Positions 1-39,807 of a DNA stretch of 39,807 nt are shown one piece after another. The notes beneath the pieces are model-generated. The model had not been told where the DNA came from. It made no database searches and saw only the letters and a list, made by a program, of their open reading frames with translations. This DNA comes from Candidatus Zhuqueibacterota bacterium (lineage in GTDB: Bacteria > Zhuqueibacterota > Zhuqueibacteria > Residuimicrobiales > Residuimicrobiaceae). Within the stretch, counting starts at the first letter, position 1, and each line of letters begins with the position of its first letter. Both the position numbers and the translations under genes were made by a program. The stretch is taken from the NCBI GenBank assembly GCA_963169875.1, contig CAUJEL010000050.1:1-39807 (forward strand), written 5' to 3'.

Positions 1-88
1 CGCTGCACAGTTTTATGCTCTCCCGCCGAGAGAATGATCACATAGACCCCGCTGGGCAGATGCCCGGCCTGCCACCTGACCGCATGCG
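1..88. repeat. Copy 1 of an exact 88-bp direct repeat at the window edge
   Basis: Bases 1-88 are identical to 133-220; the 44 bp between the copies are not repeated. The offset is 132 bp, a multiple of three. Copy 2 is the coding sequence for the last part of the FlgD-like C-terminal domain of the minus-strand gene. Copy 1 lies just downstream of that gene's stop codon and in the same frame. It could be a real partial 3' duplication, the tail of a neighbouring paralogue, or a contig-end assembly artefact; sequence alone cannot decide. Confidence 0.9.
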
Positions 89-113
89 AATCCTGCCTGG
101 CGCGGTTGTATGC

Positions 114-2801
114 TTACTTCACCAATGCAACCCGCTGCACAGTTTTATGCTCTCCCGCCGAGAGAATGATCACATAGACCCCGCTGGGCAGATGCCCGGC
201 CTGCCACCTGACCGCATGCGCCCCCGCTGTCTCTTGTCCATCCGCCAGCCGTGCCACCTCCTGACCGGCGAGATTGAATACGCGCAATACAACGTATGCC
301 TCTTCCGGGAGCTGATAACGAATCGTTGTCTCGGGATTGAAGGGATTCGGATGGGCGGGCTCGAGCGCAAAGCCATCGGGCATCACCTGAAAGGCCATCG
401 CCTCGGCGACGGGCTGCGCGTCTTGGGTCTTGTTCCAGCTCAGGCCGAATTCGACCACCTGCTCCCAGCCATGTCTGGCGCCGGGAACGGTGAAGATGCG
501 CAGCAGGACATATTTGGCCGCGACCACTTTGCCGATTTTATAAAAGCTCATCTGCGGCGATTTGATGCGAAAGACGCCCAGGGAGGTGAAATCGATTGGA
601 TCAGCGCCTGTGGTGGATGTTGATACTTCAACCTGGTAGGGCTGGCGGTTAACGCAGAGGTCATCGTCTGTGCCGTTGTCGGTTTGCAGGGTGAAATAGT
701 TGAACTTGTGGATCTGCTCGTTGCTGAATTTGAAAATGGCCCAGGTCTTGCCCGATTCGTCGACCTGCACCGTGGCGGTGCCGTCCCAGCCTTCCACATC
801 CTCATCCACGGCATTTTCCCAGGGTTGCGAGTGCCACTCGGGACTGCCGGAGACGAACTGCAGGGGATGATGCCATTCTGGCGGTTGCGGTGGCACGACC
901 GCTCCGGAATCATCGGGAGCGGGCGTGGTGCCGGTCTGGCGCAGGATGAAGCGATGGCCCTCAATGGAATAGAAATTGGCCGCCGCGGGCACCTCCAGTA
1001 CCATGGAATCGGGGCTGAGGAAGGCCCATCCCGGGGGCGCGGTGAAACGGAAGAGATAATCGCCGCCCGGCATGGCATCCCAGTAGCGGAACAGGGCGTT
1101 ATAAGGATGAGCACCCCAGAGCAGCTGCATGACCGCTGCACTCTGCACCTTGCCCACATAGCGGTCCGGTGCCCACAACCGGCAGAGGACGCCGCCTACG
1201 GCAGCCCCGGCTGCATCGGTGAACTGCAGGGCGACGACGAAACGGCTGGGCTGGGCGTTGAAATCCTGATGCGGCTGATCTGCGGTTATATTATTCAGCG
1301 TGATGTCGGGCGGCTCCCAGATGCTGTAGCTGGGATGGCTTGGCGTCAGGGTGGTGGTGGTGCCGTAATTGACAACACAGGCATATTCGCCATTGGCATT
1401 GCTGGTGGTGGTACCTCCATTGTGGGAGAAAATCACTGTGGCGCCGGCGAGGGGCTGGCTGCCGTCGCCGATGACGCCGGAGATGGTGAAGGTGTTGAGG
1501 ATGCCGGTGAAGTCCTGGTTGTTTTGATCATTTGCGATATTGGACAAGGGCCGGTTTGCGGGTGACCAGCCGTGGTAGGCCGGGTGGGTCACGGAGACGG
1601 TCGTGGTGGTGCCATACAATACTTTAAAAGAATATTTTCCTGACGCATCAGTCGTCGTCGTGGCGCTGGTATGGGAAAAGTGGATCGTTGCGCCTTCGAT
1701 GGAGCTGGCGGAGGCCGCATCGGTGATCTGACCGGAAATGGTGTACTCTTTTGGCGTCCCGACAAAGTTCTGGTTCTGCTGGTCGGCGCTGACCGTGGTC
1801 AAGCTCCGTGTCGCCGGCGTCCAGCTCTGATAGCCGGGATGGCTCACGCTGATGGTAGTGGATGCGCCATGGGTGATGGAGCAGGCATATTCGCCATTGG
1901 CGTTGGTCGTAATGTTAGCTGCGGGATCATGCGTGAACGACAGCTGTGCCCCCTGAACGGGATTAACGCCGTCGCTGACCCGGCCGCTGATGATATAGGT
2001 GTTGAGAATGGCGGTGAAATCTTGTCCGGGTTGATCCGAAATGATGGTGCTGCAGGTTCGCGATGGCGGATCGAAATGATACCCTGTTTTACTGGGTGTG
2101 ATGGTGGTCGTCGAGCGCCCGCTGATGGGATATGAATAAGTGCCGTCCGCAAGCGTGGTGCTCGTCAGCCCATCATGAGAAAACGTCAGCGTAACATCCG
2201 GCACCGGACCGGCGCCATCCGTGATGGTTCCGGAAATGGTGTAAGTGGCAGGTGTTCCGGTGAAATTCTGATCATTAGCTGGCCAGATAAGGTATTCCAG
2301 CAGCCGCGAAGGCGGATCCCAGCTGGCGATGCCCGCCAGGCTCGGGGTGATCGTGGTGGTGGTGGCGCCGTCAACTGCATAATAGTAATATCCACTAGCG
2401 TAGGTGGTCACGGTTGCGCCATTGTGGGAAAAAGTCAATGTAGCGTCATCGACCGGGGCAGAACCCATGTAGACATAACCAGTTATCGGCACAGGACGTT
2501 CATATCCGATAAAATCATTCAAGGTCAGGTCAGAACTTACGTTGACCACATCGTACTTGCCCGGGCTAAAGGAATAGCCGGCTTTGCGCGCATAAATGGC
2601 TGAAGTGGTGCCAGGTTCAACGTAAAGGGAATAATAGCCATTCACGTCGGTGGTGGTTGTTGCGCCTGTAGCGGCAAGAATAACAGTCGCATTATAAATA
2701 CCGGGAAGATCAAATCTTCGCACCTGGCCATAGATCGTATACGACCAAACCACACTGCTCCACAGGAGCAACGCCAGAAGCATGCTGAGTGCCCTTTTCA
2801 T
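114..2801 (-). CDS. Secreted multi-repeat surface protein with discoidin-like region and T9SS-type C-terminal domain
   Basis: An 895-residue exported protein of unknown function. A signal peptide (about residues 1-20) is followed by six tandem modules of about 80-85 residues. Each starts with a '(Y/F)TISG.I.D' strand, carries 'FSH(N/D)G.TTTT...G.Y' and ends in 'DQ..QDF.G'; these resemble carboxypeptidase-regulatory / Ig-like folds. Next comes a region of about 250 residues with a discoidin-like stretch (EWHSQPWENAVDEDVEGWDG). The last 85 residues form a FlgD-like sorting domain (HPNPFNPETTIRYQLP ... SGVYVIILS) ending VALVK. The ATG at 2801 follows an AAAGGTGAT ribosome site. The repeats suggest a stalk or adhesin displayed by T9SS and the discoidin-like part suggests glycan binding; both are inferences. 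It is transcribed away from the rest of the locus. Confidence 0.85.
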   Translation of the reverse strand: MKRALSMLLALLLWSSVVWSYTIYGQVRRFDLPGIYNATVILAATGATTTTDVNGYYSLYVEPGTTSAIYARKAGYSFSPGKYDVVNVSSDLTLNDFIGYERPVPITGYVYMGSAPVDDATLTFSHNGATVTTYASGYYYYAVDGATTTTITPSLAGIASWDPPSRLLEYLIWPANDQNFTGTPATYTISGTITDGAGPVPDVTLTFSHDGLTSTTLADGTYSYPISGRSTTTITPSKTGYHFDPPSRTCSTIISDQPGQDFTAILNTYIISGRVSDGVNPVQGAQLSFTHDPAANITTNANGEYACSITHGASTTISVSHPGYQSWTPATRSLTTVSADQQNQNFVGTPKEYTISGQITDAASASSIEGATIHFSHTSATTTTDASGKYSFKVLYGTTTTVSVTHPAYHGWSPANRPLSNIANDQNNQDFTGILNTFTISGVIGDGSQPLAGATVIFSHNGGTTTSNANGEYACVVNYGTTTTLTPSHPSYSIWEPPDITLNNITADQPHQDFNAQPSRFVVALQFTDAAGAAVGGVLCRLWAPDRYVGKVQSAAVMQLLWGAHPYNALFRYWDAMPGGDYLFRFTAPPGWAFLSPDSMVLEVPAAANFYSIEGHRFILRQTGTTPAPDDSGAVVPPQPPEWHHPLQFVSGSPEWHSQPWENAVDEDVEGWDGTATVQVDESGKTWAIFKFSNEQIHKFNYFTLQTDNGTDDDLCVNRQPYQVEVSTSTTGADPIDFTSLGVFRIKSPQMSFYKIGKVVAAKYVLLRIFTVPGARHGWEQVVEFGLSWNKTQDAQPVAEAMAFQVMPDGFALEPAHPNPFNPETTIRYQLPEEAYVVLRVFNLAGQEVARLADGQETAGAHAVRWQAGHLPSGVYVIILSAGEHKTVQRVALVK
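133..220. repeat. Copy 2 of the 88-bp direct repeat, inside the 3' end of the minus-strand gene
   Basis: Exact match to bases 1-88. On the minus strand it encodes the stretch of the C-terminal domain containing the motif SGVYVIILSAGEHK, about 5 codons before the stop. Confidence 0.9.
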
Positions 2802-3600
2802 GGGATCACCTTTTTTTCAATAACAAGCTGTGAACTGCCAGAGGAACAGGATCGCGCTTATGGAAAAAAGATAATTTAACCAACACAAGGGTGCCGTCGT
2901 CATTTCCAAAGGATGCAGGGCTGCAAGCTGCGACAGGGGGGCTAAAGAGGTGAAAGGCTGATGCCTTTTGATTGAAAAAAATTCAGATCTCCTCATTCTA
3001 AGTATAGATTTTTCTCTTCAGAAAATCAAGCTATTTCTTGAGTAATAAAAAAATGTTTTGCTGCAAGAATATCATCTGGCTGCGACGTAATGTAACCTGA
3101 ATTATTCACCGCCAGGAACGTGGAGATATTCGACAAAAATAACACAAAAATGACATCAACAGTGACCTGCAAATTTCTATTGGACGACCTCGTGATGAGT
3201 CCTGTCGAAGTGCATTTGCGGTTAGATACGAGATGCAGTGAAAGGATGCAGGTGGGGCATTTCCGCCACAGCGCGGCCGCAAAATGGGACGAATCCGGCC
3301 ACAGGGTGAATTTTCAAAATAATAAAAACAGACAGATAGGGAAGCGGCTTTCATGGCATTGCTTTTGCATTGGACACTGTGAAGCCGCTTTTCCCGCCTG
3401 TAGAAGGGAAAGCGTGATGTGGTTCGTGCGGGGTGAGGGTCCGATGGGCTCGCCGGGCGAGCGCGCATGATGGGTTGATGTGTGACAGGCGGGAAAAGTG
3501 CTTATTTTAAAATTTGTGCAAAAAAAGGAAACTCAATCAATCCTTGAGCGTTATATTGAGGTAAATAAAAGCAAATTCACACATGAATCGAGGAGGAGGA
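2802..3600. other. 799-bp gene-free spacer
   Basis: This divergent spacer separates the minus-strand surface protein from the small plus-strand gene at 3601. The part next to 2801 is AT-rich and should contain that gene's promoter, but I cannot fix -35/-10 boxes. Overlapping frames of about 116-120 codons exist on both strands near 3106-3470. Neither has a ribosome site, recognisable domain or plausible composition, so I do not call them. The one clear structure is the inverted repeat at 3388-3498. Confidence 0.6.
3388..3498. other. Long-range 14-bp inverted repeat enclosing a 7-bp hairpin; structured element
   Basis: CTTTTCCCGCCTGT at 3388-3401 is perfectly complementary to ACAGGCGGGAAAAG at 3485-3498, 83 bp apart. 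Pairing extends imperfectly outward by a few positions. Between the arms lies a second perfect hairpin, GCTCGCC-G-GGCGAGC at 3448-3462. Together they could fold as one long stem capped by a multiloop, either a structured RNA in the leader of the gene at 3601 or a small MITE-like element. I see no target-site duplication and no T-run, so its class is open. Confidence 0.5.
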
Positions 3601-3999
3601 ATGAGACACAGCGGATGGGTTGTCGTTATTTTGATGGTGTTGGTTTCCGTGGTAATGGCGCAAGACAGGGAGTTGTTGTTCGCACCGGCGGAAGTGGAGA
3701 GCATGCTGTTTCTCTACAACCAAGCGCCGATAAAAGGCACGGATGTGGAGGTGGTTGCACCCTTGGGCGCCAAGCTGCGTGAGGGGCTGCAAATTGCGCG
3801 GACACAGCCGGACAGCCTGAAGCCGGTGAAGCTCATGGTGTCGCCCAATGATGTGCAGATTTGCCTGAGCATTCTTAACAATAGCACTTTTGAGGCGCGT
3901 TTTGCCGAACTGGTGCTGGGCATGAAGAAAAAATTAGAAGCATTGGCGCCGGCCATGATGGCCCCTGCTGTTTCGCCGGTTCCTCCGGTGAAAAAATAA
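3601..3999 (+). CDS. Small exported protein of unknown function (132 aa)
   Basis: I do not recognise this family. The product starts with a short basic segment and a hydrophobic signal sequence ending VVMAQ (residues 1-21). It is followed by a mixed alpha/beta domain of about 90 residues and a Pro/Ala-rich tail ending PVPPVKK. The start is placed at 3601 because a strong AGGAGGAGGA ribosome site directly precedes it; the upstream in-frame ATG at 3583 has none. It probably acts in the periplasm or outside the cell. It is a single-gene unit: a spacer lies upstream and a strong terminator about 150 bp downstream. Confidence 0.65.
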   Translation: MRHSGWVVVILMVLVSVVMAQDRELLFAPAEVESMLFLYNQAPIKGTDVEVVAPLGAKLREGLQIARTQPDSLKPVKLMVSPNDVQICLSILNNSTFEARFAELVLGMKKKLEALAPAMMAPAVSPVPPVKK

Positions 4000-4150
4000 C
4001 CGTGCCTCACAGTTTGCGTCGGCCGGGCAAGGGTGGTGGATGTGATATAGCAGCTTAGCTGGGCGATGAGATAAGGCAATCAAAATTATACAACAGGTGA
4101 TGATGATCGTGCTTTGTCTGGTGACGCATTTTTACATATAACCATATCAG

Positions 4151-4190
4151 AAAAAAACTCGCTGCAAATTAACAGCGAGTTTTTTTTGTT
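4151..4190 (+). terminator. Strong rho-independent terminator
   Basis: ACTCGCTG (4157-4164) pairs perfectly with CAGCGAGT (4173-4180) around an 8-nt loop and is followed by a T-rich run. A seven-A run precedes the stem, so the same hairpin could also work on the other strand. It separates the small gene at 3601 from the ROK regulator. Confidence 0.88.
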
Positions 4191-4260
4191 TCACGGAAAC
4201 CGCAAATCAGCCAGAGACAGCTGCCCGGCCTTTGCTAGGCGATAAAATATAAAAGAATTA

Positions 4261-4289
4261 TTGACACTTTTCAAAAAAAGAGATATATT
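4261..4289 (+). promoter_or_regulatory. Sigma70-like promoter for the ROK regulator
   Basis: A consensus TTGACA at 4261-4266 is followed, after exactly 17 bp, by TATATT at 4284-4289. The surroundings are AT-rich and lie 115 bp upstream of the chosen ATG at 4404. Transcription should begin near 4296, giving a leader of about 108 nt. The T-rich/A-rich imperfect inverted repeat around CTAG at 4304-4307 sits at the expected start site and could be an autoregulatory site, but it is weak. Confidence 0.7.
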
Positions 4290-4403
4290 AGCAGGTTATT
4301 TTTCTAGTAAAAAAATCAATGTCCATGAATGCAGATTTCTACTTTGGAATTTCTTCAAATAACGTGCAATACCACGGCTGCCAGAAGATGGGTGGAGCGA
4401 CAG

Positions 4404-5600
4404 ATGAAAAAGATTCTCACCGGCGACTATCGCCTTGTCAAAAATCTGAATAGTCATATTGTCCTGAATCTGATCCGCACCAGGGGACCGATTTATGGGG
4501 CCGATCTGGCCAAAATTACGGGCATGCGGCCGTCGACCATCATGAACATCCTGCGCAATCTTGAAAAGAAGGGATTGATCTTCAAGTCCGGCACCGGCTC
4601 ATCCTCCGTCCAGGGCGGCCGCAAGCCGACCCTGTGGGAAATCTGCGGCAATTATGGGTACATCATTGGATTGCAGATCGAGTTGAATGAAGTTCATGGC
4701 GTATTGATCGATCTGAATTCGCGCGTGCTGGCGCAGGGGTCCATGCCCGTGGAGGGGAAACTGACGCTGGAGGACTTGCAGTCCATTGTCTTTCGCATCA
4801 TCGATACCCTGGTCACGCCGCACAAGATCAGCCGCAAAAATTTACTGGGCATGGGCATCGGCATCTCCGGCATGGTGGATTATAAAAATGGCGTCATCGT
4901 GCAGACCGACCTGATGGCCAAGACGCCCGTCCCTCTGAAATCAGCGCTGGAAAAATATTTTGATTTTCCCATCTTTGTCGAAAACGACGCCAACGCCGCG
5001 GTCATGTGCGAAAAATGGTACGGTAAAGGCAAAGGAATCAGTGATTTAATCTATACGCTCCTGGTGATCGACCAGAATGTATTCGGGGTGGGATATGGAC
5101 TCTGTCTGGAGGACCGCGTATATCGCGGCGCACACATGTTCGCCGGAGAGACGGCGCCTCAACCCATCTCCATCGCCGAGGTGCTGCACCGCGTGGCGCC
5201 GGACCTGGGAACGGATGTTGTGCTAAACGGCGTCTCCCTGAAAACGGAAAAGATCGCGCTGCAGCATTTAATCGCAGCGGCGCTGGCGGGTGATGAACTG
5301 GCAACCCGGTATTTTCAGGAACTGGGCAAGATACTCGCCAAGGATCTGGCGCATATCATCAACCTGCTCGACCCGGAGATGATTTTACTGGGCGGGGAAG
5401 TCATGCAGGTCGGCGATTTATTGCTCGCGGCGATTCGCCACACGCTGGAGCAGGACCACACGCTCGGGGTGAAAAACGGTTTGGATCTCAAAATCGAGGC
5501 ATCCACCATTGGCGATCCGGTGGCACTGGGAGCGACGACGCTGATTTTGCAGAATATATTCAAGAGTCCGGTGCTGCAGGCCAAGAATTATCTGTCCTGA
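4404..5600 (+). CDS. ROK-family (NagC/XylR-like) transcriptional regulator
   Basis: A 398-residue sugar-responsive DNA-binding regulator. Residues 1-65 form the typical N-terminal winged helix-turn-helix (VLNLIRTRGPIYGADLAKI, then STIMNILRNLEKKGLI), followed by the ROK sugar-binding fold from about residue 85. NDAN at 194-197 matches the phosphate/sugar site. The usual 'GE.GH' is replaced by AGETAPQP (247-254), and the CxCGxxGC zinc loop of NagC/Mlc and ROK kinases is absent. It therefore probably senses a ligand without kinase activity. The start at 4404 has a GGTGGAG site; an in-frame ATG at 4329 has none. It has its own promoter and is closed by a terminator at 5619. It is the only regulator seen in the window. 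Confidence 0.88.
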   Translation: MKKILTGDYRLVKNLNSHIVLNLIRTRGPIYGADLAKITGMRPSTIMNILRNLEKKGLIFKSGTGSSSVQGGRKPTLWEICGNYGYIIGLQIELNEVHGVLIDLNSRVLAQGSMPVEGKLTLEDLQSIVFRIIDTLVTPHKISRKNLLGMGIGISGMVDYKNGVIVQTDLMAKTPVPLKSALEKYFDFPIFVENDANAAVMCEKWYGKGKGISDLIYTLLVIDQNVFGVGYGLCLEDRVYRGAHMFAGETAPQPISIAEVLHRVAPDLGTDVVLNGVSLKTEKIALQHLIAAALAGDELATRYFQELGKILAKDLAHIINLLDPEMILLGGEVMQVGDLLLAAIRHTLEQDHTLGVKNGLDLKIEASTIGDPVALGATTLILQNIFKSPVLQAKNYLS

Positions 5601-5618
5601 TCGACTTTTATTGGAAAT

Positions 5619-5648
5619 GGAGCCCGGCCGGGGCCGGGCCTTTTTTTA
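5619..5648 (+). terminator. Rho-independent terminator after the ROK gene
   Basis: A very GC-rich hairpin, GCCCGGCC (5622-5629) with GGCCGGGC (5632-5639), is followed by C and seven T residues. It ends the regulator transcript, so the GH130 gene at 5700 must use another promoter or rely on read-through. Confidence 0.88.
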
Positions 5649-5699
5649 AATAGACTTATTTTTTCAGCAAAAAAACTAACATCCCTGTGGAGGCAAACC

Positions 5700-6659
5700 A
5701 TGCAGCGCTCGATGGCCAATCCCATCCTCTCGCGCCGGCACATTCCCGATGGTCCACCCCATCTCACCGACGTCTCCTCCGTCTTTAATCCCGGCGCCAT
5801 CAAACATGGCAACACCTACATCCTCCTGCTGCGCGTGCAAAACCGCGGCCGCGAAACTTACACCTTGACCGCCCGCAGCCACGACGGCATCCACTTCGAG
5901 GTCGCTCCTGAGGCAGTAGATTTCCGCGGTCTGGAAAAAATCCGTGAAACCATTTATCACTGCTATGACATGCGCATCACCGCCCTGGACGGTCTCTATT
6001 ACATCTTCTTCGCCATGGATATGGATGCGGGCTGCCGCCTCGGACTGGCCACCACCCGGGATTTTGACACCTTCGATTTTCTCGGCATCACCAGCGGCGA
6101 GGACACCCGCAACGGCGTTTTATTTCCGCAAAAATTCAACGGCCGCTACTACCGCCTCGAACGCCCCAATCGTGTGCAACTCAGCGCTGGTCCCACTTCC
6201 GGCAATACCATTGTACTCTCTGCCTCTACCGACTTGTTGCATTGGGACGTCCTCTCCGGAGTGGCGAGCGGCCGCTTTCACTACTGGGATGAATTGATCG
6301 GCAGCGGCCCGCCTCCGGTCAAAACCCGCGCCGGCTGGCTGGCCCTCTACCATGGCGTCGCCACCCATTTCAGCAGCAGCAATATCTACCAGGGCGGCGT
6401 CATGCTCCTGGATCTGGAAAATCCCGCAAATGTGCTGGCGCGCAGCCGCTATAACATCCTCGAACCGCGCGAACCGTGGGAATTGACCGGTCAGGTGCCC
6501 AATGTGGTCTTTCCTTCCGGCTTGATCGTCGAAGAGTATGACGAAGAAGGATTCGCACGTCCCGACAGCGAATTCAAACTCTATTATGGCGCCGCGGATA
6601 CGGTCATCGGTTTGATCACCGGCCGGGTGGAAGAACTCATCGCGGCCGCCACAGCCTGA
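5700..6659 (+). CDS. GH130 family beta-mannoside phosphorylase (or hydrolase)
   Basis: A 319-residue protein without signal peptide, so cytoplasmic. Family GH130 features in order: NPIL near residue 7, VFNPGA (28-33), SHDGIHF (60-66), LFPQKF, RLERPN, GSGPPPVKT, GWLALYHG, LLDLENP, VVFPSG and YYGAADT near the C-terminus. GH130 enzymes mostly phosphorolyse beta-1,4-mannosides, including Man-beta-1,4-GlcNAc from N-glycan cores; some are hydrolases. The usual 'EDPR(I/L)T' catalytic segment reads YDMRIT (89-94), which keeps the Asp (D90). The ATG at 5700 follows a GGAGG site. It lies 76 bp upstream of the GH47 gene and is probably co-transcribed with it. Intracellular Man-GlcNAc cleavage is an inference from context. 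Confidence 0.88.
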   Translation: MQRSMANPILSRRHIPDGPPHLTDVSSVFNPGAIKHGNTYILLLRVQNRGRETYTLTARSHDGIHFEVAPEAVDFRGLEKIRETIYHCYDMRITALDGLYYIFFAMDMDAGCRLGLATTRDFDTFDFLGITSGEDTRNGVLFPQKFNGRYYRLERPNRVQLSAGPTSGNTIVLSASTDLLHWDVLSGVASGRFHYWDELIGSGPPPVKTRAGWLALYHGVATHFSSSNIYQGGVMLLDLENPANVLARSRYNILEPREPWELTGQVPNVVFPSGLIVEEYDEEGFARPDSEFKLYYGAADTVIGLITGRVEELIAAATA

Positions 6660-6735
6660 AAACGCGGCGACGCGCCCGGCACAGGGCTCTCTGAAGCCCC
6701 TCGCATCACTTTGGTCAGATCACAAAAAAGGAACC

Positions 6736-8097
6736 ATGAGCATGAAATCAAATCGGCTCCGACTCTTACTCCCCGTTCTGCTGATGTACGCTGTTTCGGG
6801 TTGCCAAAAACAGCAAACGCAGGTGGTAACATCTGAACTTGCCCCGCAAATAAAAAACGAATTCCTGCATGCCTGGCAGGGTTATAAAACCCATGCCTGG
6901 GGACATGATGAATTGAAACCCCTCAGCAAAGGCCACCGCGACTGGCATTCAGTTCCTCTGTTGATGACGCCAGTCGATGCCTTCGATACCATGCTGCTCA
7001 TGGGCCTGAAAACGGAAGCGGAAGAGGCCAGGGAATTGATCCTGAATCAATTGTCCTTTGATCATGACATCACGGTGAAAAATTTCGAAATCACCATCCG
7101 CATGCTGGGCGGACTCTTGTCGGCCTATCAGCTGGATGGCGATGAACGGTTTCTGCGATTGGCCATTGATCTGGGTCAGCGGCTCCTGCCTGTTTTCAAT
7201 TCGCCCACCGGGATGCCGTACACCTTTGTCAACTTGAAAACCGGCGCGGTCAGCGGAGCAGTGACGAATCCCGCCGAAATAGGCACCCTGCTGCTCGAGT
7301 TCGGCACCCTCAGCAAACTCACGGAAAATCCGGCTTACTACACGGCCGCCAAAAAAGCGCTGGTCGAACTGTATAATCGCCGTTCCCCGTTGGGTTTGGT
7401 GGGAACCACCATCAACGTCGATACGGGCCAGTGGGGCGATCCCTCCAGTCATATCAGCGGCATGATCGATTCCTATTATGAATACCTCTTCAAGGCCTGG
7501 AAGCTGTTCGATGATGCGGAGTGCAAGACCATGTGGGAGACCAGCATCGCCGCTGTGAACCAGTATGTGGCCGATGAAGTCGACAGCGGTTTCTGGTATG
7601 GACGCGTGGACATGAACACGGGCGCAAGAACCGGGCGGTACTTTGGCTCCCTGGACGCCTTTTTCCCGGGGCTGCTCATCTACGCCGGCGATCGCCCGCG
7701 CGCGGAAAAACTCCAGGCTTCCTGCCATAAAATGTGGACCTTGCACGGCATCGAGCCGGAGATGCTGGATTATTCGAGCATGAAAGTCACCGCGGCCAAT
7801 TATGAACTGCGGCCGGAAATCATCGAGTCCGCTTTTTATCTCTATACCTTTACCAAAGATCCCAAGTATCTCGAGATGGGGCGAACCTTCTTCGAATCAC
7901 TGCGGCAATACTGCCGTACGGATGCGGGCTATGCGGCGTTGAACAGCGTCATCAGCAAAGAGAAAAAAGACAGCATGGAGAGCTTTTTCCTCGCGGAAAC
8001 CATGAAATATCTCTATCTGCTTTACACCCCGGAGACGGTGGATCTGCAGAAAGTGGTTTTCAATACCGAAGCACATCCTTTACAACGTACCTGGTAA
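6736..8097 (+). CDS. GH47 alpha-1,2-mannosidase, lipoprotein
   Basis: A 453-residue class I alpha-mannosidase (inverting, calcium-dependent) that removes alpha-1,2-linked mannose from high-mannose N-glycans. A lipoprotein signal ends in VSGC with Cys23 as acylation site, so it is membrane-anchored outside the cytoplasm. Family motifs: AWGHDEL (54-60), PVDAFDTMLLMGL (79-91), FEITIRMLGGLLSAY (117-131), MIDSYYEYLFKAW (243-255), ELRPEIIES (357-365), SMESFFLAETMKYLYLLY (413-430) and FNTEAHP (442-448). By family pattern the likely catalytic acids are E118, D245 and E361, and Thr444 is the usual calcium ligand. Length and motifs are complete. GH47 is common in eukaryotes and rare in bacteria. The neighbouring GH130 gene fits a shared mannose pathway. 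Confidence 0.93.
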   Translation: MSMKSNRLRLLLPVLLMYAVSGCQKQQTQVVTSELAPQIKNEFLHAWQGYKTHAWGHDELKPLSKGHRDWHSVPLLMTPVDAFDTMLLMGLKTEAEEARELILNQLSFDHDITVKNFEITIRMLGGLLSAYQLDGDERFLRLAIDLGQRLLPVFNSPTGMPYTFVNLKTGAVSGAVTNPAEIGTLLLEFGTLSKLTENPAYYTAAKKALVELYNRRSPLGLVGTTINVDTGQWGDPSSHISGMIDSYYEYLFKAWKLFDDAECKTMWETSIAAVNQYVADEVDSGFWYGRVDMNTGARTGRYFGSLDAFFPGLLIYAGDRPRAEKLQASCHKMWTLHGIEPEMLDYSSMKVTAANYELRPEIIESAFYLYTFTKDPKYLEMGRTFFESLRQYCRTDAGYAALNSVISKEKKDSMESFFLAETMKYLYLLYTPETVDLQKVVFNTEAHPLQRTW

Positions 8098-8219
8098 CTT
8101 TTTAATGTTAACTTGGCCCGGGTAATCCGGAACCAAATTCAGGATCTTATCGACCCTGCATTTTTGACCTTTTTGCGCAAACCAAAACTACCAAGCTACT
8201 AGATTAGGGGATACAAGAA

Positions 8220-10943
8220 ATGATCAGAAACGTCACGGTCGCCCTGCTGTGTCTCTTGCTGCTCGCTTTCAGCGCAGTTCAGGCGCAGACCACCGGAAAA
8301 ATTTCCGGACGCGTCACCGACGCCAGGAGCGGCGAAACCCTGACCGGCGCCAATATTCTTCTCGAGGGCACCAGCCGCGGCGCCACCGCGGACATCAACG
8401 GCGAATTTTTCATCATCAACATCGAACCCGGCACCTATACCGTGCGCATCTCCATGATGGGATACGAGACGTTGCGCATGCAGAATGTGCGCGTCTCGGT
8501 CAACCGCACTTTTGAAATCGCTGCCAAGCTGAAAACCACGGTGCTCAGCGGTCAGGAAGTGACCGTGGTGGCCGACCGCGTCGCCGTCAAAAAAGATCAG
8601 ACCAGTTCCGTGCGCAATGTCTCCTCCACCCAGATGGAGATACTGCCGACCGAATCGGTCTCCGCCGTGGTGGCCATGCAGCCGGGCGTGGTCCTGGGCC
8701 ATTTCCGCGGCGGCCGCAGTGATGAGGTCACCTATCTCATCGACGGCATGCAGGTGGACGAATCCTACGGCCGCGGCGGCCGCACCGTCAACGTCGAGAA
8801 GGATGTGGTGGAAGACCTCGAAGTCATCACCGGCATCTTTAGCGCCAAATATGGCAATGCCATGAGCGGCGTGGTCAACGCCATCACCAAGGATGGAGGC
8901 AAAAAATTTCACGGTTCCTTTTCATCCAGCCTGGCCAATTACCTGACACCGCATAACGATATTTTCATCGGACTCGACGACACCGATTTTGCGCGGCGCA
9001 AGGATTTTCAATTTGCACTTAACGGCCCCATTCTCGGCGACCGCTTCACCTTCGCCACCAATGTGCGCTATCAGGATCTCAAGGGCCATCTCAACGGCAT
9101 CCGCCGCTTTCTGCCCGACGATTACAGCGATTTCACCTCCGCCGATTCGACGCAGTGGTACTCGGAGCACAGCGGCGATAACGCCTGGGTGGCCATGAAC
9201 ACCAGCAGGAATTTGAATGTCTGGAGCAAGCTCACCTTGCGGCCGACGAGCAAAATCAAGACTTCACTGCAATACATTCTCAACGATGATGAAGGTCAGG
9301 GTTACAGCCACGGCATGAAGTACAATCCGGATGGCCGCGGCACCGGTTACCACACTTCGCACCTGGCTTCCTTCCAGTTCAATCACATGCTGTCGGAAAA
9401 AGCCTTTTACGAACTCAAGGCTTCCTATGTAAAGGACAACAATGCCAGCTATATGTTCGAGAATCCCTATGATGCGCGCTACATCCATGACCTCTATGCG
9501 CGCAGCGAGGGGCCGGGATTTTCGACCGGCGGACAGGACAAAGGCCACAGCGAGCGCACCATTGAAGACTATACCGCCAAGGGCGATTTCGTCTGGCAGC
9601 TGCACAAGCAGCACAGCATCGAAGGCGGTGCACAGTATTCGCACAAGCATCTTGAAAATGAGTGGTTCAACATTCGCAACAAATATGCGGGTACGGCGTT
9701 CGAGACCCTGTGGGATGTCGATCCGCAGACCGGGAAACGGCGCTATCTCTTCTACGAACCCATGGTCATGCCAGATTCGACGGTCTACCATGAATATTAT
9801 CAGGTAAAACCCGTCGAATTCAGCGCCTATTTGCAGGACAAGATGGAGTTCGCCGAAATGGTGATCAATCTGGGGGTGCGGCTCGACTATTTTGATCCCA
9901 GGATCACCTATCCTTCGCAGTGGCGCAACCCCTCCAATCAGCTCAACTTCACGGAAAATCCGGAAAAAATGAGCCGGCAGATCGAAACGCAGGCGAAATA
10001 TCAGCTCAGTCCGCGGTTTGGCATCTCCTATCAACTGGGGCGCACGGCATTGCTGCGATTCGGTTACGGCCACTTTTTGCAGATGCCGCCGCTCTATGCC
10101 ATGTATAGCAATTATGCGCGGCTGGTGCCACCGGGCGATTATTCAACCACGCTGGGCAATCCCCAGGTCAATGCACAAAAAACCATCCAGTACGAGGTGG
10201 GCCTGTGGCAGGAGGTGATGCCCGAGATGAGCCTGGAAGTAGCGCTCTTTTATCGCGACATTTATGACCTCCTCAGCGCCAAAGTCATGACCACCTATAA
10301 CCAGATCCGCTATGGACTCTACAGCAACAAGGATTACGCCAACGCGCGCGGCCTGGAACTGAAATATGAATATATCCATGGCCGCCTGTCGGTCATGGCC
10401 AACTATACGCTGCAATTCAGCCGCGGCAATGCGGACTCGCCCACCAGCACCTTCAGCCGCGCCGGCGCCAAGCGCGATCCGGTGAACAAGCTCATCCCCA
10501 TGAGCTGGGATCAGCGCCACACCGCCAATGTGACTGTGGGCTACTCTACTCCAAAGTACGGCTCGACTCTGACGCTCTATTACAACTCGGGCAGTCCCTA
10601 CACCTGGAGTCCCCTGGCGGAGAGCGCATTATCGCGCGTTAATCTCTTCCCCAACAACGAGCACATCCCCAGCAGCCTCAGCGCTGATTTGTCCGGCTAT
10701 GCGGATCTGTTCCGCTTTGCGGGCATGAAAGTGCGCGCCAATTTGCTGGTCTACAACCTCTTCGACCAGCTCAATGACGCCTGGGTCAACAGCAACACCG
10801 GCCGCGCCTATACGGCCATCATCCGCGCCACGGATTTGGCGGGCCATCATAGCGATTTCAACACCTATGAAGATCGCATCCACGATCCCACCATGTACAG
10901 CTCGCCGCGACTGGTCAAGGTGGGATTGGAGATGGTATTTTGA
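8220..10943 (+). CDS. TonB-dependent outer-membrane receptor with carboxypeptidase-regulatory N-terminal domain
   Basis: A 907-residue outer-membrane transporter. After a signal peptide (about 1-22) comes a CarboxypepD_reg-like domain (about 26-110: GRVTDARSGETLTGANILL ... GTYTVRISMMGYE). A TonB plug follows (about 115-230: MEILPTESVSAVVAMQPGVV ... VTYLIDGMQVDE ... FSAKYGNAMSGVVNAITK), then a long beta-barrel with alternating aromatic strands that ends in VKVGLEMVF. It would take up ligands using TonB energy, here presumably oligosaccharides released by the neighbouring enzymes (inference). No SusD-like partner is visible; instead a large T9SS-type protein and a PorV-like protein follow. Confidence 0.92.
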   Translation: MIRNVTVALLCLLLLAFSAVQAQTTGKISGRVTDARSGETLTGANILLEGTSRGATADINGEFFIINIEPGTYTVRISMMGYETLRMQNVRVSVNRTFEIAAKLKTTVLSGQEVTVVADRVAVKKDQTSSVRNVSSTQMEILPTESVSAVVAMQPGVVLGHFRGGRSDEVTYLIDGMQVDESYGRGGRTVNVEKDVVEDLEVITGIFSAKYGNAMSGVVNAITKDGGKKFHGSFSSSLANYLTPHNDIFIGLDDTDFARRKDFQFALNGPILGDRFTFATNVRYQDLKGHLNGIRRFLPDDYSDFTSADSTQWYSEHSGDNAWVAMNTSRNLNVWSKLTLRPTSKIKTSLQYILNDDEGQGYSHGMKYNPDGRGTGYHTSHLASFQFNHMLSEKAFYELKASYVKDNNASYMFENPYDARYIHDLYARSEGPGFSTGGQDKGHSERTIEDYTAKGDFVWQLHKQHSIEGGAQYSHKHLENEWFNIRNKYAGTAFETLWDVDPQTGKRRYLFYEPMVMPDSTVYHEYYQVKPVEFSAYLQDKMEFAEMVINLGVRLDYFDPRITYPSQWRNPSNQLNFTENPEKMSRQIETQAKYQLSPRFGISYQLGRTALLRFGYGHFLQMPPLYAMYSNYARLVPPGDYSTTLGNPQVNAQKTIQYEVGLWQEVMPEMSLEVALFYRDIYDLLSAKVMTTYNQIRYGLYSNKDYANARGLELKYEYIHGRLSVMANYTLQFSRGNADSPTSTFSRAGAKRDPVNKLIPMSWDQRHTANVTVGYSTPKYGSTLTLYYNSGSPYTWSPLAESALSRVNLFPNNEHIPSSLSADLSGYADLFRFAGMKVRANLLVYNLFDQLNDAWVNSNTGRAYTAIIRATDLAGHHSDFNTYEDRIHDPTMYSSPRLVKVGLEMVF

Positions 10944-11120
10944 AATGATGCGAGCGTATGCACAAATTAGCCCATCATTACTGCTCATTTTCGATGCAGG
11001 TCGGCGCGTCTCGTCGCTCTGCGTGGATCGATTGCTTGGTCGCTGAGCCTTGTCATCCCGCCAGGCGGTTTTGAGATAGCTCTTACTGTGACAGGATAAC
11101 TTTGCAAAAGGAAATTCAGA

Positions 11121-14100
11121 ATGAACCGTATTCTTTTTAGATATGCTGTAGTTGCTGCGCTGGTCCTGCCGGGTCTGCTATGGGGTCAGGGGCGCAAATA
11201 CGAGGGACCGGATGATCCTGCCGGTGATCCCGAAGCCATTCGCGAAGGCTGGATGAATGGCAACCGCGTGTTGCTCTATTTCAAGAATACCACGGAACTG
11301 GCCAACTGGCCCAACTTTGATCAATCCAAATGGCCCAACGACTACACCGGGACGGGCATGCACGATGGCATCGCCCTCTACATAGTCGCCAAAGTCCATC
11401 TCGCCAATGATTCCATCCCGGTCACCGATGCGGCGGAGATCGCCAGCCGTACGGATCTGCAGGAGCTCTATTTCTGCCAGACCAGCTATCGTATGCGTAT
11501 GGATTTTTCTAAAGATGGCTTGATTCGCTGGGGACTTTATCCCGTTTTTGGTTATTTCAACAAGGACAACGAATATCCTGCCATGAGCAACCGCGAGGAC
11601 TCCTGGCCCGCCATGGGTTGGCCATCAGCCGGCAAGGAACTGAAGTGGCCGGGCGAATGGGACGGCCGTTTCGGACGCGGCGTCAAATATGCGGACCTCG
11701 AAACCTATTTTGTCGCCAATGATGCGCAGGATCTCGAGTACCTGCAAGCTGATGCACCGCTCAAATATTATCCGCGGCCCGGCGTTAAAATAGGCGAGAA
11801 CGATCCCTCCATCACCACACAACGGGGAGAACCCTGGGGCGGACTCGGCATCCGCGTCAAGGTTCGCTGCTACCAGTGGAATAATCCGCAAACCCGGGAT
11901 GCCATTTTCTGGGAATACGATATCTCCAATATCTCAGATTATGATCTCGCCAATGTCGCTTTCGGCTATTTGCTCGATGCCGGCATCGGCCACCGCGGCA
12001 ACCAGGGCGAAACCGATGATATCGGCTATTTTGACAAATACACCGATATGTCCTACGCCTGGGACTATGACGGCATCGGCATTGGCGGCATCCGCACCGG
12101 CATTCTCGGCATGGCCTTTTTGGAGAGCCCCGGGAGCTGGAATGATGGCGTTGATAATGATGATGACGGCATCACCGATGAGAGACGCGACAATGTGGCC
12201 ACGCAAAAAATTGGGCCCAGCGATGGCATCACGGATATGGATAAATTTCTCAAATGGTACGGTCTGGCACAGGATCAGCTAAAGGAACACTGGAACGCGG
12301 ATGAGGATCAGGATTGGCAGGATGGCAATGATGTGAACAATAACGGCGTCTACGATCTCGGGGAAGATTTTGGCAACGATATCGGCACCGATGGCGTCGC
12401 GCCCACGGATCTCAATTATAACGGTCCGGATGCGGATGGCACGGAATGCAATCACAAACCGGATTTCAAGGAAGGGCTGGGCTGTGAACCCAATTTTGCC
12501 CTGCTGGATATTTCCGAGTCCGATATGATCGGCTTGACCGGCTTTCAGATGCTGCACCATCCCCAGGAAAACGAGCCGCCGTTTGCCGCTTATGACAAGG
12601 AGGCTTATGAACAGATCGCCAGTCCGCGCCTGGAAGAATATTTCGGCGAGCTGGCCAACCTGATCATGACCTTCGGCGCCGGCACCTTTCGCCTGCCGCG
12701 CGGGTTGACCGAACGCATCTCCATGGCGGAACTGCACTCCTACGAGGAACTCTCCGGTTTGAATTCCCCGTCCCATCTGGCACCCTCCCTGTTCGAGAAG
12801 AAACGCATCGTCCAGTTCATCTATGAAAGCGATTACCGCTTTGCCCAGCCGCCCATCATGCCGACGCTGAAGGCCACGGCCGGCGACGGCAAGGTCATCC
12901 TCACCTGGGATAATTTTTCTGATCTCTACACCCGTGAACCCATGCTCAAGGGCGCCAATGATTTCGAAGGGTACAAACTATACAAGGCAACGGACAAATA
13001 CTTTTCCGATGCGGAAAAACTGACCGACATGTATGGCAATCCGATCGGCAAGATGCCGATGTTCCAATGCGATCTCATCGATAATATCAAGGGCGCCGCC
13101 GAGTTCGCCAACATCAACGGTGAGCTCTATTACCTCGGCAAGGATTCGGGCGTCCAACACTATTATGTCGATACCAATGTTCAGAATGGCCGCACCTATT
13201 ATTACGGACTCGCGGCCTACGATTACGGCATCCAGGGTCTGGAAGTGGCCATCATGCCGGCGGAGAACAACATTGTCATCGATCTGGATGAGAGCGAAGA
13301 AATCCGCTTCGTCGGCAGAAATGTCGCCGTGGTGACGCCCGAACAAAAAGCTGCCGGTTACACTGCGCCGCAGATCGATGCGGCGGGCATGCAGCAGCTG
13401 GAGGGCCGCGGCACCGTCCATGCGGACATTCTCGATCAGCATGCCGTGACGCCAAATCACACCTTTAAAATAAAATTCCTGGCCGACACCCTGGGCTATG
13501 CGCGCCGCAATAAAGGCATGCGCCATCCCCTGGATGCCGTCATCGTCAACTCCGGACTGGAAGTTTATGATGTCACCGCGGACTCTCTGGTGTATCGCGA
13601 AACGGTGGATGACTATCCCGGCGATCATTTCATGCACAATGGCAAGACCTACGTGGACGACGGACAGCGCCTCGTCGAATACGATTACTACAATACCGAA
13701 GACGAAATGAGCACGGATATTTTTCAGGGCGTGCAGCTGCGCTTCAAAGTGCCGACGCAGTCGGGCGAGATCGATCCGGGGCGCAGCGGCTGGGTCACCG
13801 GCCAGGGTCCCCTGCTGATCGAACCGAGTCTCTATGAATCCAAGGGATTTCCCTATACCTATGACATCGTTTTCACCAGCTCGGATACCGAAACAGTCTG
13901 CCAGGTCAATCAGGGATCCTATATTTACGACCTGTCCAATTCCACCATGAAAAGTTATCTGCTCGGTCAGGCGTTCAACTTTTACGTCATCAACCGCGCG
14001 GCCGTGGATTCCGCCGGTAATTTCGAACGCCTCGATCTCATCGTCAATGACCTCAACCTCAACAAACAGTACGATATTTTCGAGGATGTGATACTGGCAG

Positions 14101-14636
14101 GCCATACCATCAAAAAGAAGAGCATTCTCGGCAAACCGCTGGTGTACTGGTCCGGCACGATATTCAGCATCGATTTTCGCGGTTACATGAGCGAGGAAGA
14201 GCTGCCCGGACCGAATGATGTCTACCGGGTCAGTTTTCTGCGGCCGTTCGCTGGGCATGATTCACTGATGTTCACGATAAAGCCGGAAGTTGTGCTGGAT
14301 AAACAGAGTCTGGCGTCAGCCCTGGATGATATCCTGGTGGTGCCCAATCCCTATGTGGCGACCGATGCCATGGAGACCGCCATTTCCAATCCCTATCTCA
14401 ACCAGCGCCGTAGACTGATGTTCACGCACATTCCCGCCCAGTGCACCATCAAAATATTCACCGCCAGCGGCATTTACATCGATGAGATCGTCGTGGATAA
14501 TCCGCCCGAAAGCGGCATCGTGCATTGGGACATGCTGACGCGGGAGGGACTTGAGATCGCGGCTGGCGTCTATGTCTATCACGTCAAGACGCCGTCGGGC
14601 GAAGAAAAACTGGACAAATTTGCGGTGATCAAATAG
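11121..14636 (+). CDS. Large secreted protein with Ca-binding-like Asp repeats, FN3-like domain and T9SS-type C-terminal domain
   Basis: An 1171-residue exported protein of a family often seen beside TonB receptors and PorV-like proteins in FCB lineages; its biochemical role is unknown. Signal peptide to about residue 23 (LPGLLWGQ). A long N-terminal beta-rich region runs to about residue 580. It holds two Asp/Asn-rich, thrombospondin-3/EF-loop-like stretches (DNDDDGITDERRD near 345-357; NDVNNNGVYDLGEDFGND near 403-420). A fibronectin-III-like domain starts near 581 (GDGKVILTWDNF). A FlgD-like C-terminal domain closes the protein from about 1070 (VVPNPYV ... AAGVYVYHVKTPSG). It follows the receptor by 177 bp and precedes the PorV-like gene by 40 bp. 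It could be the surface-exposed ligand-binding partner of the receptor, analogous to SusD; that is inference. Confidence 0.8.
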   Translation: MNRILFRYAVVAALVLPGLLWGQGRKYEGPDDPAGDPEAIREGWMNGNRVLLYFKNTTELANWPNFDQSKWPNDYTGTGMHDGIALYIVAKVHLANDSIPVTDAAEIASRTDLQELYFCQTSYRMRMDFSKDGLIRWGLYPVFGYFNKDNEYPAMSNREDSWPAMGWPSAGKELKWPGEWDGRFGRGVKYADLETYFVANDAQDLEYLQADAPLKYYPRPGVKIGENDPSITTQRGEPWGGLGIRVKVRCYQWNNPQTRDAIFWEYDISNISDYDLANVAFGYLLDAGIGHRGNQGETDDIGYFDKYTDMSYAWDYDGIGIGGIRTGILGMAFLESPGSWNDGVDNDDDGITDERRDNVATQKIGPSDGITDMDKFLKWYGLAQDQLKEHWNADEDQDWQDGNDVNNNGVYDLGEDFGNDIGTDGVAPTDLNYNGPDADGTECNHKPDFKEGLGCEPNFALLDISESDMIGLTGFQMLHHPQENEPPFAAYDKEAYEQIASPRLEEYFGELANLIMTFGAGTFRLPRGLTERISMAELHSYEELSGLNSPSHLAPSLFEKKRIVQFIYESDYRFAQPPIMPTLKATAGDGKVILTWDNFSDLYTREPMLKGANDFEGYKLYKATDKYFSDAEKLTDMYGNPIGKMPMFQCDLIDNIKGAAEFANINGELYYLGKDSGVQHYYVDTNVQNGRTYYYGLAAYDYGIQGLEVAIMPAENNIVIDLDESEEIRFVGRNVAVVTPEQKAAGYTAPQIDAAGMQQLEGRGTVHADILDQHAVTPNHTFKIKFLADTLGYARRNKGMRHPLDAVIVNSGLEVYDVTADSLVYRETVDDYPGDHFMHNGKTYVDDGQRLVEYDYYNTEDEMSTDIFQGVQLRFKVPTQSGEIDPGRSGWVTGQGPLLIEPSLYESKGFPYTYDIVFTSSDTETVCQVNQGSYIYDLSNSTMKSYLLGQAFNFYVINRAAVDSAGNFERLDLIVNDLNLNKQYDIFEDVILAGHTIKKKSILGKPLVYWSGTIFSIDFRGYMSEEELPGPNDVYRVSFLRPFAGHDSLMFTIKPEVVLDKQSLASALDDILVVPNPYVATDAMETAISNPYLNQRRRLMFTHIPAQCTIKIFTASGIYIDEIVVDNPPESGIVHWDMLTREGLEIAAGVYVYHVKTPSGEEKLDKFAVIK

Positions 14637-14676
14637 GGGCGTTGCACAGCAGCATCAAAAATTTGAGGATTATGGA

Positions 14677-15735
14677 ATGAAAAAGATATCCATTACTTAC
14701 CTGCTTTTGGGTTTGTTTATTCTGGCCGCGTCCCTGCCGGCGCAGGAGCCGACCCGCGTCGGCACCACGGCGGCGAATTTTCTTGAGATCGGCTACGGCG
14801 CCGCCGGCTCCGCCCTGGGCGATGCCTATGTCAGCATGGCCGACGATATTTCGGCACTGTACTGGAATCCGGCCGGTCTGGCTGCCATGCGCAAGAATCA
14901 GGCCCAGTTTGTCTATCAACCATGGATCGCCGGCATCAAGACTTCCTTTGCCGGCGTCGGCATGCCGTTGGGCAATTATGGCACCCTGGCCATGGGCTTG
15001 ACCAGCGTCAATTACGGCGACATGAAAGTGACCACCATGGCCATGCAGGAGGGCACCGGCGAGCTCTTTTCCGCCAACGATATGTCCTTCAGTCTCGCCT
15101 ACGCCCGCAACTTGACGACCTGGTTTTCCTTTGGCGCCTCTTTCAAATATATCAGTTCGGAAATATGGCACACCAATGCCTCGGCGTTCGCCACGGACTT
15201 GGGCGTGATCATCAATACCTATTTTTTCTCGCCCAACGGCCGCCGCGAGCAGGGCATGAACATCGGCATGAGCATCTCCAATTATGGCACGCGCCTGCGC
15301 TATGACGGCATCGACTTGACCAGTCCCATCGACATCCTGCCGGACGAGAACGGCAATTTCAGCGATGTGCCGGGGCGGTTTCATCTCTCCGAATGGGAAC
15401 TGCCGCTGATCTTCCGGCTTGGCGTCTCGATGACGCCCTTTTATACAGATCACCATGAGCTGCTCCTCTCAGCCGATGCGATTCATCCCAATAATAACGG
15501 CGAATCGCTCAACCTTGGCGCGCAGTATGCCTTCACTTCCGCGGGTTTTGGCAGGCTCTTTTTGCGCGGCGGCTACAAGGCGCTGTTCATGAAGAATTCT
15601 GAATTCGGCATGACCCTGGGCGCCGGTGTGGAGACCTTTTTGCTCTATAATACCGGCATGAAAATCGAGTACGCCTGGCGCGATATGGGGATTTTGGGCG
15701 CGATCAATTCGTTCGGCGTCACCTTGCTGTTTTAA
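14677..15735 (+). CDS. PorV/PorQ-family outer-membrane protein (UPF0164-like)
   Basis: A 352-residue FadL-like beta-barrel protein. Signal peptide to about residue 22 (LAASLPAQ). The family signature follows: AANFLEIGYGAAGSALGDAY, then VSMADDISALYWNPAGLA, then repeated amphipathic strands and the C-terminal strand SFGVTLLF. In type IX secretion PorV carries C-terminal-domain cargo and helps release or anchor it. Here the gene lies directly after a cargo gene with such a domain. A locus-dedicated shuttle is therefore plausible, though a housekeeping PorV elsewhere cannot be excluded. It is probably in one operon with the receptor and cargo genes. Confidence 0.88.
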   Translation: MKKISITYLLLGLFILAASLPAQEPTRVGTTAANFLEIGYGAAGSALGDAYVSMADDISALYWNPAGLAAMRKNQAQFVYQPWIAGIKTSFAGVGMPLGNYGTLAMGLTSVNYGDMKVTTMAMQEGTGELFSANDMSFSLAYARNLTTWFSFGASFKYISSEIWHTNASAFATDLGVIINTYFFSPNGRREQGMNIGMSISNYGTRLRYDGIDLTSPIDILPDENGNFSDVPGRFHLSEWELPLIFRLGVSMTPFYTDHHELLLSADAIHPNNNGESLNLGAQYAFTSAGFGRLFLRGGYKALFMKNSEFGMTLGAGVETFLLYNTGMKIEYAWRDMGILGAINSFGVTLLF

Positions 15736-15753
15736 AGCGCTGTCAAGGTGCAG

Positions 15754-16121
15754 CAGTCCCATTTTCAGGCGGCATGAAACCGGACAGAACGATGCAAGTA
15801 TGAACGGGGGCGGTTCGTAGTTCCGCCTTCAGGCGGCATATAAGCCAGCCAAAGCTGGAACTATGAACGCAGGCTGTTGCAGTCCCATTTTGAGGCGTCA
15901 TGAAACCGGACAGAACGATGCAAGTATGAACGGGGGCGGTACGTAGTTCCGCCTTCAGGCGGCATGTAAGCCAGCTAAAGCTGGAACTGCGGACGCATGC
16001 TGTTGCAGTCCCATTTTCAGGCGGCATGAAACCGGACAGAACGATGCAAGTATGAACGGGGGCGGTTCGTAGTTCCGCCTTCAGGCGGCATATAAGCCAG
16101 CCAAAGCTGGAACTGCGAACG
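15754..16121. repeat. Three tandem copies of a 126-bp palindrome-rich repeat
   Basis: Units start at 15754, 15880 and 16006 with an exact 126-bp period; the third unit is about 116 bp. The copies differ at only a handful of positions. Each unit contains CCGCCT-TC-AGGCGG (15823-15836 in copy 1) and CCAGC-CAAA-GCTGG (15845-15858). These are enclosed by TAGTTCC (15818-15824) and its complement GGAACTA (15857-15863), so each unit can fold as a two-hairpin, three-way-junction structure. The first half of each unit also carries a diverged TTCAGGCGGCAT segment, suggesting the unit itself arose from two half-units. It fills most of the 520-bp gap between the PorV-like gene and the first fucosidase. 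It resembles REP/BIME-type intergenic repeats. Confidence 0.9.
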
Positions 16122-16256
16122 TTTCCTGATAGAGTATTTTTGCATTTGAAAATTACGCTTTCCTGAAACGCAAGATTCAGTACCATTTCAAAAAACAAAA
16201 AAAGTGCTTCTGCAATGTGAGACATAATAATAGAGTCTGTTATATTGAGGTCTTTT

Positions 16257-18302
16257 ATGAAACTGCATCAGATTGTGATCACGCTGGGCCTGGCCATTTG
16301 CATGTCTTTGCCGACGTTTGCCCAGGAGCGCTATGAGGCGGACTGGAAATCCCTGGACAGCCGCCCGACGCCGCAGTGGTATCGCGATGCCAGGTTCGGT
16401 ATCTTTATCCATTGGGGCCTCTATTCGGTGCCCGCTTTCACGCGCAAAGGCGGCTACGCCGAGTGGTACTGGCGCGGCATCGCAGATACCTCCACTTTTT
16501 TGCACAAATGGCATCGCCACACTTATGGCGAAAAATTCCACTACCAGGATTTTGTGCCCATGTTCAAAGCCGAGCTGTACCAGCCGGAAAAGTGGGCCGA
16601 GCTGTTTGAACGCGCCGGCGCGCGCTATGTGGTGCTCACCTCGAAACATCACGACGGATTCTGTCTCTGGCCTTCCGCGCACAGCTGGAACTGGAACAGC
16701 GTCGATGTGGGGCCGCACCGGGATCTTCTCGGCGATCTCACCACGGCCGTCAAGGCGCGCGGCCTGAAGATGGGGTTCTACTACTCGCTGCTGGAATGGT
16801 ATAATCCGCTCTATCAAAAAGATATCAACCGCTACGTCGATGAACATATGCTGCCACAATTCAAGGATGCAGTCTCCCGCTACCAGCCCTCCATCATTTT
16901 TTCGGATGGCGAGTGGGATCACGACAGCAAGACGCTCAGAAGCGAAGAATTTCTCGCCTGGTTGTACAACGATTCGCCGGCGCCCAAAGATGTGGTGGTT
17001 AATGATCGCTGGGGCGGGGATACGCGTTTCAAACATGGCGGCTATTTCTCAACCGAATACGAAGCCGCGACCAGTGAGCGATCGCAGGAATTCCAGCGCC
17101 GCGGATGGGAGGAGTGCCGTGGCATGGGGCGTTCTTTCGGATTCAATCGCAATGAGGATGTTGAGGATTATCAGACCGCGCAGTCACTCATTCATTTGCT
17201 GATCGAAATCGTCAGCCGCGGCGGCAACCTGCTCCTCAACATTGGACCGGATTCTGATGGAACCATCCCCGTGATCATGCAGGAGCGCCTGCTGCAGATG
17301 GGAGAATGGCTGCAAGTCAACGGCGAAGCCATCCATGGCAGCCGCATCCACCGCAGCCACGGTGAGAGCGATTCGGTGCGTTTCACCCGCAGCGCGGATG
17401 GCTCTTTTGTGTACGCGATCCTGCTGCGCCATCCCGGCCGCCAGGTGCGCCTCAAGACCGTGGAGGCATCACCCGACGTGAAAATCCACCTGCTCGGACT
17501 CGATCGCGATCTCGGCTACCGCCAGGAGGGGGAGGAACTGGTCATCGATCTGCCCGAATCAGCCCTGCGAAAAATGCCCTGCGAACACGCCTGGGTCTTC
17601 AAGATCCCGGCCAAACCCTATGTGGAAGCCCCGGTGCTTCAGACCGCTTCGTTCATCAGCGTGGACAAGCCCCTGAAACTCGCGGTAGCCATCGAGCCGG
17701 CTGATGCGCGCGCTTATTACACCCTGGATGGCTCGGAGCCGACGCCGCAGAGCGCCTCCTGCAGCGTCAGCCTCACGATCCAGGAGAGTGCCCTGTTCAA
17801 GGTGCGCGCCTTCAAAGAGGGCTTTTCGCCGAGTCTGACCGTGCAGCAGCCCGTAAGCATTCTCAACAGCAAAGTGCACGGGCTCGACTATGCCTACTAT
17901 GAAGGGGAGTGGCCGCAGTTGCCCGACTTTACGGCGCTCAAAGCCGTCAAAAAAGGCCGCACCTATGATTTCTCGCTGGCGCCAGTCATGGCACGGGAGG
18001 ATAAATTCGCCCTGACGTTTTCCGGTTTTATCGAAATAACAACTGCGGGCCTGCACCGCTTCTACACCGAATCCGATGACGGCTCGCGGTTGTATATTGA
18101 TGGCCAATTGGTCGTCGATAATGACGGCTTGCATGGCGCCAAAGAGGCCCAGGGAAAGATCGAATTAGCGCCCGGCCGCCATGCATTATTGGTCACTTTC
18201 ATGGAGGCCGGTGGGGCAGAAACCCTCAAGGTGATGTATCAGACGCCCGGATCAACGGTAAAAGCAGCCATTCCTCCATCACTGCTCTATCACAGGAAAT
18301 GA
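16257..18302 (+). CDS. GH29 alpha-L-fucosidase with CHB_HEX and PA14 domains
   Basis: A 681-residue exported retaining alpha-L-fucosidase. Signal peptide to about residue 23 (LPTFAQ). The catalytic domain (about 30-370) contains RFGIFIHWGLYSVPAF (46-61), TSKHHDGFCLW (128-138) and the nucleophile segment IIFSDGEW with Asp217. Glu267 or Glu269 in GGYFSTEYE is a possible acid/base. SDGEW resembles the broad-specificity GH29-A subgroup. A beta-sandwich follows to about 455, then a chitobiase C-terminal (CHB_HEX_C_1-like) module with AYYTLDGSEPTP (about 460-535), then a PA14 module (about 541-675: HRFYTESDDGSRLYIDGQLV) that probably binds glycan. ATG 16257 with GAGG six bases upstream is preferred over the TTG at 16245. 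Likely substrates are fucosylated N- or O-glycans. Confidence 0.92.
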   Translation: MKLHQIVITLGLAICMSLPTFAQERYEADWKSLDSRPTPQWYRDARFGIFIHWGLYSVPAFTRKGGYAEWYWRGIADTSTFLHKWHRHTYGEKFHYQDFVPMFKAELYQPEKWAELFERAGARYVVLTSKHHDGFCLWPSAHSWNWNSVDVGPHRDLLGDLTTAVKARGLKMGFYYSLLEWYNPLYQKDINRYVDEHMLPQFKDAVSRYQPSIIFSDGEWDHDSKTLRSEEFLAWLYNDSPAPKDVVVNDRWGGDTRFKHGGYFSTEYEAATSERSQEFQRRGWEECRGMGRSFGFNRNEDVEDYQTAQSLIHLLIEIVSRGGNLLLNIGPDSDGTIPVIMQERLLQMGEWLQVNGEAIHGSRIHRSHGESDSVRFTRSADGSFVYAILLRHPGRQVRLKTVEASPDVKIHLLGLDRDLGYRQEGEELVIDLPESALRKMPCEHAWVFKIPAKPYVEAPVLQTASFISVDKPLKLAVAIEPADARAYYTLDGSEPTPQSASCSVSLTIQESALFKVRAFKEGFSPSLTVQQPVSILNSKVHGLDYAYYEGEWPQLPDFTALKAVKKGRTYDFSLAPVMAREDKFALTFSGFIEITTAGLHRFYTESDDGSRLYIDGQLVVDNDGLHGAKEAQGKIELAPGRHALLVTFMEAGGAETLKVMYQTPGSTVKAAIPPSLLYHRK

Positions 18303-18497
18303 AGTATTTGCCTGGTGCGCTCGCAGACCAGCGCGAGACGTTAACCCGGATTTTGTGTCAGGTATCGAATCAAGCTCATTCAACCACCCTCGAGGTGACC
18401 GCATCCGTGATGGATGGGCGCTATGGCACCGAACCCGGTGTCAGATCCGCAACCGCCAGTCAAGTTATCAGCAAATAGGTTATGAGTGGGAGAGTGC

Positions 18498-21400
18498 ATG
18501 AAACGCATTGTTTTAGTCTGTATCTTTTCAAGTCTGTTCGCCACCCTGTCAGCCGCACAAGTCAGCGGCATTCCCGGCGCGCAGCGGCTTACCGACTATG
18601 AGGTGGTGGGCGTCGCCAGCGATTATATTCCTGAGGAGCAAGAATCAGCGGGAAAGCTGCATCGTGATATGGCAGCGGATTATATCCTGATGGATCAGAT
18701 CGAGTTGAATGAATATATCCTGCCGGGGCAGCGCTGGGCGGTCTCCTTTCAGGCGGGCTCTCATTCGCTGACGCTGCATCCCTCCAGCGGCTATGCGGGA
18801 CTCAACACGGAGGCGCTGGCGGCGGTTGCGCGCGCCCCCCGATGGCTGCAACGCGACCTGTCGCTGAATCTGAGTCTGCTCACGACGGAATTCCAGTCTG
18901 TTTGGGCGCAGGCGATCCTCGATGCCCAGGATCCTTATTTAGATGAAGTCGTCTTTTCCATCGCGCACTTGTCACCGCAATACCTCATGTCCGGCTACGG
19001 CTCTCCCGCGCTCCTCCTCGACAATGCCCGATCCATCTATGCAAACGATGCGCAGCTTGATTATGTTAAAGTGGTCGATTATGGCTCCTCTGTGACGGAC
19101 CCTGATTATTATACCACAACGAAATATAAATCCATCCATGCCGGTGTGGTGGTGGATGTGGAAGCGCCGCGGGAGGTTTATTATTGGTATCTGGTCTATC
19201 CGCGCGTCACCAGTGAGATTCCCGCCTATGTCGATCCGGCAATGGGGGAAGACAACGGTGCGCGCAACAACAACCTGGCCGCGCCGCCGGCGGGCGTGTT
19301 CTGGCGGGACTGGCTCTTCAACCATGCGGATGATGGCTACCCCATGCTGCGCGAATCGCTGCGAGGCTGCACCGTGGTGTTTGATGGCACCCGCGGAAAG
19401 CCCGATGCGAACATGACTGCCATGGGACGGCTCAATACCTGGATGGAAAAGACGCTGCAGTTTGATTCCAGAGATGAGAGACCGCATCAGCCGGTGCGCA
19501 TCTACCGCGTGCACATGGGCCGCTGCGGGGAGTGGTCTGATTTGCGCAACGCCGCGGCGCGCAGCGCCCTTATTCCCTGCACCAGCATCGCCTCCTATTC
19601 CACGGATCATGTCTGGAATGAGTTCTGGGATCGCGAGTGGTATCACTGGGACAATGAGACCAACTATCCCCTGATGTACATCATGAGCTGGGGCAAAGTT
19701 TTCGGCAGCGTCTTTGAGATTCGCAGCGACGGCAATCTGACTGCTGTTACGCCGCGCTACGCCCGTGGTATCTGCTACATCGATCTCTTCATCAAGGACG
19801 CCAACAACAAGCCCGTGGATGGCGCCGAGGTGACGCTCTACACCAAAGATCTTGAGAGCCCGGACTTGTGGTGGGATATGTACGCCATCACCGACGACAA
19901 GGGCATGGCCACCTTTGTGGTGGGAAAAGACAGAAGTTATTACGTATCAATCAACTCAGCCATTGGCGCCTATCCCAAAGCCGGGGGTGTGGTGGAAGTG
20001 GTCAACGGCGCCATCAGCGGCCGGGATTACAGCAAATTGATCAAATTGACGGGCGTCAAACCGGCGCCAAAATGGACGAGCACCGCCCCGCCCGTAGATG
20101 CTGTAGAGGACTATTATTTACAAGTGGATTTCAGCGCACCGGCGCAGCTTCGCAACGGCGCCATCCGCTTCGATGATGTCCGCCTGGGCTCTCAGCTCTA
20201 TGCCCGGGAGGAGGACGGGGGCATCGACTTCTATTTTGCAGATTCGGTGAATCATGCAGCCGCCGGGAAAAAAGCAGCTTTTGCCGCGGTGGGACTGCTG
20301 CCCGACTCGTTGACCGGAAAAGGCTGGCTCAGTCTGCCGGCCGCGGAGACCTGGTATGCGGTTTTTGCCAATGAGCAGAACAGCCGCAATATCCAACAGG
20401 TCGCGGCTACGGTCAAGCTCTTTGGCCGCGCGGCCATGCCGGCCCGGCGTTTGCTGGACTGCACGGCGAACTGGAACTGGATATCTTTCAATGTGGCTCC
20501 GGCGTCCATGGCCGTGGCCGATGTGCTGGCGTCGCTGGGGGACAATGGCCTGAAGATCAAGTCAAGCCAGGGTGATGCGGTCTATGAGAGCGGTAAAGGG
20601 TGGAGCGGCACCTTGACCGCCCTTGAAGCCGGATCGGGCTATTTGCTGCAGCTCGCTCAGCCGCAGTCTTTAACCATATCCGCTCCAGCCTTGCCAGTCG
20701 ATCAACCGATACCATTGGCGCCGGGGTGGAATTGGATCGCGTACCTGCCCCATGTTGCCATGCCGGTGGAGGAAGCGCTGGCCTCCATCGCCGGCCAGGT
20801 CTATCAAATCAAGGGACAGCAGCGTTCGGCCATGTATGTGGACGGGCAATGGATCGGCGATTTGACGCTGCTCGAGCCTGGTCAGCTCTATAAGATCAAT
20901 ATGAAAACTGCCGCCACGTTGAACTGGCCCAATCCGCAGCCGGCGCTGGGCAAGCTCGATCGGGCGGCCGCGGACAGCGAGGTGCTTTCAGGAACGCCGG
21001 CCAACATGGTGGTGATCGCCCGGGTGAGCAGCGCGCATGTTTTTGATCAGGTGCACATCATGGACGACCAGGGCCGCTGCCGCAGTCATGGCGTGGCGAT
21101 TACCGGCACAGGGCTCAACTATTTCACGGTTGTGGGTGAAGTGGAAAACGAAACATTATTCTGCGAACTGCGTGACAGTGCCTCGGGATGGCAGACACAG
21201 TGCCAGCAGAAACTAACGTTCAAGGACCATGCGACCCTGGGCGCACTGGCGGCGCCTGTGAATCTCTCGGATGTCAATCTGGTTTTCAGACTAATGCAGA
21301 ATCATCCCAATCCGTTTAACCAGGGAACCACCATAGACTATACGTTGCCCCAGGCAGGGGAGGCGAGTCTGGTGATTTACAACCGGCTTGGGCAGCGGGT

Positions 21401-21557
21401 GCGGGTGCTCATTGCTGGCGTACAAGAGGCCGGGCAGGGAACGATCATATGGGATGGAAACGACGGCAATGGGCAGCCGGTGGCGGCGGGCTTGTACATC
21501 GCCGAACTGAAGAGTGGCACCTATGCGAAAGCGCTGAAAATGGTGCTGTTGCGATAA
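18498..21557 (+). CDS. Secreted transglutaminase-fold protein with PNGase-like triad, WNW repeats and T9SS-type C-terminal domain
   Basis: A 1019-residue exported protein. Signal peptide to about residue 21. An unassigned N-terminal region is followed by a transglutaminase-like core: GRCGEWSDL with Cys343, DHVWNEFW with His371 and WYHWDN with Asp385. The GRCGEW and DHVW forms and the spacings (28 and 14 residues) are closer to cytosolic peptide:N-glycanase than to generic transglutaminase domains, as I recall those families. Next come an Ig/carboxypeptidase-regulatory-like module (about 422-510), two tandem 85-residue repeats starting at NWNWISF (W659) and GWNWIAY (W744), and a FlgD-like C-terminal domain from about 929 (HPNPFNQG ... 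AAGLYIAELKSG). GGGAGAG precedes ATG 18498. It is flanked by glycan-trimming enzymes, so N-glycan release is a reasoned hypothesis; protease or crosslinking activity are alternatives. Confidence 0.78.
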   Translation: MKRIVLVCIFSSLFATLSAAQVSGIPGAQRLTDYEVVGVASDYIPEEQESAGKLHRDMAADYILMDQIELNEYILPGQRWAVSFQAGSHSLTLHPSSGYAGLNTEALAAVARAPRWLQRDLSLNLSLLTTEFQSVWAQAILDAQDPYLDEVVFSIAHLSPQYLMSGYGSPALLLDNARSIYANDAQLDYVKVVDYGSSVTDPDYYTTTKYKSIHAGVVVDVEAPREVYYWYLVYPRVTSEIPAYVDPAMGEDNGARNNNLAAPPAGVFWRDWLFNHADDGYPMLRESLRGCTVVFDGTRGKPDANMTAMGRLNTWMEKTLQFDSRDERPHQPVRIYRVHMGRCGEWSDLRNAAARSALIPCTSIASYSTDHVWNEFWDREWYHWDNETNYPLMYIMSWGKVFGSVFEIRSDGNLTAVTPRYARGICYIDLFIKDANNKPVDGAEVTLYTKDLESPDLWWDMYAITDDKGMATFVVGKDRSYYVSINSAIGAYPKAGGVVEVVNGAISGRDYSKLIKLTGVKPAPKWTSTAPPVDAVEDYYLQVDFSAPAQLRNGAIRFDDVRLGSQLYAREEDGGIDFYFADSVNHAAAGKKAAFAAVGLLPDSLTGKGWLSLPAAETWYAVFANEQNSRNIQQVAATVKLFGRAAMPARRLLDCTANWNWISFNVAPASMAVADVLASLGDNGLKIKSSQGDAVYESGKGWSGTLTALEAGSGYLLQLAQPQSLTISAPALPVDQPIPLAPGWNWIAYLPHVAMPVEEALASIAGQVYQIKGQQRSAMYVDGQWIGDLTLLEPGQLYKINMKTAATLNWPNPQPALGKLDRAAADSEVLSGTPANMVVIARVSSAHVFDQVHIMDDQGRCRSHGVAITGTGLNYFTVVGEVENETLFCELRDSASGWQTQCQQKLTFKDHATLGALAAPVNLSDVNLVFRLMQNHPNPFNQGTTIDYTLPQAGEASLVIYNRLGQRVRVLIAGVQEAGQGTIIWDGNDGNGQPVAAGLYIAELKSGTYAKALKMVLLR

Positions 21558-21623
21558 GGAGAAATGGCAGCGGGTAATCCTGCGCTGCGGGATTGCCCCG
21601 CATCACTGTCTTGCAGCAGTATC

Positions 21624-21650
21624 AAGCGACTGGATTTCGTCGCTTTATCT
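21624..21650. terminator. Possible bidirectional terminator between convergent genes
   Basis: AAGCGAC (21624-21630) and GTCGCTT (21639-21645) form a perfect 7-bp stem with an 8-nt loop, in the 115-bp gap between the convergent genes ending at 21557 and 21673. The following T-tract is short (TTTATCT). A second imperfect GC-rich hairpin at 21570-21601 has no T-run. Assignment is tentative. Confidence 0.4.
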
Positions 21651-21672
21651 GTAGAGTTGATTTATTCCTTTT

Positions 21673-23262
21673 TCATAGTTTGACCAGGTTTATCAGGAAA
21701 ACGTCATTTTCGCGGATGTCATAATCGACTGCAAGCAGGTGCGATGAATTTGTGTCAATGATTTCTGAGGATGATGGCGATCCATTATTGAGCTGCCTGA
21801 TGATCTGCACCTGTTCTTTGGACAGTTGTTTTGGCTGCTTCAATTCGAGGTAAGTCGAAAAAGCATCATTGATTTTGTAACCGATTTTGTGCACTTTTAA
21901 AAGATATTTTCCTGCGGGTATTCCTGCCAGGTTCACTTTTACCACACCTTTATCGCGGGCGGGCAAGTCGCGGATATAATATTGCTGATTATTAATGGAA
22001 TCGGGAAGGGTGTAGGTGAAATCCCAAAACAGCAGCTGCACATTGCCATTTGCATCTTTGCACGCCCAGGAAGAACCATCGCTGTTTGCCAGTTCGGTAT
22101 CACCGAGTTGATTCAAAAAGGCGTAGGCATGGAATGCCGGTTTTTTGATCCCCTGATAATTCAGCAGGCCAAATCCACCATGGAAAGGCGTGAACCTCGG
22201 ACCGGCTTCTTCAAAAATATCCGTGAATACCCAGTAGGACATCGAATGGGCCTGGTCACCCACTTGTTTTAATTTCGTCAGGATATAGGCCGCTTCGTGA
22301 TAACTATCATGGATCGGATCCGCGGGTGTGTAGGAAGCGCTCCATTCTGTATAATGCAGTTCCAGGTGCGGCATTTCCGAACGCGCTATTTGCTGATGTG
22401 ATCTGATGACATCACCGCTGACACTCCATTCATCCTTCGCCAGGACGGTGCCTGTCGAACCGGATTCATCCAGATAACCTTGATTGACGCCATAAGAATG
22501 GGTGCTGATAAAATCAAGCGGGAGTCCATTCTCGCTGCAGAATTCGATCATCTCAGGAACCCAGGCGGCGCCGGCCGTGGCGGGCCCGCCAACCCGGTAA
22601 TCCGGATTCACACTTTTTATGGCCTGAACGGCATATTGGTATAATTTGAAATACTCCTGCTGGCTTCCCGCCCAGAAGCCGTCCAGGTTGGGTTCGTTCC
22701 AGACTTCGAAATACCAGGTTTTTACCTCATCGGTTCCATAGCGGTTGGTGAAATGAAGGACGAGATGGCGGATCAAGTCAGCCCATTTGTCATAATCTTT
22801 CGGTGGTGTCACATTGCCCCTCCACCAGAAAATGGTCTTTGTTCCGCTGGCCAGGGCGGTGGGCATGAATCCCAACTCCACGAAAGGTTTCATGCCGACG
22901 CTGAGAATATAATCGTACAAGACATCAATATACTGAAAATTGAATTCGGGATTGCCGTTTTTGTCCTCCCGATACACGCCCATGTCATCGCACAGCAGGC
23001 CGTGCATGCGGAGATATTTGAAACCGCATTCTTTTTTTACCAGCGCCAGCTGCTGCTGCCAGTCCGCGCGCAGGCCTTCATTGGCCCGGCCCGCACCGAT
23101 GCATTCCTTGAACATGGAGTTGAATGGACCTTTGACCTGATTATAATCGAGATTGATTGTTCTTACGGGTTGGGTAGATGGTGCCGGTTTGTCGCTTAAA
23201 ACCGAATCGCTGGTGACGAAAATGAATAAAAGAGTGAGTAGTGACAAGCCATGTGTCTTCAT
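21673..23262 (-). CDS. GH39-family glycoside hydrolase (beta-xylosidase / alpha-L-iduronidase-like), exported
   Basis: A 529-residue (beta/alpha)8 retaining hydrolase with a signal peptide to about residue 23. Clan A landmarks: YLRMHGLLCDDMGVY (83-97), a large strand-4 motif WYFEVWNEPNLDGFW with probable acid/base Glu190, and the strand-7 motif LHYTEWSASY with probable nucleophile Glu306. A beta-sandwich C-terminal domain of about 130 residues completes the protein. GH39 members act on beta-xylosides or on iduronic acid in glycosaminoglycans; the sequence does not let me choose, and newer GH39 specificities exist. The start has a GAGGG site seven bases upstream. It is the only intact enzyme of the locus on the minus strand and may be independently regulated. 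Confidence 0.85.
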   Translation of the reverse strand: MKTHGLSLLTLLFIFVTSDSVLSDKPAPSTQPVRTINLDYNQVKGPFNSMFKECIGAGRANEGLRADWQQQLALVKKECGFKYLRMHGLLCDDMGVYREDKNGNPEFNFQYIDVLYDYILSVGMKPFVELGFMPTALASGTKTIFWWRGNVTPPKDYDKWADLIRHLVLHFTNRYGTDEVKTWYFEVWNEPNLDGFWAGSQQEYFKLYQYAVQAIKSVNPDYRVGGPATAGAAWVPEMIEFCSENGLPLDFISTHSYGVNQGYLDESGSTGTVLAKDEWSVSGDVIRSHQQIARSEMPHLELHYTEWSASYTPADPIHDSYHEAAYILTKLKQVGDQAHSMSYWVFTDIFEEAGPRFTPFHGGFGLLNYQGIKKPAFHAYAFLNQLGDTELANSDGSSWACKDANGNVQLLFWDFTYTLPDSINNQQYYIRDLPARDKGVVKVNLAGIPAGKYLLKVHKIGYKINDAFSTYLELKQPKQLSKEQVQIIRQLNNGSPSSSEIIDTNSSHLLAVDYDIRENDVFLINLVKL

Positions 23263-23615
23263 AAGTTTTCCCTCAGCAAGATGATACAGGACCCCAAATT
23301 ATAATAAATATTTTTCAAATATCATAGTAAAGCTTGCAAAGTTCATCACTCTATTCGAACGGCTAAAATACTTTACATTTTTGCTGATGCCACGTGATCA
23401 TTTTCAGGTCATATTCATCATGAGAGTCCGTAGTGCCTGAATCTAAATGCTGATGCAGAACAGACCATCCATTTTGTTGTTTATGATCACACTAACAATC
23501 GTGATTCTTTTTTATCTTATAGGATGGAATTCAATCGCTGTGATAGTTTGTGCTGGAATGTGGTCGCCGGAAACAATGCCGGAAGAATCATCCTTTTTTA
23601 CCTGCGGAGGTCAAA
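23263..23615. promoter_or_regulatory. 353-bp divergent intergenic region, AT-rich
   Basis: This lies between the GH39 gene (minus) and the SGNH-like gene (plus) and must hold both promoters. A small palindrome ATATTT-TTC-AAATAT at 23308-23322 lies about 50 bp upstream of the GH39 start and is a possible binding site. I cannot place -35/-10 boxes with confidence. Short plus-strand frames here have no support. Confidence 0.4.
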
Positions 23616-25901
23616 ATGAAACATGCCTGGATGGCTGCAATCGTTTTTGTATTTTGTGCTGTAACGGCTTCGTTCTCTCAAGCGATCATAGCTGATCATA
23701 CCTGTATTGACATCTATCAGATCCCGGAAGCAGCCGTTGTTTCGGCCAAGCAGCAGCTCCACATCGGTTACGGTTACACGTCCCACGGCAGCCAGGTCAC
23801 CAGCGCCATGTCCGCTCTGGTGGATTTTATGAACAGCAAAGGCTATACGCATGACCTTTTCGCTTACCATCAGGACGGCAATGGCGGCGCGTTGCATCTA
23901 TTCTCAGGTGATGGATATGGCGATGGCCTGCTGGATCATGACGCCGGCTATTATCCCAACTGGGTGAATGAGACCCGGGCATTCCTCGGCGCTCCCAATG
24001 CCGGCGGCCGCGGCAGTGCCCGTCCGCAGTTCAATGTCATCATGTGGGCGTGGTGCGGACAGTTGTCCGGCTACAGCACCAGCGACGTCTACAGCTTCTA
24101 TCTCAATGATATGAATCAGCTGGAACAGGATTACCCGGGCATCACGTTCGTCTACATGACCGGCCACGCGGACGGCTCCGGCCTGGCTGGCGATCTGCAC
24201 CGCAACAACCAGACCATCCGCAATTACTGCATCCAGAATAACAAGGTGTTGTTCGATTTCTACGATATCGAATGCTATGACCCTGACGGCCATTATTTTG
24301 GCGACAAGTATGTCAATGACGGCTGTTACTACGACGGCGGTAACTGGGCGACGGAATGGCAGAACGCCCATGTTCAGGGGGTGGACTGGTTCCCCTGCGA
24401 TGCAGCACACACGGAAGCGGTCAATGGCAACATGAAGTCCTTTGCGATATGGTGGTTGTGGGCGCGTTTGGCTGGCTGGGGCGGCGTTGCTCCGGATCTC
24501 ACGCCGCCTTCGACGCCGCAAAATCTCCAGGCAACACTGGTCAATGAGACTCAGGTCGACCTGACCTGGAATCCGTCAACCGACGCGGAATCGGGCGTCT
24601 CCCGCTACCGGGTTTATCGCGATGATGAACCCATCGCCTTGACCCCTTCAACCTCATTTTCAGATGCCTCCTGCATCCCGGGGGCGACCCATCAATACGA
24701 GGTCAGCGCCGTCAATGGCGGGGGGACTGAATCGGTCCGCAGTGCGATGGTGCAGGTCGTGATACCATCCGATAGCCAGCCGCCGTCAACGCCGGAGAGA
24801 TTAACCGCGATTCCGGTTTCTGCGACACAAATTGATCTCCATTGGAACCCCGCGAGCGATAATTCTGCTGTCGCCGGATACCGCGTACACCGGAACGGCG
24901 CAGAAATTGCGAATATCACAGAGATACACTATGAAGACTCGAGTCTGACGCCCAAGACCACCTACCAGTACCAGGTTCTGGCCTTTGACGTCGCGGGCAA
25001 TGAATCGGCACTCTCCGGCACTGTATCAGCCACAACCCTGGACCCGAGTCAAGTGCAAACAACCATCCGGCTGGAAAATACCGATGACGTGGATGATACG
25101 TTCATCTATAAGAATGATCCGAATAACAATTACGGGTGGGACTGCTGTCCCGGCGAGGTCGACCGGCTTCTCATCAAATTCAATCTTCCCGCGGCGCTGA
25201 ACGGCAAGCAAATCCTCTCCGCGCAGGTTGGGTTCTACGTCTGGAATCAGAATAATTTTCATGACAATGAGTATATCAAGATTTATCCCATGAATACAGC
25301 ATGGGATGAATACAGCGCCACCTGGAACAATGCCTCCTCTGGTCATCCATGGACAACGCCGGGCGGTGATGCGGACATGACGGCGCCGGTGGCGCTGATT
25401 CTGCATCTCTCGGATCCTGCCAGCTGGGATCACGCTTTTTATCCCCCCACCAACATCACCGCCGTGGTGCAGCAATGGTGCAGTGGCTCGCGGCCCAATC
25501 ACGGACTCATGGTGGTGGATGAATGCCTGACCGGGCTCGGCTTCAAAGCGAGCGAATACAGCGAGGGCTGCCGGCCCTTTCTGGAGATCGTATACACGGA
25601 TAAAACCGATGCGACAGTGGTCGCAACCGAGCCGGTGGAGGCTTTCCAGTTATACGGTAATTATCCCAATCCGTTCAATGCCGGCACCATCATCAAATTT
25701 GATATGGCAGCGCCGGAGGATGTCGAAATCAAGGTTTTTGATCTGTTGGGCCGCGAGATGCAAACATTGCAATCCGGTCGTTTGCAGGCGGGTCACCATG
25801 AGGTGCACTTTTCCGCGGAGCAACTGGCTTCAGGGGTGTATATTTATAAAGTCCGCATGGGTTCGCTGCAGCTGACTGGCAAAATGCTGCTGGCGAGATG
25901 A
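23616..25901 (+). CDS. Secreted SGNH-like hydrolase candidate with two FN3 domains, CBM96/DNRLRE-like module and T9SS-type C-terminal domain
   Basis: A 761-residue exported protein; start 23616 has a GCGGAGG site. Signal peptide to about residue 22. The N-terminal domain (about 25-290) contains LHIGYGYTSHGSQ, RPQFNVIMWAWCGQLSG and FVYMTGHADGSG, reminiscent of a diverged SGNH-type esterase fold, though I cannot identify a proven triad. Then come two fibronectin-III domains (about 296-387 and 388-478, each opening PPSTP). A DNRLRE/CBM96-like module follows (about 482-658: RLLIKFNLP ... IYPMNTAWDEYSATWN). A FlgD-like sorting domain starts near 678 (NYPNPFNAGTIIKFDM) and ends MLLAR. It is probably a surface-displayed carbohydrate-active protein; a deacetylase or esterase acting on modified glycans is one possibility. 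Confidence 0.75.
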   Translation: MKHAWMAAIVFVFCAVTASFSQAIIADHTCIDIYQIPEAAVVSAKQQLHIGYGYTSHGSQVTSAMSALVDFMNSKGYTHDLFAYHQDGNGGALHLFSGDGYGDGLLDHDAGYYPNWVNETRAFLGAPNAGGRGSARPQFNVIMWAWCGQLSGYSTSDVYSFYLNDMNQLEQDYPGITFVYMTGHADGSGLAGDLHRNNQTIRNYCIQNNKVLFDFYDIECYDPDGHYFGDKYVNDGCYYDGGNWATEWQNAHVQGVDWFPCDAAHTEAVNGNMKSFAIWWLWARLAGWGGVAPDLTPPSTPQNLQATLVNETQVDLTWNPSTDAESGVSRYRVYRDDEPIALTPSTSFSDASCIPGATHQYEVSAVNGGGTESVRSAMVQVVIPSDSQPPSTPERLTAIPVSATQIDLHWNPASDNSAVAGYRVHRNGAEIANITEIHYEDSSLTPKTTYQYQVLAFDVAGNESALSGTVSATTLDPSQVQTTIRLENTDDVDDTFIYKNDPNNNYGWDCCPGEVDRLLIKFNLPAALNGKQILSAQVGFYVWNQNNFHDNEYIKIYPMNTAWDEYSATWNNASSGHPWTTPGGDADMTAPVALILHLSDPASWDHAFYPPTNITAVVQQWCSGSRPNHGLMVVDECLTGLGFKASEYSEGCRPFLEIVYTDKTDATVVATEPVEAFQLYGNYPNPFNAGTIIKFDMAAPEDVEIKVFDLLGREMQTLQSGRLQAGHHEVHFSAEQLASGVYIYKVRMGSLQLTGKMLLAR

Positions 25902-25991
25902 AAAACGGGGTCTGAGTAAATCAAGTTGATGTAATCAAGTATTAGGATTCGTTGTCCGAGAGCAGCAGTATCAGCCACTCCTTCGGCCAGA

Positions 25992-26192
25992 TCAGGGCAC
26001 CAATTTCCCCCAGATTTCCCGTTCCTTGACTCCGGGAGGGCCATATTCGATGGCTATATTGGCAAAACCGACATTCTGTTCCACCCTGGCTCTTGGGCTG
26101 GTGCGTAACTGCGGCAGGTTCTGTTGGCTGAAAGCAACAGCTGACAAAAAGACGAACAGGATCGTAACAATTTTGTAACCAGTTGATCTCAT
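25992..26192 (-). pseudogene. 5' fragment of a DUF2911-family gene
   Basis: The 66 residues have a signal peptide ending AFSQQ followed by LPQLRTSPRARVEQNVGFA, IAIEYGPPGVKEREIWGKLVP, split here for length. This matches the start of DUF2911 proteins, which normally continue beyond 'GxLVPY' for more than 80 residues. Here a TGA follows immediately, and the downstream DNA is not a clear continuation in any frame, except for an 'NES' echo. A perfect AAGGAGG ribosome site precedes the ATG, so the gene start is intact and the loss is at the 3' side. Confidence 0.6.
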
Positions 26193-26331
26193 GTGAAGCC
26201 TCCTTGTGAATCGTGACTGGCTGGTTTGAATTGTTACAAAAAATATAGGCCTGATCGCCCGGGGAATCCCTCTCCTGACCGATCGAAGTCATGATTCAAA
26301 TACATGTCGCGATTTATGTCAATGGTATTAT

Positions 26332-26553
26332 CTACCTCTCGTGCACCTTAACCTTGCAGGCGAAGCAAATTTTAGAGATGCAGTCAGCCCAGCCATGTGA
26401 CGCACGCTGGCACTGTAATTTCGATTTCGAATCATTATTTACTTTAGGCGCGTCCAGGTCGGTTTCTGTCAGTCCCTTAACAACTTCCTCCAAGAGGGCC
26501 GGTCCTTCCCTAAACCGGGCCATCTCACCCGGCTTGTCTTCAGGTACGTTCAT
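26332..26553 (-). pseudogene. 5' fragment of a DinB-like gene
   Basis: The first 35 or so residues (ARFREGPALLEEVVKGL, then TETDLDAPK) look like the N-terminus of DinB/YfiT-type four-helix proteins, which normally run about 150-180 residues with a 'GKWSI..V..HL' segment next. Here the sequence changes character after DLDAP and ends after 73 residues. A strong AAAGGAG site precedes the ATG at 26553. With the neighbouring DUF2911 remnant it marks a decayed or rearranged strip. Confidence 0.5.
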
Positions 26554-26664
26554 GGCAACTCCTTTGTTAAAAACTTGTGTAACACAACAGCTTTATGTTG
26601 GCTGCTGAATGTGCGATGATGAATCGGCATTGCAGAAACCCTCGATGCGATGGAGATGTTCTAA

Positions 26665-27780
26665 TCATTTGCGATATTCGATAAAAGCCTCGATCAGCCA
26701 CTCTTTCAACGGCCCCTCAGCAGGAATTTTCTCCAGCCAGTTGGGATTTTTTTCCCATTGATAATCAAATATAGCCGCCGACAGCTCGTTGAGGGTTTTC
26801 ACTTTCTTGGAGCTGGCAAGCTGATCGTGTTGGCCAAAGGGATAGGAAGTTCGAATAGAGAGTGGCTTGATCTCTTCAGGCGCAACCCGGGCTATGATGA
26901 CGGCACTGAGGACCGCCTGATGCAGAAAGAGCCGGCGCAGGAAAGTGGTACAAACCTCTTTTTGATAGGTCTCATTTTTTATAAACTGAGCCAGTTGCCG
27001 CGCCCATTCTGCAAAAATGCCGCGCCGGGGATCGACTGAAAATATTTCGCAATTGAAATAGGGCTGTATGGGTTTTTCATCCACGATCGTCGTATAACCC
27101 GGCAGGGTCTGATAATTCAGGTCCAGCGCCTGATAGAGGGGCTTCCAGTATGCATCGGGTTCTGTAGCGGGCGGGATGCCGATGGTATTGACGAGGGAAA
27201 CCGGACGAACTGAGACGCCGTGGCGATTCTCAAGATCGAGTTCGTCCAATGAATCAAGGATCAGGGTCGCCGGATCAAACCAGGCGAGTGTGGAACAATG
27301 ATCTTTGACGATTGCTTCGACCCGGGCGGCGGCAAAGGCCTTTACCGCCAATGGATAGGTGCTGCAGGTCGAATCCATTTCCAGGGTCAGTATATGGATG
27401 TTATCGCCTGTCAGAGACCGGCCAGGCATATATTCCGGATCGGTTAACACCACATAAATCGGCGCATTTTTATATTTTCCGCCGCGGTCGCGCAGGCTTT
27501 TAATGAATACTCTGGTGGAGCGCTCCTGGATGGCATCCCCTGTATAGGTGACGATGGCGAAGGTTGCACTTTCTCTCGCCAATAAACGCTCGGGCGGCGT
27601 GAGGGTGGATGCAAAATATCCTGATACTCCTGCAGAATCATGCAGTGGTTGATGAATGGTTGGTGATGGGGCGGGACTGGCTGCGATGAAATGGATGGGT
27701 TGTGCCTGCATTTGGGGTTGAAATACGACGGGGAGGAGTATAAAGGAATACCATACTAAAGCATCATAACGCAGTGCCAT
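26665..27780 (-). CDS. Exported glycosyltransferase-like (GT-A-fold) protein, uncertain
   Basis: A 371-residue product from ATG 27780, which has AAGGAGCA upstream; the frame itself extends further but without a ribosome site. Residues 1-30 look like a signal peptide or anchor (WYSFILLPVVFQPQMQAQ). The body has the layout of a nucleotide-diphospho-sugar transferase: FAIVTYTGD, APIYVVLTDPEY, AVKAFAAARVEAIV, then LAWFDPATLILDSLDEL where a DxD would be expected (here FDPA), then VSVRPVSLVNTIG and PYFNCEIFSVDP. Family assignment is by pattern only. An exported GT-A protein has no obvious nucleotide-sugar supply, so it may be a non-enzymatic homologue or be held in the inner membrane. Confidence 0.5.
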   Translation of the reverse strand: MALRYDALVWYSFILLPVVFQPQMQAQPIHFIAASPAPSPTIHQPLHDSAGVSGYFASTLTPPERLLARESATFAIVTYTGDAIQERSTRVFIKSLRDRGGKYKNAPIYVVLTDPEYMPGRSLTGDNIHILTLEMDSTCSTYPLAVKAFAAARVEAIVKDHCSTLAWFDPATLILDSLDELDLENRHGVSVRPVSLVNTIGIPPATEPDAYWKPLYQALDLNYQTLPGYTTIVDEKPIQPYFNCEIFSVDPRRGIFAEWARQLAQFIKNETYQKEVCTTFLRRLFLHQAVLSAVIIARVAPEEIKPLSIRTSYPFGQHDQLASSKKVKTLNELSAAIFDYQWEKNPNWLEKIPAEGPLKEWLIEAFIEYRK

Positions 27781-28005
27781 TTGGTGCTCCTTGATGATTA
27801 CGAGGACTGGCCATGAGAGCGTCGTGCGGTTCGAGCATAAACCCCTGTCGTGTTGCCCCTGTATACGCAGCATTATGATTTTTGTTACTGGCGGATCCAG
27901 ACGACGTCACTCATGCAGTCAGAGTAATGCCTCCTGCTTATTTACAGTGATTTGCCATACTCCGGCTTGCATATCGATATTTATGCTGATTATTTTGTGG
28001 CAATT

Positions 28006-28040
28006 TCACAATTATTTTTGTAACATATAAATAATTGTGA
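28006..28040. promoter_or_regulatory. 12-bp inverted repeat upstream of the second fucosidase; candidate ROK operator or leader hairpin
   Basis: TCACAATTATTT (28006-28017) and AAATAATTGTGA (28029-28040) are perfectly complementary with an 11-bp spacer. They end six bases before the GAGG ribosome site of the gene at 28060. The ATTATTT...AAATAAT core resembles the arms of NagC/Mlc operators as I recall them, and a ROK regulator is encoded in this window. It could instead form an RNA hairpin masking the ribosome site. Confidence 0.45.
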
Positions 28041-28059
28041 TCATGTGAGGATATCCGCC

Positions 28060-29481
28060 ATGCACTACCATTCTTTTCCGGTCTCTCTGCATCTGTGTTG
28101 TTTGCTTCTTATGGCCTGTTCCCTGCTGGTGCGCAGCCAGGAACTGCCGCCCGCTGTTCAGGCCAACCTCGATGACTGGCAGAGCCGCAAATTCGGCCTG
28201 ATGATGCATTGGGGACCCTACAGCCAGTGGGGCGTGGTCGAGTCCTGGTCCATCTGCTCCGAGGATGAACCGTGGTGCAGCCGCAACGGCCGCAATTACG
28301 TCGAGTACGTCGCGGAATATCAAAAACTGCCGCGAACCTTCAATCCAGTCCGTTTTAATCCTGAAAAATGGGCTGAAGCGGCCAGAGCGGCAGGGATGCG
28401 TTATGTCGTGTTCACCACGAAACATCACGACGGTTTCTGCATGTTCGACAGCCCGGGCACGGATTACAAAATCACGGATCCGTCATGCCCGTTTCACAGC
28501 CATCCGCGGGCGGATGTCACCCGGGCCCTCTTTGATGCCTTCCGAAAAAATGATTTTCTCATTGGCGCCTATTTTTCCAAGCCCGACTGGCATTCGCCCG
28601 ATTACTGGGCGCCCGAGTGGGCAACGCCCGACCGCAACGTCAATTACGATCCCGCCAGATACCCGCAACGCTGGCAGCGTTTCAAGGAATATACTTCCAC
28701 CCAGATCGAAAAACTCATGCGCGATTACGGCCGTATCGATATCCTCTGGCTCGACGGCGGCTGGGTGCGTCCCCAAGCGAGCATCACCGATGACATTCGC
28801 GCCTGGGCCGGCATGAAACCCTATGATCAGGATATTGATATGGCCGCCATTGCCGCCATGGCGCGGCGCCAGCAACCAGGCTTGATCATGGTCGACCGCA
28901 CCGTGACCGGTCCCTACGAAAACTATCGCACGCCGGAACAGCAGGTCCCCGGGCAGCCGCTCGATTATCCCTGGGAAACCTGCATGACCATGGGCAATGC
29001 CTGGTCCTTCAATCCCCATGATCATTACAAATCGCCGCGGCAGTTGATCCATCTGCTGGTGGACATCGTCGCCAAAGGCGGCAATTTCCTGCTCAATGTC
29101 GGACCCGACGCCAACGGTGAGTGGCCAGAGGCGGTGTATGAACGCCTCAAGTCCCTGGGCCAATGGATGGCGGTGAACCAGGCTGCCATCTATGATACGC
29201 ATCCCCTGGCGCCTTATAAATCAGGCAATATCTGTCTCACCCAAAGCAAAACCGGCCGCCGCTTCGCCATCTATCTGGGGGCTGAAACCGAGGAGACCCT
29301 TCCCGAAACTGTCGCATTGCCCATGCTGCCCGGAAAAGCACCCCAAAAGCTGCGCCTCCTGGGCTATGTAAAGGATCTGTCCTGGAAGCGCACCGAGCAT
29401 GGCATCCGCATCCATGTGCCCGATTTCGTACGCCAGCAGCCGCCGTGCCAGGACGCATGGGTGTTTGAGTATATTGAATGA
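28060..29481 (+). CDS. GH29 alpha-L-fucosidase, single-domain
   Basis: A 473-residue exported fucosidase. The N-terminal hydrophobic stretch contains LLLMACSLL, a weak lipobox with Cys20. Catalytic motifs: KFGLMMHWGPYSQWG (44-58), TTKHHDGFCMF (119-129), nucleophile segment IDILWLDGGW with Asp232, and YRTPEQQVP with Glu293 as probable acid/base. The TPEQ form is like the GH29-B subgroup, which prefers branched alpha-1,3/1,4-fucose next to galactose. It ends soon after the C-terminal beta-sandwich (DAWVFEYIE) and has no extra binding module, unlike its two paralogues in this window. GAGG lies nine bases before ATG 28060. The candidate operator at 28006 lies immediately upstream. Confidence 0.92.
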   Translation: MHYHSFPVSLHLCCLLLMACSLLVRSQELPPAVQANLDDWQSRKFGLMMHWGPYSQWGVVESWSICSEDEPWCSRNGRNYVEYVAEYQKLPRTFNPVRFNPEKWAEAARAAGMRYVVFTTKHHDGFCMFDSPGTDYKITDPSCPFHSHPRADVTRALFDAFRKNDFLIGAYFSKPDWHSPDYWAPEWATPDRNVNYDPARYPQRWQRFKEYTSTQIEKLMRDYGRIDILWLDGGWVRPQASITDDIRAWAGMKPYDQDIDMAAIAAMARRQQPGLIMVDRTVTGPYENYRTPEQQVPGQPLDYPWETCMTMGNAWSFNPHDHYKSPRQLIHLLVDIVAKGGNFLLNVGPDANGEWPEAVYERLKSLGQWMAVNQAAIYDTHPLAPYKSGNICLTQSKTGRRFAIYLGAETEETLPETVALPMLPGKAPQKLRLLGYVKDLSWKRTEHGIRIHVPDFVRQQPPCQDAWVFEYIE

Positions 29482-29490
29482 GCCGAACAT

Positions 29491-29544
29491 ACACGCTCGC
29501 TCCCAAACTCCAGCTTGGGAGTGACAAGAGCTGCCAGAGCGTGT
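29491..29544. repeat. REP-like nested inverted repeat
   Basis: ACACGCTC (29491-29498) pairs with GAGCGTGT (29537-29544), enclosing a second hairpin CTCCCAA (29500-29506) / TTGGGAG (29515-29521). It sits in the 165-bp gap between two fucosidase genes and has no T-run, so it is not a standard terminator. Such nested palindromes are typical of dispersed intergenic repeats or mRNA-stabilising hairpins. Confidence 0.55.
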
Positions 29545-29646
29545 CCAAGCCGGAGCCTGAGCACAAGACTTAAAAATGCTGAAGCTTGTACTCTAGGAAA
29601 AGATCAGACGGGTAATGCATGGCAACCTCACAAAGGAGGATGTCTC

Positions 29647-31707
29647 ATGAAAAAAATAACAGTATTTATTATCTTCATCACTTTGCTTATGATTCTTTCT
29701 CTGGCCCGGGCGGAGACGAAGACGGCGTTTGATGAACGCATGCGCTGGTGGCGCGATGCCAAATTCGGTCTTTTCATCCATTGGGGACCCTACGCCGTTC
29801 CCGCGGGCGTCTATAACGGGCAGAACAGCAGCAGCAGCGCCGAATGGCTCATGTATAATGAGAATATCCCGGTGCCGGTCTATGAAGAATACGCCCGCCA
29901 GTTCAAGCCGGTGCAGTTCGATGCCACTTACTGGGCGAAATTGGCCAAGGCTGCGGGCATGAAGTACCTCATCATCACCTCCAAGCACCATGATGGCTTT
30001 TGCATGTGGAACTCCCGCGTCAGCGGGTACGATCTGTTCGATTTTTCGCCCTTCAAGCGCGACGTCCTCAAGGAACTCGCAGCGGCCTGCAAGAAACAGG
30101 GCATTCGTCTCGGTTTCTATTATTCCATCATGGACTGGCACCACCCGGATGCCAAATATGAGAATTTTCCCACCTATCGCGACACCTATATGAAACCGCA
30201 GCTTCGCGAGCTGCTGACCCAGTACGGTAAAATTGCCGTGCTGTGGTTCGACGGGGAGTGGATCGAAGAATGGAGCGAGGGACAGGGCAAGGACCTTTAC
30301 CGCTTTGTGCGCGGTCTGCAGCCGCAGATCATCATCAACAATCGCGTCGGCAAAGGACGCAGCGGCATGCAGGGCATGAGTGAAGACGCCACTTCGGCGG
30401 GCGATTTCGGCACGCCGGAACAGGAAATCCTCAATCAGGGTAATGCCGCCAGGGATTGGGAATCCTGCATGACCATGAACGATTCCTGGGGTTATAAAAA
30501 GTTCGATGAAAATTGGAAATCCAGTGAAACGCTGATCCAGAATTTGATCGAAGTGACTGCCAAAGGCGGAAACTATCTCTTGAACGTGGGGCCGACCGCT
30601 GCAGGATTAATCCCCGATGAGAGCATCTACCGGCTCAGGGAAATGGGCCGCTGGTTGCGCGTCAACGGCGCAGCCATCTATGCCACGCGCACGTTGCCGG
30701 AATACAAAGAGGGCGAAAACATTTACTACACAAGAAGCAAATCCGGCGCTACCATCTATGCCATTCATCTCGGCTGGCCGGGAAAACAGGTCAAATTGCG
30801 CTACGTGGCGCCTAAAAAGGGATCCAAAATATATCTTCTCGGATACAAAAAAGCCCTGACCTGGCGAAACAACCGCAGCGGCGAAATGGTCATCACATTG
30901 CCGGCGTCGCTGCAAAGGGCCGCCAATCGTCCCTGCAAATACGCCTACGTGTTCAAAATAAACGGCAGGCAGCTGAAGGTGAGCGCTGCGCCGCAGATCA
31001 GCACCAGCAAGCATGCCAGCACGGCGCGCGGCCTGTTCCTCGAGCAGGAGACCGTGCGGCTGACTTCTCCTGAACCGGCCGCAACTATTTATTACACTCT
31101 GGACGGTTCAACGCCCACTTCAGCATCGTCAAAGTATCAGGACGCCATCACGCTTTCCGAATCAATTGAACTCAAGGCTGTGGCGCTGGAGACGGGCAAG
31201 GTGGCCAGCCCGGTGGCCGCCGCGCGATTCACCAGGATCAATCGCGTGAAACGTCTCATGCTGGAAAAGCCGCCTTCGGTCAAATACGCCGGTTGGGGCG
31301 AATTGTCGCTCATCAACGGTGAGTACGGCGGTCTCGATTATCACGATCCGCAATGGGTCGGATTTGAGAAGGACGATCTGGATGCAACCATCGATCTGGG
31401 CGCTCCAAGGCTTGTGCACCAGATCAGGTTGAGCTGTCTGGAAGATCAGAATGCCTGGATATTTTTGCCGGCCGAGATACAGCTCTTCTTTTCGGTCGAT
31501 GGCTTGGAATATATCCAGTCCGGCGACTGGAAGGCTGCGGTGAAACCTTCTGCAAAGGCACAGACGTACGAGCTTTCCATCGCGTTCACACCCCAGGAGG
31601 TTCGCTACATTCGTTTAAAAGTCATAAACAGGGGGTTATGTCCGGAGTGGCACAAAGGCACCGGTGGCAAGGCGTGGTTATTTGCCGATGAAATCATCAT
31701 AGAATAG
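29647..31707 (+). CDS. GH29 alpha-L-fucosidase with CHB_HEX and discoidin-like domains
   Basis: A 686-residue exported fucosidase. Signal peptide to about residue 22 (LSLARA). Catalytic motifs: KFGLFIHWGPYAVPAG (39-54), TSKHHDGFCMW (111-121), IAVLWFDGEW with nucleophile Asp202 and FGTPEQEI with probable acid/base Glu258. The C-terminal half adds a CHB_HEX_C_1-like module (about 454-531: TIYYTLDGSTPTS) and an F5/8 type C (discoidin)-like module (about 540-686: ATIDLGAPRLVHQIRLS ... YIRLKVINRG). The same two modules end the GH20 protein at 33291. AAAGGAGG precedes ATG 29647; an upstream in-frame extension lacks a ribosome site. The GH109 gene follows after 10 bp, so they form an operon. Confidence 0.93.
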   Translation: MKKITVFIIFITLLMILSLARAETKTAFDERMRWWRDAKFGLFIHWGPYAVPAGVYNGQNSSSSAEWLMYNENIPVPVYEEYARQFKPVQFDATYWAKLAKAAGMKYLIITSKHHDGFCMWNSRVSGYDLFDFSPFKRDVLKELAAACKKQGIRLGFYYSIMDWHHPDAKYENFPTYRDTYMKPQLRELLTQYGKIAVLWFDGEWIEEWSEGQGKDLYRFVRGLQPQIIINNRVGKGRSGMQGMSEDATSAGDFGTPEQEILNQGNAARDWESCMTMNDSWGYKKFDENWKSSETLIQNLIEVTAKGGNYLLNVGPTAAGLIPDESIYRLREMGRWLRVNGAAIYATRTLPEYKEGENIYYTRSKSGATIYAIHLGWPGKQVKLRYVAPKKGSKIYLLGYKKALTWRNNRSGEMVITLPASLQRAANRPCKYAYVFKINGRQLKVSAAPQISTSKHASTARGLFLEQETVRLTSPEPAATIYYTLDGSTPTSASSKYQDAITLSESIELKAVALETGKVASPVAAARFTRINRVKRLMLEKPPSVKYAGWGELSLINGEYGGLDYHDPQWVGFEKDDLDATIDLGAPRLVHQIRLSCLEDQNAWIFLPAEIQLFFSVDGLEYIQSGDWKAAVKPSAKAQTYELSIAFTPQEVRYIRLKVINRGLCPEWHKGTGGKAWLFADEIIIE

Positions 31708-31717
31708 AGGAGGTATC

Positions 31718-33103
31718 ATGTCAATGCAGAATCAGGATCAAAGACGCAATGAAGAGTCCGTGGATCGCCGTTCTTTCCTAAAGTCGGGCAGTCTGGCAGG
31801 ATTGGGCGCCCTGGCCGCGGCATCAATGCTGGGGTGTGAGGGGCGCACCCATGGCAAAAAGGAGGCGCCCGAAAAGCTGTTCTCATCAGCTCCGCTGCAA
31901 AAGGTGCGCATGGCTTTCGTCGGTGTCGGACTTCAGGGCACCAGTCATGTCCGTAATTTTTTAAAGATTGAAAACGTCGAAATCGCCGCCCTCTGCGATA
32001 TCAAAGCCGACCGGGTTGCCGCAGCGCAAAAGCTCGTCGTCGATGCCGGCCGTCCCGAACCGCGCGGCTACAGCCGCGGTGAGACCGATTTCATCCGCCT
32101 CTGCGAAGAGGAGGATATCGATCTGGTTTTTACGGCCACGCCCTGGGAGTGGCATGTGCCTGTTTGCGTTGCTGCCATGAAAAACGGCAAGCATGCAGCC
32201 ACCGAAGTGCCGGCCGCTGTCACCATCGAGGAATGCTGGGAGCTGGTGGAGACCGCTGAGAAATATCAGAAGCATTGTGTGATGATGGAGAATTGCTGCT
32301 ATGACCGCCAGGAGCTCCTCATCCTCAATCTCGTGCGCAAGGGCATGCTGGGAGAAATCATCAACGCCGAGGCGGGCTATCTCCACGACCTTCGTCCGGT
32401 GAAATTTAACAATGAGTATGAGGCGGTGTGGCGCACCCCCCATTCCATACGCCGCGACGGTAATCTTTACCCCACCCATGGACTTGGACCGGTGGCGCAG
32501 TGCATGAACATCAACCGTGGCGATCAATTTGATTACCTCGTATCAATCAGCAGCGTGTCGCGTGGTTTGAATCTCTATAGTGAATCCCGCTTTGGCAGTG
32601 ATGATCCGCGCGCCAGACAAAAGTACGCCCTCGGCGATATCAACACCAGCCTGATCCGCACCATGGGCGGCAAGCTCATCACGTTGATCCATGATACGTC
32701 TTCACCGCGGCCCTATACGCGCATTAATCGTGTGCAAGGGACCAAAGGCATCGCGGAAAAATGGCCCCATCGTGTGTACATCGAAGGAAAAAGCAATCCC
32801 CACCAATGGGATGCCATGGAAACCTATTTTCCAGAACATGAACACCCTCTGTGGAAAGCGCTTGAAGATCAATCCAAAGGCGCGGGGCATGGCGGCATGG
32901 ATTACATCGAGTGCTACCGGCTGATCCACTGTCTGTTGCACGGTCAGCCCATGGATATGGATGTCTATGATGCGGCCGCCTGGTCCTGTGTCTCGGAACT
33001 GAGTGAGCGCTCCGTAGCCAAACGCGGGCGTCCCATGGAATTTCCCGATTTCACGCGGGGGCGCTGGAAAACCTGGCCGGCCCTGGATATTGTCACTTTG
33101 TAA
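31718..33103 (+). CDS. GH109-type NAD-dependent glycosidase (Gfo/Idh/MocA fold), likely alpha-N-acetylgalactosaminidase
   Basis: A 461-residue protein exported by Tat: twin arginines R17-R18 in DRRSFLK, followed by a hydrophobic stretch and a possible lipobox MLGC (Cys40). A Rossmann nucleotide site VGVGLQGTSHV lies at 68-78. GH109 landmarks are YPTHGLGPVAQCMNINRGD with Tyr251 and His254 (catalytic pair positions in the family), GHGGMDYIE, DMDVYDAAAWS and FPDFTRGRW. GH109 enzymes hydrolyse alpha-GalNAc through an NAD-dependent oxidation-elimination cycle. The expected target is alpha-GalNAc in mucin-type O-glycans or blood-group A structures. Other Gfo/Idh/MocA glycosidases look similar, so exact specificity is open. 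An AGGAGG site precedes the ATG, 10 bp after the fucosidase stop. Confidence 0.87.
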   Translation: MSMQNQDQRRNEESVDRRSFLKSGSLAGLGALAAASMLGCEGRTHGKKEAPEKLFSSAPLQKVRMAFVGVGLQGTSHVRNFLKIENVEIAALCDIKADRVAAAQKLVVDAGRPEPRGYSRGETDFIRLCEEEDIDLVFTATPWEWHVPVCVAAMKNGKHAATEVPAAVTIEECWELVETAEKYQKHCVMMENCCYDRQELLILNLVRKGMLGEIINAEAGYLHDLRPVKFNNEYEAVWRTPHSIRRDGNLYPTHGLGPVAQCMNINRGDQFDYLVSISSVSRGLNLYSESRFGSDDPRARQKYALGDINTSLIRTMGGKLITLIHDTSSPRPYTRINRVQGTKGIAEKWPHRVYIEGKSNPHQWDAMETYFPEHEHPLWKALEDQSKGAGHGGMDYIECYRLIHCLLHGQPMDMDVYDAAAWSCVSELSERSVAKRGRPMEFPDFTRGRWKTWPALDIVTL

Positions 33104-33290
33104 TTCATCGGCACCAGTGTCCGGTTGTTGCGAAAATCATAGTTCAATAGATTATTAATTATTTGTAAGATAGAAAGCAATTTTTGTTAGGATCGATTTG
33201 AAATCATTTCATGCCAAATTTCCTGCTTTTGATTAAGGTTAAGTGCGTTTTTCAGGATAACCGGACAGTACTGATTCATTGGAGTCATGT

Positions 33291-35657
33291 ATGCAGAAAG
33301 CGAATGGTGTCGTGGTGATGGGCTTGTCGTTACTTTTTATTGTCTGTGCCGGAACGGGACGTTTGAAAAGAGTGAAGGAGACGGCTGTCCCGGCCATCAT
33401 TCCCAAACCGGCTCAGATGGCCATGCAGGCGGGTGTCTTTGCATATAGCAAGGATACCCGCATTTTCACGGAAAGCCATGCAGAACTGCAGCTGCTGGCG
33501 GATGGATTTTCTGCGTGGCTGCAGCGCAGCGCCGGCTGGAGACCAGTGGTCGAACCGGCTGGCTCAGCAGCCATGAACGGGGTGCGTCTGTTGCTGGATG
33601 CGCAGTTGCAAAGGCTCGGTCCGGAAGGGTATCGTTTGAAAATTGCGCCAGACGGCATTGTCATCGCGTCCATGGCACCGCAGGGAATCTTCTACGGATT
33701 GCAGACGTTGAAGCAGCTCTTTCCGGCCGCCTGGGAGGGTGCGCAAAGAGACGCGCCGGCAGCGGTACAACTGCCGTGTCTCGAGATCGAAGATCAACCG
33801 CGCTATGCCTGGCGCGGCATGATGCTCGATGTGGCGCGCCATTTCCAGCCCAAAGAGGTGGTCCTTCGATTCATCGATCACCTGGCTGCCCTCAAGATGA
33901 ACACGTTCCATTGGCACCTCACGGATGATCAGGGCTGGCGCATTGAAATTAAAAAATATCCACGGCTGACGGAGGTGGGCGCCTGGCGCGTCGACCGCAG
34001 CGGCCAGCATTGGAGCAAGCGTCCGCCGCAGCAGCCGGACGAGATCCCCAATTATGGCGGATATTATACGCAGGCAGAGATTCGCGAGGTGGTCGCGTAT
34101 GCCCGGGAACGATTCATCACCATTGTCCCCGAGATCGAAATGCCCGCGCATGCCATGGCGGCCCTGGCGGCTTATCCGCAGTACTCCTGCACGGGCGGTC
34201 CCTTCACGGTGCCGACGGGCAGTGTCTGGCCCATCTCACAAATTTACTGCGGCGGCAACGACAGCACGTTCCTTTTCCTTGAGGATGTCCTGGATGAAGT
34301 CATCGATCTCTTCCCCGGAATTTTTATTCATGTGGGCGGCGACGAAGCGGACAAGGGCGAATGGAAAAAATGTCAAAAGTGCCAGGCTCGCATCCGTCAG
34401 GAGGGCTTGAAGGATGAGGCGGAACTGCAGAGCTTTTTCATCAAGCGGATGGAGCGATTCCTCAGCAGCAGGAATCGCCGCCTGATCGGATGGGATGAAA
34501 TCCTCGAAGGCGGGCTTGCGCACCAGGCCACGGTGATGTCGTGGCGCGGCATGGAAGGGGGCATCCAGGCCGCGCAATCCGGCCATGACGTGGTGATGTC
34601 GCCCACTTCGCACTGTTATTTCGATTATTATCAAGGATCTGCCGACACCGAGCCGCTGGCCATCGGCGGTTATGTGCCTTTGGAGAAGGTCTATGAGTTT
34701 GAGCCAACGCCCGAGGAACTGAACGCGGAGCAGTCGCGTCATATTCTGGGCGCCCAGGCCAATCTGTGGACTGAATTCATCACCACGCCGCAGCATGCGG
34801 AGTACATGCTCTTTCCGCGCCTGCTGGCGCTGGCGGAAGTCGTATGGTCGCCCAAGGAGGCGCGACAGTGGGATGATTTCATCGTCCGCGTCTTTTCGTG
34901 GCTGCCGCGGCTGGATGCTGCGGGCATTCACTATGCCAGGAGCATTTTTAAAATCTCCGCCGCAGTGACCTCTGAGCCCGGCCGCAGCGGCATAACCGTG
35001 CAGCTTGGAACGCCGGTCCCGGAGGCGCAGATCCACTACACCCTGGACGGCACTGAACCTCATCCGGGCTCTCCCCGGTTCGATAAGCCATTATATATCA
35101 AAAAAACTTCCGATCTCAAAGCGGTGCTTTATCACAACGGTGAGCGGATGGGCACTGTGTTGAATCAGACTTTCCTCATTCATCAGGCCAGCGGAAAAAA
35201 GATCGAACTGATGCAGCGCCCCAGCCGCCGCTACGCCGGGAGAGGCCCGTTCACCCTGATCGATGGCCTGCATGGCAGCCTCAGCCATGTGGATGGCCAT
35301 TGGCTTGGTTTTGAAGCGAGCGATATGGAAGCGGTGATCGACCTCGGCAAACCATTGAGCATTCGTGGTGTCAAAACCACCTTTCTGGAAAACCGGGATT
35401 CGTGGATCTTTCTGCCGCTTACGGTGGAGTACGCTTTTTCAGAAGATGGAAGGGTGTTCGCCCATTTGTCGTCATTAACTAATGGCGCAGTTGGCGAATC
35501 TGGCAGCGCCCGCGTGGAAGCCTTTGCGCAAGCATTTCCCGATTTGCGAGCGCGCTATGTCAAAGTGAAGGCGACAAACAGGGGCGTGTGTCCGCCGGAT
35601 CATCCCGGCGCCGGTGGCAAAGCGTGGATTTTTGTGGATGAAATCGTGGTGGAATGA
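33291..35657 (+). CDS. GH20 beta-N-acetylhexosaminidase with CHB_HEX and discoidin-like domains
   Basis: A 788-residue exported hexosaminidase that removes terminal beta-GlcNAc or beta-GalNAc by substrate-assisted catalysis. A hydrophobic N-terminus is followed by a GH20b-like domain (about 34-165) and the catalytic barrel (about 170-545) with FHWHLTDDQGWRIEIKKYP, IVPEIEMPAH and HVGGDEADKGEW, giving the Asp351-Glu352 pair. MSPTSHCYFDYYQ and GAQANLWTE are further family marks. C-terminal modules: CHB_HEX_C_1-like (about 546-630: IHYTLDGTEPHPGS) and discoidin-like (about 640-788), closely similar to those of the fucosidase at 29647. ATG 33291 has GGAG six bases upstream. The next GH20 gene begins 33 bp after the stop. 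Confidence 0.94.
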   Translation: MQKANGVVVMGLSLLFIVCAGTGRLKRVKETAVPAIIPKPAQMAMQAGVFAYSKDTRIFTESHAELQLLADGFSAWLQRSAGWRPVVEPAGSAAMNGVRLLLDAQLQRLGPEGYRLKIAPDGIVIASMAPQGIFYGLQTLKQLFPAAWEGAQRDAPAAVQLPCLEIEDQPRYAWRGMMLDVARHFQPKEVVLRFIDHLAALKMNTFHWHLTDDQGWRIEIKKYPRLTEVGAWRVDRSGQHWSKRPPQQPDEIPNYGGYYTQAEIREVVAYARERFITIVPEIEMPAHAMAALAAYPQYSCTGGPFTVPTGSVWPISQIYCGGNDSTFLFLEDVLDEVIDLFPGIFIHVGGDEADKGEWKKCQKCQARIRQEGLKDEAELQSFFIKRMERFLSSRNRRLIGWDEILEGGLAHQATVMSWRGMEGGIQAAQSGHDVVMSPTSHCYFDYYQGSADTEPLAIGGYVPLEKVYEFEPTPEELNAEQSRHILGAQANLWTEFITTPQHAEYMLFPRLLALAEVVWSPKEARQWDDFIVRVFSWLPRLDAAGIHYARSIFKISAAVTSEPGRSGITVQLGTPVPEAQIHYTLDGTEPHPGSPRFDKPLYIKKTSDLKAVLYHNGERMGTVLNQTFLIHQASGKKIELMQRPSRRYAGRGPFTLIDGLHGSLSHVDGHWLGFEASDMEAVIDLGKPLSIRGVKTTFLENRDSWIFLPLTVEYAFSEDGRVFAHLSSLTNGAVGESGSARVEAFAQAFPDLRARYVKVKATNRGVCPPDHPGAGGKAWIFVDEIVVE

Positions 35658-35690
35658 TTCCATCTCAAAAAGATTTCCCTGGAGTCCCTC

Positions 35691-38558
35691 ATGAAAAAAT
35701 CACTATTACTCTGGCTAATTTATATTTTATCTGTATCGGCAGCTGCAGAAATCCAGATCATTCCGCAGCCGCTGGAACTGCAAACCTTACCTGGAACTTA
35801 TACACTCTCTGCGTCCACGCAAATATTCTATGATGCCTCCATCGCCGGACTCGACGGTTACGTCCTGCGTTTTGCCGAAAAGCTGCGCGTGGTGACTGGC
35901 TTGCCGCTGCCAACTGCGCCGCTCACTGCAGGTGCTGCGACAACCGATATCATTGTTTTTGACAGCGCTGGCGTGAGCCCTGAATGGGGGGATGAGGGCT
36001 ATCAACTGCAAGTCACGTCCGCTGGCGTGCATATGATCGCCCAGGCGCCCCCTGGTTTCTTTTATGCCGCACAGACCCTCTATCAACTCCTGCCGGTTGA
36101 AGTGGAAAGCAAATCCGCTCATCCCGATATGGTCTGGAGCCTGCCGGGTGTGCTCATAACCGATTCGCCACGGTTTCGCTGGCGCGGCATGCATCTGGAC
36201 GTCTGCCGCCATTTTTTCTCTGTGGATTTTGTCAAGAAATACATCGACATGCTGGCGATGTACAAGATGAACGTTTTTCATTGGCACCTCACTGATGATC
36301 AGGGCTGGCGCATTGAGATCAAGAAATATCCCCTGCTCACCGATGTCGGCGCCTGGCGTAAAGGAACGCTCGGCGATGGCATTCCCCACGGCGGTTTTTA
36401 CACCCAGGCGGAAATTCGCGAAGTGGTCGCCTATGCGGCCGAACGCGCCATCACCATAGTGCCGGAAATCGAGATGCCGGGGCATTCCACCGCAGCCATC
36501 GCCGCCTATCCGTGGTTGAGTTGCACCGGCGCTGCCATTCCGGTACAAACCAATTGGGGCATCTTTGGCGATGTTTTTTGTCCGGGCAAGGAGACTACAT
36601 TTACTTTTCTTGAGGATGTTCTCAGCGAAGTGATGGAGCTGTTCCCCAGCCCCTTCATTCACGTCGGGGGCGACGAATGCCCCAAAGACCGCTGGCGCGC
36701 TCATGACCTTTGTCAAAAGCGGATGCAAGAGGAGGGATTGAACAGCGAGGCTGAATTGCAGAGCTATTTCACCCGCCGCATCGAGGCGTTTTTACGGGCT
36801 CATGGGCGCCGCCTTATCGGCTGGGACGAAATCCTCGAAGGTGGCATCGCGCCAAATGCCGCGGTGATGTCGTGGCGCGGTTTTGAAGGCGGCGTCGCAG
36901 CCGCTCGGTCCGGACACGAGGTGGTGATGTCACCTACTTCACACTGTTATTTTGACTACTATCAGGCGCAGCAGGGGGAACCCAAAGCCATCGGCGGCTA
37001 TGTGCCCATCGAGCAGGTTTACTCGCTGGAACCAGTGCCGTCGGCACTGACACCGGATGAAAGCCGGTTTATTCTCGGCGCCCAGGCCAATCTCTGGACC
37101 GAATATATCGCCACGGAACGCCACGCCGAGTATATGCTGTTCCCGCGCCTGTGTGCCCTCTCTGAAGTCGCCTGGACGCAAGTTTCCTTGCGTGATTATG
37201 AAGATTTTGACCGCCGCATGGAGGGCCACTTCAAGCGGCTTCAGGCCGCAGATATCAATGCCCGTTTCGAATCCTCTGCCTGGTTCGATGGCAGTTCAGC
37301 GCCGCAAGCTTATGGCGAACTGGTATTCAGCGGCGCCGATCCCCGGTCGGGGTTGCGGATCGGCGAGGGCGCCCGTATCGGCAGCGACGGCGTCCTGTGG
37401 ATTCAAACGGGCACGAACTCTAACAGCAGTGTCTCCTGGACGCTCCTTGATGTAGAGGATATGCGTGCCACGATTCCGTTCTTCAGCCTGACGATCTCGT
37501 ACAAAGTGCAATCGGGTTGCGATACCCTCTTTTTCGGATTGGTCTCTCAAAATGGAAAACGGTTTTACACGCCCATTCTGCCATCCGCTGCCAACTTTGA
37601 CTACAAATGGCACACCCTCACCAAACCACTGCGCGAATTTACAGCGGAAGCAGGATTTGACAGTACGCAGGTAGTTCAGATTTCCATGTGGTGCAATCAG
37701 AGCAAGGATAACATCTGGATCTTCCTGGCGGATTTGTGGAAGGGCTCGCCCTCCTCATATCCCGCACCGCATCCCCCTATCATCTTTTTTGATGGGTTTG
37801 ATTATAATCAGACATTTCGGGTCAAAGGTTTTTCCAACGCAGCGGCCTCTGCTGTGGAAACCGGCGCTGGCTGCCGGCCGGGCACCAATGCCCTGCGCTG
37901 GCAGCCGTTGCCAAACATGACCAGCATGGTGCGCTGGCGTTTCGATCCACTGCTGGATATGCGCAATATACTGATCGACGATACGCTCAAGCTGGCGTTG
38001 AAAGCGCCGGTTGATGCTGATACGCTCAACATTTTGTGCACCAGCAAAAACCGTAAAAATGCCTCTTTCACACTGGATCGTTCCGCGGGTTATTTCGACG
38101 GCGCCTGGCACAACCTGCAAATCCCTTTGCGCAATTTCACCGCGGAGACGGATTTTGATACTTCACAGATCGAACTCTTTTCGTTCTCAACGCGGGTATC
38201 GCAAAGCGGCCTGAAATTTTACCTGTCCGATATCTGGATTGGACAGCCGTCTGACGAGACCGTTTCATCGGTTGCCGCGGCGGGCAAGCCATTGGGTGTG
38301 TTCCATCTGGCGCAGAATTATCCCAATCCATTCAATCCGCTCACGACCATTGCTTATCAGTTACCACAGCGTAGCCGTGTGCGTCTCACCATCCATAATG
38401 TGCTGGGACAGTGCGTCGCCACGCTGGTGGATGCACCGCAAGCGCAAGGCGAACATCATGTGCAATGGGATGCGCGCACAATCGCCTCGGGCCACTATTA
38501 CTGCCGCCTGCAGGTGAATGATTTCACGCAGATACGCAAAATGGTACTCATGCGCTAG
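35691..38558 (+). CDS. GH20 beta-N-acetylhexosaminidase with duplicated beta-sandwich modules and T9SS-type C-terminal domain
   Basis: A 955-residue exported GH20 enzyme. Signal peptide to about residue 19. A GH20b-like domain is followed by the catalytic barrel with FHWHLTDDQGWRIEIKKYP, IVPEIEMPGHS and HVGGDECPKDRW (catalytic pair Asp328-Glu329). Two tandem modules follow (about 541-688 and 697-850), each with a 'WH.L..PLR.FTAE..FD..Q' block (W640 and W806) and an '(F/Y)L.D.W.G.PS' end; I do not recognise this module, but its layout suggests a jelly-roll carbohydrate-binding domain. A FlgD-like sorting domain (NYPNPFNPLTTIAYQLP) closes the protein, so it is probably surface-displayed by T9SS, unlike the GH20 next to it. 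The next gene starts 13 bp after its stop. Confidence 0.93.
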   Translation: MKKSLLLWLIYILSVSAAAEIQIIPQPLELQTLPGTYTLSASTQIFYDASIAGLDGYVLRFAEKLRVVTGLPLPTAPLTAGAATTDIIVFDSAGVSPEWGDEGYQLQVTSAGVHMIAQAPPGFFYAAQTLYQLLPVEVESKSAHPDMVWSLPGVLITDSPRFRWRGMHLDVCRHFFSVDFVKKYIDMLAMYKMNVFHWHLTDDQGWRIEIKKYPLLTDVGAWRKGTLGDGIPHGGFYTQAEIREVVAYAAERAITIVPEIEMPGHSTAAIAAYPWLSCTGAAIPVQTNWGIFGDVFCPGKETTFTFLEDVLSEVMELFPSPFIHVGGDECPKDRWRAHDLCQKRMQEEGLNSEAELQSYFTRRIEAFLRAHGRRLIGWDEILEGGIAPNAAVMSWRGFEGGVAAARSGHEVVMSPTSHCYFDYYQAQQGEPKAIGGYVPIEQVYSLEPVPSALTPDESRFILGAQANLWTEYIATERHAEYMLFPRLCALSEVAWTQVSLRDYEDFDRRMEGHFKRLQAADINARFESSAWFDGSSAPQAYGELVFSGADPRSGLRIGEGARIGSDGVLWIQTGTNSNSSVSWTLLDVEDMRATIPFFSLTISYKVQSGCDTLFFGLVSQNGKRFYTPILPSAANFDYKWHTLTKPLREFTAEAGFDSTQVVQISMWCNQSKDNIWIFLADLWKGSPSSYPAPHPPIIFFDGFDYNQTFRVKGFSNAAASAVETGAGCRPGTNALRWQPLPNMTSMVRWRFDPLLDMRNILIDDTLKLALKAPVDADTLNILCTSKNRKNASFTLDRSAGYFDGAWHNLQIPLRNFTAETDFDTSQIELFSFSTRVSQSGLKFYLSDIWIGQPSDETVSSVAAAGKPLGVFHLAQNYPNPFNPLTTIAYQLPQRSRVRLTIHNVLGQCVATLVDAPQAQGEHHVQWDARTIASGHYYCRLQVNDFTQIRKMVLMR

Positions 38559-38571
38559 GGAGGAGAACACG

Positions 38572-39720
38572 ATGAATGACGAAAGACCTTTTTTTCTGAT
38601 GCTTGCTCTGTTGCTGCCCTTTGTATGGGCCCTGGTCGTTCCGGCGGTTCAAGGTGCAGCCCCCACTGTTTTGCGGCGCAAGGGTATCACCGATACCAAT
38701 TTTAATGAAACCGCCTATTTTGTCCTGGTTCCGGATGGGTGGAAAATAAAAGGATCTGTGAGTTACTCCCCGCCGCCGAATTTGAGCAAAACAGAAGTTT
38801 TACAGGTGGATAATGCCACGGAGACACGCGGGGTTGCTGTAATCAGGGGAGAAACCAGTTACACCTATGGGACAGGTCCGGTATGGCAAATGATGATGAA
38901 TAATCCAGCCTTCGATGGCACCTATAATGGTTTGCGCGTGCTGCCACCCATGCCAGCCGCAGATTTTGTTGAGCAGATGGTGCTGCCGCAGTTGCAGCAG
39001 CAGCTTCCCGACCTGGCGTTGACCGAAATCAAACCGGATATTGCAGCCATCAACGCAGCGCGAAAAAATGGTGAGAACACGCTGCACGGGCAGGCCGTCA
39101 TTCAAAGCGGCGGACGTTGGGAGTATGATGCGGTGCAATTCAAAGGCCGCTACAGCGAAAAAGGCGTGTCTTTCGACTTGTTCGGAGGTTTGCTCCTGAC
39201 CCGGGTCATCAATAGCATCGATGGCATGAGCATGAACATCAATTGGGGATTGACGACCTTATTCACATTATATACCGAGCGAGGTCAGATCGAAGAAGCG
39301 GCGCCCCTACTTGTGACCATCCTGAAAAGCATCCGTCTGAATCCGGGCTGGTATGTTAAATCGCAGAATTACCGCTACCGGGTCTGGCAGCAGGCGCGCG
39401 ATGCCCAGGCTGAAATCAGCAGCATCCTGGAAAGAAATAATAGAGCCATCCGCAGCAGCGACGGTGAGCGCGATGGCTTTTCTGAATATATCCGCGGCAC
39501 CGAGGTGTATAAAAATCCAGAAACCGGTGATTCTTATGAAGTGGGCAGCAGTTACGATCATGTCTGGTTCAACAAGAGCGGTGATGTTATTTTCAGCGAC
39601 AGTCCCAGTTATACACCCAATACTGATCCACGATTCAACAGCCAGAATTGGTCAGAAGGGGAAAAAAACGTAAGCATTCGGCCAAGCACACCCCACCAGG
39701 AAGGAGTGGGAGCGGCTTAG
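38572..39720 (+). CDS. Exported protein of unknown function, 3' end replaced by IS66 sequence
   Basis: A 382-residue product as it now reads, starting at ATG 38572 with a GGGAGGAGAA site. Signal peptide to about residue 29 (VVPAVQGA). The rest has the layout of uncharacterised secreted proteins that end in a conserved block; here FSEYIRGTEVYKNPETG, VWFNKSGDVIFSDSPSY and PNTDPRFNSQNW. I cannot assign a function. Codons from 39670 onward (16 residues, VSIRPSTPHQEGVGAA) lie inside the end of an IS66-type element, so only about the first 366 residues are native. The loss is small because the conserved block is retained, and the protein may still work. It is the last gene of the GH20 operon. Confidence 0.7.
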   Translation: MNDERPFFLMLALLLPFVWALVVPAVQGAAPTVLRRKGITDTNFNETAYFVLVPDGWKIKGSVSYSPPPNLSKTEVLQVDNATETRGVAVIRGETSYTYGTGPVWQMMMNNPAFDGTYNGLRVLPPMPAADFVEQMVLPQLQQQLPDLALTEIKPDIAAINAARKNGENTLHGQAVIQSGGRWEYDAVQFKGRYSEKGVSFDLFGGLLLTRVINSIDGMSMNINWGLTTLFTLYTERGQIEEAAPLLVTILKSIRLNPGWYVKSQNYRYRVWQQARDAQAEISSILERNNRAIRSSDGERDGFSEYIRGTEVYKNPETGDSYEVGSSYDHVWFNKSGDVIFSDSPSYTPNTDPRFNSQNWSEGEKNVSIRPSTPHQEGVGAA

Positions 39721-39807
39721 TTTTGGGAACGGATCTTCCAGTTCTGGGGCAGCAGATCAGCTAATTTGTGGAAGGGATAGTCCAGTATGGTCTGGAAGAC
39801 ATACTCC
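39670..39807 (-). mobile_element. Right end of an IS66-family insertion sequence, continuing beyond the window
   Basis: GTAAGCATTCGGCCAAGC at 39670 has the GTAAGC terminus typical of IS66 inverted repeats. The end of a transposase-like reading frame points at it from the right, with its stop 47 bp inside the element. IS66 elements make 8-bp target duplications; the eight bases before the end are AAAAAAAC (39662-39669). The other end is outside the window. Confidence 0.65.
39717..39807 (-). CDS. IS66-family transposase, C-terminal fragment (5' end outside window)
   Basis: The 29 visible residues, starting EYVFQTILDYPF and ending LLPQNWKIRSQN, fit the C-terminal tail of IS66 TnpC transposases, which typically have a 'YL..VL..I...P...ELLPWNW' pattern. 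The frame is open to the window edge and stops with TAA at 39717-39719, overlapping the last bases of the plus-strand gene. The catalytic DDE residues would lie outside the window. Assignment rests on this short tail plus the adjacent IS66-like terminus. Confidence 0.6.
   Translation of the reverse strand, partial: EYVFQTILDYPFHKLADLLPQNWKIRSQN

Follow-up and report, generated by a model that had tools for sequence, protein, structure and literature searches.

An exported transglutaminase-fold protein with likeness to cytosolic peptide:N-glycanase in an N-glycan-type locus of Candidatus Zhuqueibacterota

The window, by which we mean the whole analysed stretch of 39,807 nucleotides, carries a gene for an exported transglutaminase (TG)-fold protein that resembles cytosolic peptide:N-glycanase (PNGase) and lies among glycoside hydrolase (GH) genes. 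The genes of the locus are listed below, with synteny and identity given relative to the genome of a close relative (G052) unless another genome is named.

4329..5600, + strand: ROK-family regulator, syntenic
5700..6659, + strand: GH130 mannoside phosphorylase, syntenic, 76% identical
6736..8097, + strand: GH47 alpha-1,2-mannosidase, syntenic, 75% identical
8220..10943, + strand: TonB-dependent receptor, conserved in order
11121..14636, + strand: 1171-aa protein with no assigned family, in the locus (85% in G052; about 49% in G055, in three copies)
14677..15735, + strand: PorV/PorQ-family outer-membrane protein of the type IX secretion system (T9SS), conserved in order
16245..18302, + strand: GH29 alpha-L-fucosidase directly upstream of the TG gene, 195 bases before it
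18498..21557, + strand: exported PNGase-like protein of TG fold, 1019 aa plus stop
21673-23262, - strand: GH39, right after the TG gene
28045..29481, + strand: GH29 alpha-L-fucosidase
29515..31707, + strand: GH29 alpha-L-fucosidase
31718..33103, + strand: GH109 family protein
33279..35657, + strand: GH20 beta-hexosaminidase
35691..38558, + strand: GH20 beta-hexosaminidase with a T9SS tail

The first-pass annotation of this DNA had placed the TG gene among GH29, GH47, GH20 and GH109 genes; the neighbourhood is as described (three GH29, one GH47, two GH20 and one GH109), with GH130, GH39, ROK, TonB and PorV genes in addition. Behind the TG gene, the GH39 gene on the opposite strand breaks the plus-strand run of glycan genes. 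The window GH47 is similar to processing mannosidases, and the GH130 to TM1225 and the mannoside phosphorylase UhgbMP; because of these resemblances the locus points to N-glycans, the high-mannose type included. The 1171-aa protein (11121-14636) had no match in Pfam or the PDB; copies of it lie at L111:3542-7186 and 7722-11279, it is triplicated in G055, and it is conserved beside the TonB and PorV genes. We regard it as a candidate glycan- or glycoprotein-binding protein.

Four genomes of the phylum can be read on both sides of the TG gene (the window genome, G052, G055 and G065), while the contigs of G035, G043 and G044 end too soon. GH29 is the immediate co-directional neighbour of the TG gene in all four. 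The pair recurs in G052 at 74% and about 70% identity; in G055 the GH29 and TG genes share a strand and overlap by about 20 bases; and in G065 the TG gene precedes GH29, and a ROK gene lies upstream. These genomes each hold 4-8 GH29 genes, and by our estimate chance adjacency of GH29 and TG genes is well under 1% per genome. The order ROK-GH130-GH47-TonB-1171-aa protein-PorV is kept in G052 at 75-87% identity, on a separate contig that ends there; the G055 contig with the TG gene also holds GH3, GH20, TonB, PorV and the copies of the 1171-aa protein, and in G035 a PorV gene lies beside the TG gene. Conservation of an N-glycan-type locus across genera is supported by these arrangements.

The open reading frame of the TG protein (18498-21557, plus strand) starts with ATG at 18498, with an in-frame GTG upstream at 18486, and is organized as follows.

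18498..18557, + strand: apparent signal peptide, about residues 1-20, MKRIVLVCIFSSLFATLSAAQ, judged by eye from the sequence
18780..19067, + strand: helical N-terminal region, residues 95-190, kept across the TG family (AlphaFold2 helices and family alignment)
19410..19664, + strand: transglutaminase core, about residues 305-389 (Pfam PF01841, AlphaFold2, Foldseek)
19524..19526, + strand: Cys343 codon, predicted nucleophile (alignment with yeast Png1 and family alignment)
19608..19610, + strand: His371 codon (same alignments)
19650..19652, + strand: Asp385 codon, a position mostly Glu in the wider family (same alignments)
19659..19787, + strand: post-triad segment PLMYIMSWGK...VTPRYA, common to PNGases and not to the other bacterial TG proteins tested (alignment, profile split)
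19788..20087, + strand: Ig/transthyretin-like beta domain, residues 431-530, behind the catalytic core (model strands; 3e8v and Big_1-type matches)
20460..21272, + strand: insert, about residues 655-925, shared by the window protein with its nearest relative and missing from shorter homologues (alignment)
21306..21554, + strand: type IX secretion sorting domain (TIGR04183 and FlgD_ig)

Transglut_core (PF01841) covers residues 305-389, counted from the GTG, with an E value of 3.7e-8 (34 bits vs a curated cut-off of 23), and is found in all 71 members of the family alignment at E values up to 0.01. The PNGase-like stretch runs to about residue 430, another family-conserved region lies between the Ig-like domain (about 530) and the insert, and the insert has partial matches elsewhere in the same genome. 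The C-terminal sorting domain scores above its cut-off (TIGR04183, 27 vs 23 bits), which, with the signal peptide seen by eye, bears out the earlier call of an exported, T9SS-tailed protein. About 150 tails of the T9SS sorting type occur in the window genome, which shows type IX export to be widely used there. The TG protein is probably exported by this system and located at the surface.

The Cys343-His371-Asp385 triad lies within GRCGEW, DHVWNEFW and WYHWD exactly as had been annotated. These residues align with yeast Png1 C191, H218 and D235, which we take to be the yeast triad, with numbering counted along the alignment from that anchor. Cys343 is invariant in 81 of 81 aligned family members and His371 in all 79 that reach its position, the third position is Asp in 16 members and Glu in 63, and E375 and W381 are nearly invariant over the 81. 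Judged from the alignment, conservation of the triad across the family is far beyond chance. XPC/Rad4, which shares the fold at a distance, is an inactive DNA-binding protein, and the window protein might likewise be a catalytically dead binding protein; XPC does appear as a distant profile match, but the invariant Cys and His and the always acidic third residue in about 80 divergent members make this very improbable indeed.

The family to which the window protein belongs is large, unnamed and secreted, and mostly has Glu as the third residue. A scan of genome contigs gave at least 171 loci, 80 of the 171 being kept, in Cloacimonadota, KSB1/Calditrichota, Bacteroidota, Ignavibacteria, Zixibacteria, Eisenbacteria, a Phycisphaerales bin and Thermoplasmatota archaea. 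Among the Glu-type members sampled, no glycoside hydrolase was found among the 25 commonest neighbour families (110 neighbour proteins); the Asp-type minority adjoins GH29 in the 4 of 4 genomes readable on both sides. Asp or Glu alone was rejected as a marker of glycan loci, as Asp types occur in archaea and others lacking GH29 and GH20 genes of the window type. An independent origin of the two GH29-linked TG groups was likewise not upheld, a single clade being compatible with the data (p-AU 0.49). One subfamily across several phyla (L073, L076-L079, L081, L085, L087, L089, L091 and L094-L096) carries GTCSVHS and NHKINEFW where the window protein has GRCGE and DHVW, and keeps the Cys, the His and the acidic third residue. 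Asp-type homologues L069, L072 and L074 come from Methanomassiliicoccales and other Thermoplasmata archaea, and L074 has a hydrophobic stretch at its C-terminus.

Cytosolic PNGase (Png1/NGLY1, EC 3.5.1.52; 2f4m, 1x3w, 3esw) is the best solved relative of the TG domain by both sequence and fold. A phmmer search of the whole PDB with the enzyme domain returned cytosolic PNGases only (mouse 3.3e-7; yeast 6e-5 and 7e-5), and a profile of 71 homologues matched PNGase at 3e-10 (mouse) and 1e-8 (yeast), with XPC at 1.8 and with 8qox and 3e8v matched only beyond the catalytic residues. The AlphaFold2 model, built from the 71-sequence alignment, has a pLDDT of 94.5, and with it Foldseek gives mouse PNGase the top two places (2e-6 and 3e-6; 2f4o at 1.8 A over 102 columns), with the yeast enzyme at 8e-5 for the PNGase-GlcNAc2 complex (3esw) and 6e-4 for 1x3w. 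The structure prediction and comparison with Png1 that the first-pass annotation had proposed thus gave PNGases as the best enzyme matches by fold, and none of the searches placed the domain in a family with known protease or crosslinking activity, the outcome it had named as speaking against its claim. Identity to PNGase in the Foldseek alignments is 23-29% over 100-160 columns, and the TM-scores of these matches, normalized by query length, are low (0.20-0.23) because only the core of the 441-residue model aligns.

Transglutaminase 3, XPC and 3isr are ranked by Foldseek after the PNGases. The fold held in common with transglutaminase 3, and the reported transglutaminase activity of an Arabidopsis PNGase (PMC9102325), would suit a cell-surface protein-crosslinking or deamidating transglutaminase unrelated to glycans; the conserved N-glycan gene linkage of the window clade and the PNGase-specific post-triad stretch argue against such an enzyme, which we consider highly improbable. 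L097, L098 and L016, TG proteins of which two come from the window genome and one from a relative, served as controls. L097 prefers a TG structure (6g49) with no PNGase match, the TG part of L098 prefers 3isr over PNGase (4e-4 vs 0.11), and L016 prefers 3e8v, with PNGase only at 0.024.

Splitting the family profile, with the mouse and yeast PNGase segments taken from the PDB search alignments, located the likeness. Core and post-triad part together gave 47.8 bits for mouse and 43.5 for yeast PNGase, 35.2 for L016, 29.5 for L100 and at most 12 for the others. The Cys343-Asp385 stretch alone put the bacterial L016 first (24.2 vs 8.8 bits for mouse PNGase), and the post-triad part alone matched PNGases only (mouse 19.2, yeast 11.8 bits), with next to nothing for other bacterial TG proteins. 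A ranking of the bacterial TG family as level with PNGase on the whole profile (47 vs 45 bits) was undone by this division, and the H-x-W-x-E motif with its following W was dropped as a chitobiose-specific mark, since other bacterial TG proteins carry both. By profile comparison, the PNGase-specific part of the window protein is the stretch after the triad. In view of the split-profile result, the earlier argument from PNGase-like motifs was right in its outcome, PNGase being the best solved relative, yet it leaned in part on letters (RCGE, H-x-W-x-E, W...D) common to other bacterial TG proteins.

Both the window protein and cytosolic PNGase have the TG fold with an ordered Cys-His-Asp in GRCGE, DHVW and W..D, and the PNGase post-triad stretch PLLYE.GWGKK ... 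VT.RY has its counterpart in the window protein. Unlike cytosolic PNGase, the window protein is exported and T9SS-tailed, with another N-terminal helical region and a C-terminal Ig domain; it also lacks zinc CXXC pairs, has Thr at the Arg328 equivalent and has no detected PUB or PAW domain. Zinc-binding CXXC pairs are a described feature of the PNGase core (PMC9102325), and none occurs in the catalytic region of the window protein. The Arg of human PNGase position 328, which is mutated in some NGLY1 disease alleles (PMC9102325), is replaced by Thr362, a position variable across the TG family. PUB and PAW domains, for which a Pfam search of the window protein gave no match, are also absent from fungal and plant PNGases (PMC9102325) and are therefore not essential to a PNGase. 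The same search gave no match to PF09112 or PF09113 (PNGase F type).

The GRCGEES ... GACEPEP lipoprotein-like TG family (L016/L109 and L112; the 3e8v fragment from Bacteroides fragilis) is related in its TG core (35 and 29.5 bits against the TG-core profile of the window protein's family) and has, as in the window protein, an Ig domain behind it, but lacks the PNGase-like post-triad stretch. The loci concerned are L109:7937-10555 with L109:10636-13743, and L112:7541-10171, all on the minus strand. In G052 this second TG-fold family adjoins a GH38 alpha-mannosidase on a contig shared with GH20, GH94 and PNGase F-type genes, and the window genome has a copy too. It may be another N-glycan enzyme.

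Enzymes of the PNGase F and PNGase A types are unrelated to the TG-fold PNGase in fold and catalytic residues. These secreted amidases share with the window protein the expected reaction and role, i.e. the release of N-glycans for nutrition by secreted enzymes (PMC10154615). No GH18 or GH85 was found among the scanned window genes, in keeping with the earlier remark that no such releasing enzyme was visible; the remark holds for the window and not for the genome, which has one GH18 and one PNGase F-type gene on other contigs, while GH85 was not found in it. The PNGase F-type gene of the window genome (contig C205, L110:1943-4177, minus strand) has a FlgD-type tail; that of G052 (C116:32862-33251) lies near GH94, GH20, GH38 and the second kind of TG protein. 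By eye, the near neighbour L110:3-746 of the former resembles the same GH94 protein. The TG protein occurs in 7 of 82 genomes of the phylum and the PNGase F-type gene in 3, all of them within those 7 (p 4e-4); GH47 occurs in 6, 3 of them within the 7 (p 0.007). Leaving out G052 gives p values of 0.005 for the PNGase F-type gene and 0.04 for GH47, all of these being indications only as the genomes are related.

The main rival is a cysteine protease or peptidase of TG fold at the cell surface, which would open glycoproteins or trim the peptide part of glycopeptides and so give the exo-glycosidases and the PNGase F-type enzyme access to the glycans; the PNGase F-type gene in the same genome fits this reading. 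Predicted cysteine proteases belong to the TG superfamily, 3isr having been deposited as one, and most family members (in Cloacimonadota and others) lie away from glycan genes, as would suit a general protein degrader. The best solved relatives are PNGases and not 3isr, and the window subclade is tied to fucosidase and mannosidase genes, so we rate a protease as somewhat unlikely. Distinctly less probable is a related amide hydrolase that serves the N-glycan pathway but takes a different substrate, such as one confined to short GlcNAc-Asn or GlcNAc2-Asn stubs or to free glycosylasparagines left by exo-trimming; the exo-acting enzymes abundant in the locus (GH29, GH20, GH109, GH47) could shrink the glycan beforehand, but a macromolecular substrate better fits an exported, probably surface-exposed enzyme.

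We infer that the window protein is a surface TG-fold deglycosylase, probably a PNGase, at a probability of about 0.5, because fold and context agree while the bond cleaved is deduced and two PNGase features are missing. Against a PNGase stand Thr362 in place of Arg328, the missing CXXC pairs, the identity of 23-29%, a Cys-Asp part closer to the bacterial TG family, the PNGase F-type gene already in the genome, and a wider family that is mostly Glu-type and without GH neighbours. The protein probably works in a PNGase-like way; we do not place it within the Png1 family. In the proposed scheme, the type IX system would export the protein, which would then stay attached to the cell surface or be released from it. 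Its TG-fold domain would hydrolyse the core GlcNAc-Asn amide bond of eukaryotic-type N-glycoproteins, as cytosolic PNGase does, with Cys343 attacking the Asn side-chain carbonyl, the glycosylamine leaving and water releasing Asp. The GH29, GH47, GH20, GH109 and GH130 enzymes of the locus would then pare down the glycan, whether freed or still bound, and the pieces would be taken up through the TonB receptor.

The N-glycan loci of gut Bacteroides likewise combine a surface release enzyme, exo-glycosidases and uptake (PMC9522356, PMC10154615), but release there is by GH18, GH85 or PNGase F-type enzymes, with no TG-fold enzyme mentioned. A review of bacterial N-glycan breakdown names GH18, GH85 and PNGase enzymes only, and no TG-fold bacterial one (PMC10154615); our search, confined to open-access literature, likewise turned up no bacterial PNGase of the TG type. 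If the PNGase assignment is true, a surface TG-fold PNGase would be a mechanistically different class of bacterial N-glycan release and might furnish a new tool for freeing glycans; it would also mean that bacteria feed on N-glycoproteins with the chemistry of human NGLY1. A wider proposal, which we hold to be doubtful, is that all members of this secreted family of prokaryotes, in Cloacimonadota, KSB1/Calditrichota, Bacteroidota, Ignavibacteria, Thermoplasmatota and other groups, are extracellular TG-fold deglycosylases that share ancestry with the eukaryotic ERAD enzyme and form a third route of N-glycan release besides GH18/GH85 and PNGase F. The family offers many divergent homologues in which Asp- and Glu-type active sites may be compared.
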